Shown: piece after piece, positions 1-64,000 of the stretch
Layout of the letters: the number at the start of each line of letters is the position of its first letter
Numbering within the stretch: position 1 is the stretch's first letter
Assembly: GCA_016935095.1 (NCBI GenBank)
Contig: JAFGRO010000021.1
Coordinates: 1-64,000, forward strand
Source of the DNA: Candidatus Woesearchaeota archaeon
GTDB lineage: Archaea > Nanobdellota > Nanobdellia > Woesearchaeales > GW2011-AR15
Direction of reading: 5' to 3'
Length of the DNA stretch: 64,000 nucleotides
Translations under genes and position numbers: made by a program
The notes under the pieces: generated by a model
Told to the model about the DNA's origin: nothing
Seen by the model: only the letters and a program-made list of their open reading frames with translations
The model's database searches: none

Positions 1-146
1 ACTACAAAAAGTGGAAGTTTTCTTAAGAATCATTGCTTTCAATATTGATCGAATGATTAGAATCAAATTCAATGTTATTCTGATATTCATCAGAATAACT
101 AGGGTTTCATATTAGCCGTAGGGATAATAACTGCTTTTTAATAAGT

Positions 147-524
147 TTATGCAGAGGAACTAGCCATAAATTGTTCGAGAGGGGTATTGCCTAGTTTTAG
201 ATTTGATGTATAAACAAAAGGTAATTTTTCAAGTTCTTTAGATTTTATTAGAACATTAATTACTAGCATTTTTTCAGAAGGATTATAAGTTATATGTACT
301 TCACATCCAACAATATTTTGAAGAATGTCTAATGAGATACCTAGTTTTTTATTTATACCCATAAATTCCAAACCAACTATTTCTTTTTTCTCATTTAGAC
401 TCAAAATAGCATACCCTGCATCAATACTTTTAACAATTTTTTCATTAGCTTTGTAAATAGTTAAATGGTCTACATTATCATCATATTTCAGATATTCAAT
501 CTTTTCCATTTTATTTCTTAACAA
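147..524 (-). CDS. DUF2283-like small protein (start probably at internal Met6, MEKIEYLKY)
   Basis: Pattern 'LTIYKANEKIVKSIDAGYAILSLNEKKEIVGLEFM' resembles DUF2283 (tyD..aDalyi ... d.nGeivgiEi). Confidence 0.55.
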   Translation of the reverse strand: MLRNKMEKIEYLKYDDNVDHLTIYKANEKIVKSIDAGYAILSLNEKKEIVGLEFMGINKKLGISLDILQNIVGCEVHITYNPSEKMLVINVLIKSKELEKLPFVYTSNLKLGNTPLEQFMASSSA

Positions 525-759
525 TTTGATGGCATATATTCTTATATTTAATCTTTTAACTTATAAATTGATAGCAATTCAATTATACTTAAATGTTTTA
601 TCTATTTAAATGTTTTCAAATCAATTTAGATAATCGAAAGTGGATGCTCCCCTCTGCGAGCTCTCCCTTGAACTCCCCTCTGTTCTATGGACATATTAAC
701 TCGCTTAGTTAGAAATTTCTTCCCTAAATATTTATATAGCTTATTAACATTACATCTTT

Positions 760-2376
760 ATGATTCAAATATCAGAATTGATTGAGAAAGCTAAACAATT
801 TGAAAAAGAAATAGATTCTTCAAAAGAAAAAAGTGCCTTGAAACACCTTCACTCCTTCTTGAGTAGATTTCCCATAGATAGGCTTCATGAAATGACACTA
901 CATAATTATTCGTTAGGATATTCTAAAGATTCTTTTTCTAATTGGGTAGAGAAAAAGACGAAAGACATAGCAAGAATAAGTGGTGCTATTGGATTATCAG
1001 CAATGTTCGGTATATGGTCTAATGAAAGTTTAGTGCCTAATAATAAATTTATTATTAAAGAAAAACGTAAGAAGAAAGAAATAGATTTTATTGAAGCAAA
1101 TGAGAAATTCAAAGACATTAAAAAAACAATACTCAAAATAATTGAATTTGGTAAAGAAGAAAACTTTAAAGAAATTGATGACTTACCCTATCTCTGGCAC
1201 ATTGCAAAATCAAAAATACTCTTCTTGTATTATCCAAATCTAACCACTTCTATCATGAAGAAAGATCATATATTATCAGTTTGCGATTACATAGGTGTAA
1301 AATACAGTCCTAAATATCCAATAGAAGCAAACAATAAGCTACTAAGAACTATAAGAGAGATAGATTATTTTAAAGAATGGGATGGTTGGAAAATTGGCTC
1401 ACTTTTCTATTGGGATAAAGAATTAAACCTCAAATCAAAAGAGGAATCTACTGAAAGAAATTATTATATATTAGGTTCTAAATACGGACAATACCATCAA
1501 AGAGATATTTTCCCATTAATGGTTAAAAAAAGTGCTTTAGGAATTGGTTTTTGTTGGAAACAAGATCTAACTCCTTTTGTAAATACATCAAAAGGAAAAT
1601 TAGATACTTTTCTCAGAAATAAGGGATATGAGTCTAATGATATCACATCAATAAAACATTTTTTGAGTATGAAAGAAGGAGATTTAGTCGCCATTAAAAG
1701 TTCAGGTGCTCCAATTGGGACAGAACCAAGATTAGCTATAAAGGCGTATGCTATTGTAAAAAAGAAAGGGGGTATCTTATATGAACATGACCCGGATAGA
1801 AGTACAGGTTTAGGTCATTTAATGCATGCTGAATTTATTGAAAAAGACTTTACTAAAGAATTAAAGTTAGGTGGGTATGGTAAAGCAATTCACAAATTAT
1901 CCAAAGTGGAGCATATCAAAAAAATTTTTGGAGCATTTTATGAACCCGAACGCTTTGTAAAAAAATCAAGTGGTGTTACAACAAAAAATACAAATTCACA
2001 AATTAGAACAATAAACTCTAGTCAGATTATTGTTGAAGCTGTTCATAACAAAATTCAAGAGAAATATTATAACATTTTGGTTAATAAATATGGTCAAAAA
2101 AATGTAAAAATGGAAAAAAATTATGTTGATATAACCCTAAATGTTGGAGATAAAACAGTATATTTTGAAGTTAAACCCTTTTTGTCAATAATAAGTTGTA
2201 TTCAAGAAGCAACAGGTCAATTATTAAGATACTTATGGCAAGCAAATGCAGATCCTAATTTAAGTAAAATTATTGTTGTGGGACAATCTCAACCGAATGA
2301 TAACGATAAAACTTATATAGAGTACATGAAAAATAATCTAAAATTAGAATTTGAATATGTCTGGATATCTATTTAA
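760..2376 (+). CDS. Putative restriction/defence-type protein with C-terminal PD-(D/E)xK-like nuclease signature
   Basis: 538-aa ORF; central 'MKEGDLVAIKSSGAPIG' EVE/McrB-N-like segment; C-terminal 'YVDITLNVGDKTVYFEVKPF' fits D-x(n)-ExK. Confidence 0.5.
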   Translation: MIQISELIEKAKQFEKEIDSSKEKSALKHLHSFLSRFPIDRLHEMTLHNYSLGYSKDSFSNWVEKKTKDIARISGAIGLSAMFGIWSNESLVPNNKFIIKEKRKKKEIDFIEANEKFKDIKKTILKIIEFGKEENFKEIDDLPYLWHIAKSKILFLYYPNLTTSIMKKDHILSVCDYIGVKYSPKYPIEANNKLLRTIREIDYFKEWDGWKIGSLFYWDKELNLKSKEESTERNYYILGSKYGQYHQRDIFPLMVKKSALGIGFCWKQDLTPFVNTSKGKLDTFLRNKGYESNDITSIKHFLSMKEGDLVAIKSSGAPIGTEPRLAIKAYAIVKKKGGILYEHDPDRSTGLGHLMHAEFIEKDFTKELKLGGYGKAIHKLSKVEHIKKIFGAFYEPERFVKKSSGVTTKNTNSQIRTINSSQIIVEAVHNKIQEKYYNILVNKYGQKNVKMEKNYVDITLNVGDKTVYFEVKPFLSIISCIQEATGQLLRYLWQANADPNLSKIIVVGQSQPNDNDKTYIEYMKNNLKLEFEYVWISI

Positions 2377-2436
2377 GGATGATTTTTTCTCTAGATATTT
2401 TTATATACGGAACTCCTCCCAGTCCTGCGGACATGT

Positions 2437-3414
2437 TCAATCAGCATGCAATTCGCTACAAATATCAGAAACTTGATCTGAGAATAATGAATGTTTACAA
2501 TTTAGAATGTAAGGTATTAGATTGTTTATTCTACAAACTTTTACATATTGGAAGTCTGGATTGTAATTAATATTTCCTTGAACACTTACCAAAACTTTCT
2601 TTATTGGTAATTTGAAATCAAAACAATTATTTAGTACAACATATAATAGTAGTCCAGCCCTATCTATTTGTTCATGTGGTTCAAAATCTCTCTCTCTATT
2701 TGCAAATTCTTTACTCCAATTTTTTACTTCAAGCGGAAAAATTCCTGTTGGACCAATAACTAAAAAATCAATTTGAGAAGATCTAGCTTTCTGATTTCTT
2801 CTATATCTTACTGCTCTAGATAATTTAATTTTATAATCACAGAAAACATGGTATTTATCACTAAGATTCATAAGTTCTTTGAGTACTTTTCTCTCACCAT
2901 ATGTCCCTGAATAATCACTTGATGTTTTTATTATATCATAAGTTTGTTTCATGTGAATTAATTCTTTATTTTCTCTTGAGAATACCTTTTCTGGACTAGT
3001 ATCTAATTCTTTTATTACTTGCCCCTTTTTATTGATTTGATGGTTCATATGCATATTAGTATGAATTTTCTTAACATGTTCTGCAACAATTCCTAATGTA
3101 TTTCTTGTTCCAACATTTATTTTTTTGAAAATTGATTTTTCATTCTTGAGATCAGAAATTTTTTGTTTTTTTTCTTTAATTGTTTTTTCATGTTTGGTTA
3201 TTCTATCTCTCTTTGTTTTCTCAATAGCTTTTAGTTCATCACAGTGATTAGAAATTCTAGACGGCAATTCATTTGTGAATTGTTTCTTTTTCTTTCTAAA
3301 TTTTTGAGAATATTCTTTACTCTTTTTATCTACATCATCAAAAGAACTAATATAATCAGAATGGTAATCTACTAATCTTTTTTCTGTTTCAATAGTTCCA
3401 TAGATAATTGCCAT
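2437..3414 (-). CDS. NERD domain (nuclease-related) protein
   Basis: 'YSGTYGERKVLKEL...SSQIDFLVIGPTGIFPLEVKNWSKEF' is a typical NERD signature; coiled-coil N-terminus. Confidence 0.8.
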   Translation of the reverse strand: MAIIYGTIETEKRLVDYHSDYISSFDDVDKKSKEYSQKFRKKKKQFTNELPSRISNHCDELKAIEKTKRDRITKHEKTIKEKKQKISDLKNEKSIFKKINVGTRNTLGIVAEHVKKIHTNMHMNHQINKKGQVIKELDTSPEKVFSRENKELIHMKQTYDIIKTSSDYSGTYGERKVLKELMNLSDKYHVFCDYKIKLSRAVRYRRNQKARSSQIDFLVIGPTGIFPLEVKNWSKEFANRERDFEPHEQIDRAGLLLYVVLNNCFDFKLPIKKVLVSVQGNINYNPDFQYVKVCRINNLIPYILNCKHSLFSDQVSDICSELHAD

Positions 3415-3965
3415 TATACTTCTTTAAAGAATTTGACTGCAAAATCACAAAATTGTTTTATAACCTCTTTATCCAATTCGAACTCTTTTCTATTGCCTAA
3501 GTAATTTTTACTGGTTGGAGTTACTTTTTTTCCTTCCTCGAGTTCTTTATATGAAATACATTTTATATGTTTTTTTGATACAATAATAAAAATTGCATTT
3601 TCATAAGGATAATTTCTCAATGAGTCATCATTAATATCAAAATATTCTTTTGCTCTAAATTTAACTTCAATAAAATAGACTTCATTAGTTTTAGGATGTT
3701 GTACAACGAAATCAGGCATTCTTCTAATTTCTTTAGCAACTTCCCCTCTTACACCTTTAAGAAGCTTCATGATACCTGGAACAGTATTTTCCATCCCATA
3801 TCTAAAAACATTGAATTCAAGAGATAAAAATAATTCTTCAATAAGTGTTTCAGCTATTCTTCCTTTTATCATACTCTCTTTGTACTTGGAGTCTTTTTTC
3901 GATAATCCAGAATTAAAATTTTCATTAGAAATTGGCTTCTTTTTATGATAATAGAATTTTTTCAT
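3414..3965 (-). CDS. PD-(D/E)xK nuclease-like protein
   Basis: 'RMPDFVVQHPKTNEVYFIEVKFRAKE' = PD...ExK; stop codon abuts the start of the NERD gene. Confidence 0.6.
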   Translation of the reverse strand: MKKFYYHKKKPISNENFNSGLSKKDSKYKESMIKGRIAETLIEELFLSLEFNVFRYGMENTVPGIMKLLKGVRGEVAKEIRRMPDFVVQHPKTNEVYFIEVKFRAKEYFDINDDSLRNYPYENAIFIIVSKKHIKCISYKELEEGKKVTPTSKNYLGNRKEFELDKEVIKQFCDFAVKFFKEV

Positions 3966-4061
3966 ATTAATTGGTATTTAATTGAATAATAAATATTTTT
4001 TTATTACAAGACATTCCCTCTAAGAACTGCACTCTCTCCCCCCCTCTCCTCATAATAACCC

Positions 4062-5849
4062 CTATATCTCCGGCTGGTTCATCTCTAAGAATACTATGAA
4101 AAGGACATTTAGCATTGGTATTACAAGGTATGTGCCGATTGTGATTATAACATTAATATCTATGCCGCCGACATTCCCGCCGAGCATGCTCACTAAAGAG
4201 AGCGCTGTCACAAAAAATAAAGGAGCGGCTATCAGTACGCCTGTATAAATATCAGAGTATGTGGAAATTGACTCAACGTATTTCTGCCTTTCGAGCCTGT
4301 AATGGAGCAGTGCCTCTTTTGATTTCTGCTCCAGGTAATTTTTAATGTCGCCGCCAGTCTCAATAGTGGATACAAACCCGTCCAGGAATTCTTTAAATTC
4401 AGAAGAAGGCGTAGTAACAGATATTGCCCTTATGGCAGTAAGCGCATCATAACCGAAAACCTCAATGTAATTTGAGATTTTCTCCATCTCGACAGAGATC
4501 TGCCCGTATTCTTTTGAAGCTGACAACAGCTTGAACATTGTTGTGGGAGGGACGCCTGATGCAATCACAGAGGACATATGGTCTATTGCAAAAGGAAGAT
4601 TTGTATTTATTGATCTCCTCCTGTTTTTAATTTCCATAAAAGGATAATAGAACAGCCCTGCAAAGAGCATCACACTAAGCAACATTGAAAATAACAGTGA
4701 TTTAAGAATAATTAAAGGGGTTGCATTTCCCTGTATTGCAAAGAATAATGCAAAAACCGGAATTGTCACTATAAATGAGAATATTGTCAGTAAAAACATG
4801 ATGTTAATATATGTGTTTGACAGTATTTTGAAATTCGCATATCTCAATGCCAGATACAGTTTTTTAAAGACATTCGGGAATTTCTCAATAAAATAGATAC
4901 TTATTTTTCTTACTGTAATATTTGCCAGATACCCCAAAGAAGAAGGTTCGTATATCTTGGTTTTTTTCATAGATATTAACTCTTTTATTTCTTTAACCTC
5001 TTTTTCCAGGAGATAAGGATCAAGCACAGCCTTAACATCCTCTTCCATTATATTCCCGACTTCTTGCTGTTTATAGGTGAAGATAGAAGGCATAACACTT
5101 GTCTTATCTGAAATAAATTCTTTGTCAGGCTTCTTTTTCCCAAGTAAATATTTTAAAAAATCTTTGCTTAGAACACCGCCGACTTTAACCTGGTCTTCGC
5201 TTGAGATCTTATCTAGAATCGGTTTTTCCTTGGACTGGAAAGCATATGCCAGATTCCGTAAAAAGCCCAGTTTCCTGGGGGGCGGCACAGGCAGTTTTTC
5301 TGCAGGCTCAGGCCTGGGAATCTCAAGGCTATACCTGTCTGCTATTTTAATGAGGGCTAGTTCATGCTCAGGCTTTTCCAGGGCAACAGGCTTAAATGCC
5401 TGCTCTTTTTTTTCAGGTGCTTTTTTAAGAAACTGGCCTGGAAGGCCGGGAAGTTCTTCTTTTACCCTGTATATATTAACACTATCAACTCCAGGAAGTT
5501 TTTTGACTTTATAGGCCTTTTTAAGAAGAATCTTCTTATTAATTTTTAAATTGCGGTATGAATTGTCATTATATACAAGGGAGAGCAGCTTTGTATTTAA
5601 GCTGTCTGCTTTCTTAAGCAGGGTGTCTATGTATGAATTATAATATTCCATACATTCCGATTTACTTTTGTTTAATAAGAGCTCATTTTTCAGATTCATG
5701 TAAGTCCTGTAATTAAAATCCCCTCGTTGATACTGCCTGTCAAGAAGTTTAAGGTTGTTTATTAATTCCTGCTTATAATAATCATATGTCTTTATCTCCT
5801 GAATAAAACTTTTTAACTCATTGCAGTCTTGTTTAATATCCTTTATCAT
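4062..5849 (-). CDS. Archaeal TadC/FlaJ-like type II secretion system F family membrane protein
   Basis: ORF 4062..5900, start re-assigned to Met18 (MIKDIKQ). T2SF-like 'SSVIASGVPPTTMFKLLSASKEYGQISVEMEKI ... FLDGFVSTIETGGDIKNYLEQKSKEAL' with flanking TM helices; adjacent to secretion ATPase. Confidence 0.8.
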   Translation of the reverse strand: MIKDIKQDCNELKSFIQEIKTYDYYKQELINNLKLLDRQYQRGDFNYRTYMNLKNELLLNKSKSECMEYYNSYIDTLLKKADSLNTKLLSLVYNDNSYRNLKINKKILLKKAYKVKKLPGVDSVNIYRVKEELPGLPGQFLKKAPEKKEQAFKPVALEKPEHELALIKIADRYSLEIPRPEPAEKLPVPPPRKLGFLRNLAYAFQSKEKPILDKISSEDQVKVGGVLSKDFLKYLLGKKKPDKEFISDKTSVMPSIFTYKQQEVGNIMEEDVKAVLDPYLLEKEVKEIKELISMKKTKIYEPSSLGYLANITVRKISIYFIEKFPNVFKKLYLALRYANFKILSNTYINIMFLLTIFSFIVTIPVFALFFAIQGNATPLIILKSLLFSMLLSVMLFAGLFYYPFMEIKNRRRSINTNLPFAIDHMSSVIASGVPPTTMFKLLSASKEYGQISVEMEKISNYIEVFGYDALTAIRAISVTTPSSEFKEFLDGFVSTIETGGDIKNYLEQKSKEALLHYRLERQKYVESISTYSDIYTGVLIAAPLFFVTALSLVSMLGGNVGGIDINVIITIGTYLVIPMLNVLFIVFLEMNQPEI

Positions 5850-5856
5850 TTTCAAT

Positions 5857-6060
5857 TCAAGAATAAAACTGTATTTTTTCCAGCACTTTATGCATTTCAT
5901 AAATCAGTTTAAGAATTTCCTGCTTGGCAACCCTGGCCTTTGTCCTGGTAATATCCAGTTCTTCTTTTGTTGAAATATCTTTATTCAGGATGTCCTTATA
6001 AAGATCTGACAATAACTGGATTTTTTTGATTTTGTCTTCAATATAATTTAATTCTTTCAT
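5857..6060 (-). CDS. Small coiled-coil protein between secretion ATPase and TadC-like gene
   Basis: 67-aa ORF in tight operon spacing; overlaps ATPase stop. Confidence 0.5.
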   Translation of the reverse strand: MKELNYIEDKIKKIQLLSDLYKDILNKDISTKEELDITRTKARVAKQEILKLIYEMHKVLEKIQFYS

Positions 6061-7607
6061 ATTAATCCAAACTTCTGCAAAATCTTATTCTTATTTAAGT
6101 AGTATTCTTTAAAAATTTCATTGATCTGTTTAAAGTCCTTGACTTTCATCTGGGCAAGTTTGTTCAATAGATCCGTCCTGGTCTGAAGCTCCTTGTTCAG
6201 CTCTTCAATATTTGCCCCTGAATCCTTGGAAATTTTTTCAAGAATAGTCAATTTTGATTTTTGTATTATAGTATCGGATACAGGATCCCATTCAAAGGGT
6301 ATATTGACCTGGACTTTACCGAGTTCTTTTTCCTTTGCTTTTATCTCAACAAGCTGCTTTACTCTTCTTATATTTTTGTCTGCCTCTTTTACATGTGCCA
6401 TCACACAAACCACATCAAGAGATTCAATTAAGCTCGGAGAGAGATTTATAGGGGGTGTTTCTAACCTTCGGATTAATGTTTCAACAGAGCCTGCATGAAA
6501 AGTCCCGAATGAAGCATGGCCTGAAGCCATTCCCTGGAAGAGGACATACGCTTCTTTGCCGCGAATCTCTCCCACAATCACATAATCCGGATTTTGCCTG
6601 AAGCTTTCTTTAAGAAGATCAAAAAGCGTAATCTCGCCATATTCTTTTCCCATTAAATTAGGAATCCCGAAACCAGTCCTGGTAACTGACGGCATCCAGT
6701 TATCATGGGTAAGGTTTAATTCACGTGTATCCTCTATAGAGCAGACTCTTGCTTCAGGAGGAATAAAACTTAAAATACTGTTTAAGAAAGTTGTTTTCCC
6801 GGATGCAGTCTCGCCGATTATCATAAAGTTTCTCCTGTGCTCAATAGCCAGCCATATATATGCAAATAACTTAGCAGGGGCTGTTTCAGCAGTAATCAAA
6901 TGAACAGGTGTCCATGGCTCACGGGTGAATTTACGGATTGTAAAAGTCGGACCCCTGGTTGTAACATCAGGGGAATATGTTGCATTAACTCTGCTGCCGT
7001 CAGGCAAAGTCCCGTCCAATAAAGGTTTTGCATATGAAACGTATCTCCCTGTTTTCTGGGCGATTTTTTCAACAAAATCAGTAAGTTCCTGCAGGTCTTT
7101 GTAGATTATGTTTGTTTTCAGGTTTTCATATTTCCTGTGGACAAGATAGATCGGGAAATCCAGGCCGTTGCATTCAATGTCCTCAATATAATAATCGTGG
7201 AGCAAAGGCTCAATCCTGTTCAGGCCGACTGAATTCCTGAAGATATAATACATTAATTTTAAATAAGTGTCCTGGGAAACCTTTGTGCCAAGCTCAATTA
7301 AGATTGACTGGACATTCTTTTCCAGATAATTTATAACCAGGTTGAATTTATTAACGCCGCTATAACTTATATTTATCATCTCTTCCAATGCAAGAAGAAC
7401 AAGTCTCAGAATCTCATTTTCCTCCGGAGTCAGACTAGGCTCTTCAACTTCATATTTTAATTCATCATTATCCCAGAATATATGCGCATAAGCATATGGT
7501 TTAATCAAGGGATACCTTATATTTATTGAAGTCCTGTCCTTAATATCCGGCAGTTCTATTATTTCCGGCCTGGTATCAATCTGAAAAATCGGCTTTTGCT
7601 CTGGCAT
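6057..7607 (-). CDS. Type II/IV secretion system ATPase (TadA/VirB11/FlaI-like)
   Basis: Walker A 'GETASGKTTFLNSIL', 'CSIEDTREL', 'VIVGEIRGKEAYVLFQGMASGHASFGTFHAGS'. Confidence 0.92.
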   Translation of the reverse strand: MPEQKPIFQIDTRPEIIELPDIKDRTSINIRYPLIKPYAYAHIFWDNDELKYEVEEPSLTPEENEILRLVLLALEEMINISYSGVNKFNLVINYLEKNVQSILIELGTKVSQDTYLKLMYYIFRNSVGLNRIEPLLHDYYIEDIECNGLDFPIYLVHRKYENLKTNIIYKDLQELTDFVEKIAQKTGRYVSYAKPLLDGTLPDGSRVNATYSPDVTTRGPTFTIRKFTREPWTPVHLITAETAPAKLFAYIWLAIEHRRNFMIIGETASGKTTFLNSILSFIPPEARVCSIEDTRELNLTHDNWMPSVTRTGFGIPNLMGKEYGEITLFDLLKESFRQNPDYVIVGEIRGKEAYVLFQGMASGHASFGTFHAGSVETLIRRLETPPINLSPSLIESLDVVCVMAHVKEADKNIRRVKQLVEIKAKEKELGKVQVNIPFEWDPVSDTIIQKSKLTILEKISKDSGANIEELNKELQTRTDLLNKLAQMKVKDFKQINEIFKEYYLNKNKILQKFGLI

Positions 7608-7696
7608 AGTCTCCCCTTTTTTATAATTGCATTAAGAATCTAATAAGTATTTAATATTTTCGGAATGAAAAAAATAATATTTAAAGAATAATTTAT

Positions 7697-8491
7697 CTAT
7701 TTCGGTTCAAAATTTTTTACTTTGGTTATCAGGAAATCTGCATAGCTCTCAAGAATAAATTCAAGGTCATACTCTGCAAAACTGGAATTTATGTGTGCAA
7801 TCACTTTAGCCCTGCCAAGATTTGTATTATTGCCAGAGGGAACAAGTTCTGTATAGCCTTTTCCATAAGAAGAATCCTCAATTCCGTTTATGCTAAAAAA
7901 AAATGTTCCGTTTAATTCATTATCATTAAAACTAATTGAATCAATTAAACCAGAGGTGTTTATTTCCTGCCAGCTGGATTCAGTCCCTATCTTATTAATT
8001 TTAGCAGAAAAAGAATCATCTTCAATAGTTGTTTTTAAGATATAGATCTCATCGGTTTCAGTTGTCTGGACATTGGCATTGCTTGTTATAATCAAGTTCC
8101 CGAATCTCTGGCTGGTTCTCGGATCAACAATCCTATTGTCTGTTTCAAATTCCCAGTTAATCTGATTCTCTGCAATAATGAGCTTGCCCTCCTTGATTTC
8201 AAGATTTACTATCCTTTGTGCGCCTTCTCCTTCACTGGCGACTTCATTTATATGCTCATCTAAATTCAGAAGTGCGTCTTTGGTTTTTGAAAAGGTTGTT
8301 GTGTCCTTTAATCTTTCAAGAATCGGAATTCCCGCTTCAAGAATCAGAACTAATGCGATTGTCGCAACTAAAGTATATAAAATCGCAGATACCCATACCT
8401 GTGATTTTCTTTTAATTTTTTCCACCTCAAATTTATCACTCACACTCAAAAACTTCCTCAATGTCGAGATTATTATTTGAACATAAAACAC
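7697..8491 (-). CDS. Pilus/secretion-associated membrane-anchored protein (true start probably downstream of the ORF start)
   Basis: Single N-terminal TM 'VWVSAILYTLVATIALVLILEAGIPIL' then soluble domain; embedded in pilin operon. N-terminus of the ORF overlaps the upstream gene. Confidence 0.55.
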   Translation of the reverse strand: MFYVQIIISTLRKFLSVSDKFEVEKIKRKSQVWVSAILYTLVATIALVLILEAGIPILERLKDTTTFSKTKDALLNLDEHINEVASEGEGAQRIVNLEIKEGKLIIAENQINWEFETDNRIVDPRTSQRFGNLIITSNANVQTTETDEIYILKTTIEDDSFSAKINKIGTESSWQEINTSGLIDSISFNDNELNGTFFFSINGIEDSSYGKGYTELVPSGNNTNLGRAKVIAHINSSFAEYDLEFILESYADFLITKVKNFEPK

Positions 8492-8966
8492 CCTGGGATG
8501 AGCCGGGTATTTTTATTTTGGGGATAAGACTTGCAAAACTAATGCCTGAAAAATCTGACCTTGCGCCTAAATTAAATTCATATTTTTGTGCAAAGCCAGA
8601 AGATACTTTAGTATTGTCATCATAATTACTGACATCACCGTCTGCTTCCACCAACTGGACTTTTATCCCTATTATTTCCTCATTGCCTATATTATCAACA
8701 ATCATCCTTAAAGTGGCATTAGTCCCAGTATTATTAATAAAGCAAACCTGATCATAGCCATTAATCTCAACCCAGTCAAGAAGTATATCAAGAGAGCATC
8801 TCATCTGTTTTGAACTTTCTCCCTCAACACTTTCTGTCTGTGATGTTATAAAAGACCTGCCCCAGCTCATTACCACTGCTCCCAGGGCAACAGAAAATGC
8901 TATTAAAAGTACTGTAGCAATCAGAGGAGAAACCCCTTTTTTAATTTTAAAAAGTCTTCTAAACAT
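8436..8966 (-). CDS. Archaeal class III-signal pilin/archaellin-N-type protein
   Basis: N-terminus 'KIKKGVSPLIATVLLIAFSVALGAVVMSWGRSF'. Confidence 0.8.
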   Translation of the reverse strand: MFRRLFKIKKGVSPLIATVLLIAFSVALGAVVMSWGRSFITSQTESVEGESSKQMRCSLDILLDWVEINGYDQVCFINNTGTNATLRMIVDNIGNEEIIGIKVQLVEADGDVSNYDDNTKVSSGFAQKYEFNLGARSDFSGISFASLIPKIKIPGSSQGVLCSNNNLDIEEVFECE

Positions 8967-8997
8967 AACTTATTTCACCTCTTTATTTAAAATGAAG

Positions 8998-9558
8998 TCA
9001 AGATTCACATTCATTTAATTCAGCAATTTCCAGTTTAGTATTAGTGCATAATATATCTTCAGGCGAGCCCGGCACATCTATTTTCGGAATTACACCAATA
9101 TAATTTATTCCTGAAAAAGAATCAATGCTTTCTAAACCAAATTCATATTTCCTTGCATTGCCTTCTAATAAGTTTGTATTATTTTCTATATTCAAAACAT
9201 CTCCGTCCTTTTCTATAACCTGTACTTTTATTCCTGAAATTTCCTTGGCACCGATATTACTTATCACCATTCTTAAAGTTGCATTGGGACCTACAAGGGA
9301 ATCATTAATATAGCATACCTGAGCAATGTTATTTGATTTAATCCAGGAAAGACTCACATCCAAGGCACAGCTGGTTTGTTTGGAAGTCTCGCTTTCGACA
9401 TTCTCTGTCTGTGATGTTATAAATCCGCGGCCCCATGTCATGAGGATTGCACCCAAAGCTACAGTAAAAGCAATCACCAAGACTACTGCAATAAGTGGGG
9501 AAACTGATTTTTTGTTATTAATTCTCTTTTTTATCAAGCTCTTCACCTTTTTTAACAT
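8998..9558 (-). CDS. Archaeal class III-signal pilin/archaellin-N-type protein (paralogue of the adjacent gene)
   Basis: 'NNKKSVSPLIAVVLVIAFTVALGAILMTWGRGFITSQTENVESETSKQ' parallels 8436..8966 along its length. Confidence 0.8.
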   Translation of the reverse strand: MLKKVKSLIKKRINNKKSVSPLIAVVLVIAFTVALGAILMTWGRGFITSQTENVESETSKQTSCALDVSLSWIKSNNIAQVCYINDSLVGPNATLRMVISNIGAKEISGIKVQVIEKDGDVLNIENNTNLLEGNARKYEFGLESIDSFSGINYIGVIPKIDVPGSPEDILCTNTKLEIAELNECES

Positions 9559-10025
9559 TGAGCAATATCTTCTTTTTCAACTGATTGTTCCTGGCAAAAT
9601 ATCTCCTGTCCCTCCTTTTTTACAATGGGCGTTATTTTCACATTGCTCAATGTTCCTTGTTTCAATATATCAAAATCAATTTCTGTTTCATCAGGATACA
9701 GGCTAATTTCTTTTTCTTTTGACTCTGAATTCCCATATAAATCTATTAATCTAAAGTGTAGCTTTTCTATTTTTATATTCTGTGTATTAGTAATATTAAT
9801 ATATAAAATTTGTGAATTTTGACATATTTCGTCAACATTAAATGAAACTCCCACGCAAAAAGATTCATCTGTCCTTTTTTCCAGGTCTTCACTGGATTTT
9901 TTTACCTGGGAAAGAGTCCAGTTATACATAAGCACTCCCAATAATATTACCAAAGCTATAATCATTACCCAGCTCACATATACCGAAATCCCCTTTTTTG
10001 TTATTTTTTTCATGGTGAAAACCAA
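9552..10025 (-). CDS. Pilin-like protein
   Basis: 'MKKITKKGISVYVSWVMIIALVILLGVLMYNWTLSQ' prepilin-like N-terminus (likely start at internal Met, MKKITKKG). Confidence 0.65.
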   Translation of the reverse strand: MVFTMKKITKKGISVYVSWVMIIALVILLGVLMYNWTLSQVKKSSEDLEKRTDESFCVGVSFNVDEICQNSQILYINITNTQNIKIEKLHFRLIDLYGNSESKEKEISLYPDETEIDFDILKQGTLSNVKITPIVKKEGQEIFCQEQSVEKEDIAQC

Positions 10026-10060
10026 TTATTTTAAATGAATGTAAGCGCACTGTCTAAAAA

Positions 10061-10573
10061 TCATTGGTCCCTGAACAAAAATTCTAATTTGATATTTTCC
10101 CCGGATGACACATTAAAGTAATATTCCTGGTCATCTATTTCCAATGTAAAATTATTTCCCAGATTTATTATTTTTTCAGTGTCCGGAGGCACTGAATAAA
10201 CAAAATCAACGTTTGCCTCTGAGTTTAAATAATTTACTATTATTGCTTCATTATCAGGATATATTAAAACATATAAAATGCCCAGCTCTACATTTTTTGA
10301 GTCAGCGTATTCGATAAAATCCAATGTGAAATTTTTAAATTGTTCAGATATATCTCTACTTTCATAGATAGCGCTGTTTATTACTTCAGAGCTTTCAATA
10401 AGATAATTTTCATAAAAAGACTGGAATTTTTTTGAGGGCTCTTCTACAGTTATTTTATTAACAGTCCCGACAAACACCACACTACACAAAATAATAGCAG
10501 CAAATATATAAAACTGGGCTCGTTTATCCATATTTCCAAACTCTTTGTCAAAAGGATTTAAAGGAATTTTCAT
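10061..10573 (-). CDS. Pilin-like membrane-anchored protein with class III-like signal
   Basis: 'MDKRAQFYIFAAIILCSVVFVGTVNKI' N-terminal hydrophobic segment after a basic residue; operon context. Confidence 0.55.
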   Translation of the reverse strand: MKIPLNPFDKEFGNMDKRAQFYIFAAIILCSVVFVGTVNKITVEEPSKKFQSFYENYLIESSEVINSAIYESRDISEQFKNFTLDFIEYADSKNVELGILYVLIYPDNEAIIVNYLNSEANVDFVYSVPPDTEKIINLGNNFTLEIDDQEYYFNVSSGENIKLEFLFRDQ

Positions 10574-10586
10574 TTAAATTTATTAT

Positions 10587-13500
10587 TCATGCAAGTTTAT
10601 CAATATACAATGTTCTCCTTCCAGAAACTGATTTGGTTTTTTTAATTATATATTTGTTAGTTCTTTCAATTTCTATAGGCTGATCAACCAGGATATCAAT
10701 ATCATCATATTTCAGGATTATATTTAAAAAATATTTTTTGGCAGAGGTGTATCCGAAACTCGGGTTTATTGATTCCAGGAAATCCTTTTTATTAAGGTAT
10801 TTCTGCTTTTGGTTTAAATTTGCATTTGCCCTGGTTGAAAATATAAAGAGATTTTCATTGAAATTTGAACTAAGATTAATCTTAGAAGGATCTATCTGCG
10901 CATTTTCATCTTCAGAAGCTAAACCAAAATAACCATTTTCATCTTTATAGTAAACAAGCCGTGTAGATGCTGTGGGAACAATCGGTTCATCCGGATTATA
11001 CACAATATCCAATGAAAGAGGTTTTAAATCAAGGTTTAGATCATTGCTCATATTGGAATTCACGTAGATTTGTACAATATAATCACCTTCAAAAGAAGGC
11101 GATATAAAAGAGATATCATACTGGCCATAACCTGTTTCAAAAACACTAAAATCTATTTCCTCATCATTTAACTTGACCTGGAACGAATCAGGATAAATCC
11201 CGCCTAAAAATCTATTCAATGAATCTGAAACAGTTAATGTAAAAAACACAAACTGGTCCTGATATATTTCTAATGTATCCGGAATATCAACATTCTCTAC
11301 CAGATAATCCGGCTGTACATCCAGTGTTATTGAAAAAGAATCATCAAAATTGCCGTACGGGTCTGTACAATTAATGTAAATAACCTGAGAGCCAGCACCT
11401 GCCAATTTGACTTTTGCTTCATGATAAGTGGAATTGGTATATGCAAATTTCCTATCCATCCCTTCATGATTGTAATAACATGTAGCTTTTTCATTGGTAC
11501 TTATCCAGATTATCGGCTCCTGAGTTATGATAATGCCTCCTAAAGAAGTATTTATTTCAGGAGGGTCAAAATCAGTTATGATCTCCTCCTGGTTAGACCA
11601 TCTCCAGATCCCGGCCCCGTTCATTGCTCCGATTAATGCTATATAGGTATCTGAGCCAGCGCCAGTCACTGGATAAGATGTATCATTTACTCTTATGCTT
11701 CTATAAGGGGAACCATCTTCGTAAGTCAGGTTTAACATATAGTCAGCTATACCAGACTCCTGATCATCTGAAGCACTCCATGTATATGTAATTGACTGTG
11801 ATAAAGCATCAAAATATTCTGAAATAATTTCAGGTCTTGATGGGAGGGTATTATCAATATGGACAAAATAAGAATCATAATTATTCCTCCAGTTCCCTGC
11901 TTTATCTCTTGATTTTACATTAAAATAATAGGCTCCTGAAGGAATGCCTGAAAAGGTATGGTTAATTTCATTCTGGAAATTTCCTATTGTGCCCTCCGGG
12001 ACATCATCAGGGAGTTTATCAGATTTACTTAAAATATAGCTGTAAGCCCCTATACGTGAATCCGCGTCATCTGACACCCATGTAAACTGTACTGTCCTTG
12101 TATTAAACCAGTCATCTTCATTAAGGAATTTATAAGTATCTGTTGCCAGGTCATAAAACAGATAATCCACAATAGATATATAATATGGAGGAACAAGATC
12201 TATTATTATTTTTTCTGAAGTGGAGGTGTTTTTTAATCCTGCAGAATTAACTGCACTTACTTCTGCTGTCACTTCTTCTCCATGGGCTAAATTTAATCCG
12301 GAAAAAACATACTCTGTTTCAAAAGTAGAGGTATTTCCCAGCTCAACATTATTATGATCAAATATAAAAACTTCATAGATTATAGGAATGCCGAGAATTT
12401 CGACAGATTCATAATCATAAGCAGGCTCCCATTTAATTTTTATTGATTCATTGTTGTTTGTATATCCTCCAACTGTTATTAAAGGTGCACTTGGCGGGCT
12501 TGTGTCTAAGCCGGCTCCGGATGAATTATAGTAAATTGAATCATTCATCACTACCTGGCTCCCGGTAGAATAATTTATCTGGACATATACTGTCTTGCTG
12601 CCTGCATTCTCACTCAACTGCCAGTATCTTTCATGGTTGCAGTTTTCCCAATCCAGCCAGCTATCCAAATCATCGCCTGGCCTGACAGAGGGATTGTCAA
12701 AATTTATGTATCTGCAGGTTTCTGTTCCCGGAAGATATATTAATTCCAGATATACTGTCCTCACTGAAGTAAATTCAGGGTTTGTTTCCTCAAATCCTGT
12801 AAGACCCATATTGTGAATTGTCAGTATTTCAGCATCTATCTCTCCGGGGTCTCCCCATTTCCATGCGGTTCCGTTGTTATAACATATATAATTCAGCAAT
12901 TCATCTGCATTTGTTATTAAATTATGAACATACTTGAACTCATTAGTGCTGTTGCATTTAACTGTCTGGATATCACAGCAACCTCCATTAGTGCAGCTTG
13001 GTATACAAGTGCCGCCTGAAACCTCTGACTCTGTCAGGATGCCGTCCTCTTTATCTGTATCGTCATAATTATCACAGTCCACGGTCTGGCATGCATTGTT
13101 ACAGCATTCATCTGAATTTAAATCTTCATCACCTTTAAACCTGCCATTGCAAAAAGCAGAGCCTGTACAATCTGCTCCGTAAGCTGTTCCCCTGCAGATA
13201 TTATCTCCCATCTCCTGGGCAGTACATGATGCTGAACACTCATCTCCAAAATAGGCTTCACTTGCAAGATTACATTGTTCTATATCATAACCAGAGGGAT
13301 GGCCATCACACTGGGATATTACTCCTGAATCACATGAAGCTTCGCAAAGGTTATCTCCATTTGTACAAACAAGGGAAGTTCCTGAGCATTGCAAGGCTCT
13401 CCTGAACTGACTTGAACAGCACGGCTCACCGTATGTGTTGCATGTACCGTCTATACATGCTATTCCTGAAACGGATGTACAACTGCAGCTGCCTCCGTTT

Positions 13501-14843
13501 ATATTGCACTGGGAACCGCAGCAAAAACCAGATGAGCAGGAAGTTCCCTGGGTACATTCATCATCAGCGCAATCTACATATGTATCTCCATCATCATCTA
13601 CTCCATTATTACATATTTCACTGCAAAAAGCAGTACAGTCTGCGTCATTACAGTCTGATTGGCCGTCACAGTCATTATCAATGCTGTCATCACAACTGGT
13701 TTCTGTCGGATATTCATTCATACAATTATTTGCTGAATCAACACAATTATATCCTGAACCGCAACACGCTCCTGTACCTCCTGAACCCTGTTGCGTAGCT
13801 TCCCAGTGGTCTTCTCCAGAATCATCTCCGCAGCATTTTCCTGCTGAAGAGTCCCAGCAGCCAACTTCACCATCATTACAGGAACCCTGAGTCCCGGAAA
13901 CGCCGCATTCGCATATTGCTGAATAAGTATCAGCATCTGTCCTGTATGTCCCGTCTACACATGCTGAATAGCTTATGCCGTCGCACCAGTCATCAGAAGA
14001 ACCGTCATCCCCGCAGCATTCTGACTGAGAGGAGTCCCAGCAGCCTGTTTCAGCATTGCCGCATGTTCCCTGCACACCGGATACACCGCATTCGCATACT
14101 GCTGCATAAGTATCTGCATCAGTACTATATGTCCCGTCTACACAGGCTGCATAGCTTATGCCGTCACACCAGTCATCAGAAGAACCGTCATCCCCGCAGC
14201 ATTCCGCCTGAGAAGAGTCCCAGCAGCCTGTCTCAGCATTACCGCATGTACTTTGAGTTCCTGTCACTAAACATTCACATGCGCTTGAATAAGTATCCGG
14301 GTCTCTTCCACTACCTGAGCGGTCACAATCGCCTGTACCATCGCAATATCCCTGAGTTTCATAACCATAACCCACACCATATGCATTATTTGTATTTTCA
14401 TTTGAGGTACATAACCATATTGAGTTACATGGGCCTGTACCTGCAACTGATGGATCACACTGGCCAGAAGGAAGTGAACATTCTTGACATGTAGCACAGG
14501 GAATGCTTGGTGAGCACTCACAATAATATAAATTAGAATTATCTCTATCAGCGTATGTTGTACCTGTATGAGTATGTGTAGCATCATTTGTATTGCTGCC
14601 CTGCACCCAGTTAACACTGTCATCTGTCCATGTATATCCCTGATACCAGCCTATTTTCTGGCAGTTAATTGTCCAGACACAGTTACAGGCATCAGGATCT
14701 GGCTGAGTAAAATCCACAGAAACAGAACATTGTTTCACATTTATTCCATCAGGGTCTTCTACACCGCAATAAAATACTGCACCTTCAACAATTAATAAAA
14801 CAGAAGTCAATAATATAATTATTAAAAAAACTCTTAATTTCAT
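10587..14843 (-). CDS. Giant secreted Cys-rich repeat protein with Fn3/Ig-like middle region
   Basis: Signal peptide 'MKLRVFLIIILLTSVLLIVEGAVFYC'; Cys-rich repeats; 'DNDCDGQSDCNDADC / DDDGDTYVDCADDEC' acidic motifs; Fn3-like segments ('SPPSAPLITVGGYTNNNESIKIKWEPAYDYES'). Confidence 0.8.
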   Translation of the reverse strand: MKLRVFLIIILLTSVLLIVEGAVFYCGVEDPDGINVKQCSVSVDFTQPDPDACNCVWTINCQKIGWYQGYTWTDDSVNWVQGSNTNDATHTHTGTTYADRDNSNLYYCECSPSIPCATCQECSLPSGQCDPSVAGTGPCNSIWLCTSNENTNNAYGVGYGYETQGYCDGTGDCDRSGSGRDPDTYSSACECLVTGTQSTCGNAETGCWDSSQAECCGDDGSSDDWCDGISYAACVDGTYSTDADTYAAVCECGVSGVQGTCGNAETGCWDSSQSECCGDDGSSDDWCDGISYSACVDGTYRTDADTYSAICECGVSGTQGSCNDGEVGCWDSSAGKCCGDDSGEDHWEATQQGSGGTGACCGSGYNCVDSANNCMNEYPTETSCDDSIDNDCDGQSDCNDADCTAFCSEICNNGVDDDGDTYVDCADDECTQGTSCSSGFCCGSQCNINGGSCSCTSVSGIACIDGTCNTYGEPCCSSQFRRALQCSGTSLVCTNGDNLCEASCDSGVISQCDGHPSGYDIEQCNLASEAYFGDECSASCTAQEMGDNICRGTAYGADCTGSAFCNGRFKGDEDLNSDECCNNACQTVDCDNYDDTDKEDGILTESEVSGGTCIPSCTNGGCCDIQTVKCNSTNEFKYVHNLITNADELLNYICYNNGTAWKWGDPGEIDAEILTIHNMGLTGFEETNPEFTSVRTVYLELIYLPGTETCRYINFDNPSVRPGDDLDSWLDWENCNHERYWQLSENAGSKTVYVQINYSTGSQVVMNDSIYYNSSGAGLDTSPPSAPLITVGGYTNNNESIKIKWEPAYDYESVEILGIPIIYEVFIFDHNNVELGNTSTFETEYVFSGLNLAHGEEVTAEVSAVNSAGLKNTSTSEKIIIDLVPPYYISIVDYLFYDLATDTYKFLNEDDWFNTRTVQFTWVSDDADSRIGAYSYILSKSDKLPDDVPEGTIGNFQNEINHTFSGIPSGAYYFNVKSRDKAGNWRNNYDSYFVHIDNTLPSRPEIISEYFDALSQSITYTWSASDDQESGIADYMLNLTYEDGSPYRSIRVNDTSYPVTGAGSDTYIALIGAMNGAGIWRWSNQEEIITDFDPPEINTSLGGIIITQEPIIWISTNEKATCYYNHEGMDRKFAYTNSTYHEAKVKLAGAGSQVIYINCTDPYGNFDDSFSITLDVQPDYLVENVDIPDTLEIYQDQFVFFTLTVSDSLNRFLGGIYPDSFQVKLNDEEIDFSVFETGYGQYDISFISPSFEGDYIVQIYVNSNMSNDLNLDLKPLSLDIVYNPDEPIVPTASTRLVYYKDENGYFGLASEDENAQIDPSKINLSSNFNENLFIFSTRANANLNQKQKYLNKKDFLESINPSFGYTSAKKYFLNIILKYDDIDILVDQPIEIERTNKYIIKKTKSVSGRRTLYIDKLA
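13815..14281 (-). repeat. Tandem ~183-nt (61-aa) Cys-rich repeat, 2 full copies plus 1 partial, inside the 1418-aa protein
   Basis: Protein repeats 'CEC[LG]V[TS]G.Q.[TS]C...E.GCWDSS...CCGDDGSSDDWCDGISY.ACVDGTY.TDADTY.A'. Confidence 0.85.
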
Positions 14844-14984
14844 AATGGTCCTCTTTTTTAAATTAATTTATTCTTTGGAATTTATTCTTTTTAAACTTTT
14901 CTTATAATCATTTAAATTAAATCTGAATTATTTAAATCTTATTATGCAAAAATTAAATAAACTAAAATGCATTCAATTTAAATA

Positions 14985-16430
14985 ATGAGAATCCAATTTA
15001 TCAATCCGCTTCTTGGAGGGGATTACAGTGCTTTAGACATTGCAATAACCTCTCTTGCAACGTATTTAAATGAAAGAACAAAGCACAGGGCAACAATCCT
15101 TGATTTTACATTTCACAGGAGACACTGGAAAAAACACCTTCATAAATGGGTCAGGCAAGATAAACCACATGTAATAGGCATGTCCTCCAACACAATGTAC
15201 ATGCAGTATATAAAGACCATTGCCAAAGAAATCAAAAAACATTACAGGATTCCGATAATCCTTGGAGGATACCATGCATCTCAATATCCGGATGAGACAC
15301 TCAATATTAAGGAGATTGATGCTGTCTGTATTGGCGACGGCGAGTATGCTTTAACAGAATATTTAAGTAAATCAGAGCAGAAAAAACCCCTAAAGGGCAT
15401 TAAAGGCATATGGGCTAAAAACAAAAACAGAATCATTAAAAACCAGGGAGGATGCTTTATCAAAGAAATCAATGAGCTGCCAATTCCAAATTGGGATTTA
15501 TGGAAAGACCTTGACAAATATTTATATTATCTAGGGATGATTTATTTTATCGGCACCAGAGGATGCATTTACAAATGCAGCAACTGCGATGCAATCGGAA
15601 TAAAAAATTCTGTCGAAGGCTCATATTACCGGATCAGGGATCCTGTTGATTATGCCCATGAAATAAAGCATCAATACGAAAAATATAAGAACAGGGGATT
15701 AAGATTAGCACAGTTATTTGACCAGATTCCTACTATTGATTACAACTGGCTTAGAAAATTCTGTGATGAATACATCAAACTTAAGATGAATAAAAAATTA
15801 AAATACAGCATGTTTTCAAGAATTGACCATTTAAATGAAGAAAAGTTAAGAATTCTCGGTAAATCAGGCTGTGCATTGCTCAGGGCAGGCATTGAAACCG
15901 GAGATGAGTCTCTCAGAAAAAAAATTTTTAAGAAAAATATTTCAAATGCAAAAATAAAAAAGATTTTCAGGATTGCAAAGAGATACAATGTTGGATTTAC
16001 AGCATTCTATATTCTCGGAAATCCAGGAGACAATAAAAAGACTATAAATAAAACTATAAAATTTGCACAAAGATTAGATGCAAACAGGAGCGCATTCTTT
16101 GTTTACAAGCCGTTTACAAAAGAAAGTATTGAGCAGATCATTATGCATGGAGGTGAAATTGACAAGAAAAGATGGGAAAAAGCAGATAATATAATATATA
16201 AATCTGTTATAAAATTAAAAGGTTTATCGCCAAGAGAGATTGAATTTTTACAGAAAAAAGCATATTTTGTAACGTTTGGAAAACGTTTAATTAAAATGAT
16301 CAAAACACAAAAGATAAAGTATTTTACCAGATTATTTAATTATGTAATTAAAGGACTTAAAGACGGATTAGATCCTGCTTATCTTCTGCCTTATTATCAT
16401 ATCTACGGATATGACAACATTGACAATTAA
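14985..16430 (+). CDS. B12-binding-domain radical SAM protein
   Basis: N-terminal B12-binding-like fold ('VIGMSSNTMYMQYIKTIAKEIKKHYRIPIILGGYHASQYPDETL'), rSAM 'GTRGCIYKCSNCDAIG'. Confidence 0.88.
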   Translation: MRIQFINPLLGGDYSALDIAITSLATYLNERTKHRATILDFTFHRRHWKKHLHKWVRQDKPHVIGMSSNTMYMQYIKTIAKEIKKHYRIPIILGGYHASQYPDETLNIKEIDAVCIGDGEYALTEYLSKSEQKKPLKGIKGIWAKNKNRIIKNQGGCFIKEINELPIPNWDLWKDLDKYLYYLGMIYFIGTRGCIYKCSNCDAIGIKNSVEGSYYRIRDPVDYAHEIKHQYEKYKNRGLRLAQLFDQIPTIDYNWLRKFCDEYIKLKMNKKLKYSMFSRIDHLNEEKLRILGKSGCALLRAGIETGDESLRKKIFKKNISNAKIKKIFRIAKRYNVGFTAFYILGNPGDNKKTINKTIKFAQRLDANRSAFFVYKPFTKESIEQIIMHGGEIDKKRWEKADNIIYKSVIKLKGLSPREIEFLQKKAYFVTFGKRLIKMIKTQKIKYFTRLFNYVIKGLKDGLDPAYLLPYYHIYGYDNIDN

Positions 16431-16443
16431 ACATTGCAAAAAA

Positions 16444-17904
16444 CTATGAAAGTTTCTCTTTTACATTAACAAAAATTTTTTTCAAGACCGGCTCAAACAT
16501 AAATGCAAAATTATTTCTGCTGAACCTGTATCTTGCAATCGGCTTATAAAGTTTTGCAAATGACTGGACAAAGGGATTATCAATCTCTTCATGTTTTTTA
16601 TCAAGAAATAAAGAAAGAAAATTAAGTGCCTTAATCCTGCTCTGCATTGACTGTGAAAGCCAGGGATAATCAATTTTATCCATTGAATAATTGCCCCATT
16701 CTTCAAGTGAATCTGGAGGAACCAGGCCATGCTCTACAGAAAGGTCAAACAATTCATTGCCTGGAAGAGGCCTGTAGCAATGAAGGATTGATGTTTTTGC
16801 ATTTTTGTTTTCTTTTAACAGTTTCATTATAAGTGATGTTGTCTGTTTCAGTTCTCTCTCATTTTCTGTCGGGAATCCGGCCATAAAGGAATATACAGGA
16901 GAAACATTTATCCTTGATATTTTTTTCCCGGCATCAATTACCTGTCTTACTGTAATCCCCTTTTTTATGAGTTTTAAAATCCTGTCTGAACCTGATTCAA
17001 CACCCAAAGCAAATCTTTTCATGTTGCTTTTTTCCAATAGATTAAGATATGAACTGTCCATTTTCATTATATCTGTAATCCTGCCGCAGGTATTCCAGAA
17101 AATATCCATTTTCTCTTTGACAATCTGCCCGCAAATATTTCTCATCCTGCCTAAATCCACAAAAGAGTTCAGGTCCTGGAATTCAATTCCGTCAATATTA
17201 AATTTGTCTTTTATACGGCTCATTGCACTGATTGTATTTTCAGGGCTTAATGCACGCCATTTCTCCTGATGCGGTGTATATTGTGCACAGCAGAAACTGC
17301 AGTTGTAAGGACATCCCCTGCTTGACTCCATAATGAACATCCGCTTTTTATTATATCTAAGTATATAATTTTTAATATCCACAAGATGATAGGGCAGCTC
17401 AGGCAAAGAATTCATATCAACTGTTTTCCCGGGCGGGTTGATTTTCAGCTTTTTTTTTGATTTATAGCCAATGCCCTTCAGTTTTCTGAGTGACCTTTTC
17501 TTTTCAAGAGATTTGATTAATTCATAGAATGATATCTCTCCCTCACCGATTATAACATAATCTATATTAGGATTCCGCAAAGTCTGTCCAGGCAAAATAC
17601 TTGGATGAATCCCTCCCCAGACAACTGGAATTTCTGAATGGTGTTTAACAAATCTGGAAATTTCCAAGGCATATTTTATCTGCTCACCTGTCAAAGAAGT
17701 CAGACCTATGCAAATCGGGTTTTGATTTATTTCCCTGAGCAATTTTTTTTGCCAGAATTTTTCAGTTCTCTGATCTATTATCTTAACAGAATATTCCTTC
17801 TCAACATATACTGCGCAATTAAGCAAAGATAAGGGTAAATAATAGTGCTCCATTGCTTTTTCCAAAAAACTTGATTTTGGAAATATTAACACAACATCTG
17901 ACAT
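16444..17904 (-). CDS. B12-binding-domain radical SAM protein
   Basis: 'IPVVWGGIHPSILPGQTL', rSAM 'SSRGCPYNCSFCCAQY', 'FALGVESGSDRILKLIKKG'. Confidence 0.92.
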   Translation of the reverse strand: MSDVVLIFPKSSFLEKAMEHYYLPLSLLNCAVYVEKEYSVKIIDQRTEKFWQKKLLREINQNPICIGLTSLTGEQIKYALEISRFVKHHSEIPVVWGGIHPSILPGQTLRNPNIDYVIIGEGEISFYELIKSLEKKRSLRKLKGIGYKSKKKLKINPPGKTVDMNSLPELPYHLVDIKNYILRYNKKRMFIMESSRGCPYNCSFCCAQYTPHQEKWRALSPENTISAMSRIKDKFNIDGIEFQDLNSFVDLGRMRNICGQIVKEKMDIFWNTCGRITDIMKMDSSYLNLLEKSNMKRFALGVESGSDRILKLIKKGITVRQVIDAGKKISRINVSPVYSFMAGFPTENERELKQTTSLIMKLLKENKNAKTSILHCYRPLPGNELFDLSVEHGLVPPDSLEEWGNYSMDKIDYPWLSQSMQSRIKALNFLSLFLDKKHEEIDNPFVQSFAKLYKPIARYRFSRNNFAFMFEPVLKKIFVNVKEKLS

Positions 17905-17928
17905 TTTGCATTTGATAATTAATTTTAA

Positions 17929-17972
17929 TATGTATTAAATAATTATGTATTAAATAATTATGTATTAATAAT
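17929..17972. repeat. Short tandem repeat TATGTATTAAATAAT x3 (last copy 14 nt)
   Basis: Read directly; intergenic between 16444..17904 and 17978..19345. Confidence 0.9.
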
Positions 17973-17977
17973 TCAAA

Positions 17978-19345
17978 TCAAAATCTCTTTAATTTTAATA
18001 AAGCTTTCTTAATTGATGATATCTCTTTGAGTGTTTTGATGATTCTTCTCGGGTGCAGATAAAATCTTAGATATGCTGATTTTTTATAATAATCAAGTTT
18101 CCATCTTTTGAGTTCAGAAAAATTCTTTTTAGATACATTATAATAATCATAATACTGAAAGTCTTCTAAATCAGGCTCGTTTTTAATTATTTCATTATAC
18201 AGGTAAGCTCCAGGCAAAAGGGTTGTTATTGAAAAAGTTGCAGAATCCAGTTTGGAATTTACTGCAAAGTTTATTGTATTTTTTATTTCATTTTCTGTTT
18301 CTCCCGGTGCTCCGATCATAAAATAGCCAAAAGCATAGAGATTAAATTTTTTTATTAGCCTGATTGCATTGAATATTTGCTGGTTTGAGACATTTTTTTT
18401 AAATAAATCATTCCTGATTTTCGGTGAGATTGATTCTATTCCTACTCTTACCTCTTTTAATCCTGATTTTTTCATCCAGAAGAGCATTTCCTTGTCTAAA
18501 GTGTCTGCTCTTGAATTGCATGACCAACAGAACCTTAATCCTGACTTAATAAGAGCCTTACAAAAATCAATCATCCATTTTTTTGAAACTGTCGATGTAT
18601 CGTCCTGAAGATGAAATGCATTAATCCCGTATCTTTTTTTTAATAATCTCAATTCACTAATTATACTATCAGGATTTCGTTTTCTTAGTTTTTTTCCAAA
18701 AAGTTTTTGTAAAGTCGGCTGGCAATAGCTGCAATTGAACAAACATCCTCTTGAACCGATAATTGAAGTTCCCCTTATTTCATTTAAATAGGAAAAATGA
18801 TACCAGTTCTTGATATATTTCCCAAAATCCAGTAAATCAAGCGCCGGAAAAGGCAGTTCATCCAGGTTCTCTATTGGTTTCCTGAAATTGTTTTTTATTA
18901 TTTTATCATCTTTTTTAAACCATAATCCCTTAATTTTTTCAAAATTTTTATTTCCGTAAAATTCATGGATATATTCGGTAAAAGTGATTTCGCCCTCCCC
19001 TAAAATGACCGCATCAACATTATTGTCATTAATCACAGTTTCAGGCAACAGAGTAGGGTGAGGACCCCCTATGACAACATTTGAATTGGATCTTTTTGCA
19101 ATAGAAGCAGTTTTAAGGGCATCGACATACATCATTGTGTCCATGTAAATCCCGACAATATCAGGCCTTGCCTTTTTTAGCTTTGACTCTAGATATTCAA
19201 AAGAAGGATTAAAAGTTGTATCTATAAAATGCAATTCAATATCTTTAATATTATTCCTGAGAAAAGAGGCAATATAAAGAATGCCTAAAGGAGGATCTCC
19301 CGAGGGATATCTCATCCTGGGGAAAATCAGGCAAATTTTTTTCAT
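17978..19345 (-). CDS. B12-binding-domain radical SAM protein
   Basis: 'NVVIGGPHPTLLPETV', rSAM 'GSRGCLFNCSYCQPTL', 'VRVGIESISPKI'. Confidence 0.92.
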   Translation of the reverse strand: MKKICLIFPRMRYPSGDPPLGILYIASFLRNNIKDIELHFIDTTFNPSFEYLESKLKKARPDIVGIYMDTMMYVDALKTASIAKRSNSNVVIGGPHPTLLPETVINDNNVDAVILGEGEITFTEYIHEFYGNKNFEKIKGLWFKKDDKIIKNNFRKPIENLDELPFPALDLLDFGKYIKNWYHFSYLNEIRGTSIIGSRGCLFNCSYCQPTLQKLFGKKLRKRNPDSIISELRLLKKRYGINAFHLQDDTSTVSKKWMIDFCKALIKSGLRFCWSCNSRADTLDKEMLFWMKKSGLKEVRVGIESISPKIRNDLFKKNVSNQQIFNAIRLIKKFNLYAFGYFMIGAPGETENEIKNTINFAVNSKLDSATFSITTLLPGAYLYNEIIKNEPDLEDFQYYDYYNVSKKNFSELKRWKLDYYKKSAYLRFYLHPRRIIKTLKEISSIKKALLKLKRF

Positions 19346-19415
19346 TAAGAAGAATGAATATATTACAAATTTATAAATTTATAATGCTTGTCCTGTATGC
19401 ACTTTACTTATAACT

Positions 19416-21125
19416 CTATACCTTTTTTGGCTTAATTAAATAGATCGTGGCATTCATGTAGTAAATGGCAGAGAAATCACCATAAATACCTCTGTCTTTA
19501 AGAGAACATGCAGATAAGGGCAGGTAAGTAAAATCATCAGACAAATCTGGGAATGTTGAATTTATTATATTATATTCTGGGAATCTTTTTAAAAATGAAT
19601 ATTCAACATAATAAAACCCTTCTTTTAATGATGGAGGATAATAGTTGTTGTTATTGAATATATTATTCCAGGAAAAAACCATATCACTATTCACGACTCT
19701 TTGTATACGCGGCAAAAGGCTGGTCGTCGGCTTTTTTTCATAAGATGCCAGGGTCTTTTCAACACAGGAAAGTATATTGGGCATAAATACTGTTTCATAC
19801 TTCGGAAAGTATAATATGGGTGAAAATGAAGAAGCGATGGACAACATAAGTAAAAATACCATAAGAGATATTTGTATGATGCCATGTTTTTTATCACTCA
19901 ACATAGATGCAAACTTATTATATATTAAAGAAGGGAAAATGAATGCGAGTACAAGCCAGATGAGATGGACCCTTAGATTTGACCCATCAGCAGGCTTCCA
20001 TAACATATAGAAACCAAAATAAAACAGGATAATCATAAGAAATAATATAATCTTGTCCCGATAAGTCCTAGCTTTAATTCCGAATATGACAGAAAAGAAA
20101 AATATAGAAAAAATAAGCAGTGGGTGGATGAACCATTCATGCATTAGCTGGCTTTGCATTAATCTTGCATTTATCATAAAAGCTATGGGTGTCCAGCAGC
20201 CCTCTTCAAAATTTGAGATTCTATTTTGCGCAAAAAGAGGGAATATAAATAAAAGGATAAGCAGAACCTGAATGGCAAAAAAGATAATATACTTTTTTGT
20301 TAAACCTTTTTTACATATTAAATAGACAAACAAGAAAAAGCCAAAAACAATCATTTCCTGGCGTGTCATGAACAGTAAATTAAGAAATAAAAAAAAGATT
20401 ATTAAATCAATCAACCGATTATTTCTTAGGTAAATGAAAAAAAATATTAATGATATCAACATAAAAAAGACCTGGGTGTAATTTGAAAATATTGTCTGGC
20501 TGAATAAGAAATAGTCTTTAAAAAAGAGGAACAGAATAAGAGGCAATATAGATGCTTTGAATGATTTTGTTAAAACATATGCAAGAATTATTGTGAGAAA
20601 TGGTATTGAAAATGCAACTAATTTATTTGCAATAAAAATGTTTAATATTGAAGACCCAAATGGAATGAGAAGATATGCATAAAATATAATAAAACCATAA
20701 TAGGGGTAGCCGATAATAGGATGAAATACCCCCTGATTTGAAACCAAATCATAGTCAGGATAGCCAAAATAGCTGTCCCGAAATGCGTTCTGAATAAATT
20801 CGCAAAAATCCAGAGAATCTGTCCATACCTGAAAAAAATAATTTTTTAAGATAATAAATAAATAGACATAATAAACAAGGCAGACAAAAAAAATGATTGA
20901 TGTCAATTTATTTTTTCTGAGCAGCAATATAAGAGAAAGGTTTTTATTTCCTGAAATCTTTTTCTTCAGATACATGAAAAGCCTGTAAAACAACAGGATA
21001 AAACAAAAAATAAAAAGAATATTTACATAATAATAAAATATGACCCTTCCAAAAGGGTTCCTGTCAATATCCTTAATCGGAGAAATTAAGATCAATAAAT
21101 CAATCAGGAATAAGGCAAGATTCAT
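19416..21125 (-). CDS. Multi-pass membrane protein, GT39/PMT-like glycosyltransferase
   Basis: 569 aa, many TM segments; 'FQVWTDSLDFCEFIQNAF' early loop as in GT39-like enzymes; glycan cluster context. Confidence 0.55.
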   Translation of the reverse strand: MNLALFLIDLLILISPIKDIDRNPFGRVIFYYYVNILFIFCFILLFYRLFMYLKKKISGNKNLSLILLLRKNKLTSIIFFVCLVYYVYLFIILKNYFFQVWTDSLDFCEFIQNAFRDSYFGYPDYDLVSNQGVFHPIIGYPYYGFIIFYAYLLIPFGSSILNIFIANKLVAFSIPFLTIILAYVLTKSFKASILPLILFLFFKDYFLFSQTIFSNYTQVFFMLISLIFFFIYLRNNRLIDLIIFFLFLNLLFMTRQEMIVFGFFLFVYLICKKGLTKKYIIFFAIQVLLILLFIFPLFAQNRISNFEEGCWTPIAFMINARLMQSQLMHEWFIHPLLIFSIFFFSVIFGIKARTYRDKIILFLMIILFYFGFYMLWKPADGSNLRVHLIWLVLAFIFPSLIYNKFASMLSDKKHGIIQISLMVFLLMLSIASSFSPILYFPKYETVFMPNILSCVEKTLASYEKKPTTSLLPRIQRVVNSDMVFSWNNIFNNNNYYPPSLKEGFYYVEYSFLKRFPEYNIINSTFPDLSDDFTYLPLSACSLKDRGIYGDFSAIYYMNATIYLIKPKKV

Positions 21126-21226
21126 TATATACAGGGTATTATATAAGATTTAAATAATTTATTAAAAGAATCAACCATATTAGAACATAGATATCTGACT
21201 TAGCTTCATGAACTAAAAAAAAAATA

Positions 21227-22396
21227 TTGTTTATGGTATCGCTAATTCCTGTCATTATACTATTTCTGTTTATGATATTTTTTTCAATTTCCATAATTAA
21301 AGTTAATTTATTTGATTATAAAACAACATATTTCGATATTAAAAATGATCTTGAAAATATTATGGTTATTAATGAGAGCATTATTATTACAAAGAATTCT
21401 GTGAATTTCAATAATTATAATAGCGCAGGAAGCAATAACCAAGGTTTGCAAGAAATTGACTATGACAATAAAGGCTTAGTGTATGTATTCGGTGCTGCTT
21501 CTGTTGTTGCACCTACCTATAACGCTTCTTTTCCATACTACCTTGAAGAATATATGAATAAAAATAACAGAAATATCAAAATTGTAAATCTCGGAATGGA
21601 GGGTATATACTCAGACATTATTAAAACCAGAATCGCCTCATCTCTGAATAACAACATTCTTCCTGAATTGATCATCCCTTATTGCGGCCATAATGATTAT
21701 GACAGGATCTACTGGGCTTATGTTAAAGGAAAGATGAACATAATAAGTAAGCTCTTTCCTAACGATCTTATTGAAAAGCTTGAAAAAAGGAACATGGAGC
21801 AAAGATTTAACCAAATGCAAACAGACAATGAAAAATTGGCTCCTAAATATGTTCCAGTCTTCTCAAATATTGATGGAATTATTGAACCAAACATTAAAAA
21901 ATATCTACAGATGATAGGTATCCTAAGGTTAAATCAGGAATATTTTAACAGTTACAATAGACTTATCCTGGACCATTATTCTAAGAATATCGTTGCTATC
22001 ATAAGAAGTGCAAAGGAAAAAAAAATACCCCGCCTAATTGTGACACCGATCAGCAACCTCGAAGCTGAACCTTTTGGGATAAATAAGGCTACTCTACACT
22101 TGTACAGGCAGGGACTTAAAGAAAATGATTATAATAGAAGGATAAAATATCTTACAGATGCAAAGGACAGTGAGATATTCAGCTATCAACTGAGAGCAAA
22201 ATCAGACCTTTCTTTATTCCTTAATTCAATTAATGAAAGCAGAGTATATGTCCTTGACCTAAAAAAGGAACTTATGAATGACAAATTTAATTTCAGCTAT
22301 GACAATTTCTATGATTATGTCCACCTACGGCCTGCAGCTCACAAAAAGATTTCATTGATCCTGGGAAGCTATATCCTTGAAAGAAAAATAATATAA
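21227..22396 (+). CDS. Membrane-anchored SGNH/GDSL-like hydrolase
   Basis: N-terminal TM; SGNH-like blocks 'VFGAASVVAP', 'IVNLGMEG', 'PYCGHNDYDR', 'DYVHLRPAAHKKIS'. Confidence 0.65.
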   Translation: MFMVSLIPVIILFLFMIFFSISIIKVNLFDYKTTYFDIKNDLENIMVINESIIITKNSVNFNNYNSAGSNNQGLQEIDYDNKGLVYVFGAASVVAPTYNASFPYYLEEYMNKNNRNIKIVNLGMEGIYSDIIKTRIASSLNNNILPELIIPYCGHNDYDRIYWAYVKGKMNIISKLFPNDLIEKLEKRNMEQRFNQMQTDNEKLAPKYVPVFSNIDGIIEPNIKKYLQMIGILRLNQEYFNSYNRLILDHYSKNIVAIIRSAKEKKIPRLIVTPISNLEAEPFGINKATLHLYRQGLKENDYNRRIKYLTDAKDSEIFSYQLRAKSDLSLFLNSINESRVYVLDLKKELMNDKFNFSYDNFYDYVHLRPAAHKKISLILGSYILERKII

Positions 22397-22421
22397 TGTA
22401 GAAAGAGTTCTTCTAATATCA

Positions 22422-23792
22422 TTGACAATGAAACAGATCTTAATCCTGGAGCCGCTGCTGAATACATATTACAACAGTCTATTTTTCAAAAGCAGGGAAC
22501 CCCATATCTCGACCTTGAGGGCAATTACGTTACTAAAAAAAGAATTTGATGTAGTATTTCTTGATTTTAAGACAGATAATGTATCAAAGAAGTCTTTACA
22601 TAAGGAAATAATTAATAGCAAGTATCTGTTTATTAATGTGAAATCCTATAATTTAAAATTATCAACTGAAATAATTGCTGAATCAATTAAATTAAATAAA
22701 GAGTTAATAATATTTGCATTCGGGCAATATGCTGAATATAATCCGGAATTTTTTTTTGAAAAATCATCAAAAATCCATGTAATTATAGGAGAATTATATG
22801 AATTTGCAGCAAGGTTCTGCTATCTTCAGAAAGAAAATAATAATATTACATTTAATAGTATTGAAAAAAGTAAATCTTCTATGGATATGGATCAGATTCC
22901 TAAAATAGATCTTCTGGAAATGAAAAAAAGGGATTATTATACTGTATATCCTCTTAAGACTATTAAGAAATACAAATGGGCTTTTATGAACCTTAGCGAG
23001 GGATGCCCTCATAACTGTGTTTTCTGTTCACAGGCGCTAAGGATCTCGCATGGGAAGAGCATCAGGAACTTTTCAGAAAAAGAAGCCATTGACAGGATAA
23101 TAAGAGTATTAGATTCAGGATTCAATGCAATAAGGTTTATTGATGATGACTTTTTAGCTAATAGAGAATTTGTTCAAAACCTGTGTAAGAGACTAATTAG
23201 AAGCAATCTTGATTTCAGGTGGATGGCACAGGTACGCGCAGACAAGATTGACAAGACTACAATTGCACTGATGAAAAAGGCAGGCTGTGAGTACCTGAAT
23301 TTTGGGATAGAGTCAGCCTCTGATAGTGTTCTTAAAATCTTAAAAAAGGGCGAAACTATAAAACAGATGAAAAACGCAGCAATATTATGCAGAAAAGAAA
23401 AGATGCTTTTTGTTGCATATTTCATGATAGGCTCTCCCACCGAGACTATTAGTGATATTAATAATAGTATTAATCTTTCTTTTGAATTGAAACCAGATAT
23501 GCTTCAGGTATGTTATTTTACATCTTATGAAGGATCTGTCTTCTACTTAAAAAATAAAAAGAAGATCAGCTCAAGCATCAATCAGCAAAAATTCCACTAT
23601 TTTGATATCTGCCATAATTTCAGCAAGGTTCCAAACAGGATTTTGATGAAAATATGGAAAAGATGGTATCTTTGGTATTACTTGAATAATATACTAAAAA
23701 TAATAAGGATTCTAATTCTAACGTATCTTTTTTACCCCAGAAGAGTATTTGATTTAATTAAGCTTTGCATAAATATTAGAAAAAAAAAATGA
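22422..23792 (+). CDS. Radical SAM protein with (divergent) B12-binding-like N-terminus
   Basis: rSAM 'LSEGCPHNCVFCSQAL', 'LNFGIESASDSVLKILKKGETIKQM'. Confidence 0.88.
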   Translation: MTMKQILILEPLLNTYYNSLFFKSREPHISTLRAITLLKKEFDVVFLDFKTDNVSKKSLHKEIINSKYLFINVKSYNLKLSTEIIAESIKLNKELIIFAFGQYAEYNPEFFFEKSSKIHVIIGELYEFAARFCYLQKENNNITFNSIEKSKSSMDMDQIPKIDLLEMKKRDYYTVYPLKTIKKYKWAFMNLSEGCPHNCVFCSQALRISHGKSIRNFSEKEAIDRIIRVLDSGFNAIRFIDDDFLANREFVQNLCKRLIRSNLDFRWMAQVRADKIDKTTIALMKKAGCEYLNFGIESASDSVLKILKKGETIKQMKNAAILCRKEKMLFVAYFMIGSPTETISDINNSINLSFELKPDMLQVCYFTSYEGSVFYLKNKKKISSSINQQKFHYFDICHNFSKVPNRILMKIWKRWYLWYYLNNILKIIRILILTYLFYPRRVFDLIKLCINIRKKK

Positions 23793-24541
23793 TAATTAAA
23801 AAACTGAATAAAAAAGTCGATATAAAAGCATTGCCCTCATTGTATCTTCTTTTTTTAATAATTACTATTGTATATTCATTTTTACAGGAAAAGGTTATAA
23901 TAATCATTCAAAATATTAAATTATTATATCTAATTCTGTTTTTCATTGGATGTTATATCAGTGCCTTTGCATCAATTATCACATCAAGTAAAAGACCAAT
24001 AAAAATTAATTTTATAAAGAGTATTTTTAATGAAGCAGAAGAGGAAATATCATTTGAAAAAAACAGGTTTAGTATTCCCGAGTTAATTTCATTGTTAATC
24101 CTGCTCGCAACCGCATTCATTGTAATAATTGACATATTGAATCAATGGCTTCTGCTAACATTCATAGGGGTGCTTGGACTTAGTTTTACATTTCTAAAAA
24201 ATAATAACTGGAAGACTATTGGAAAAAGCATTATTCGCTATTTGCTTGAAATTCCCAAACTATATTTTTTATTTCAATTGATTAACATTACTTCAAATCT
24301 TGCTGTAATCCTCTTTATCATCTCAATCGCAAGCATTTTTTATTATATTATTCCAAGAGGTATTTTTCTTCTTGAAATATATGTTGCAGTCCTGTTTTTT
24401 GTGTTAGGATTCAATATGGAAGTGTATTTGTTGTTTATAATTTTCGCCAGAGTAGTTGGTTCCATTTTTATATTAGCACCATATTTATTATTCATATTAA
24501 AAAATCATTTAAGAATATGGCAATACAAAGACAAAAGATAG
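23789..24541 (+). CDS. Multi-pass membrane protein of unknown function (possibly UbiA-like)
   Basis: 250 aa, highly hydrophobic; start overlaps stop of the upstream rSAM gene. Confidence 0.5.
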   Translation: MIIKKLNKKVDIKALPSLYLLFLIITIVYSFLQEKVIIIIQNIKLLYLILFFIGCYISAFASIITSSKRPIKINFIKSIFNEAEEEISFEKNRFSIPELISLLILLATAFIVIIDILNQWLLLTFIGVLGLSFTFLKNNNWKTIGKSIIRYLLEIPKLYFLFQLINITSNLAVILFIISIASIFYYIIPRGIFLLEIYVAVLFFVLGFNMEVYLLFIIFARVVGSIFILAPYLLFILKNHLRIWQYKDKR

Positions 24542-25722
24542 ATTATCCAGGATTTAGGTCAGAAAGGATATTCAGGAATACAGAAAAGATAGAGTCAAAT
24601 GTTATAAATCTTATCAAAAAAAGGCTTAATCTTAAGACTGCAGAATTAATTATTACCAGTTCTGCAAGGGATTCCATATTTTATATATTAAGAGAACTAA
24701 AGAGAATAATAAAAAAAAAAAAAGTAATGATTGCTTCCTTTAATTTCAGCCTGATGTCGCATATAATAAGAAAAAGCGGGCTTGAACCTGTCTATGTTGA
24801 TGTAGATATAAATACGTTTAATATTTCTGAAAACGACCTAAAAGAAAAGATTGACCCTGAATGCGGAATTGCAATAATAACACATATACTTGGAAACCCT
24901 GTTGAATTATCAGTCATTAGAATGTTACAAAAGAGAGGAATTATTGTCATTGAGGACTGCGCGCATTCATTTGATGCTCAATTCTCTTATAATAAGGATA
25001 ATAAAAACAAATTTGTAAAAACAGGATGCTGTGGGGATATTGCTGTCTTCAGTTTTAATTATACAAAGCCATTGAATTCAATATATGGTGCTGCTATTGG
25101 CATTAATAATAGCTCACTAAAAAGATCAATCTTGCTGAATAATTCATATAAATGTATAAAAAGAACATCTTTTTTATGTGAAATTAAATTGTATTTAAAA
25201 TCCCTTATCACTTATTTTCTTTTATCAACTCCTTTATTTGATATGTTCACATGGCAGGTTAATAGATTTATCTTTAGAACAATGGAAGGATTTGATATAA
25301 TTGATTATTTTTCACGTGACAATCAAGTCTATATGCCAAAACAAATTAAGAAAATGAATAAAATATCTCTATTAATTCTTGAAAATAATATTAAAAAATT
25401 TGATAGCAAATTAAAAAAAATATCATTGATAAGAAAAGAATACAGTACAAGGCTTAGAGAAGAAAAAATACAAAAAGGAAGTATAAAAACAGGATATCTT
25501 TATGCTTTACTTGTTAAAGATAAAAATAAATCAAAGAAAATATTGATAAAATTTGGAATAGACATAAAAACAGGATATTGCAGAGACATCTCAAAATCAG
25601 AATGTAATATGTCTGCCTTCCTTGAGAAGCATATGATATATCTTCCATTTTACCAATCACTTGACCTGGAAAAGATAGAAAAAATAACAGGGATAATTAA
25701 AGAGATAAATCTGGCACTTTAA
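24517..25722 (+). CDS. DegT/DnrJ/EryC1/StrS-type PLP aminotransferase-like protein
   Basis: 'VIEDCAHSFDAQF...GCCGDIAVFSFNYTKPLNSIYGAAIGINN' matches the PLP Asp and Lys regions of the DegT family; overlaps the upstream gene. Confidence 0.8.
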   Translation: MAIQRQKIDYPGFRSERIFRNTEKIESNVINLIKKRLNLKTAELIITSSARDSIFYILRELKRIIKKKKVMIASFNFSLMSHIIRKSGLEPVYVDVDINTFNISENDLKEKIDPECGIAIITHILGNPVELSVIRMLQKRGIIVIEDCAHSFDAQFSYNKDNKNKFVKTGCCGDIAVFSFNYTKPLNSIYGAAIGINNSSLKRSILLNNSYKCIKRTSFLCEIKLYLKSLITYFLLSTPLFDMFTWQVNRFIFRTMEGFDIIDYFSRDNQVYMPKQIKKMNKISLLILENNIKKFDSKLKKISLIRKEYSTRLREEKIQKGSIKTGYLYALLVKDKNKSKKILIKFGIDIKTGYCRDISKSECNMSAFLEKHMIYLPFYQSLDLEKIEKITGIIKEINLAL

Positions 25723-25723
25723 A

Positions 25724-27226
25724 ATGAAAGGGAAAATAAATATTCTTTTGATAAGCCCGATAGCAGGGATTCATGATTTTTTATATAAGAACATTCCTCT
25801 TCCTCTGCTAGCAATATGCAGGAATATTGACCTGGAAAAATATAATATTATTATCATTGACCAGAAGTTTTCAGGCTGGAAAAAAAGACTAAAATATGTC
25901 TTGAAAAAAAGAAAGATTCTACTTGCAGGTATTACTGCGCTAACAGGATATCAGCTGAAATTTGGAATATTGATCGCTGGATATATCAGGAAGCATAGAC
26001 CAGACATTAAGATCGTATTTGGTGGGATTCATCCAACATCAACTCCAGAAATTTGTCTCAAAGAAGACTATATTGACTATATTGTTCTTGGCGAGGCAGA
26101 GGAAATATTTCCAAGACTTGTTGAATGTCTTGCAAAGAATAAAAATCCTGTAGGAATAAAGGGCATCGGCTACAAGGATAAAAATAAAAAAATTATCATT
26201 AATGAAGAAAAAGAATTTATTAATCTGGATAATCTTGCTGATCTTCCTTACAACCTTATTAATATGAAAAGATATATCAGCCATATCGGCAGGAGGGAGT
26301 TTTATATTGAGGGAGCCAGAGGTTGTCCATATAACTGCAGCTTCTGCTATAATACTATATATAATAGAAGGATACGAAGAGCAATCTCTCCTGAAAAGAT
26401 CATTTCAAACATGAAGCATCTTTTATTAAACTATGGAATAGATAATTTTTTTATTATAGATGACAGCTTTTTTGTCTCCAAAAAAAGGGTTTTTAAATTC
26501 TGCAGATTAATAAAAGAAAACAGGCTTGCCATTAATTGGAGTTGCGAGGCCAATTATTGCTCAATAAAGAGTCTTGATAATGATGTAATAAAAGAATTGA
26601 TAAGTTCAGGGATGAGCTGGATTGCAGTAGGTGTTGAAAGCGGCTCAGAAGGAATTCGCAGGAAACTAAATAAGCATATTGACAACAGTGAACTTATTGA
26701 ATTCAACAGGAAAATCAGTAAATACAATTTAAAGATCAGGTATAATTTCATGACAGGCATTGCTTTTGAAGAAGAAGAAGACCTGCATAAGACAATCACC
26801 CTAATAAAAATACTTCTAAGCGATAATCCGAATGCCATGATCCAGCCGATCTATATCACTGTGCCATTCCCAAAAACCAGATATTTTGACCAGTGTAAAA
26901 AGTACGGCTTAAAAGTACCAAAAACACTTGCTGAGTGGAGTAAATATGATTCTTATAGGGCAAGAGAATTTCTGCCATGGATCAGCGGCAAAAAAGGAGA
27001 TGTATCTGAATTTCTTATGTATATCTCCTATTTTATTGACTTGAAAATTGAGCACCACATATCTGATTCAGCTATAGGAAAGGTATTAAAATTAATATGT
27101 AAAGTATATAATCCTTTTGCAAGATTTAGGTTCAATAATTTTTACTATTCATTTTTTTTTGAAAAATGGTTAATCAAGGAAATAAACAAAATGCAGCTGT
27201 CAGCAATTGAGAATAAATTAATATAG
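25724..27226 (+). CDS. B12-binding-domain radical SAM protein
   Basis: 'IVFGGIHPTSTPEICL', 'IDYIVLGEAEE', rSAM 'GARGCPYNCSFCYNTI'. Confidence 0.92.
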   Translation: MKGKINILLISPIAGIHDFLYKNIPLPLLAICRNIDLEKYNIIIIDQKFSGWKKRLKYVLKKRKILLAGITALTGYQLKFGILIAGYIRKHRPDIKIVFGGIHPTSTPEICLKEDYIDYIVLGEAEEIFPRLVECLAKNKNPVGIKGIGYKDKNKKIIINEEKEFINLDNLADLPYNLINMKRYISHIGRREFYIEGARGCPYNCSFCYNTIYNRRIRRAISPEKIISNMKHLLLNYGIDNFFIIDDSFFVSKKRVFKFCRLIKENRLAINWSCEANYCSIKSLDNDVIKELISSGMSWIAVGVESGSEGIRRKLNKHIDNSELIEFNRKISKYNLKIRYNFMTGIAFEEEEDLHKTITLIKILLSDNPNAMIQPIYITVPFPKTRYFDQCKKYGLKVPKTLAEWSKYDSYRAREFLPWISGKKGDVSEFLMYISYFIDLKIEHHISDSAIGKVLKLICKVYNPFARFRFNNFYYSFFFEKWLIKEINKMQLSAIENKLI

Positions 27227-27253
27227 ATACATGAAAGAGAAGTCATATATGTC

Positions 27254-27658
27254 TCAGGTGCAATTATAGTCGATGGTTACATCAGTCTCTCCATATGGCA
27301 TGTCAACACGTTTCCTTATATGCTGAACTGACCTTGGTAATAAAGATAAATTAAATGTGTAATTTTCCTCCTCCACTTTAATATTAAAAAGGCAGAATTT
27401 ATCAGATTTGAATAAATTTACCACCTTGAATCTTACATACACATCTGAGTCATCATCTTCAAAATCAACATCTGGTATAAATATCTGCTCGGTGCTCATT
27501 CTTCTATCAAACATAAGGAGCGGGTCAATGTTAATTCCTTCAGGAAAATATTTGGTCCAGGTATTTACAATAATAAATGACACAAGAACCAGAATTGCAA
27601 TAATCTCATAGATATTTCCTTCTCTCAGAAAATGATTTTTCTTTTTTTTTTTAAGCAT
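27254..27658 (-). CDS. Small membrane-anchored protein (DUF1616-like beta domain?)
   Basis: One N-terminal TM then a beta-rich acidic segment; family uncertain. Confidence 0.4.
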   Translation of the reverse strand: MLKKKKKNHFLREGNIYEIIAILVLVSFIIVNTWTKYFPEGINIDPLLMFDRRMSTEQIFIPDVDFEDDDSDVYVRFKVVNLFKSDKFCLFNIKVEEENYTFNLSLLPRSVQHIRKRVDMPYGETDVTIDYNCT

Positions 27659-27756
27659 GTTCTTCTTGATTCTATTTAATAAAAAACATAGATAAGAATA
27701 AAAATATTTTTATGTATTTTATATTTATTACTTTTTCCTTAATAGAGCTACGTTTA

Positions 27757-29526
27757 TCAAGTACAGGTATATTTTATTAATTCAACCGATCTTCCTTGAA
27801 ATGAACTTTCAAATTCAATTGTTTTTTTGCATGAACCCATAAGTTTGTCTATTTCATTAACATCTATTCTGAAAACAAAATTTTGGTTATAGTCATAATC
27901 AGTATAATATTTTTGATTATAATAATAAAAGCATTTCCCTTTTTTATTATATTTCCCAAGATTTTCATAAAATTCAGGCGGCATTCCAAAAAAAACCGCA
28001 TTTTCCTGCAGGCCGTAAAAAAAGTCAAGAGGAGGCTGCCCCGAGTGGATTTTTATTATTTTGCATGATGAATCAAGCTCAATGTTTTTTTTAATATTCA
28101 GCATTTCAGCGTAAAGCGGCTGAGTTTCAAAAGCAAAAGAATAATTAAGGTTATCAGCTGTAATTATAGTTAAAACAATAAATAAAAGTATTAAAAAAAA
28201 GTTCAAGGCCTTCTGGTTTTTTATTTTTAAAAATTTTGATGCAACCCATCTAATCCCGTAAAAAGACAGCAGTATTGCGCATATAAAAACATGGACTGAA
28301 TATTTAAAAGAATATCTTAAACCATGGACTGTAAATCCCAGCTGAAAAAACATAAAAAAGAGATAAGCTATGGCGCAAAAGTGAAAAGGGAGATTATCTG
28401 ATTTAATCTTTTTATTCCAACTTAAATGCGTAATTAAATTAAAAACAAGGATTAATGAAACCAAAATACATACATAATCAAATAGATTTACAAACCCGTA
28501 TTTAATATTGAGATCCTGATTTACAATAATATTATTATGAAATATATACACCGAATGCTTCAACACATTGAAAGTTGTAAATTCATTATAATGCGTGCCC
28601 TGCCTTTCAGCAACATCCATTGTTGTAAAAGCCATAATCACTACCATCAGCCGGATTAATAGAAGAATTAAAAAAACCGCTGTTATTTTCTTTATAAACT
28701 TGTTTTTTTTAATGAATATACTTACAAAAAATAGATACGGCACGCCCAGTAAAAATGACAATTCAATCCTGTAATAAGAAGCAATAAGCAGGCTTAATCC
28801 GGATAAAATAAAAGATTCCTTGTTTTTTTTTGAAATATAATCAAAAAGAAAAAACATTGATAAATAAGTAAACAGCAATGAAATTAGGGTATAGTTTATT
28901 GTGCTAAGATTTAATTTAACAAATTCAGAAGATATAAATGAAAAAAAAACAAATAAAGCTATAAAATTGCTTTTAAATAATTTTTTTGATATAAGGAAAA
29001 CCACAAAAAGAAAAAATACAGCAAGTATCTTGTTAATTACAAGGACTATCTCAGGAATTATCTTAACATGAAATATTCCTATTAAAATCGTATAAGGAAC
29101 CATTGCAAAAGATTTGGGCCAGAAAAAAAGTGTGTCATAATATATTGGTTTAATAAACAAATTCCCCATAATAAATCTGAATTTCTGGAAAACCTGGCCT
29201 GTGCAGGTATCTTTCATCAGTATAAAAATAATAAAAGCAGAGATTCCTATGACAAGGCATGAAAAAAAGACATCCTGCTTTTTGATTTTTTGAATTTTCA
29301 GTTTTCTGTGGTAATTTAGTATAAAAACAACAAAATAGAATCCAAAAGCCAGGAAAAGAAGAGCCATAATTAAACAATTCAACCAAATGTAAAAATGAGT
29401 ATGGACAATTGCCTTGTTTATATTTTTGAATAAAGTCATAAGTGCAAGAGAACATATAAGAATTGCCATGAAGGAATAATTAGTATGTAGGCTATCCAGT
29501 TTTTTTTTCAGCTTGTGAAATCTCAT
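27757..29526 (-). CDS. Multi-pass membrane GT39-like protein
   Basis: 589 aa, many TMs; paralogue of 35146..36945 (shared C-terminal 'FFGMPPEFYENLGKYNKKGKCFYYYNQKYYTDYDYN'). Confidence 0.6.
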   Translation of the reverse strand: MRFHKLKKKLDSLHTNYSFMAILICSLALMTLFKNINKAIVHTHFYIWLNCLIMALLFLAFGFYFVVFILNYHRKLKIQKIKKQDVFFSCLVIGISAFIIFILMKDTCTGQVFQKFRFIMGNLFIKPIYYDTLFFWPKSFAMVPYTILIGIFHVKIIPEIVLVINKILAVFFLFVVFLISKKLFKSNFIALFVFFSFISSEFVKLNLSTINYTLISLLFTYLSMFFLFDYISKKNKESFILSGLSLLIASYYRIELSFLLGVPYLFFVSIFIKKNKFIKKITAVFLILLLIRLMVVIMAFTTMDVAERQGTHYNEFTTFNVLKHSVYIFHNNIIVNQDLNIKYGFVNLFDYVCILVSLILVFNLITHLSWNKKIKSDNLPFHFCAIAYLFFMFFQLGFTVHGLRYSFKYSVHVFICAILLSFYGIRWVASKFLKIKNQKALNFFLILLFIVLTIITADNLNYSFAFETQPLYAEMLNIKKNIELDSSCKIIKIHSGQPPLDFFYGLQENAVFFGMPPEFYENLGKYNKKGKCFYYYNQKYYTDYDYNQNFVFRIDVNEIDKLMGSCKKTIEFESSFQGRSVELIKYTCT

Positions 29527-29536
29527 TTTAGATATA

Positions 29537-30943
29537 TTATCTTATAAATATCATTTTAAAGGCTGCTTTCATATACCTGAAAAATTCATCCGTAGATTTA
29601 ATATTTAGTATTGACATTATTATATATTTCGGCCTTAGATAAAAAGAAAGATAAGCTTTTTGAGTATATTGTTCAATCTCTTTTTCTGATAAGTCACACC
29701 ATGGATTCGGCAGCCTTTTCGCCCCTGCTTTTCCAAGGACAAAATCCGCCCAGAAATCCTGTTTTATTGTTTTTTTTAAGCTTTCATACAGCTTTGAGCC
29801 GGGCTTAGCAATTGTCCTGGAAAACTGGATATAATCAAAGCCAATCTTTTTTGCAAAATCCACGTTTCTGAAAATAGTCTCTTTTGTTTCTCCCGGATTT
29901 CCTATCATAAAAAAGCCAAGGGTTTTGATTTTATATTTTTTTGTCAGAGCAATAGTTTTTTTAATAAGGTTCAGATTTATCTTCTTGTTTATTCTGTCCT
30001 GCGTAGTCTTATCTATTGTCTCAATCCCGTAATATATCCTTGTGCATCCTGCGTCTGCCATTTTCTTCAGGGTTATTTTATCTACATTATCTATCCTGGA
30101 CCTGCATGACCAGCTGATTTTTAAATTTCTTTTTTTAATTTCACTGCAGAAATCAAGAACCCATCTTTTATCTAAAGTAAAGACCGCATCAAAAAAATCT
30201 ATCTCATTAATATTGAATTTTTTTTTGCATTCTTCCATTTCATCAACAACCTTTTTTGGCTGTCTTGCTTTGTATTTCATTAAAGGGATACAGCAAAAAG
30301 TGCAGGCGTAAGGGCACCCGACAGAAGCAAGCATGACTGTAAAATTCTTTTTTTTTGAAATAAACTGGTAATATTTCTCATTTGGAAGCAAGTGCCTTGC
30401 GGGAAAAGGAAGTTTATCAAGGTTCTCCCCTAATGCAGAGGTCTTATTGAAAAGAAGCTTATTATTTTTCCTGAAATATAATCCGTTAATATCCTTAAAG
30501 TCATTTTTTTTAGATTCCAGTTTTTCAATAAACCTGATAAAATTGCTGCTTATGCTTCCTGAAAAGCCGAAATCAATTTCATTGTAACTGAGTATTTCCC
30601 TTGGATACAATATAAGATTTATGCCTCCCACTATTATCCTGGCTTTTGTTTTTGATTTTATTAATTTAATCCATTTTATTGTATCCTGGAAATCATATAT
30701 TGAATGAAGATTAAATCCAATTAATCCAGGATTGAATCGCCTGATCTTATTTAAGACCTGCTCTTTTGTCAGCCTGAGAGCATTTGCATCAATTATTATT
30801 GCATTATGATTGTGTTTTTCCAATAATGCAGCTATATATGCAAGATTAAGAGGAGGATATAGCCCAAACTCTTCAGAGACTGTCTGAAGGTTCTCTTCAA
30901 AGACCTGGTATTTCCTGGGAACATTAATTAAGGCTACCTTCAT
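29537..30943 (-). CDS. B12-binding-domain radical SAM protein
   Basis: 'RIIVGGINLILYPREIL', rSAM 'ASVGCPYACTFCCIPL', 'IYYGIETIDKTTQDRINKK'. Confidence 0.92.
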   Translation of the reverse strand: MKVALINVPRKYQVFEENLQTVSEEFGLYPPLNLAYIAALLEKHNHNAIIIDANALRLTKEQVLNKIRRFNPGLIGFNLHSIYDFQDTIKWIKLIKSKTKARIIVGGINLILYPREILSYNEIDFGFSGSISSNFIRFIEKLESKKNDFKDINGLYFRKNNKLLFNKTSALGENLDKLPFPARHLLPNEKYYQFISKKKNFTVMLASVGCPYACTFCCIPLMKYKARQPKKVVDEMEECKKKFNINEIDFFDAVFTLDKRWVLDFCSEIKKRNLKISWSCRSRIDNVDKITLKKMADAGCTRIYYGIETIDKTTQDRINKKINLNLIKKTIALTKKYKIKTLGFFMIGNPGETKETIFRNVDFAKKIGFDYIQFSRTIAKPGSKLYESLKKTIKQDFWADFVLGKAGAKRLPNPWCDLSEKEIEQYTQKAYLSFYLRPKYIIMSILNIKSTDEFFRYMKAAFKMIFIR

Positions 30944-31029
30944 ATTTAAAAGATAATAATTTTTATATAATATTAAAATCTTTTCAAATCATAGAAACAA
31001 TTTAATATTATTGAAGAATACTATTTTTA

Positions 31030-33039
31030 ATGGAAGTCTTACTTATTAATTCGCCAAGGCTCTTTTTTAAAAACACCTGTTTTTCTTTTACTGCACCGCC
31101 GTTGGGAATAAGCTATATAAACGGCTATTTGCATAAAAAAGGGATTGAATCAAGAATAATAGACTTAAATATCCTATTAATGGAAAATAATGAGCTTATG
31201 AATCTTTTCCAGGAAATTGACCCTAATCTTGATTTTAATGAGTTTTTTTTAAAAAAAGATAAGATAATTAAATCTGCTCTAGATTATTTTTTTTCTAAGA
31301 TAAGGATTAATTGTCCAGATAATGACCCAGCTATTATAGGGATAAGCATACTTGAAGCACAGTCATTAAAGATAATGATACCCTTCATTGAAAAACTGAA
31401 ATACAGATATCCAGAATCAAAAATAATTGTAGGAGGCAATTCGGCCCCTTTAATTGAAGATAAATATGTTCTTAATAAAACAATTGACTATATTATATTC
31501 AAAGAGGGTGAAAAAATATTTTATGAATTAATCAAAGCAATAGAAAACAAAAGAAGTATTTCCGGGATTCCTTCTATAAAATATCTTGACAACAGCTCAA
31601 TAAAAGAGAACAAATATTGCGGGGATTTTGATATAGCTGGGCAGGCAATAAAATTCAATGAACATGACATTGAAAAATACAGGTTTTTGAACCGGTTCTA
31701 TGAATCATTCAATGATATTTTTGTTACGCCAGTACTGCCATATTCTTTTTCAAAAGGATGCTCATTTAAATGCACTTTTTGCGGAGCTCCTTATGACAAT
31801 AGAAAGATCCAGCATAAAAATACTGAAAAAATTGTACAGGACATTGAATTTCTAAAACAAAAATACAAACAGAATTATTTTTATTTTTTTAACCAGCATC
31901 TCACTATTAATAAATCATTTATCAGTGAATTGTGCGACAGATTGATTGACTCAAAAACAGATATTCTGTGGTCTGATTCTATAAAGCCTCTTCCTTATTT
32001 ATCCCAAAAAATTTATTATAAATTAAGGGAAGCAGGATGCATCATGCTCAGCCATGGAATTGAAACAGGCTCTGAAAAGATAATGAAACTGATGAATAAA
32101 GGCCACTCTGTCAAGGATAATAAAAAAAACCTTAATTACTCGCATAAAGCAGGAATTTGGAATATGGCAAATTTCATGGTGGGATTCCCCACAGAAACAG
32201 AAAAAGAATTTAATGAAACTCTTGAGTTTATCAGAAAAAATTCAGAGCATATTGACTCTTTATTTGTGAATAAATTCAGGTTAGAAAAAAATTATATCAG
32301 ATATCATCCGGAAGAATTCGGGATAATGTCTCATGGAAATTTAGAGTTGAACAGCATTTCAAATGTAATGTTAGATGAATATGATGAGATTAAGGGTTTA
32401 TCATATAAAGAGATTATGAGATTAAATGATAAACGATATAATATAATCCATAGGTTAATAAAGCCTGAAGACAAATATAAACTTGATCTATTCTCCCACA
32501 GGATGATTTTCCCGTTGTATGATAATTTAATTGAAAAAGAGAAAGTCAGAGAATTCTACAGGGAAAATTATAATTTGATCAGCAGGTATGATAAAAGATA
32601 TTATTCTGTGTTTACTGGTGCTGTATCAAACCAGAAAATAAAAGGAAATTTAAATTACTGCAGTGCTGAAATTTTTAAAGAGACACCTAAAAAAGATATT
32701 TTTGAAGAACTCGCTAAAATTGCTGAACAGGGTTACAAAAGGCTTATCTTTACAGGAGGGGAGCCCCTGATAAGAAAGGATATATTTGAAATATTAAATA
32801 AAGCTAAAAAAATTGGCTTTGAATACATAATTGTAAAGACAAATGCAAGGATGCTCCAGTATAGATCTTTTTGTAAGAAATTATCACAGTATGTAGATGA
32901 GATTCTTGTCATCAGCCCTTCTGATAATGAAGAGGAGTATGATTCGATTTCAGGCATAAAAGGCTCTTTTATGCAGGCCAAACAGGGAATCGAAAACTGG
33001 AAAAACCTTGGAAAAAAAATAAGGCATTATTCTAAGTAA
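31030..33039 (+). CDS. B12-binding radical SAM protein with appended degenerate rSAM half-domain
   Basis: rSAM 'FSKGCSFKCTFCGAPYDNRK'; C-terminal 'LIFTGGEPLIRKDIFEILNKAKKIGFEYIIVKTNARMLQYRSFCKKLSQYVDEI' retains GGEP but lacks CxxxCxxC. Confidence 0.88.
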   Translation: MEVLLINSPRLFFKNTCFSFTAPPLGISYINGYLHKKGIESRIIDLNILLMENNELMNLFQEIDPNLDFNEFFLKKDKIIKSALDYFFSKIRINCPDNDPAIIGISILEAQSLKIMIPFIEKLKYRYPESKIIVGGNSAPLIEDKYVLNKTIDYIIFKEGEKIFYELIKAIENKRSISGIPSIKYLDNSSIKENKYCGDFDIAGQAIKFNEHDIEKYRFLNRFYESFNDIFVTPVLPYSFSKGCSFKCTFCGAPYDNRKIQHKNTEKIVQDIEFLKQKYKQNYFYFFNQHLTINKSFISELCDRLIDSKTDILWSDSIKPLPYLSQKIYYKLREAGCIMLSHGIETGSEKIMKLMNKGHSVKDNKKNLNYSHKAGIWNMANFMVGFPTETEKEFNETLEFIRKNSEHIDSLFVNKFRLEKNYIRYHPEEFGIMSHGNLELNSISNVMLDEYDEIKGLSYKEIMRLNDKRYNIIHRLIKPEDKYKLDLFSHRMIFPLYDNLIEKEKVREFYRENYNLISRYDKRYYSVFTGAVSNQKIKGNLNYCSAEIFKETPKKDIFEELAKIAEQGYKRLIFTGGEPLIRKDIFEILNKAKKIGFEYIIVKTNARMLQYRSFCKKLSQYVDEILVISPSDNEEEYDSISGIKGSFMQAKQGIENWKNLGKKIRHYSK

Positions 33040-33110
33040 ATTAAATTTTGAATAATAAGAGTGAAAAATTTTAGATAAACTATTTATAAATCCAGCAATT
33101 CTCCTTATTT

Positions 33111-35138
33111 ATGAAAGTTGCTCTTATTAATGCTCCTAGATTGTTTTTTAAAGATGAGGCTTTTTTATTGACACCGCCGCCGATAGGCCTTGCCAGAATA
33201 TATGGCTACTTAAAAAAAAAAAAAATCAATACTTCTTTTTTTGACCTTAACACGATGTTGATGAAGAAAAAAGAGCTGTTTCTTGAATTCAGCAGGATAA
33301 GGGCAGATATTGATATTGAAGAATTCTGTAAGAAACACATTGAATTGATTGAAAAATCATTAGAATATTTCCTTTCTGAAATAAAAATCAAAAAGTATGA
33401 TATTGCTGGCATAAGCATTCTTGAAAATAATTCAATGAAACTGATTGTTCCATTCCTCAGAAAAATAAAAAAGATAAATCCCTGCATTAAGACTGTAATA
33501 GGTACTTTATTCATAGATTCAATAAAAAAAGAATATTTTTCTGAAGGCATAGTTGATTTCATAGTTAACGGAGAAGGTGAAGATATATTATATTCCATTA
33601 TAAACTCAGTAAAAGATAATAAAAATCAAAAAGATAATAAGATTCAATATGAAATTCCTTCAATCATTTATCTTGATGGACAAAAGCTAATTCAAACAAA
33701 AAAAAGCAACAGCAATATTTTTTTTAAACAGGTAATTGAATATGATAAAAAAAATCTAGATGAATACAGGTTTTTAAATAATGAATATAATATGTTCAAT
33801 GATTTTTTCAATACGCCTTTATTAGCATATATTCCTTCAAAAGGATGTGAATTTAAATGCACTTTCTGCAGCACTTCTGATGATAACCGCATGAGTATAA
33901 ACACTCCTGAAAAAATTGTGGATGATCTGTTTCAGCTTGTAAAAAAGTATAGTTACAAATATTTTTATTTTTATGACCATCATATCTCAATATCACGTAA
34001 ATTTCTAAATGAATTATGTGATAATATTATTGACAGGAGATTAGATATTCTATGGAGCGATGCAATAAAACCCCTTGGATTTTTAACACAGGAAATTTAT
34101 TATAAATTAAGGAAAGCAGGATGCATCAAATTAAGTTTCGGGATTGAGACCGGCTCTGAAAAGATAATGAGACTTATGAATAAAGGACATTCAGTAAAAG
34201 ATTGTGAAAAAAACCTAAGATTTGCGCATAATGCAGGCATCTGGACTGAAGCCTTTTTTATTACAGGATTTCCTAGAGAAGGAAAAAAAGAGTTTAATGA
34301 AACTCTTGAATTTATCAGGAGAAACATAAAATATATTGACTCTACTCCCTCTGGAAAATTTATGTTAACCCGTAATACTGATATTTTTAACAACCCTGAA
34401 AAATACGGAATAAGAATCATAAACAAAGAAAAAGATATTCCTTCAATGGTCGGCACATACATAAAGTATGAAGATTTAAAGGGTGTTTCTTTTGAAGAAC
34501 TGCAAAAGATAAATGAAACCCGGGCTCAGATATTAAATGCTTTTTTCAATAAATTAAAAAAATCAGATATTAACATGTCTTTTCCCAGAACTTTGCTTTT
34601 TCCGTTATATGATTATCTGGAATCAAAAGAAAAAGTAAGAATCTTTTTAGAAGGAAATCATGAATTAATTGGAAGAGAAAAACCTGGTTATTTCTCTTTG
34701 TTTACAGGAGCCCAGTCCAACCAGAAAATGAAAGGCAACCTTCATGAATGCAGTATTAAAGAATTCAGAAACATTAAATTAAAAAAAATAATTATAAAAC
34801 TTGAGGAGATTTATAATGAAGGATATAGAAAACTTATTGTTTTTGGAGGAGAACCTTTAATCAGAAAAGACTTATTTGAAATACTCTCAGAAGCAAAAAA
34901 GATCGGGTTTGAGTATATTATTATAAAGACAAATGCAAGGATGCTGCAGTATAGATCTTTTTGTAAGAAATTATCACAGTATGTAGATGAGATTCTTGTT
35001 ATCAGCCCTTCTGATAATGAAAATGAGTATGATTTGATATCCGGCATAAACGGCTCTTTTTTACAGGCTAAACTGGGAATCGAAAACTGGAAAAAGCTTG
35101 GAAAAAAGACAAGGTATTATTCTACTGAAAAACAATAG
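33111..35138 (+). CDS. B12-binding radical SAM protein with appended degenerate rSAM half-domain (tandem paralogue)
   Basis: rSAM 'PSKGCEFKCTFCSTSDDNR'; same architecture as 31030..33039 and near-identical 3' end. Confidence 0.88.
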   Translation: MKVALINAPRLFFKDEAFLLTPPPIGLARIYGYLKKKKINTSFFDLNTMLMKKKELFLEFSRIRADIDIEEFCKKHIELIEKSLEYFLSEIKIKKYDIAGISILENNSMKLIVPFLRKIKKINPCIKTVIGTLFIDSIKKEYFSEGIVDFIVNGEGEDILYSIINSVKDNKNQKDNKIQYEIPSIIYLDGQKLIQTKKSNSNIFFKQVIEYDKKNLDEYRFLNNEYNMFNDFFNTPLLAYIPSKGCEFKCTFCSTSDDNRMSINTPEKIVDDLFQLVKKYSYKYFYFYDHHISISRKFLNELCDNIIDRRLDILWSDAIKPLGFLTQEIYYKLRKAGCIKLSFGIETGSEKIMRLMNKGHSVKDCEKNLRFAHNAGIWTEAFFITGFPREGKKEFNETLEFIRRNIKYIDSTPSGKFMLTRNTDIFNNPEKYGIRIINKEKDIPSMVGTYIKYEDLKGVSFEELQKINETRAQILNAFFNKLKKSDINMSFPRTLLFPLYDYLESKEKVRIFLEGNHELIGREKPGYFSLFTGAQSNQKMKGNLHECSIKEFRNIKLKKIIIKLEEIYNEGYRKLIVFGGEPLIRKDLFEILSEAKKIGFEYIIIKTNARMLQYRSFCKKLSQYVDEILVISPSDNENEYDLISGINGSFLQAKLGIENWKKLGKKTRYYSTEKQ

Positions 35139-35145
35139 CTGAAAT

Positions 35146-36945
35146 TCAGCATATGTATCTTATCAAAGAAAAAGGCCGGTTTTCCAACGGGCTTTCAAAA
35201 TCAATTGATTTTATGCATTCTTTAAATATATTGTCCATTTTTTCTATATCCGCCTTAAACAAATTTTCACTATTATAATCTCTTTCTGTGTAATATTTTT
35301 CATCATAAAAATAAAAGCATTTGCCTTTTTTATCATATCTTTCAAGATTTTCATAAAATTCAGGAGGAATACCAAAATAAACTGAGTTTTTCTGCAGACT
35401 ATAATAATAATCCAGTACCGGCTGGCCGACAGAGATTTTAATAATTTCACATGATTCATTTATAAGTATATTTTCAGTAAGAATATTAAGCTCATCAACA
35501 GTTGGATTCCAAACAGATAATCTATCTAAAGAAAGCCCAGGAGATGTAAAAAAAGCAATTAAAAAAAATAAAAAGACAGCTGAAAATTTAACAGAATTAA
35601 TAATTGTATAGGAGTATTTATTAAAGATTCTTTCAATCAAAAATAATATCATATAATACACAATAATAATCTCACAGAAGATATGCTGGGCATAGTATTT
35701 CCATGATTCACGAAATCCTTCCATTGTAAAGAACAATTCAAAAACAATATAGATTAGATTATAAAAAACAAAGATAAAAATAAGGTTATTAACATTAAAT
35801 TTATTGCTCTTTTTACTATTTGTGATTAATCTGAAAATAAGAAATAAAAACAAAATTGCAGAAAATGCCACTCCAAAATAAGTGAACAGTGAAACATACC
35901 CTGAAGATAAGCTCAAGTCTTTATTTGCAATAACATTATATTTAAAGATATAAAAGGATTTGCCTATAAATGAAAAAAGCCTGTTTTCCCCGAGCTCATT
36001 ATTTCTAAATAAAAGAAAGTCAAACTCCTGGACTGTAAACAGTTTCACCAGCGCCATTGAAATTAAAATCAAAATAATCATGGTAAGAGCAATTATCTTT
36101 CTTCTTTTTCCTGTGTGTTTTAAGAAAACACTGAAATATGCAAGATATGCCATTGCAAATAAAAATGCAAGCTCATACCTATAATAAGCAGCCAGGATAA
36201 GCGAGATATTTGATAATATAAACAAAGACAAGTCTTTTTCTTTAATAAATAATAATAAGAACAACATAGAGGAATATGCAAAAAACATAGCGCCTATTGA
36301 ATATTCAATTGAATGCATATTAAACTGTATCCATTTAGATGAGATAAAGGTCATATATACAACCAGGCTTATCCAGGTCTGCTTAAAAATAATTTTTGAA
36401 AGAAAGAAGATTACCAACAGAAGAAAAACAGAAAGGATTTTATTAAAAAATAATACTGTGAAAGGTGTTACTCTGAATTGAAAAAATTCCTGAAGTACAG
36501 AAAATATTATAGTTGAGTAAGTCCTGGGCATAGACTGAAATGCTCTAAATATATCTCCTATAAAAACATTTCCGAGAATATGAGTTAGGTTAACAAATCT
36601 GCCGAAAAATGAACCATGCATTAAGTAAAATACAAAAAAGACCGAAAAAAGTAAAATAAAAACAAAATAAAAGATATTGTGTTTATCAAACCATGCAGGT
36701 TCTTTTTTTGTAATCTTTTTTATCATATATCTAAAAAAAAGAAAGAAAAAAAGAAGGAACATGCATAAAAAGATAATGCTGTTCAGGATTATATAAAGAG
36801 GAGAAAAGGATATCATGTTATTAATGTCTTTAAATATTATTAAAAAAAGATAAGCCGAAAAATAAACCAAAGGATAAATAAATTTTTGTATCAGGATTAT
36901 AAATCTGTTTGCCACACCGCTTAAAAAAAATCTTAATGATTTCAT
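35146..36945 (-). CDS. Multi-pass membrane GT39-like protein (paralogue of 27757..29526)
   Basis: C-terminal 'VYFGIPPEFYENLERYDKKGKCFYFYDEKYYTERDYN' matches 27757..29526. Confidence 0.6.
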   Translation of the reverse strand: MKSLRFFLSGVANRFIILIQKFIYPLVYFSAYLFLIIFKDINNMISFSPLYIILNSIIFLCMFLLFFFLFFRYMIKKITKKEPAWFDKHNIFYFVFILLFSVFFVFYLMHGSFFGRFVNLTHILGNVFIGDIFRAFQSMPRTYSTIIFSVLQEFFQFRVTPFTVLFFNKILSVFLLLVIFFLSKIIFKQTWISLVVYMTFISSKWIQFNMHSIEYSIGAMFFAYSSMLFLLLFIKEKDLSLFILSNISLILAAYYRYELAFLFAMAYLAYFSVFLKHTGKRRKIIALTMIILILISMALVKLFTVQEFDFLLFRNNELGENRLFSFIGKSFYIFKYNVIANKDLSLSSGYVSLFTYFGVAFSAILFLFLIFRLITNSKKSNKFNVNNLIFIFVFYNLIYIVFELFFTMEGFRESWKYYAQHIFCEIIIVYYMILFLIERIFNKYSYTIINSVKFSAVFLFFLIAFFTSPGLSLDRLSVWNPTVDELNILTENILINESCEIIKISVGQPVLDYYYSLQKNSVYFGIPPEFYENLERYDKKGKCFYFYDEKYYTERDYNSENLFKADIEKMDNIFKECIKSIDFESPLENRPFSLIRYIC

Positions 36946-39371
36946 TTGTTATTCAAAATATGTTGAGGAATATATTTTTTTCCAACAAAAAACAATAAGT
37001 AAGGATATAGTTTTTTCTCATCATTTGCTTTAAAAATAACCTTTTCTCCTGTTACCTCAATTATATCAAGAAGTTCCAAGGCTTTTATCGCATAGGGGAA
37101 ATCATCAGCAATATCCTTGCCGTACATGTTTTTATAGTCTTTCCTTATTACAGAAAAATGCTCATAGGCAGAATGGGTTATAAATTTCACTTTAGCATAA
37201 TGCGGGGCAAATAAATGTATAGAATAAAAGAAATCTTTTTTATCAGGAGGAAAATTTTTACAGAACATGCTGTCTTTATTGTTTTTGTGCACGATTATAT
37301 ATCTAAATAAATTATTAATACATCCTTCCCCATAAAATCCAAGGGCAAAATTTGAATACGGCTCTGTCCTGTAATTTGTGTAAACATATTTAATTTTTCT
37401 CGGAGTCTGATTTTTAAGACAAAAATCCATCGGATGCACATAACTTAATTTAGAAGGGTCATCAAAATGAGTAAAATTATGTTTGTCTGATATTACAGGG
37501 ATTTCTTTAACAACAGCATCAAATAAAGGATAATAAAAATCAAGGAAATTCTTGAGCTTTCCATCATATCTCTTTTTAATATAATTATCATTGGTCTTGA
37601 TAGGGTAAAGCGATATTATGCTTGGCTTCATCTTAAGGATTTCCTCAAAAGTGTAAAGAAAATCTTTTGGAGAATCGCCTTTTAATCCAAGCAGGAGATC
37701 AACATTAAGATAGCCTATTTTTGTTTTTTTGAAATCAGAGATTGTCTTTTTTACTTTTTCAATTGTCTGATAGGGCCTGTTGTTTTTTTTAAGGACACTA
37801 GGGGATAGAGACTGCACGCCAATAGACAGTTTATTAAAACCAAAATTATCAATAATCTTCAGTTTTTCAAATGTGGTTGTATTCGGATTGAATTCTATGC
37901 CTCTTTCTGCATATTCATCAAATTCAAAATACCTGTAAATTGAGCTGATGTATTTTTTTAACTGGTCCTCCGACATTAAGCTTGGAGTGCCTCCTCCAAG
38001 AGACAATGCCTTGAATTTCAGTCCTTTAAACAGAGGCGAAAATAATTTCATGTCCTTGATTAAATAATCAATATAATCATCAATCTGTTTCCTGTCCTGC
38101 AAAGTTGTAGATGGATAAACACAATATGCGCATGTTGACTGGCAGAAGGGAAAATGAATATAAAAAGCAAGAAGATCAGGCTCAAGTCCTTTTTTCACCT
38201 TATCTGTAAATATCTTCCACCCCGTATATACAAATGACTTGTTTTTTAAGCCGATATTATTCATTAAAAAAAAGCTGTAAGTATCATATATATTATTTTT
38301 ATTCGGCTTATTCTTAATTGCCGTTTTAAATAATTCCAAATCTTTAATAACCTTATCATGAAATGAACCTGATTTCAATATATTATTATTTCCATGATTA
38401 TTTTCAGGAAGTCTGACTCCGGTATTATTCATTCTGGTCAGGATATCCTCTACTTCAATAAACACAGGATAAACTTCAGTTACTCCATGTACAGCAGCAT
38501 AATTCGGATTTATACCTGGGCATATATCTCTCAAAGTGCAGTGCCTGCATGCCTCTGCCTGAATATATTGCTTTTTTTCTTCAATCATTAAATTGTTTAT
38601 ATCCTCTGTGTCTTCTTTTGCAAAGTATGTTAAACGTTTTTCCTTTAAGCCTGAAAGCCTTACCTCTGTAGAAAATTCCTCAATTCCTGTCATATAGCAC
38701 AATGGAACTCTCTCAAGCCTGAAAGTAAGATTATTCTTTTTAATATAATCAATTGTTTCCCTGATATAACGCTCTGTCTCGGCTAATCCTGGCACAATCC
38801 ACTTGTTTTTTTTAGCGCGGCCGGCAGGATCTACAAAATTAAAACTAAAATGGGTTATATTAGGGAAATGTTTTCTTATAAACATAACATGGTTTTTCAG
38901 TTTTTTATAATTTAATTCATTAATGACAATCGTCATAAAAACATTAACATCATAATCAAGGACATTTTCTAAGCCCTGTAAAATTTTCTCATAATTATCT
39001 TTAGTAGAGAGTCTGTTGCAGACTTCTTTTTCATATGAATGAAATGAAAGGTTAAATTTTACATTGCCGTATGTTTTTATTTTTTTAACAAATTCCTGAG
39101 TCAAGTTAACACAGTTTGACTGGATTGTAATTTCTATGAAATCCTGTTTTTTAGCGAAATCAATTATCTTAAAAAGATCAGGATGAATAGTTGGTTCCCC
39201 TCCTGTAATAAAGAGGTCATTTGTTCCAAGTTTCCTCAATTTAATTATTCTTCTTTTTATTTCATCTAAACTAGGGTTATCCGGAGGCCCTTCCGGCACT
39301 GAGCAGAATATGCACTCCTGGTTGCATTCAGTGCTTATCTGCAGTCTTCCCGGTATGTGTCTGTATGTCAT
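36942..39371 (-). CDS. Bifunctional radical SAM fusion: N-terminal rSAM plus C-terminal HemN/CPO-like rSAM
   Basis: N-term 'STECNQECIFCSVPEG...LFITGGEPTIHPDL'; C-term 'FYIHFPFCQSTCAYCVYPSTTL...LSLGGGTPSLM...LSIGVQSLSPSVLKKNNRPY'. Confidence 0.9.
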   Translation of the reverse strand: MTYRHIPGRLQISTECNQECIFCSVPEGPPDNPSLDEIKRRIIKLRKLGTNDLFITGGEPTIHPDLFKIIDFAKKQDFIEITIQSNCVNLTQEFVKKIKTYGNVKFNLSFHSYEKEVCNRLSTKDNYEKILQGLENVLDYDVNVFMTIVINELNYKKLKNHVMFIRKHFPNITHFSFNFVDPAGRAKKNKWIVPGLAETERYIRETIDYIKKNNLTFRLERVPLCYMTGIEEFSTEVRLSGLKEKRLTYFAKEDTEDINNLMIEEKKQYIQAEACRHCTLRDICPGINPNYAAVHGVTEVYPVFIEVEDILTRMNNTGVRLPENNHGNNNILKSGSFHDKVIKDLELFKTAIKNKPNKNNIYDTYSFFLMNNIGLKNKSFVYTGWKIFTDKVKKGLEPDLLAFYIHFPFCQSTCAYCVYPSTTLQDRKQIDDYIDYLIKDMKLFSPLFKGLKFKALSLGGGTPSLMSEDQLKKYISSIYRYFEFDEYAERGIEFNPNTTTFEKLKIIDNFGFNKLSIGVQSLSPSVLKKNNRPYQTIEKVKKTISDFKKTKIGYLNVDLLLGLKGDSPKDFLYTFEEILKMKPSIISLYPIKTNDNYIKKRYDGKLKNFLDFYYPLFDAVVKEIPVISDKHNFTHFDDPSKLSYVHPMDFCLKNQTPRKIKYVYTNYRTEPYSNFALGFYGEGCINNLFRYIIVHKNNKDSMFCKNFPPDKKDFFYSIHLFAPHYAKVKFITHSAYEHFSVIRKDYKNMYGKDIADDFPYAIKALELLDIIEVTGEKVIFKANDEKKLYPYLLFFVGKKYIPQHILNNK

Positions 39372-40231
39372 TTTAGTGGTTTTAAATTACCTATCCCGAA
39401 TCTTTTTATATCATTTAAAAAAAAACCCTCACACTTATAAGATAAAGAGCAGCTCCTGCACATTGGAACCTTGACCTTGGGCTTTTCATGCTTAAAAGCA
39501 TTTTTAGGCATATTAATAAATTCATAATCTCTTCCAAAAACACAATAAGGGATATCATTAAATGAAATATTAGGGATATTATTTTTTATTTTAAACTCAA
39601 TTAATTCTCTCAGGTATTTTCCTAATTCTGCATAAGGCACACAGAAGGAGTAGCTTTTTACATCAGGATATAAGTGAGCCACATCAATGCCGAAATTTAC
39701 CGGATTAAAGCTCATTGCTAATTTTAAAATCCCTATCAAATCCTCCTTGTTTTGCTGTACCACAACTGTAAGCAATCTTAACTGGGATTTTCCTGCCTCA
39801 TTTATTAATTTAATCCCTCTTATTGCCTCATCAAAACTTCCTATAGCTTGAGTTACAGAATCATGTATCTCTGCATTTGATCCATATACCGGAATCCTGA
39901 AAGAAGTAACTCCTGCATCAATTAATTCAATTATTAAGCCTGAATTTTGACTTATTCTTCCGTGGGTGCATAATAATATTTGCTTAAATCCAATTTTTTT
40001 AATATATTTTATCATCGGCACTAATTTGTCATATTCAAGAGCATCATTTCCTGAAATATTTATATTTTCACAGCCCTGTTTTTTGTATTTAATAAGCTTT
40101 TTTGCAATAATAATTTCCTGATTTCTGATTCCTTCCGCTGTCAGCGGCCGTGTATATGTGTTCAGGCAAAAAACACACCTGTTTTTACAGCCGGGACTGA
40201 TAATAATTACACCTGTTTTAGGTTCAGCCAT
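39368..40231 (-). CDS. Radical SAM protein
   Basis: 'ISPGCKNRCVFCLNTYTRPL'; C-terminal 'CRSCSLSYKCEGFF'. Confidence 0.88.
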   Translation of the reverse strand: MAEPKTGVIIISPGCKNRCVFCLNTYTRPLTAEGIRNQEIIIAKKLIKYKKQGCENINISGNDALEYDKLVPMIKYIKKIGFKQILLCTHGRISQNSGLIIELIDAGVTSFRIPVYGSNAEIHDSVTQAIGSFDEAIRGIKLINEAGKSQLRLLTVVVQQNKEDLIGILKLAMSFNPVNFGIDVAHLYPDVKSYSFCVPYAELGKYLRELIEFKIKNNIPNISFNDIPYCVFGRDYEFINMPKNAFKHEKPKVKVPMCRSCSLSYKCEGFFLNDIKRFGIGNLKPLK

Positions 40232-41111
40232 TTTTCATATCCTCTTTAATAAAACAGAAGATTTCCTCATCTCCAAACTGTTCTATATAAGCTCTCCAGA
40301 CACCATCGCACATTTTATTATATTCACATCCTGAACATTTTCCCGGTTTAATTTTTGACTGTGTATAATAATCCTTATTGTCTTCCGGTTGCTTCAAGTC
40401 TGAAACCCAGTTTATAAAATCCTTTGCTATGCACAAGGGAAAATTCTCAATATATAAATTCTGAAAATCAAGCTCTTTTGCTTTTTCAAATGATTTTTTA
40501 ATAAAAGGCATTACCTCTGTATAAGAGACTGCCATTGTTGATCTGCCATCTTTTACACTTTCTCCTATTGGGTTCATAAATGCCAGCTGTATATAATTAA
40601 CACCTGTTTTTACCAAATGTTCAACAATAGCCGGCAAAGCCCGGTAATTAAGTCTGTGCACAACAGTATTAATATGGACTTTCTTATTGTGTTTAATAAT
40701 ATTTTTAATGCCTTTATTAACCAGTTCAAAAGAACCTTTTCTCCTGGAAACTGCATCATATCCTTTTTTATCCGGCGCAAAATAAGATACCTGGAAGACA
40801 TCCACACCAAGATTAATTAATTTTTTTACAAAATTTTCATAAGACATCAATAATGCATTGGTTGCAATTGAAATCCTGCTGTATTCACATGTTTTTTTTG
40901 CATATCCTATTATTTCAAACAGCCTTTTATGAATAGTCGGTTCACCCCCTGTAATAATCATGGAATCAAATTTCTTCCTGTTTTTTTTAATTCCGGCTAA
41001 AATTTCATTAAAATCAGGATCAGGCAAATTTCTCTTTTCCTGCGTATCACCGCAAAACAGACAGTTCATATTGCACTTGTGGTTCAATTCCAAAATATAA
41101 TGGCCTGTCAT
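40224..41111 (-). CDS. Radical SAM protein
   Basis: 'LNHKCNMNCLFCGDTQEKR', 'MIITGGEPTIHKRLFEIIGYAK'; C-terminal 'CSGCEYNKMCDGVW'. Confidence 0.9.
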   Translation of the reverse strand: MTGHYILELNHKCNMNCLFCGDTQEKRNLPDPDFNEILAGIKKNRKKFDSMIITGGEPTIHKRLFEIIGYAKKTCEYSRISIATNALLMSYENFVKKLINLGVDVFQVSYFAPDKKGYDAVSRRKGSFELVNKGIKNIIKHNKKVHINTVVHRLNYRALPAIVEHLVKTGVNYIQLAFMNPIGESVKDGRSTMAVSYTEVMPFIKKSFEKAKELDFQNLYIENFPLCIAKDFINWVSDLKQPEDNKDYYTQSKIKPGKCSGCEYNKMCDGVWRAYIEQFGDEEIFCFIKEDMKNG

Positions 41112-41142
41112 TTTTTAATCTGAAAATATTATTTAATTAATG

Positions 41143-42033
41143 CTATTTATATACAGGAAAAATCTCTGTAAAAAAACCTTCCTCAAAATATTTTTTGCAG
41201 ATTCCCATACAATTATTAATAAATATACAACCAATGCATTCTTTTACTTTTGTAAAATGTCCTTTATATGATTCAACGATAAATGAATCTGAAAATTCAG
41301 GAGCAATACATACAGGAAGCTTTTCAATATAAAAGGGAATATTTAGTTTTATGCAGTATTCAAGAACATCCCTGATTTTTGCTTTCAGTTCATCAAAAGG
41401 CACTGCAAGCTTTAAATCAATATCTTTTTTAGAGATTGGCATAAAACCTGAAAAATATATTCCTGAAACATTATAAGAGTTTAGCAAGTCTACTGTCTTA
41501 GAAAGATACTTCACATTTGATTTTGTGATGACTATATTTACATCAAATGGTATTTTCATCTCAGAAAGATTGGCAAACCCTTTTATCGTTTGTGCAAAAC
41601 TGCCTTTTGTCCTTGTAAGAGAGTCGTGAATCTCCTGGTTTGGACCGTGAATGGAGCACCTGATACAAAGATTTGGTATCTTTTTTAGGTCAGAAACAAA
41701 TTTGCGATAGCATAACATTCTTGCATTTGTTGTAAATGTAATAACCTTAAATTTGTCAGCACAATACTCAAGTATTTTAAAAAAACCCTTATGAAGTGTC
41801 GGTTCAGCCCCTCCTATTTCAATGCCTTTTTTTTTGTCTGCATTTGCATCTACCATATTTTTAATATTCTCAAGACTCAGGGATTGGTTATTTCGGACAT
41901 GGGCTGCTGAACAAAAAATACAATTGTTGTTGCACTTTTCAGTAATTCTAACCAGAAAATAATTCATGCAAGAATTATTCCTTTTTGTATAAATATTCAT
42001 AACTTTTTGCTTTTCAAAAATAGTATTTTCCAT
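41143..42033 (-). CDS. Radical SAM protein
   Basis: 'ITEKCNNNCIFCSAAHVRN', 'GIEIGGAEPTLHKGFF'; C-terminal 'CIGCIFINNCMGIC'. Confidence 0.9.
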   Translation of the reverse strand: MENTIFEKQKVMNIYTKRNNSCMNYFLVRITEKCNNNCIFCSAAHVRNNQSLSLENIKNMVDANADKKKGIEIGGAEPTLHKGFFKILEYCADKFKVITFTTNARMLCYRKFVSDLKKIPNLCIRCSIHGPNQEIHDSLTRTKGSFAQTIKGFANLSEMKIPFDVNIVITKSNVKYLSKTVDLLNSYNVSGIYFSGFMPISKKDIDLKLAVPFDELKAKIRDVLEYCIKLNIPFYIEKLPVCIAPEFSDSFIVESYKGHFTKVKECIGCIFINNCMGICKKYFEEGFFTEIFPVYK

Positions 42034-42035
42034 TT

Positions 42036-42956
42036 TTAATTTAAAATCTTTGTAATCTTTTTACCCTCTACCGGCCTGAATTCAAGGCTGCCGCGTTTTT
42101 CAGGATATTCTTTCCAGGGCCCTTCACAGATTAAATCATATCTGCATTTTTTACATTGAGAGAATTTCATTTTTCCCTCTTCTTTTCTTACTTTTTCCCA
42201 GTTTAATGTAACTGCATTAATATCCCTGATCTCTCCTTGTGGGATATAAAGTTCTGAAACATATTTTTCATAGCCTTTCATCACACAATAAGGCATTGCC
42301 TCTGCCATTACTTTTAAACCTGAACTGATACCTACCTGCAATCCCTTATGAATATAGGGGGCTGCCAAGCTGACGCACGGAACCATCTGGTCAAAATTTT
42401 TATGTGCATTTGCAATTGGATGTGGAAAGGCTAATTGAAACTGATTTACACCTAAATCAACAAGCATTTGTGCCATTTCAGGAAGATGCCTGTAGTTTGG
42501 CTTTACTACAACAGTATTTGTTACAGTATATATGTCAAGTTTCCTTATATTTTTTATTGCCTGATATGTCTGTTTAAAACTTCCAGGGCTTCTCGTGAGA
42601 TAATCATGCAATTCAGGAATATGGCCGTGTATAGCAGGCCCGAACTCATTCATGCCTGCATTAACAGCTTTTTTACTGAAATCCATATAACTGAATCTCC
42701 TGGCATTTGTCTGGACCTGGATTGTCATAAACTGCAGTTTTTTTGCATAGGTTAGTAATTCAAAAAAATCTTTTCTTATAGAGACTTCTCCTCCTGTAAA
42801 AACAACACCTGTACAGCCTGTTTTCCTGGCTTTTTTTAAGTCATTTACTATATCTTTCGTTGGTCTGTTGCCGAATTTCTTTTTATGCGCCTGGACACAG
42901 AACCTGCAGTTGTTATTGCAAAGAAATCCTGTCTTAATATCAACCCGCTTCCCCAT
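42036..42956 (-). CDS. Radical SAM protein
   Basis: 'TGFLCNNNCRFCVQAHKKK', 'GVVFTGGEVSIRKDFFELLTYAKK'; C-terminal 'CKKCRYDLICEGPW'. Confidence 0.9.
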   Translation of the reverse strand: MGKRVDIKTGFLCNNNCRFCVQAHKKKFGNRPTKDIVNDLKKARKTGCTGVVFTGGEVSIRKDFFELLTYAKKLQFMTIQVQTNARRFSYMDFSKKAVNAGMNEFGPAIHGHIPELHDYLTRSPGSFKQTYQAIKNIRKLDIYTVTNTVVVKPNYRHLPEMAQMLVDLGVNQFQLAFPHPIANAHKNFDQMVPCVSLAAPYIHKGLQVGISSGLKVMAEAMPYCVMKGYEKYVSELYIPQGEIRDINAVTLNWEKVRKEEGKMKFSQCKKCRYDLICEGPWKEYPEKRGSLEFRPVEGKKITKILN

Positions 42957-43035
42957 GAGCTTATAGGAATAGATGAATTCTATTAAAGATTTTGGTAATA
43001 GGGTACTAAATCACAATCTTCCAAAAATATGGTTA

Positions 43036-43077
43036 GAAACCAAAGGTTTCTGGTGCACCAGAAATCCAAAGGATTTC
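43036..43077. repeat. Three consecutive inverted repeats (triple hairpin)
   Basis: GAAACC-aaa-GGTTTC / TGGTGCACCA / GAAATCC-aaa-GGATTTC read directly, back to back. Confidence 0.9.
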
Positions 43078-43182
43078 TTAATGAATCCAATTGACGATGT
43101 TCTCAAGTTTAATACTAATAGGTGCCAGATAGAATTAAAAGGAAAATTGAAAATTGGTGATTTAAATAAATATTAATTTCTA

Positions 43183-44661
43183 TCACGTTGTTGCATAGAT
43201 CTCCACTTGTTTCGGATTGTATCTATGGATTAGGATATCACCATAAAATTCAGTTGTATTCTGATAATCCATAGTGTCATTTAAATACTTATAGAGGTTA
43301 GAGTCTTTATAAAAATTTTGGCTACGAACATCTACTACCCACAGGGGAATAGAAGTATAGTCCCCCATGTAATTATTTTCAGTTGTGCTTGTGAGAATAG
43401 TGCTTCCATTACAGCATTTAGCAAGAGGAGGTAAAGACAAAATATCTTTAGTTCTATAGTTACAGGCATACATATTAGATTCAGTAAAACACTGTCTGTT
43501 GTAATAATATGTAAAGGGATACTGTTGATAAAAAGGATGAATAAAAATTATCTCGCCATTTTTTACATTTTCATTTAAAAATTCACTAGCAGTAATCCAA
43601 TCATCTTTATTTGTGGTATAGTACTGTTCATAGATTGGAGGAAAAGATAATATTATAATTAAGGCAACAACTCCGCTTAGAACCCATTTATTTCCAAAAG
43701 ACACTTTAATAGCCCAACTGATAATTAAAATTATTGCCGGAACAACAAATTGGAAAAATCTTTCATGAAACAAAGGTCTAACTACAAAAGAGAAAAGGAA
43801 CATAATTCCAATTGGTATAATAATCCACATACTCAGTAGAGAAATTTGCTTAAGGGGAATTTTTTTACGTGCTTTTATAAAAGCATATATTATAATTACA
43901 ATAAATACAATAAACAGTATTGTGCTCCCCGAATATTTCACTATAACAACCAGCGGACTATACCAATGAAGCACAGGAATCCATTTTAAATTTAGATGAT
44001 CTTGTTTTGTAATCTGCTTTAACAGTATAGGAAACCAGGGAATATACAATATTAATAATTGAATTTGAATAAAAATCCATTTTTTTATAATTTTAAGAGA
44101 TTTATATTGTATCAATAAGAAATATATATTTTGTACAAAAATAATAAGTAAAGAAAATACATGAGTATAAATTAATATTAAAGTACTGAAGAGATAAAGT
44201 AGAGAATTCTTCAGGGATAATTTTTCTAAAGACAATATAAAATAATAAAAGGAAACTAATGTTAAAAACACAAGAAAGGAATAGGCTCTTGTTTCTTGAG
44301 CATAATAAATATTAAAATTTGAAAAAGCAAGAATGACAGAAGCTATTAATCCTACTTTCTCAGAGAATAATTTTTTCCCCACTAAATATATCACAAATAT
44401 TGTCATAATGGAAAATAGTGTACTAAGCAATCTAGTAGCTATTGGCGTAATACCAAAGAATCTGACCCATACCCATAATGTAAGCATATACATTGGGGGA
44501 TACAGCTCAGAATTAACAAAAACATCAAGGGCTGTTTTAAGTGGCTCTTGCACCCACCGTACAGTTATGACCTCATCGGTCCAATAAGGTTCAGAACCTA
44601 TTCCTGCCAAACGTAAAATTAAGGCAATTAACAAAATGAATAAAAGTATGCGCTTCTTCAT
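43183..44661 (-). CDS. GT39/ArnT-like (PMT_2) membrane glycosyltransferase
   Basis: 'AGIGSEPYWTDEVITVRWVQEPLKTALDVFVNSELYPPMYMLTLWVWVRFFGITPIATRLLSTLFSI...AQETRAYSFLVF'. Confidence 0.85.
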   Translation of the reverse strand: MKKRILLFILLIALILRLAGIGSEPYWTDEVITVRWVQEPLKTALDVFVNSELYPPMYMLTLWVWVRFFGITPIATRLLSTLFSIMTIFVIYLVGKKLFSEKVGLIASVILAFSNFNIYYAQETRAYSFLVFLTLVSFYYFILSLEKLSLKNSLLYLFSTLILIYTHVFSLLIIFVQNIYFLLIQYKSLKIIKKWIFIQIQLLILYIPWFPILLKQITKQDHLNLKWIPVLHWYSPLVVIVKYSGSTILFIVFIVIIIYAFIKARKKIPLKQISLLSMWIIIPIGIMFLFSFVVRPLFHERFFQFVVPAIILIISWAIKVSFGNKWVLSGVVALIIILSFPPIYEQYYTTNKDDWITASEFLNENVKNGEIIFIHPFYQQYPFTYYYNRQCFTESNMYACNYRTKDILSLPPLAKCCNGSTILTSTTENNYMGDYTSIPLWVVDVRSQNFYKDSNLYKYLNDTMDYQNTTEFYGDILIHRYNPKQVEIYATT

Positions 44662-44821
44662 TGTTTAATAAAAACTGCAATTTGTATAAAAGGTTTTTTA
44701 TATGGCATGTTGTTTTTTAATGTAGCTTTAAACACACTTAAAAGAGAATATATCTTTAAATATTAACTCTCATTTAATATAAACTGGGGGAATCTTGACA
44801 TTTTAAATAAAATGACCTCCT

Positions 44822-45454
44822 CTTGTGACTAAAGTCACAAGTATCCTTTAAGGGGCTCAAGCAACAGCGTGATGCTTTGCTTGGTTTAAAATGTATAAAA
44901 CAATATCATTCAGTTGGTTGTAGCCAACTGTTACTGCTGTTCCACCTCTGCTCCATAGATGTGTCCTTATGGATATCTTAAACGACCTTTTGGATGGTTT
45001 TTAAAGAATGAATAAGCAGAACAACCTTTAAGAAGTTGAAATGCTTTTTCATCAGTCATTCCTTTAGGAAAAGTAACTAAGGTATGAATGTGATCAGGCA
45101 TAACTGTTAAAACATGAATTTTAATGTTATGTCGTTTGGCTGCTTTGCGAATGCAAGCTTCGCAAAGTTTTTCATATTTGAAATTGGCAAACATATTATA
45201 ACGATATTTTGTCTGCCATGTCAAATGCCAAAAATTTATCCCAACTTTGTGGTTGTAATGTTCAAGTTCAATATTCACAAACTCCATTTTCGTTGCCTCC
45301 CGCAACGATTTTTTGGAGCTAACGCTAAAAAAATGTTAAAAAAAGTGCGCACGCCATTTTCGCTGCGTACTTTTTATTATTGAAAATGCTAAAAAAAAAT
45401 TTAACGGAGATAAGCAAGGCAATTCCCCTACAGACTAAAGTCTGTATGAGTATC
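44822..45454 (-). mobile_element. Decayed IS200/IS605-type element with palindromic ends
   Basis: Palindromes CTTGTGACTaaAGTCACAAG (44822-44841) and ACAGACTaaAGTCTGT (45430-45445), each followed by GTATCC, flank a truncated Y1 transposase ORF. Confidence 0.5.
44967..45305 (-). pseudogene. Truncated IS200-like (Y1/HUH) transposase TnpA
   Basis: 'HLTWQTKYRYNMFANFKYEKLCEACIRKAAKRHNIKIHVLTVMPDHIHTLVTFPKGM' includes the HUH motif (HIH); ORF ends before the expected catalytic Tyr region. Confidence 0.75.
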
Positions 45455-45455
45455 C

Positions 45456-48400
45456 TTGCCTAAGAAAATGAAATATGTCTTTTTTGTTGAAGGTAATAAT
45501 TGCTTAGGCCATATAACCAGGTGTTTAGTTCTTGCTGATTCAATAAAAAAAGCAGAGCCTGATTCAGAAATAGTTTTTCTTCTCAACTCAGAATTTACTT
45601 TGCCAATTGAGGAACAAAAATTCAGGTTTATTAAATTAAAATTTGATAATCCTGATATTACAAGCAAAGGGGGGAATTTACCTGAAAAATTTTCAAAATT
45701 TATCCTGCCGGCAATTATAGAAGAAAAACCTGATGTCCTTATTTTTGATACTTTTTTTTCTATAGATATTGTCAGGAATAAGCAATTGACAAATATAAAA
45801 AAGGTTTTGATTTTAAGGAAATATGAAGACAAGGAAATGAAAGTTTTTTTTAATTGTAATTTTTACAGAGACTTTGATTTAGTATTAGCGCCGCATGAAA
45901 GAAGAGAATTTGAAAATCTTGAAAAAGAATATTCTGTTAAACTAAATACCCTTGATTTTATCGGGCCCCTTGTAAAAGACACTGCTTTTGACAACTCATA
46001 TGATGATAAGAATAACAAAGGATTTAAAATATTAGCTTTGTGCGGCGGCGGAGGGTTTGATGATGCAGAGAAATTTGTGAATTCCTGTATGGATATATAT
46101 TATTTAACAAACAAGAAAATTGAAAATCTGAAATTTGAAATAATACCCGGGCCATTTAATAAGAGATTTGAAAATTTGAAAAATAAAAAAGAAACTAATC
46201 TTAAAATAAGCAGATATAAAACCAATGTCCTTAATTTAATGAATCAGGCTGACTTAATAATAAGCCAGGCAGGTTATAACACATCAAATGAAATTATTAT
46301 TGCAAAAACTCCTGCAATAATCATGCCTCTTATAATTGACTATGATGATCAGCTTGAAAGAGCACTGAATCTGGAAAAATCAGGAATAGCTAAAGTTGTA
46401 AAAGACTATAATGCAAATGCTGCTGCTGAAATTTGTATAGAGCTTGCATTGGATAGAACTAAACTTGAAATTATGGAAGAAAATTTTAAAAAAATTAAAT
46501 TTCATAGTGGAAATAAACAAGCTGCAGAGAAAATTATTAATTTAACTAAAATTAAAAAATATAAGTTAAGAATAAGTAATAAATGCAATAATAATTGCAT
46601 TTTCTGCAGATACTTAAACATTAAGGCTAATCATGAAAAAAGCTGTGATGAAATTAAAAAAGAACTGGAAGAATTAAAAGAAAAAAATATCACTGAGATT
46701 ATATTCCCCTGCAATTCCGAGATTAGGAAAGATTTTTTTGAATTGTTGGAATACACTAAGAGGTTAGGATTCAGAATAATTCTGGAATCCAATGGCAGGA
46801 TGTTTTTATATAGAGATTTTTATGAAAAAGTGGCTGACTATGTTAATAAATTTGAAATATTTCTAAATTCAGGTAGATCAGAAACCAATGATAAAATTAC
46901 GAATACAAAAGACACTTTTAATCAGACAATCCAGGGGATAAAGAATATTGAGGGGAATATTCAGGTCAATACAGTCATCACAAGATATAATTATATGCAT
47001 CTAAAAAATATTGCCTCGTTGGTAAAAAATTTAGGAGCTCAGGATATTAGGCTGATATTTCCTGTTTTGAAGAAGGAAAATGATCATATTCCAGAAGTTT
47101 TTGACTGCTATCAGAATATTGATGAAGCCATTGAGTATGCAAAAAGCATTGGACTGAACATCATAACTGGTGAACTGTTTTACAATCCTTTTATCCCTGA
47201 GGATCTGAATCTGGACTATGAAACCGCAGAGGTGATGTATGAATTTAAAATACCGCAAAATTCAGCAATTGTATTCAATAGGAACAAAATTGAAAGGACA
47301 AAGACGCTGATTTGGGAACTAACAGACACATGCAATTATGGTTGTTCTTATTGTACTTTAAATTTAAAAAGAAAGGAAAAAATAAGAATTAATGATTTTA
47401 AAGATGTAATAGAAGGATTAAAAAAACTTCAGGGCTCATGGAATATTGTGCTTTCCGGAGGAGAGCCATTGATTGTTGAAAATATTTCAGAGATAATAAA
47501 TGATATAATAAAGAAAACAAAGCACACAATATCCATTGTGACAAATCTTTCACTGGGTGCAGACAAAACAATGAAAATTTTGGATATTCCCAATGACAGA
47601 ATAGGTGAAATAACTGCCTCTTTACATTTGGAATACTGCAGCTATGATAATTTCCTGAAAAAAGCAAAAAAAATTAATAAGTTTCTCAGAAAAAAAGGCA
47701 AACAAATACATGTGGAATCTGTCGCGACAAAAGGAAACCTTGTAAAATTAAAAATGATTGGAAAAAAATTCATGAATAATGGAATTCATTTTCAACTTGA
47801 GCCTTTAAAAAAGAGTTATAATAACAAAGAGCATTACTTAAATTACGAAAGAAGTATTATTAAGGAATTCGGAAGAACCTATGGTTTAGATTCTGTAGAT
47901 TTTTCTAACAAAAGGTGTTACGCAGGCATGAATTATTTTGTAATAGATAGCAAAGGAAATGCTTACCAATGCCACTCTGCAATGAAAGACGGTTATGGTT
48001 CTAACGGTTATCTGGGTAATTTTCACGATAGTACGTTTAATCTATCAGAATCACCCACAAGATGCATTTACAACTGTTGTGCATGTATTGTTCCTTCTGA
48101 GGCAAATATGATAGAAAATCCTTTTGACAGCAAAGGAGACAAAAAAGAGATAAGCATAATAATTCCAACTTATAACAGAAAAGATGTATTAGAGGTTAGT
48201 TTAACTTCTTTATTTTATCTAAATTATCCTAAAAATAAATATGAAATCATTATTGTTGATGATGGGAGCGATGATAATACTGTTGAGATGATAAAAAAAC
48301 TTAAACCAAGCTGTAATCTAAATTATATATATTGGCCAAGAAAGAAGCCTTATAGTTTCGGAAAAGCTGGCAATAGAGCAGGACCTGCAAGAAATATTGG

Positions 48401-48962
48401 AGCCAAATATGCTTCAGGAGAAATACTTCTTTTCATAGATTCAGATATAATTGCTGATCCAGATATTTTACAAAATTTAATCAAAGGATTCAATACAAAT
48501 ATAGTCTTTCTGGGTGTAAGGAAAGAACTAAAAAAATATCCTTTTACTAAAGACAAGATAAAAAGATTATTAAAAGAAAATAAATTTAGAGTTAGTGAAG
48601 ATAAAGTTGAGTATACACGCGTAAGTAAGCTTCTTAAAAAATTCAATTTCAATATAATGAATCATGAATTTCCATGGTTTCTCTTGATCTCCTGTATAGT
48701 GTTCATGGATAAAAAATTATTTAATATGTATGGTGGATTTAGTAAGGATTTTGTATTCTGGGGATTTGAAGATCAGGAGTTTGCATACAGGCTCTCTAAA
48801 AACAAGGTTAAATTCAGTGTTAAAAAAAATGCTATTGGATATCATCAGCCACATGAAAAAGAATTTATCAACAAGGCAATATTTCTCAGAAATCAGGACA
48901 TTCAAAAAAATATTTTTTATAAAAAACATCTAGATAAGGATATATATGAATTATATGAGTAG
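45456..48962 (+). CDS. Four-module fusion: GT28/PseG-like glycosyltransferase, rSAM, rSAM/SPASM-like, GT2 glycosyltransferase
   Basis: N-term 'GNNCLGHITRCLVLADSIKK...LIISQAGYNTSNEIIIAKTPAIIMPL'; 'ISNKCNNNCIFCRYLN'; 'LTDTCNYGCSYCTLNLKRK...VLSGGEPLIVENI'; 'ISIIIPTYNRKDVLEVSLTSLFYLNYPKNKYEIIIVDDGSDDNT...FWGFEDQEFAYRL'. TTG at 45456 or ATG at 45468 as start. Confidence 0.88.
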   Translation: MPKKMKYVFFVEGNNCLGHITRCLVLADSIKKAEPDSEIVFLLNSEFTLPIEEQKFRFIKLKFDNPDITSKGGNLPEKFSKFILPAIIEEKPDVLIFDTFFSIDIVRNKQLTNIKKVLILRKYEDKEMKVFFNCNFYRDFDLVLAPHERREFENLEKEYSVKLNTLDFIGPLVKDTAFDNSYDDKNNKGFKILALCGGGGFDDAEKFVNSCMDIYYLTNKKIENLKFEIIPGPFNKRFENLKNKKETNLKISRYKTNVLNLMNQADLIISQAGYNTSNEIIIAKTPAIIMPLIIDYDDQLERALNLEKSGIAKVVKDYNANAAAEICIELALDRTKLEIMEENFKKIKFHSGNKQAAEKIINLTKIKKYKLRISNKCNNNCIFCRYLNIKANHEKSCDEIKKELEELKEKNITEIIFPCNSEIRKDFFELLEYTKRLGFRIILESNGRMFLYRDFYEKVADYVNKFEIFLNSGRSETNDKITNTKDTFNQTIQGIKNIEGNIQVNTVITRYNYMHLKNIASLVKNLGAQDIRLIFPVLKKENDHIPEVFDCYQNIDEAIEYAKSIGLNIITGELFYNPFIPEDLNLDYETAEVMYEFKIPQNSAIVFNRNKIERTKTLIWELTDTCNYGCSYCTLNLKRKEKIRINDFKDVIEGLKKLQGSWNIVLSGGEPLIVENISEIINDIIKKTKHTISIVTNLSLGADKTMKILDIPNDRIGEITASLHLEYCSYDNFLKKAKKINKFLRKKGKQIHVESVATKGNLVKLKMIGKKFMNNGIHFQLEPLKKSYNNKEHYLNYERSIIKEFGRTYGLDSVDFSNKRCYAGMNYFVIDSKGNAYQCHSAMKDGYGSNGYLGNFHDSTFNLSESPTRCIYNCCACIVPSEANMIENPFDSKGDKKEISIIIPTYNRKDVLEVSLTSLFYLNYPKNKYEIIIVDDGSDDNTVEMIKKLKPSCNLNYIYWPRKKPYSFGKAGNRAGPARNIGAKYASGEILLFIDSDIIADPDILQNLIKGFNTNIVFLGVRKELKKYPFTKDKIKRLLKENKFRVSEDKVEYTRVSKLLKKFNFNIMNHEFPWFLLISCIVFMDKKLFNMYGGFSKDFVFWGFEDQEFAYRLSKNKVKFSVKKNAIGYHQPHEKEFINKAIFLRNQDIQKNIFYKKHLDKDIYELYE

Positions 48963-49185
48963 TTGATATTGTATGATAAACGCCGTAATAATAATTAAGT
49001 GCTATTAATATATGATTAGGAAAAAAGAGGTTAATATGCAAGATTAAAAAATGAATTTCTAATCTGTTATAAAAAATGAAATAATCAGAAATAGAAAAAA
49101 TTGAAAAAAATTTTTGAGTCTAATAAGAATAACTTATCCAATTATATCTATTAGTAAACAAAAATTTTGTGCAATAACAGAAAGA

Positions 49186-51885
49186 TCATGATAGGAATAT
49201 ACCTGGTTTTGCCAAAGGATCCATAGCATCGTACCTTCCATTGACAAGTTTTGCCGCAAACCTGCATCCTCCAAGACAACCATTTAAGTATTTGCACTCC
49301 TTGCATCTGTCCGGAAAGACCTTCAATTTTCTTATGTCTGCAGATAAACCGCAGGTCCAAGCTTTTTCTAATGGATCATTCAATATTCTTCCTATCTCTT
49401 CATTAATAGAATAACAGGGTTTGATATTGCCGGAAGGATCAATAACAAGCTTATCAAATATTCCGCATATAGTTGCGCCTTTTGAAAAAAGTTTTACCTT
49501 CTCAGGTTCATATGCACAAAAAGGGATTCCGTCAACAAATATTTCATCATACCTTTTAGTCAATAAAAGAAGCTTTTCAATCAATATCCTAACATCATCA
49601 TTGTCAATAGGCATCTTATTATCAGCTGTCGGTACAGGCCTTGCCAAGAACCATTCAACCTCCATTTCACCTATCAGCCTGAAATATTTTTCCAGCTGAT
49701 AAATATTGTCCTTTATCAAGACAGTGTTTAGCCTAAAAGGAATATTGTTTTTATTAAGAGAAGTAATTAGCTTTTTTTTGAAAGAGACTTCATCCTGGTT
49801 TAGAGAATGAAACGGCAGAAGCATATAATCAACAATGCCCCTCAGTGCGGAAAAATCATTGATAAGTGTGCCATTAGTGTTAACCAAAGTATATAGTGAT
49901 TTAGATTTGGCATATTTCAATATTTCATATAAATCTTTCCTAAGAAATGGCTCACCTCCTGTGAATCTAATGTTCCTGACTCCTGAACTTGCGATTTTAT
50001 CAATAATATCAAATATCTTTTTTTTCGGTAAATCTGGCAGGTTTCTTGAAAAACTATTCTTATTATAACAGAAATTGCATTTAAGATTGCATCTGGAAGT
50101 TATTTCAAACTTGATTTCGTATGGTTTGTCAATTATGGAGATGTTTTTGTTTTTATCTATCTTTACCAATTCTTTATATATTCCAGGATGAGGATGAACC
50201 ACCTTGACCTCAATTTTTTCAACATCTGGCAATGAATAAATAGTCTCAAGAAGAGTCTCAGCATTTATAATGGTTAAAGGCAATATTATAGACACCTCCT
50301 TTCCTAGAGAAACAATATTTTTTAAGCCAGTTATGGATTGAGATAATGTATTTTCTGTATCTGTCATAAAATCATTAATTTTATTATTCACTGCCGTAAA
50401 AAGAACAAAATAAAAATTATCTACAAAATCAGCTGTCTTTTCACAAAATTGTCTATAACAAAACATTCGTCCATTTGTATACAAACTAATATTGAATCCC
50501 TGCCCTTTAGCAAAAGCCAGAATATCAACGAAGTCTTTTCTGATATCTGCATTGCAGGGAAATATAATTTCTGAAATACCCTTTTTCTTAAGATCTACAA
50601 TTTCCTTTCTTATATCCTCATAAGATTTGTCAAATAGTTCTTTGTCACCAAAGTCCGTGCAAAAAGTGCAATTATTATTGCAGATACTTCCACATTTAAT
50701 CAAAGCAGGCTCAGTATAGGTATCTTGAAGAGAATTTTCATTTATTCCCTGTTCTTCAGATAAAGTATTTTCTTTTAAGTGTATTTGCTGTATTGCTCCG
50801 ATGGAGCAGACTTCTAGACAGCACAAACATTGTATGCATTTTTTTTTATTAATAATATATTTTCCGTGAGACTTTTTAATAGCATCTGCAGGGCAGGATT
50901 TAATACACGCACCACATAATTTACATTTTTCAGTAATCCATAATTCAAATGATTCTGTCGTTTTATTCAGCATTTTTTTATAAGATGAATGCTTCTTAAA
51001 TGAATCTATTGCTTGCAATCTCTGACCATAAATTTTTATTTTTCTAAAGTCATTAGTACCAAACCCCCGAAGTGCTGCATATCTTGATGTTAATATTTTG
51101 GAAGGTGTGTGTCCTGTTAATTTTGATGCGACTGTATCAATGGCCACAGCATCTTCTGATGTAATAATATAGCCTATCTTAACTGGTAAACCTGTTGTAG
51201 GACCTCCCTCGCCTTCCATTGCAACAACTGCATCCATAATATTAAGCTTTATCTTAGGCCGGATAAAAGAAAAAACATCAACGATTGCCTGATTGAAGTC
51301 TGTTATATCCTTGATTAGACTGTCCAAGCATTTCCTTCCTTCAGGAGATAAAAAACCAATACAGTTTTTTATCGCACCTGTCAAATATGTTATTGAATGG
51401 GACTTGAGTTTTGGAAGATTTATTATTACATCCGCATCAAAATATGCTTCTGCAAAACCTGTTTTATTCAGTACCACACTATCTTTAATATATTTTTCCA
51501 CAAATCCTTCATACTGAAAATCCCTGAAAGAGGAATTAGTATCCTGGATAATTTTTTTAATTCCTGTCTTTTCAATGGCCTCTTTGGGGCTTCCTGAAAG
51601 AGTTGATGCTGTCTGTTCGCCAACATAAACATAAGGCGTGATTTCTTTTACCAGTTCTATGACTGCTCTAATTAAAAGTGGATGAGTAACTGCAGCTTTT
51701 TCAGGAGTTCTGCAAGTACATATATTCGGTTTTATAAGTACTTTATCTTTTTGTTTTACATATTTATTCAATCCTCCAAGCAAATCTAAGGATTTTTGGA
51801 TAGCTTTTTTTATATTCTTATATCCATCACATTTCACTAATGCTAAATCTGACATCATGATATTGTTAATACATGTTTTATCCAT
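49186..51885 (-). CDS. Multi-domain fusion: DUF362, 2x[4Fe-4S] ferredoxin, rSAM, rSAM/SPASM
   Basis: DUF362-like 'KVLIKPNICTCRTPEKAAVTHPLLIRAVIELVKEI...DVIINLPKLKSHSITYLTGAIKNCIGFL'; ferredoxin 'CKLCGACIKSCPADAI...CIQCLCCLEVCSIGAI'; rSAM 'CNNNCTFCTDFG'; rSAM 'CNLKCNFCYNKN...NIRFTGGEPFLRKDLYEIL'; C-terminal SPASM-like 'CKECKYLNGCLGGCRFAA'. Confidence 0.9.
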   Translation of the reverse strand: MDKTCINNIMMSDLALVKCDGYKNIKKAIQKSLDLLGGLNKYVKQKDKVLIKPNICTCRTPEKAAVTHPLLIRAVIELVKEITPYVYVGEQTASTLSGSPKEAIEKTGIKKIIQDTNSSFRDFQYEGFVEKYIKDSVVLNKTGFAEAYFDADVIINLPKLKSHSITYLTGAIKNCIGFLSPEGRKCLDSLIKDITDFNQAIVDVFSFIRPKIKLNIMDAVVAMEGEGGPTTGLPVKIGYIITSEDAVAIDTVASKLTGHTPSKILTSRYAALRGFGTNDFRKIKIYGQRLQAIDSFKKHSSYKKMLNKTTESFELWITEKCKLCGACIKSCPADAIKKSHGKYIINKKKCIQCLCCLEVCSIGAIQQIHLKENTLSEEQGINENSLQDTYTEPALIKCGSICNNNCTFCTDFGDKELFDKSYEDIRKEIVDLKKKGISEIIFPCNADIRKDFVDILAFAKGQGFNISLYTNGRMFCYRQFCEKTADFVDNFYFVLFTAVNNKINDFMTDTENTLSQSITGLKNIVSLGKEVSIILPLTIINAETLLETIYSLPDVEKIEVKVVHPHPGIYKELVKIDKNKNISIIDKPYEIKFEITSRCNLKCNFCYNKNSFSRNLPDLPKKKIFDIIDKIASSGVRNIRFTGGEPFLRKDLYEILKYAKSKSLYTLVNTNGTLINDFSALRGIVDYMLLPFHSLNQDEVSFKKKLITSLNKNNIPFRLNTVLIKDNIYQLEKYFRLIGEMEVEWFLARPVPTADNKMPIDNDDVRILIEKLLLLTKRYDEIFVDGIPFCAYEPEKVKLFSKGATICGIFDKLVIDPSGNIKPCYSINEEIGRILNDPLEKAWTCGLSADIRKLKVFPDRCKECKYLNGCLGGCRFAAKLVNGRYDAMDPLAKPGIFLS

Positions 51886-52119
51886 TTATTTTAATAGGAA
51901 ATTGGAGTATATATTTAAAAAAATCCTTTAATCCTCAAACTTAAAAGTACAGATAGTTGCAAGCAGTGCAATTTACACATGATAATTCTCTTCCTGTCCA
52001 CCTGTTCAAGGAAAATACAAAAATACCTCTTAAAATTGAGAGATAATATGTGTTGAAATGCAAAAAAGTGTAGATATCTCTTTGCTGAATTGAATTAATA
52101 AATATGAGACTAATTAGTA

Positions 52120-52512
52120 CTAGTAGCTTGCATGGCTGCCGTGGCTGCTGTGGCTACCGTGGCTGCTGTGGCTGCCGTGGCTGCTGTGGCTGCTGTGGCT
52201 GCCGTGGCTGCCGTGGCTGCCGTGGCTGCCGTGACTGCTGTGACTGCCGTGACTGGCGTGACTGGCGTGGCTGCTGTGGCTGGCGTGATGTGTGTGTGTT
52301 GCTGTGACTGTACAGGACGTGGCTGTACAACTTCCCCCCAATACAATCGTTCCTGCTTTTACCTCTTTTGCACTCAGAACAGCTGAAATTGCCGCTGTGC
52401 CAATAAAAGTTCCAAGAGTAAATAAAGAATGCTTTGATATATTCCCCTCTTCATTCATTATAAAAGAAGATATTTTTTTCTTAATTTTAGGCAACACGCT
52501 CTTTTTTGGCAA
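52120..52512 (-). CDS. hxsA-like: His-Xaa-Ser repeat precursor peptide (HxsA-like)
   Basis: '...MNEEGNISKHSLFTLGTFIGTAAISAVLSAKEVKAGTIVLGGSCTATSCTVTATHTH' followed by 18 consecutive H-[AGS]-S triplets and a terminal Tyr; adjacent to an HxsB-like rSAM. Confidence 0.85.
   Translation of the reverse strand: MPKKSVLPKIKKKISSFIMNEEGNISKHSLFTLGTFIGTAAISAVLSAKEVKAGTIVLGGSCTATSCTVTATHTHHASHSSHASHASHGSHSSHGSHGSHGSHGSHSSHSSHGSHSSHGSHSSHGSHASY
52126..52287 (-). repeat. 9-nt tandem repeat (18 units) encoding (His-Xaa-Ser)18
   Basis: Consensus CAC-[GC/AG/GC]N-AGC on the minus strand; GC-rich block in an AT-rich window. Confidence 0.95.
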
Positions 52513-52595
52513 TTTCAGGTACCTCTAAATAAAATTACAAATATTACCAATAAAAGCCATTATATTTATAATTTTTTCTAATTAGAAAAAGAAAA

Positions 52596-54014
52596 TCACA
52601 GCTTATAAGGGGTTTTTAATTTTCCTTTTTTAAGATTTTCATTAAATTTAGTGTCAAAAATAATCTTTTCAAATAAATAATCAAACTGTCCTTTTAAAAT
52701 CCTGCACCTGAAATCTGTTGCAAGCTTCGGGATCAGGTTTCCTGTGGACATATAACAGTTTACAGGGCACAAACCACAATAAGGCTGGTATGTACATGAA
52801 TTGCACAAACAGGCATCATTAACAGATGATGAAATTAAGCTACATGTTTTCTCAGAACATAGGACTTCCCTATAACTGTTTTCAAAAACAGTACCAAGCT
52901 TAAAAATTTCTTCACCAACCATCCGTCCTTCATCACAACTGTAAATACTGCCATTAAACTGGTAAGCCAGCTGGCCAATTGCCGCGCCGCAGGGACTCAT
53001 CAAATCTAAGTACATAGGATCTTCTTTAGTCATGATTTTCAATAACATGTATAAACTCGAAACCTCGATTATATTATCTTGCAAATAAACATAATCAATT
53101 ATTTTTTTCCAGAATTCAAGATATTCCTCTGGAGAGTATGAGATTTTTTTCCATATATTTAATGCATATCCAAGATTATTAAGGAATCTGATCCATAATC
53201 TGGATAGTTTTAAACTCTGATATGCATCAATTATTTCCATAGGGTATTTTAAAGAATTTTTAGTAGTAACCATCAATGCATTTATACCTATTTTATTTCT
53301 TTTTTTTATTGCTTTTATCCATTTTATTACATCAGGATAAGAGCTTCCCCTGTTTAATAATTTCCTGTTGAAATCATGTACTATTTTCGGCCCGTCTAAT
53401 GAAGTGCATATACCAACTTTATTATCTTCTAAAAATTTCAGGATTTCATCATTCATCAAGGTTAGGTTAGTTACAATTGAAAACCTTAAATCTTTCTTAT
53501 ATTCTGAATTGAGCTTTTTAGCATAATTTATAATGAATTTTACAATATCAAAATTAACCAGAGGCTCGCCTCCCTGGAATTCAATTGTAAGGGCATTTGA
53601 AGGGGCCTGAAAAATAAATTCAACTGTTTTTTGAGCTGTTATTTTGTCCATATCATATTCTTTTTTAGATATGTGTTTAGAGGCTGAATGGCAATAAACG
53701 CATGCCATATTGCATCTAAGTGTTACTACAATTATATGCAGTGATGTTCCCTGAAAAAGCTGCCTTTTTTTCCTTTTATAAGAGTCTACAATCATGTCAA
53801 AATTATTTTTAGTTAGAATAATTCCCTTTTCTTCCAGATTGAGATATAATTCTTCAGTTAGAGTATGCCCCATTAGTTTTGCATATTCTTCTCTTTTCAG
53901 AGCAGCCCAAGAGCCGGAATCTGTCACTATTAAAATCCTGTCCCTGATTTTTTTGGTCTTAATATTATTCAGCTTATAATCAGAAAGAATTTTTCTCCCG
54001 TTAATAAATTGCAT
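52596..54014 (-). CDS. hxsB: Radical SAM/SPASM maturase, HxsB-like (His-Xaa-Ser system)
   Basis: 'TSLHIIVVTLRCNMACVYCHSASKHISKKEYDMDKITAQKTVEFIFQAPSNALTIEFQGGEPLVNFDIVKFII'; SPASM-like 'CLCNSCTYQPYCGLCPVNCY'. Confidence 0.85.
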   Translation of the reverse strand: MQFINGRKILSDYKLNNIKTKKIRDRILIVTDSGSWAALKREEYAKLMGHTLTEELYLNLEEKGIILTKNNFDMIVDSYKRKKRQLFQGTSLHIIVVTLRCNMACVYCHSASKHISKKEYDMDKITAQKTVEFIFQAPSNALTIEFQGGEPLVNFDIVKFIINYAKKLNSEYKKDLRFSIVTNLTLMNDEILKFLEDNKVGICTSLDGPKIVHDFNRKLLNRGSSYPDVIKWIKAIKKRNKIGINALMVTTKNSLKYPMEIIDAYQSLKLSRLWIRFLNNLGYALNIWKKISYSPEEYLEFWKKIIDYVYLQDNIIEVSSLYMLLKIMTKEDPMYLDLMSPCGAAIGQLAYQFNGSIYSCDEGRMVGEEIFKLGTVFENSYREVLCSEKTCSLISSSVNDACLCNSCTYQPYCGLCPVNCYMSTGNLIPKLATDFRCRILKGQFDYLFEKIIFDTKFNENLKKGKLKTPYKL

Positions 54015-54252
54015 TTTGCATTAATCCTAATACATAATTATAAAAGTCATAACCTAAATTATTTATATCAATTTCTTTGGATTTAGGCTTTAAATTTACT
54101 GAAATTTGGTCATTCTTGTCTCCGTCCATAAATATCCAGCAGCTTTCAGTAAAGTCCTTAGAAGCAGCTAAAATTGCAGCAAAACCATAAAACCTTGTAT
54201 CAAAATTCAGTTTAACTTCATTCTTTTTTTTGTCAATAATAAGTTTATTCAT
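54001..54252 (-). CDS. Second HxsD-like protein (short, ~83 aa; start re-assigned to ATG at 54252)
   Basis: 'NFDTRFYGFAAILAASKDFTESCWIFMDGDKNDQISVNLKPKSKEIDINNLGYDFYNYVLGLMQ' aligns with the upstream HxsD-like protein. The ORF-track N-terminus is out-of-frame read-through of hxsD1. Confidence 0.65.
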   Translation of the reverse strand: MNKLIIDKKKNEVKLNFDTRFYGFAAILAASKDFTESCWIFMDGDKNDQISVNLKPKSKEIDINNLGYDFYNYVLGLMQNAIY

Positions 54253-54778
54253 TGTCATTGCATGAATCACTTTCGTCCTTTTCCTGATCTTTGCCATATT
54301 TTTCTTCCCAGGGCACTGCAATTCCAAGAGGATCATCAATATAATCCAGACCATCACTATCTGAATCATCATCATTTGTATCAACTTTATCATCGTCTGA
54401 ACCTGGCTCTTCAAATTCATCAATCAGATTGGTTGCAAGTGCTTTGCTAACAATTGCTTCTTTCACAGGTCTTGTTTTTTCTGAATTGATACTAAAAACA
54501 GCATAGTTAAGAAGTTCATTATTAAAATCCCTTCCAAGAGATTCAATATCCTGTGGATTTTTAGGCCTGAGCTCTACAATGATTTCTTCTTCGGGATCTC
54601 CTCCTAATAAGATATATGCCCTGTCTAAAAAAATATAACATGCAGAATAAACAATGTCCAGTGGATAAAAAACAGGATTCACCGAAACTGCTACATAACC
54701 CTCTTCATCATGTAACTCAAGATTGTCTATTTTTCTTGTTTTGAAAGAAGATTCTTCTGAACTCATTTTCCCCCCCAC
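54245..54778 (-). CDS. hxsD: HxsD-like protein with acidic C-terminal extension
   Basis: 'VSVNPVFYPLDIVYSACYIFLDRAYILLGGDPEEEIIVELRPKNPQDIESLGRDFNNELLNYAVFSINSEKTRPVKEAIVSKAL' resembles the HxsD family (incl. LLN-Y motif). Confidence 0.8.
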   Translation of the reverse strand: MGGKMSSEESSFKTRKIDNLELHDEEGYVAVSVNPVFYPLDIVYSACYIFLDRAYILLGGDPEEEIIVELRPKNPQDIESLGRDFNNELLNYAVFSINSEKTRPVKEAIVSKALATNLIDEFEEPGSDDDKVDTNDDDSDSDGLDYIDDPLGIAVPWEEKYGKDQEKDESDSCNDNE

Positions 54779-54803
54779 TTGTTTCTAGTTATCAGATATA
54801 AAA

Positions 54804-55940
54804 TTAATTTATAAAGCTTTCCAATAATTGTCTGAGAAATATTAAAAAATTTCCCCTGCACAGCAAGGTGATAATTACGCCTATGAACATGGATACGGCA
54901 AAGTGAATCTTTTCATGTATAAAGATAATATGCTCTTTAATTTTTCCTCCTGAATGCAGAGTATTTATCTTTTTTACATCTTCTTTTGTAAGGGACTTGT
55001 AATTATCAAGGATAGTCTCCTTTTTCTGGAATGCTTCAAAAATACTATTAACAAATGAAATTGAGGTTTCTTTTTTTTTAGTGTATTCTCCCTTACTTTC
55101 AATTATATCCTCTGCCAGGCACATTCCCTGCTTTAATGATTCAATATAAATTGGTTTTGAAAAAGCAATAAAAGAGAGATTTAAGACAAAATATCTCAGC
55201 AAAACAAAGAAGAGAAACAGCATTAAGAAATTTATTAAAAAAGTTAAGCTAAATATATTCTGAAAATCAAACACAAATCTGATAATCGAGAGCAAGAATC
55301 CTATTGCTGTCATATTAATATTCAGAATATTTGTAAAGAAAAGCATTAATATCAAAATAAATATTACATTGAATACCATTGTTGACTGTATTTTCAGGAA
55401 TTGTAATACTGCTGTGGTTATTGTATAAAATCCAAAAAGGAATATTGCCGAGCTGAACAAAAATTTCGGGTCTAATACAAGTATAAATTGTCTCAACAGA
55501 ATCTTAAATTTTATTTTAAAGATTATTTTTACTATAAAATACAAAAAAACAGGGGTGACTGTGTTTATAAGGAGGATATAAGACGGAAAATACCCTGTAT
55601 TGCCCCATTTATAAACTGATAACGGCACAAGCGCGGCATAAGCTAAAAATAATTTTGCATCTCCGGGAGCCCAGAGATTAGAGAGCCATAAAAAAAATCC
55701 AAAAACCAATGAGATCAGGATATTAATAAAATAGATTTTTATATAGTCTATATTTATTTCTGTCCCTTTACTCTTTAAATAGAAAATAGCAATGAGCAGG
55801 CTTAATACAGAGCTTAAAATTGCAATAACAACCCATTTGTTCCTGATTTTATTGTATTTCAGGTCCTGGTAAGAGGTTATTATTCCAAAGACAATAATTA
55901 TTATAATATTTATTGATTCAAATATTGTAAAATAATCCAT
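54804..55940 (-). CDS. A24 family prepilin peptidase-like membrane protein
   Basis: First Asp region 'FGIITSYQDLKYNKIRNKWVV'; second 'LWAPGDAKLFLAYAALVPL' (GxGD-like); multi-pass. Confidence 0.75.
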   Translation of the reverse strand: MDYFTIFESINIIIIIVFGIITSYQDLKYNKIRNKWVVIAILSSVLSLLIAIFYLKSKGTEINIDYIKIYFINILISLVFGFFLWLSNLWAPGDAKLFLAYAALVPLSVYKWGNTGYFPSYILLINTVTPVFLYFIVKIIFKIKFKILLRQFILVLDPKFLFSSAIFLFGFYTITTAVLQFLKIQSTMVFNVIFILILMLFFTNILNINMTAIGFLLSIIRFVFDFQNIFSLTFLINFLMLFLFFVLLRYFVLNLSFIAFSKPIYIESLKQGMCLAEDIIESKGEYTKKKETSISFVNSIFEAFQKKETILDNYKSLTKEDVKKINTLHSGGKIKEHIIFIHEKIHFAVSMFIGVIITLLCRGNFLIFLRQLLESFIN

Positions 55941-56068
55941 GTTATTCCTTCATCCTCATTTATCCTCATGCATTCTGAAAATAAATATCTTCCTTAAAAA
56001 ATATCAATCAGTAAATAATAGCTAAATAAATATAAATTTTTATATATTTCAGTCATAATATAGATGTT

Positions 56069-56740
56069 ATGAAAAAAAACAAAAAGATCTCACTTGTTAT
56101 CCCGACTCTTAACGAGGAAAAAAACATTGCATTTCTTTTAAAAAAAATTCCGGGATATATTGACGAGATAATAATTGTAGACGGATATTCCAGAGACAGG
56201 ACAGTTGCTGTTGCAAAGAAATTTAATTGCAGAATGTTCTTTGACAAATTCGGCAAAGGCTCTGCAATAACAAAAGGGATTAAAAAAAGCAAAGGGGATT
56301 TTATAATCATCATGGATGCTGATTTATCCCATAAAACAGATGAAATAAATCTTCTTATTAATGGTTTGCTAAAAGGATATGATGTAACAATGGGATCAAG
56401 GTTCATTAAAGGAGGTGGCAGCAGGGATATTTCTTTTATCAGGGTAATGGGAAATAAATTTTTTGTCATCCTTGTAAACTTCCTGTTTAGAGCAAAATAT
56501 ACAGATCTATGTTATGGGTACCGTGCTTTTAAAAGAGAATCTGTTAATGTCCTTAACCTCAAAAGCAAAGGATTTTCAATTGAAACAGAAATTTCTATTA
56601 AATGCGCAAAAAAAAAACTAAAGGTCCTGGAAATCCCGAGTTTTGAAAAAAAGAGGAGATTCGGCAAAGGGAAACTAAGGGCTATAGAAGACGGACTTAA
56701 AATTATGGAAACAATAATTAAAGAGGTAGTAAACAGATGA
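56069..56740 (+). CDS. GT2 glycosyltransferase (dolichyl/polyprenyl-phosphate sugar synthase-like)
   Basis: 'SLVIPTLNEEKNIAFLLKKIPGYIDEIIIVDGYSRDRTVAVAKKF...IIMDADLSHKTDEI'. Confidence 0.9.
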   Translation: MKKNKKISLVIPTLNEEKNIAFLLKKIPGYIDEIIIVDGYSRDRTVAVAKKFNCRMFFDKFGKGSAITKGIKKSKGDFIIIMDADLSHKTDEINLLINGLLKGYDVTMGSRFIKGGGSRDISFIRVMGNKFFVILVNFLFRAKYTDLCYGYRAFKRESVNVLNLKSKGFSIETEISIKCAKKKLKVLEIPSFEKKRRFGKGKLRAIEDGLKIMETIIKEVVNR

Positions 56741-57774
56741 GAAGATTATCTTATTTTTCATTAAATATCATAAAAGCAAACTTTGGTTTAAATAAAAGGC
56801 CGTTTAAACTAAATCTTTTTATTACAAAAGACTGCAATTGCAGGTGTAAAGCATGCAGTATATGGAAAAAAAAAGAAAGTAATGAATTAAATAATCAGGA
56901 ACTGCAAAGATTTTTTAAAAAGAACAGTTATTTTTCATGGATTGACATAACCGGCGGTGAGATTTTTTTACGCAAAGACATAATTGAAATTTTTGAAATC
57001 ATAATAAACAGCAATAAAAATCTTTATTTACTGCATTTTCCGACAAACGGGATATTAACTGAGAAGATTATTGAAACAGTAAAAAAAATATTTTCAATAT
57101 ATAATAAAAAATTAATAGTCACAGTCAGCATTGACGGCCCTGAGAAATTGCATGATTATATGCGCGGGAAAAAAGGCACATGGAAGAAAGCAGTAGAGAC
57201 CTTTAAAAAAATAGATTCCATAAAAAAAGGCATTGCTTATATTGGTTTTACTTCTTCTGAATATAATTCAGGAAAACTGAAAGAGACATATACTGCCTTA
57301 AAAAAAGAATTGCCTTTCCTTACTTATGACCAAATTCACATAAATCTGGCACAGAATTCAGAAATATATTATATGAAAAGAGATATAGATACTATGCACA
57401 ATAAAAAAGAAAAGCTGAAAGATATTGATTTGTCAATCACAAGCAAAAAGATCGGATTTAATCCTTTTTCTTATTTTGAAAAAAAATATCTGGTATTGCT
57501 GAAAAAATTCCTGGAAACAGGGGAATATCCGTTTGCAATATGCAGTGCGCTTAACAGCACAATTACAATTAATCCCGAGGGAGATATTTATCCGTGCCTG
57601 TTTTTTAATAAAAAGCTTGGGTCTATTAGAGAAACAAATTATAATCTAGATTCTGTTTTTGACAAGAAAAGAAGAGAATTAAAAAAAAATATTTTAAAGC
57701 ATTGTCCCAACTGCTGGTCCGCATGTGAAGCCTATCCTTCATTAATATCAAGAATATATGATCGTTTTTTTTAG
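56737..57774 (+). CDS. Radical SAM/SPASM-like protein
   Basis: 'ITKDCNCRCKACSIWKKKESNEL...WIDITGGEIFLRKDIIEIF'; C-term 'HCPNCWSACEAYPSL'; overlaps the GT2 stop. Confidence 0.88.
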   Translation: MRRLSYFSLNIIKANFGLNKRPFKLNLFITKDCNCRCKACSIWKKKESNELNNQELQRFFKKNSYFSWIDITGGEIFLRKDIIEIFEIIINSNKNLYLLHFPTNGILTEKIIETVKKIFSIYNKKLIVTVSIDGPEKLHDYMRGKKGTWKKAVETFKKIDSIKKGIAYIGFTSSEYNSGKLKETYTALKKELPFLTYDQIHINLAQNSEIYYMKRDIDTMHNKKEKLKDIDLSITSKKIGFNPFSYFEKKYLVLLKKFLETGEYPFAICSALNSTITINPEGDIYPCLFFNKKLGSIRETNYNLDSVFDKKRRELKKNILKHCPNCWSACEAYPSLISRIYDRFF

Positions 57775-57786
57775 TTTCAGGAATAT

Positions 57787-59487
57787 TCATTCTTTTTTTA
57801 CAAGAAAATCATTTATAAGCATAAATTTTATCTCTGTGTTTAAAAATATATTAATTGCATCTTCAGGAGAACGGACAATAGGAAAACCATGTATGTTGAA
57901 ACTGGTATTTAATATAACACCAAAACCGAGTTTTTTCCTGATTTTTTTTAAAAGCCTGTAATAAAATCCATTGGTTGGCAATACAAACTGCGGCCTGCAT
58001 ATATCATCATATGAGATTACAGCCTTCATTAAATTTACATGGTTTTTTTTAACCTTATATCCCATCGTCATAAAAAGATTAGTTCTGTTATCATATTCAA
58101 TAAAAAGCTTTTCTGCATCCTCTTCCAGAACAGAAGGACAAAAAGGCTGGTACCATGCCCTCTTTTTAATGATCAGGTTTAATTTGTCCTTGATTTCAGG
58201 AGAGTCAGGCCTTGCTATAATGCTCCTGTTTCCCAGTGCTCTCGGACCATATTCCATTCTTCCCTGAAAAAGCAGAATGATTTCATTTTTTAAAATTAAA
58301 TCTGCAATAATTTTCTCAGGATTTTTTAATTTGGCATAATTTAATTTGTATCTTTTCAAGAATTCAATGACTTCACTGTCAGAGTAACCGGTTCCAAGAT
58401 AAAGGCTATTGAATTTATAAGAATCTACTTTATTTAACCTGTAATTAAGAGCAACAGCAGCTCCCAATCCAAGACCCCCGTCGCCCATATGGGGAAAGAC
58501 ATAGCATTTTTTTACTTCTTCAATATTCCTGATCTTCATATTAAGGACAATATTTGCAAAAATTCCGCCTGAGAGGCAGATATTTGAGCATTTAAATTGT
58601 TTTACAGCATTTTTAATTAATTGGATAACCCAGTATTCAAGACATTGCTGGGCAAGATAGCAAAACTGTTCTCTTGGATATAAAAAGCAAAGATTCTTCA
58701 ATTTTCTATACATCATAAGAGCAGAATATTTGCCCTTTATTTGTATGCCCCTAACTTCAAAAAAATTTTTCATAGGGTTTTTAGAAATATCTGTCGGATA
58801 GGCGTAGCCTGCCAAAGCCATGACCTTGCCCTCATCCTCCAATTCCCTGAAATTCATTATCTGAGTTATGAATTCAAAATATATACCTACGGAATCCAGT
58901 GAAGATATGCTGCTGTATCTCTTTAACCTGCCTTCAGAAAAAAAACTAACTGTGCCTGAAAGACCGTCTCCTAAACCGTCTATTGTTATGATTACTGCTT
59001 CCTTAAACCCGCTTGTTCTTGCAGCTGCCTCTGCATGACACTGATGATGATCAACAAAATAAACCTTTTTATTATTTAATCCAAGAAGCCTTAATTTTTT
59101 TTTAATTATGATACCACTGATAAGCCTTGTTAAATAATTTGAACCAAATTGAGTAATCTTATACTTAATAATTTTCATTAAAAAATCAGTCATAGAAGGT
59201 TGTTTTTTATGCCTTCTTACAAGATAATATCTCTCTTTCAAAGCAGGAATAACTCTTGTCAATGTTTTTGTAAAGTCTGAAGTAGACACAGCAACTGCAG
59301 ATATTTCCCCCTGGTTTTTTTTAACATATTTCAGAATTTCATTTATTGAATTTATCGGGAATTTTATTTCAAGCTTTCTTCTTGTATATCTTTCCTCATT
59401 TACAGCAATAATAATTTTATCATCCTTAATTAGTGCTGCTCCTGAATCATGACCATCCCATATCCCGAGAATAGCTCTATTTTTCAT
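57787..59487 (-). CDS. NodU/CmcH-type carbamoyltransferase
   Basis: 'ILGIWDGHDSGAALIKDDKIIIAVNEERYTRRK...VDHHQCHAEAAARTSGF...IDGLGDGLSGT...GRMEYGPRALGNRSIIA'. Confidence 0.93.
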   Translation of the reverse strand: MKNRAILGIWDGHDSGAALIKDDKIIIAVNEERYTRRKLEIKFPINSINEILKYVKKNQGEISAVAVSTSDFTKTLTRVIPALKERYYLVRRHKKQPSMTDFLMKIIKYKITQFGSNYLTRLISGIIIKKKLRLLGLNNKKVYFVDHHQCHAEAAARTSGFKEAVIITIDGLGDGLSGTVSFFSEGRLKRYSSISSLDSVGIYFEFITQIMNFRELEDEGKVMALAGYAYPTDISKNPMKNFFEVRGIQIKGKYSALMMYRKLKNLCFLYPREQFCYLAQQCLEYWVIQLIKNAVKQFKCSNICLSGGIFANIVLNMKIRNIEEVKKCYVFPHMGDGGLGLGAAVALNYRLNKVDSYKFNSLYLGTGYSDSEVIEFLKRYKLNYAKLKNPEKIIADLILKNEIILLFQGRMEYGPRALGNRSIIARPDSPEIKDKLNLIIKKRAWYQPFCPSVLEEDAEKLFIEYDNRTNLFMTMGYKVKKNHVNLMKAVISYDDICRPQFVLPTNGFYYRLLKKIRKKLGFGVILNTSFNIHGFPIVRSPEDAINIFLNTEIKFMLINDFLVKKE

Positions 59488-61094
59488 TTTTCTCCTGGTT
59501 TTAATTTTATTTCATAAATTCTATAATTATAGTTCGGCTCTTTATATACAAGCTCGTAATCAAATTTTTTTGTATTATTAAAAAAAGAGTTTTCAACTGA
59601 TTCAAAGACAGTGTTGATATAGTATATTTTTTTTCCTGATTTCAGCTTTTCAATTGCAAGTGAATAATCATAAAAAAAATTTTTAATTCTTTTTATCTGC
59701 CCAAGATAAGACGCCTTAAAAAAAAGATAAGAATCTCCATTATAACCAGGCAATAGTGCATCCAGTTTTTCTCCTGAAATCAGGTCAAGAAAATATTTAT
59801 GATATTTAGTCTGAGTCAGCAACACCTGTTTTTCTTTAAAAGAGCTATTGACAAAACAGACTGAAATTAAAGACAAAGAAATTATTAATGCAATATAAAC
59901 TATTTTCTTATTTTTAATAAACAACCTGAATAAAGAGTACATCCCTGCTGATGAAAAAATTAAGTAGATAGAGGATACTGGTATTATAAATCTGAATACA
60001 TCAGGATGATTATAAAAAGTATATAAAATAATATAAAACAGGAAGATGCCTAAAATTAAGAATTTTAATTTTATATTCTGCTTATCTTCTTCTTTGTTCA
60101 AAAAAATTCCCAAAACAGAAATGAAAAAACAGGTTGTCAAAAAAATAAAAACAGGATTTTTCATGAAAAAAATCATATAAGTCATATTAAGATATGTTAA
60201 ACCGAAATATGCCCCCCCTCCTGAAAAAAGCTTTTGTTTTATATAAAATAAGAAATAGAGATATAAAAGTATTATTCCCGAAAACATGGTTAATAAAGCA
60301 ATTGTTTTTACATGTGAATTTAGAATCCTATCAATTGTTTTTTTATTCTTAAATTTAAAAAAGATATAAATTAAAGCTAAACTTAAAATAAGGCAGTATT
60401 CCACCCTGAAAGAAGAAACAAGCATTAATGAGACAACCAACAGCAGGTATAGATAAAGATTATCATATTTAAACCTGATTAGCAAAACCAACGCAATTAA
60501 GGATATAATCAAAAAAGTATTAGTCAATGTTGCCGGCATTATATTTGTTGAATAGATTAAATTATAGGGATAAAAAACAGACAGGATAAATGAAATCCAC
60601 TTGATGATTTTACCTGAAAAAAGCAAAGAGGCAAGACAGAATACCAAAATCGCATTCATTACATACATCACCAGGACAAATATTGAAGCAGTTACATAGA
60701 ATCTTTCAAAGTCATAATCATAAAAAAATGAATATAATGTAAATATGCCTATGCCATGCGCTGGAACAGAATATTGCAGACATGAGCCCTCATCATGAGT
60801 ATTGCATATTGCATTTACCTTATTTTCTATTAAATTCTGGGAGGAAAGCAAATAGGTCTGCTCATCAAAATACACAACAGGGTTAAAAGGAAAACATTTT
60901 AATGAAATAAATACCCCTAAAAAAATAAAAGGCAGCATAAACAAAATGTTCTTTAAAAGGAGTTTTTTTAATTTTGAAAATACACCTGATTTAACAAATG
61001 AATATAAGAAAAGGATCAATAAAAAATACATCACATAATGAAACTTTTTTGCAAAAAAATCATCCAGGATATAAAAAATATCATTTACAAACAT
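59484..61094 (-). CDS. GT39-like multi-pass membrane protein
   Basis: 'FNPVVYFDEQTYLLSSQNLIENKVNAIC' luminal Asp-Glu loop after TM1/2; many TMs. Confidence 0.65.
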   Translation of the reverse strand: MFVNDIFYILDDFFAKKFHYVMYFLLILFLYSFVKSGVFSKLKKLLLKNILFMLPFIFLGVFISLKCFPFNPVVYFDEQTYLLSSQNLIENKVNAICNTHDEGSCLQYSVPAHGIGIFTLYSFFYDYDFERFYVTASIFVLVMYVMNAILVFCLASLLFSGKIIKWISFILSVFYPYNLIYSTNIMPATLTNTFLIISLIALVLLIRFKYDNLYLYLLLVVSLMLVSSFRVEYCLILSLALIYIFFKFKNKKTIDRILNSHVKTIALLTMFSGIILLYLYFLFYIKQKLFSGGGAYFGLTYLNMTYMIFFMKNPVFIFLTTCFFISVLGIFLNKEEDKQNIKLKFLILGIFLFYIILYTFYNHPDVFRFIIPVSSIYLIFSSAGMYSLFRLFIKNKKIVYIALIISLSLISVCFVNSSFKEKQVLLTQTKYHKYFLDLISGEKLDALLPGYNGDSYLFFKASYLGQIKRIKNFFYDYSLAIEKLKSGKKIYYINTVFESVENSFFNNTKKFDYELVYKEPNYNYRIYEIKLKPGEK

Positions 61095-61226
61095 AATTTA
61101 ATTAAAAACATAACCTTATTTTTAATTGTTTAGATTATAGTCAATTCCCTGAAATAAATACTCCAAGATTACATCCGCAGATTGCAAAACTTTTATATAA
61201 TATCCTAATTTCCCTTTCAGAATATT

Positions 61227-61348
61227 GCCGGAGTAGCTTAGCTGGTTATAGCGCAGGACTCATATGCTTATGAGTGTTGAGCTTTTGCTGTGATATTCCA
61301 TATGCGCTAGAAATCCTGAGGTCGCGAGCTCAAATCTCGCCTCCGGCA
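61227..61348 (+). tRNA. tRNA-Met(CAT), elongator-like, with a ~48-nt anticodon-loop intron (approx. 61265-61312)
   Basis: Acceptor GCCGGAG/CTCCGGC, anticodon stem CAGGA/TCCTG with loop CTCATA|A, T-arm GCGAG-CTCAAAT-CTCGC; spliced length 74. Confidence 0.88.
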
Positions 61349-61357
61349 CTCATTTTT

Positions 61358-61984
61358 CTAAAAATACGTGAATATATTAACCATGCCCTGAAAAAAAGTC
61401 ATAATTATAATTAAAATCAGATATTTAGTCAACTGACCCAGGAAAACAAAAAGTATACATTTTCTAAAATTATATTTTACAACACCGAGAATCGCAGTAA
61501 GTATATCCGCTGGCAAGGGAAAAACATTTGCCAAAAAAATGAACAATGAATCATGCCTGATTAAAAAGCCGGAATATTCTTTTCTTGTCTGGTAGATGAA
61601 GATATGAAGTATTTTTGCCCCGAGAAAATAGCCGATATAATAATTTATTATCTGCGAGAGCATAATAAATAAAAGCATTATCCCCAAAGCATAAAAAGGG
61701 TTATATCCGAATCCTGAATATAAAAGGAAAACCAATTCAGCAGGGTATGAAATAAAAAACAGAGAGCCGAAAAAAGAGACAAAAACCATGCCATTCACTG
61801 ACTTGCTGGCAATCTCATGCTTTACAGCCTGGTAGAGAGGGGAGATGAAGATTATTGAAGAAAATAATTTATCTAAAAATTTATGGAATATCAGGATAAG
61901 GACATATATTGTAAGAATAATTACAACTGCTGATATAATCCTTTTTTTGAACTGTGAATTAAACAAGGATTTAATTTTTTTCAA
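61358..61984 (-). CDS. VTT/DedA (SNARE-associated) family membrane protein
   Basis: 'LVFLLYSGFGYNPFYALGIMLLFIMLSQIINYYIGYFLG...FLANVFPLPADILTAILGVVKYNFRKCILFVFLGQLTKY'. Confidence 0.75.
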   Translation of the reverse strand: MKKIKSLFNSQFKKRIISAVVIILTIYVLILIFHKFLDKLFSSIIFISPLYQAVKHEIASKSVNGMVFVSFFGSLFFISYPAELVFLLYSGFGYNPFYALGIMLLFIMLSQIINYYIGYFLGAKILHIFIYQTRKEYSGFLIRHDSLFIFLANVFPLPADILTAILGVVKYNFRKCILFVFLGQLTKYLILIIIMTFFQGMVNIFTYF

Positions 61985-62070
61985 TTTAGCTCTTTATTAG
62001 TAAGGTAGGTTTATAAATCTTTTCTGAAAAGAAAGCTTTTAAAATAAATCCCTTTTTCCTAATTCTTAGC

Positions 62071-62197
62071 GGGCCTGTGGTCTAGTGGCTTGACTTATAC
62101 AAAAAGTTCCACAAATGACATCGCCTCGACATTAGCAGCGAAGAAAGCGTTGCTTTCCAACCGGCGGGAATCTCCGGTTCGAGTCCGGACAGGCCCA
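62071..62197 (+). tRNA. Probable tRNA-Val(GAC) with two introns (approx. 62095-62119 after the D-arm and 62132-62161 in the anticodon loop)
   Basis: Acceptor GGGCCTG/CAGGCCC, D-arm GTC-TAGTGGCTT-GAC, anticodon stem TCGCC/GGCGG, T-arm TCCGG-TTCGAGT-CCGGA. Removing 25+30 nt leaves a 72-nt cloverleaf with loop TCGACAC. Confidence 0.6.
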
Positions 62198-62252
62198 TTT
62201 CTCTAATTTCCAATCACAAAATTTATATAGGTTTCTTCTTATAGAAACCTTT

Positions 62253-63272
62253 ATGTACAGGGAAGTTTTTAAAAAATATATTTCAGTTATAATTGTAGTC
62301 CTGCTTGGTGTCTTTTGTCTGCTGATTATCAAGCCGTATATTATTTCTATTGTGTCTGCAATGATCATTGTGTATGTTTTTTACCCTATCTACAAAATAA
62401 TTGAAAAAAGAATAAAACACAGGATAATTTCCTCTGTCATTATGTGTTCTATGGTCATATTAATAATCATTTTGCCTGTGCTTTCAATTATGAATTCCCT
62501 TTTAGGAGAGGCGCCGAAAATCATCTCGGTAATCAGGAATGATTTCAATTTTTCGGAAATACATTTAGTTGAAATTACTGAATTCATGGCAGAACATTTC
62601 GGTATACAATTAGATTTTTCAGGCATACTTAATTCCCTTGTCAGTTCAATTATAGGCATATCAAAAAATTTCTTGCTGGCACTGCCAAATACAATTTTAA
62701 ATTTTTTTATTATGTTTTTCTTTATGTATTATCTGTTCAAAGACGGAGAAATTTTTGTTAAAAACATAGAAAAATATATCCCTTTCAGCAGTGAACAGAA
62801 AACTTTGCTGATTAACAGGATCAGGAAGACTACAAGTGCTGTTTTATACGGCCATATTGTAACTGCAATTGCACAGGGTATTATCGCAGGCATTGGTTAT
62901 TTTATTTTCGGGACAATAGCTCCTATTTTTTTAGGATTGCTGACAACATTTTTTGCTTTATTTCCTGTTGCAGGCCCCCCATTAATTTATGTACCTATCT
63001 CTGTTTATTTGTTTTTGACCAGCCTGCAGGCATCGGATTATTTTGGAGTGGCAAGATCAATCGGTCTTTTAATTTACGGAATAGGAATAGTAAGCACTGT
63101 TGATAATATCATCAAACCAAAGATTATCAGTGATCAGGCACAAATCCATCCTTTAATCATTATAATCGGTGTTTTCGGAGGATTAAGCTTATTCGGTTTT
63201 ATAGGCTTTATCCTTGGCCCGTTGATTTTTGCTGTGTTTTTTGAAATTCTCAAAGCATACCAAATTGAATAA
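62253..63272 (+). CDS. AI-2E family transporter (PerM/YdiK-like)
   Basis: 'SAVLYGHIVTAIAQGIIAGIGYFIFG...LLTTFFALFPVAGPPLIYVPISVYL...VDNIIKPKIISDQAQIHPLIIIIGVFGGLSLFGFIGFILGPLIFA'. Confidence 0.92.
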   Translation: MYREVFKKYISVIIVVLLGVFCLLIIKPYIISIVSAMIIVYVFYPIYKIIEKRIKHRIISSVIMCSMVILIIILPVLSIMNSLLGEAPKIISVIRNDFNFSEIHLVEITEFMAEHFGIQLDFSGILNSLVSSIIGISKNFLLALPNTILNFFIMFFFMYYLFKDGEIFVKNIEKYIPFSSEQKTLLINRIRKTTSAVLYGHIVTAIAQGIIAGIGYFIFGTIAPIFLGLLTTFFALFPVAGPPLIYVPISVYLFLTSLQASDYFGVARSIGLLIYGIGIVSTVDNIIKPKIISDQAQIHPLIIIIGVFGGLSLFGFIGFILGPLIFAVFFEILKAYQIE

Positions 63273-63288
63273 ATAGGGAGGGAAGAAA

Positions 63289-64000
63289 ATTAAGAAAAGA
63301 AATTTTATTATATTTGTTATATTAGTTACTTTCCTATTTTTAAATACTCTTGGCCAAGAAAATTTCTCAAAGTGCGATATTAATAAAGATAATATAATTA
63401 AATTAGATGATCTTAATTTATTAATGACAATATTACAAAATAACCAAGATTCTAATAATTTAACCTATGACTTAAATAATGATCAATTAGTTAACCTAGC
63501 TGATTATGAATTTTGTATGGATTATTTTGGGATGCGCACAGAACTAGAGCCACACAGTGAACTTAAATGTGGTTTTGATCAGGAACAAAGAAATTACAAT
63601 AGTGAATATGGTTCTAAAGAAATTGGGCAATCATTTATTCCCTCCAATACACAGTCATTACAATATATAGAAATATGTGCAAATCCAAATAATGAACAAT
63701 ATATTGCAGAGATAAGGTCTGGTGAAGATTTTAATGGAAACCTATTAACAAACTCAATTTTAACTATTAATACAGGTGAGTATTGTGCAGGAGGTTATAC
63801 TAAATGGATTAGATTTAACTTTGAATCAGTTGAATTAATTGAAGGTGAAAAATATACACTTAAAATAATTCAAACAGGTGGTTCAAATTACGCTCCAGGA
63901 GCAAACAACAAAAATGTATATTTAAGAGGTAAAGCTTATTATGGAGATAGTTGGCACCCACGCATAGATTTTATGTTTAGGACTTATGTATGCGGAATAG
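63289..64000 (+). CDS. Secreted protein with dockerin-like N-terminal repeats, truncated by window end (start codon uncertain)
   Basis: Open frame to window end: 'KKRNFIIFVILVTFLFLNTLGQENFSKCDINKDNIIKLDDLNLLMTILQNN...YDLNNDQLVNLADYEFCMDYFG'. No ATG at the frame start, so possibly ATT or another non-canonical start. Confidence 0.55.
   Translation, partial: MKKRNFIIFVILVTFLFLNTLGQENFSKCDINKDNIIKLDDLNLLMTILQNNQDSNNLTYDLNNDQLVNLADYEFCMDYFGMRTELEPHSELKCGFDQEQRNYNSEYGSKEIGQSFIPSNTQSLQYIEICANPNNEQYIAEIRSGEDFNGNLLTNSILTINTGEYCAGGYTKWIRFNFESVELIEGEKYTLKIIQTGGSNYAPGANNKNVYLRGKAYYGDSWHPRIDFMFRTYVCGI

What the first reader, a model, noticed from the sequence alone, without database searches (positions are those of the whole stretch)
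45456..48962. 1168-aa four-module protein: GT28-like / rSAM / rSAM / GT2
One uninterrupted frame carries an N-terminal GT28/PseG-like domain, two rSAM cores (CNNNCIFC ~46.58 kb; CNYGCSYC ~47.33 kb) with SPASM-like cysteines, and a C-terminal GT2 with 'WGFEDQEFAYRL'. Two glycosyltransferases covalently linked to two rSAM modules suggests coupled sugar transfer and radical modification. I know of no named family with this architecture.
Basis: partly seen in the sequence, partly recalled or inferred. Interest (0 to 1): 0.83.

Follow-up and report, generated by a model that had tools for sequence, protein, structure and literature searches.

The report
Four-part sugar-transferase / radical-SAM fusion protein
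A Woesearchaeota-type archaeon encodes one protein that joins two sugar-transferring enzymes to two radical-chemistry modules beside a peptide-modification cluster; the exact layout was found only in this genome, but similar fusions recur in related archaea and in at least one bacterium, which points to an undescribed family of modular glycan- or peptide-tailoring enzymes.

Summary
Window 45456-48962 (+) is one open frame; its likely start is the ATG at 45468, giving 1164 aa. Its order is GT28-type GT-B glycosyltransferase, HxsC-like radical SAM module, second radical SAM module with SPASM-like cysteines, and GT2 glycosyltransferase. The first radical SAM module keeps CNNNCIFC, but its GGE motif reads PCN and it lacks auxiliary-cluster cysteines, so only the second looks fully equipped. 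The gene lies 3.2 kb from a genuine Hxs (His-Xaa-Ser) peptide cassette: HxsA4, HxsB, HxsD-like and an archaeal prepilin peptidase. It sits among nine HxsC-like modules in 18 kb. The full chain occurs in no other of 353 genomes of the order, but GT28/GT2/radical-SAM fusions recur in at least eight of them and in an Omnitrophota bacterium. In one, an HxsA precursor sits next to a 1999-aa radical-SAM/GT2 protein. My best reading is a multi-step tailoring enzyme that glycosylates and radically modifies a cell-surface product, most likely HxsA or a glycan tied to it. The enzyme classes are well supported; the substrate is inferred. New variant of a known kind.

The parts
45468..48962 (+). GT28 / HxsC-like rSAM / rSAM-SPASM-like / GT2 fusion protein, 1164 aa from ATG (TTG alternative at 45456)
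45468..46541 (+). Module 1: GT28-type GT-B glycosyltransferase (LGHITRC near the N-terminus, AGYNTSNEI in the C-domain)
   Evidence: Pfam Glyco_tran_28_C; alignments A1/A4; PDB and fold matches are GT-B glycosyltransferases
46548..47270 (+). Module 2: HxsC-like radical SAM module; CNNNCIFC at 46584-46607, GGE replaced by PCN at 46707-46715, no auxiliary-cluster cysteines
   Evidence: high-confidence core in AlphaFold model
47280..48134 (+). Module 3: radical SAM with CNYGCSYC (47331-47354), intact GGE (47457-47465) and SPASM-like cysteines up to CIYNCCAC (48063-48086)
48150..48866 (+). Module 4: GT2 glycosyltransferase, DDGSDD / DSD / WGFEDQE (48759 onward) intact; nearest solved relative is chondroitin polymerase K4CP
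45415..45460 (+). Strong hairpin directly upstream of the start codon, single copy in the genome; possibly a remnant of an IS200-type element end
44967..45305 (-). Partial IS200-like Y1 transposase
   Evidence: Pfam Y1_Tnp 58 bits, profile positions 8-88 of 121
49186..51885 (-). DUF362 + 2x[4Fe-4S] + HxsC-like rSAM (PCN variant, 46% identical to module 2) + second rSAM
52120..52512 (-). HxsA4 His-Xaa-Ser repeat precursor, leader ...NEEG|NISKHSLF..., 18 HxS
   Evidence: NCBIfam NF038313 66.1 bits, cut-off 55; alignment A5
52596..54014 (-). HxsB radical SAM/SPASM maturase
   Evidence: TIGR03978 429 bits, cut-off 370
54001..54423 (-). HxsD-like protein
   Evidence: NF038315 at its cut-off, 41 bits
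54245..54778 (-). HxsD (marginal)
   Evidence: TIGR03976 49.6 bits against cut-off 50
54804..55940 (-). Archaeal A24 prepilin peptidase
   Evidence: Pfam Arc_PepC 34.2 bits, cut-off 23.4
36942..42956 (-). Five genes with HxsC-like rSAM modules (one fused to a HemN-type rSAM)
31030..35138 (+). Two B12-type rSAM proteins carrying C-terminal HxsC-like fragments without the CX3CX2C triad

Best explanation
The protein is a multi-step tailoring enzyme of an expanded Hxs island. Shown: two glycosyltransferase modules (GT28-type GT-B and GT2-type GT-A) with intact signature motifs, a fully equipped radical SAM/SPASM-like module (rSAM-2), and an HxsC-like radical SAM module (rSAM-1) with an altered SAM-binding motif. 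Inferred: the GT modules add two sugars in sequence to one acceptor; rSAM-2 makes a radical change on that sugar or on the peptide it is attached to; rSAM-1 mainly docks the substrate or partner modules. The acceptor is most likely HxsA, a Ser/His-rich peptide with a prepilin-like leader that HxsB and the other HxsC-like modules also modify, or a glycan attached to it. Fusing the modules would keep the intermediate on one scaffold.
For: Modules and motifs. All nine HxsC-like modules reported in this genome lie between 32.6 and 50.7 kb on this contig, next to a genuine HxsA4/HxsB/HxsD-like cassette. Independent case: in L061 an HxsA4-like precursor (2-295) sits next to an HxsC-like rSAM and a 1999-aa rSAM-SPASM-GT2-GT2-DUF2334-B12rSAM protein whose GT2 is the closest one found to the window's (40%). 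In G232 the Hxs cassette lies about 14 kb from a GT28-GT4-rSAM-SPASM-PaaK protein. The close GT28 clade occurs in 7 of 353 genomes; 6 of these hold an HxsB-like protein of at least 350 bits against about 58 of 353 overall (hypergeometric p about 1e-4; 0.0015 genus-collapsed). Six of the seven clade members lie beside or within GT2-rSAM fusions, and the seventh is itself fused to a degenerate HxsC-like module. An archaeal prepilin peptidase gene accompanies nearly every Hxs cassette seen, and 11 HxsA leaders share ExG|xI[ST]K followed by a hydrophobic stretch.
Against: The gene is on the opposite strand to the Hxs cassette and convergent with its neighbour, so it is not in the same operon. Two same-genus genomes have the Hxs island without this protein, so it is accessory. 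In four genomes with related GT28/GT2-rSAM loci the HxsB gene is on another contig, and related loci carry polysaccharide-type genes (DegT, deacetylase, PaaK). Two of the six HxsB matches (358.6 and 366.7 bits) fall just under the 370 cut-off. Hxs chemistry itself has no experimental characterisation that I found. No biochemistry was possible.
Confidence: 0.42

Rival explanations
1. The protein builds a surface polysaccharide or lipid-linked glycan with no HxsA involvement. Both GTs extend the glycan, and rSAM-2 epimerises, dehydrogenates or otherwise modifies one of its sugars. Its position in the Hxs island reflects clustering of rSAM genes in a variable locus.
For: Related loci carry PaaK/CapK-like ligases, a DegT aminotransferase, DUF2334/polysaccharide deacetylase domains and Asn-synthase-type proteins. 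One of the two closest standalone relatives of rSAM-2 directly adjoins a GT2-like gene (L020). The nearest solved GT2 is a chondroitin polymerase.
Against: rSAM-1 belongs with HxsC-like modules, all of which in this genome cluster beside HxsA/HxsB. HxsA adjacency recurs in L061, and HxsB is enriched in genomes with the GT28 clade.
Confidence: 0.33
2. The radical SAM modules are no longer catalytic. The protein is a bifunctional glycosyltransferase held together by two TIM-barrel scaffolds, and HxsC-like modules in general serve as docking domains.
For: rSAM-1 has lost GGE (PCN). HxsC-like modules without the CX3CX2C triad occur in GT28, GT2 and B12-rSAM fusions (L063/L082, L031/L064, window 31030 and 33111). 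Motif departures are commoner in fused (13/45) than standalone modules (5/47).
Against: rSAM-2 keeps CNYGCSYC, GGE and a set of SPASM-like cysteines. Both cores keep the three cluster cysteines. The motif difference is marginal (p 0.036) and the sequences are not independent.
Confidence: 0.15
3. The frame is an assembly chimera or a recent accidental gene fusion caused by the adjacent IS200-type element, without a selected joint function.
For: The exact chain was found only in this genome. A partial IS200 transposase and a strong hairpin lie directly upstream. The genome is a fragmented assembly of 82 contigs.
Against: The frame is open for 1168 codons. Junction types recur elsewhere: GT28-(degenerate) rSAM-1 in L063/L082, rSAM-1-rSAM-2 in the 899-aa protein of this genome, rSAM-GT2 in L030, L031, L061, L062 and L064.
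Confidence: 0.07

Closest known systems
His-Xaa-Ser (Hxs) system: HxsA/HxsB/HxsC/HxsD (NCBIfam TIGR03976-03978, NF038313; predicted by Haft and Basu, cited in PMC9062424)
   Same: A genuine HxsA4, HxsB and HxsD(-like) set lies next to the gene; rSAM-1 is HxsC-like; nine HxsC-like modules lie in one 18-kb stretch.
   Different: I found no described Hxs system with glycosyltransferases fused to radical SAM modules; none of the HxsC-like modules reaches the HxsC cut-offs.
Mycofactocin (MftC radical SAM + MftF GT2; PMC7491314, PMC3023750)
   Same: A ribosomal peptide product matured by a radical SAM enzyme and oligo-glycosylated by MftF.
   Different: There the activities are separate proteins acting on a small redox cofactor; here two GTs and two rSAM modules are one chain. 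The window GT2 scores 63 bits against MftF (cut-off 280).
Chondroitin polymerase K4CP/KfoC (PDB 2z86, 2z87)
   Same: Nearest solved relative of the GT2 module by sequence and by fold.
   Different: K4CP is a polysaccharide polymerase without radical SAM modules; about 24-26% identity over the GT2 module.
MurG / GT28 and macrolide-type GT-B glycosyltransferases
   Same: N-terminal module shares the fold and the C-terminal domain.
   Different: Scores far below the MurG cut-off (59.5 against 250); belongs to a small clade that neighbours or joins radical SAM modules.
Modular GT-rSAM proteins of other Woesearchaeota and of Omnitrophica RIFOXYA2_FULL_38_17 (found here, not named as such in any library searched)
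   Same: Same modules (GT28, GT2, rSAM, SPASM) in other orders, sometimes with GT4, PaaK, DegT, DUF2334 or B12-rSAM.
   Different: None has GT28-rSAM-rSAM-GT2 in one chain.

Membership tests
Hxs (His-Xaa-Ser) system, as a locus | HxsA-type precursor with His-Xaa-Ser repeats | tested here: met
   NF038313 66.1 bits, cut-off 55; 18 HxS
Hxs (His-Xaa-Ser) system, as a locus | HxsB radical SAM/SPASM maturase | tested here: met
   TIGR03978 429 bits, cut-off 370
Hxs (His-Xaa-Ser) system, as a locus | HxsC radical SAM maturase | tested here: not met
   Several HxsC-like proteins, best 119.8 bits against cut-off 267.9 (TIGR03977) and 152.3 against 500 (NF038332)
Hxs (His-Xaa-Ser) system, as a locus | HxsD | tested here: inconclusive
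   TIGR03976 49.6 bits against cut-off 50; HxsD-like NF038315 exactly at its cut-off of 41
Radical SAM superfamily (rSAM-1) | CX3CX2C triad | tested here: met
   CNNNCIFC
Radical SAM superfamily (rSAM-1) | GGE SAM-binding motif | tested here: not met
   PCN at the aligned position, shared with the 899-aa neighbour
Radical SAM/SPASM-type (rSAM-2) | CX3CX2C triad and GGE | tested here: met
   CNYGCSYC and GGE
Radical SAM/SPASM-type (rSAM-2) | C-terminal auxiliary-cluster cysteines of the SPASM type | tested here: inconclusive
   Cysteines present (CYAG ... QCHS ... CIYNCCAC), but no Pfam SPASM match and low model confidence there
GT28 glycosyltransferases | GT28 C-terminal domain, GT-B fold | tested here: met
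   PF04101 47.9 bits, cut-off 22; Foldseek to GT-B enzymes
GT2 glycosyltransferases | GT-A domain with DD, DxD and ED motifs | tested here: met
   PF00535 90.6 bits; DDGSDD, DSD, WGFEDQE present
PseG | Match above the family cut-off | tested here: not met
   TIGR03590 50.9 bits against 153.55
Mycofactocin biosynthesis | MftC/MftF-type proteins above cut-off | tested here: not met
   MftC 68.4 against 265, MftF 63.3 against 280
Hxs substrate relationship | The protein acts on HxsA | not testable with these tools
   needs biochemistry

The most novel reading that the evidence does not exclude
HxsC-like radical SAM folds have become portable docking modules that bring many different enzymes (glycosyltransferases, DUF362-ferredoxin proteins, HemN- and B12-type radical SAM enzymes) to one leader-bearing surface peptide. 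That would make an assembly-line-like system for glycosylated, radically modified, prepilin-type surface peptides in Woesearchaeota, with its GT/rSAM part shared with at least one Omnitrophota bacterium.
Probability: 0.18. Interest if true: 0.88.

Novelty: new variant of a known kind. Interest (0 to 1): 0.64.

Why it matters
Radical SAM enzymes and glycosyltransferases meet in a few pathways (mycofactocin, some antibiotics), but I know of no described case in which two of each are covalently joined. The recurrence of differently ordered GT/rSAM chains in related archaea and in a bacterium, with one chain beside an HxsA precursor in a second genome, suggests an undescribed modular class. It also ties the uncharacterised Hxs system to glycosylation and, through the linked prepilin peptidase, to surface export. 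That gives concrete, testable substrates for a peptide system that was predicted from sequence but still has no known product.

Tried and rejected
PseG-type hydrolase for module 1: rejected. Full-chain homologues among 353 genomes of the order: none. Literature on Hxs function or on GT-rSAM fusions: only prediction-level mentions of Hxs and separate rSAM/GT genes. Mis-assembly: not excluded, but judged unlikely because junction types recur. A full-length alignment for structure prediction put the GT28 fragments in the wrong place, so two partial models were made instead. These support the folds of GT28 and of the rSAM-1 core but not the SPASM-like tail or the relative domain positions. The upstream hairpin is single-copy in the genome, so it gives no family of repeats. 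Repeat-rich precursors in the GT-rSAM loci without Hxs: none found by simple repeat counting.
Full report
What is there. The frame at 45456-48962 (+) is open for 1168 codons; the ATG at 45468 is the likelier start. Pfam finds a GT28 C-terminal domain, two radical SAM stretches and a GT2 domain in that order, each family above its curated cut-off. Module 1 is a GT-B glycosyltransferase. It scores 59.5 bits against MurG and 50.9 against PseG, both far below cut-off, and its sequence and fold neighbours are GT-B glycosyltransferases rather than PseG. Module 4 is a GT2 with the expected acidic motifs; its nearest solved relative by sequence and by fold is chondroitin polymerase.

The two radical SAM modules differ. 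rSAM-1 keeps CNNNCIFC but reads PCN where GGE is expected, and it has no C-terminal cysteines for an auxiliary cluster. It resembles the HxsC family, and the same PCN variant occurs in the 899-aa neighbour, 46% identical over this module. rSAM-2 has CNYGCSYC, GGE and a SPASM-like cysteine tail. It scores best against the STM4011 family but well below cut-off, and one of its two closest standalone relatives adjoins a GT2-like gene. AlphaFold, with a shallow alignment, gives high confidence for the rSAM-1 core (per-block pLDDT mostly above 85) and good confidence for much of the GT28 module. Confidence is middling for rSAM-2 and GT2 and low for the SPASM-like tail. Relative domain positions should not be read from these models.

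Setting. The gene lies in an Hxs island. A genuine HxsA4 precursor (66.1 bits, cut-off 55), HxsB (429, cut-off 370), HxsD at about its cut-off and an archaeal A24 prepilin peptidase occupy 52.1-55.9 kb on the minus strand. Nine HxsC-like stretches, including those in the two tandem proteins and two fragments on B12-rSAM proteins, lie between 32.6 and 50.7 kb; no other contig of the genome gave one at E 1e-5. None reaches the HxsC cut-offs. The gene is on the other strand from the cassette and converges with its 899-aa neighbour. A partial IS200-type transposase and a strong single-copy hairpin lie just upstream.

Distribution. No other of 353 genomes of the order has the full chain. Related fusions recur there: rSAM-GT2-rSAM with SPASM next to GT28-GT4 and DegT-rSAM-SPASM (L030); rSAM-GT2 with a degenerate C-terminal HxsC-like module, next to GT28 with a long, apparently coiled-coil tail (L031, L064); rSAM-GT2 next to GT28-GT4-rSAM-SPASM-PaaK and GT28-rSAM-SPASM (L062); GT28 with a degenerate HxsC-like module (L063/L082); GT28-GT4 near rSAM-GT2 (L065); GT2-rSAM and HxsC-HxsB (L037); and a 1999-aa rSAM-SPASM-GT2-GT2-DUF2334-B12rSAM frame that reaches the contig end (L061). 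An Omnitrophica bacterium (L079) has GT28, GT2-rSAM, rSAM-GT28-rSAM-SPASM and GT4-rSAM-SPASM-PaaK genes in a row, with an HxsC-like gene nearby. Two domains of life therefore hold the module set.

Link to HxsA. In L061 an HxsA4-like precursor sits at the contig start, an HxsC-like gene follows, and then the 1999-aa protein, whose GT2 is the closest to the window's (40%). In G232 the cassette HxsA-HxsB-HxsD-prepilin peptidase is about 14 kb from the GT28-GT4-rSAM-SPASM-PaaK gene, with further rSAM genes between. The close GT28 clade (at least 330 bits) is in seven genomes, six of which have an HxsB-like protein of at least 350 bits; two of those scores, 358.6 and 366.7, are just below the 370 cut-off. 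Against about 58 of 353 genomes this gives p about 1e-4, or 0.0015 after collapsing to genera; the background counts are my own tally of the listed scores. Of these six, the window genome and G232 have GT locus and HxsB on one contig; in the other four (G049, G012, G098, G103) HxsB is on a different contig.

HxsA itself. Eleven HxsA-type precursors share a basic start, ExG|xI[ST]K and a hydrophobic stretch, and many end in Ser-Tyr. A prepilin-peptidase gene stands next to HxsD/HxsB in nearly every cassette examined; L040, a short contig end, is the exception I saw. I infer that HxsA is processed and exported like a prepilin; no tool here tests this.

Mechanism. Shown by sequence: two GT modules and one radical SAM module with intact motifs, and a second radical SAM module with an altered motif. 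Inferred: serial sugar transfer by the two GTs, radical modification by rSAM-2, docking by rSAM-1, and HxsA or a glycan on it as acceptor. The docking idea rests on degenerate HxsC-like modules in several fusions and on a marginal excess of motif departures in fused (13/45) over standalone (5/47) modules, Fisher p 0.036, with related sequences counted separately. A surface-glycan pathway without HxsA is the strongest rival, because related loci carry PaaK, DegT and deacetylase genes.

Verdict. The exact chain is a singleton, but the class it belongs to is recurrent and, as far as the searches here reach, undescribed. I score it as a new variant of a known kind.

Noticed in passing
54804-55940, and L165-L172, L032, L041, L068, L069: An archaeal A24 prepilin-peptidase gene sits beside HxsD/HxsB/HxsA in nearly every Hxs cassette examined, and the HxsA leaders look prepilin-like (ExG|xI[ST]K + hydrophobic stretch). 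This suggests HxsA is exported as a pilin-like surface peptide.
   Followed up: partly
L079 (Omnitrophica WOR_2 RIFOXYA2_FULL_38_17, MHHG01000029.1) 4265-20769: A bacterial cluster with the same GT28 / GT2-rSAM / GT4-rSAM-SPASM-PaaK modules plus Asn-synthase-type genes and an HxsC-like rSAM; points to transfer between Woesearchaeota and Omnitrophota.
   Followed up: partly
L077 10001-14569 and L079 4265-7777: PaaK/CapK-like adenylate-forming domain at the C-terminus of GT-rSAM-SPASM chains in an archaeon and a bacterium.
   Followed up: partly
49186-51885; L035 10298-13219; L072 6714-8486; L038 3077-4708: DUF362-ferredoxin proteins recur near HxsC-like modules, some fused to intact, PCN-variant or degenerate HxsC-like rSAM domains.
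   Followed up: partly
31030-35138: Two tandem B12-type rSAM paralogues end in HxsC-like fragments lacking the cluster cysteines; they may be docking remnants.
   Followed up: no
44967-45460: Partial IS200-type transposase and a -20 kcal/mol hairpin immediately upstream of the fusion gene; the hairpin is single-copy in the genome.
   Followed up: partly
36942-39371; L067 1267-3615; L070 2604-4823; L066 4995-6956: HxsC-like modules fused to HemN-type radical SAM domains in several genomes, in both domain orders.
   Followed up: no
57787-59487 and L074 12766-14472: NodU-type carbamoyltransferase near rSAM-rich islands in two genomes.
   Followed up: no
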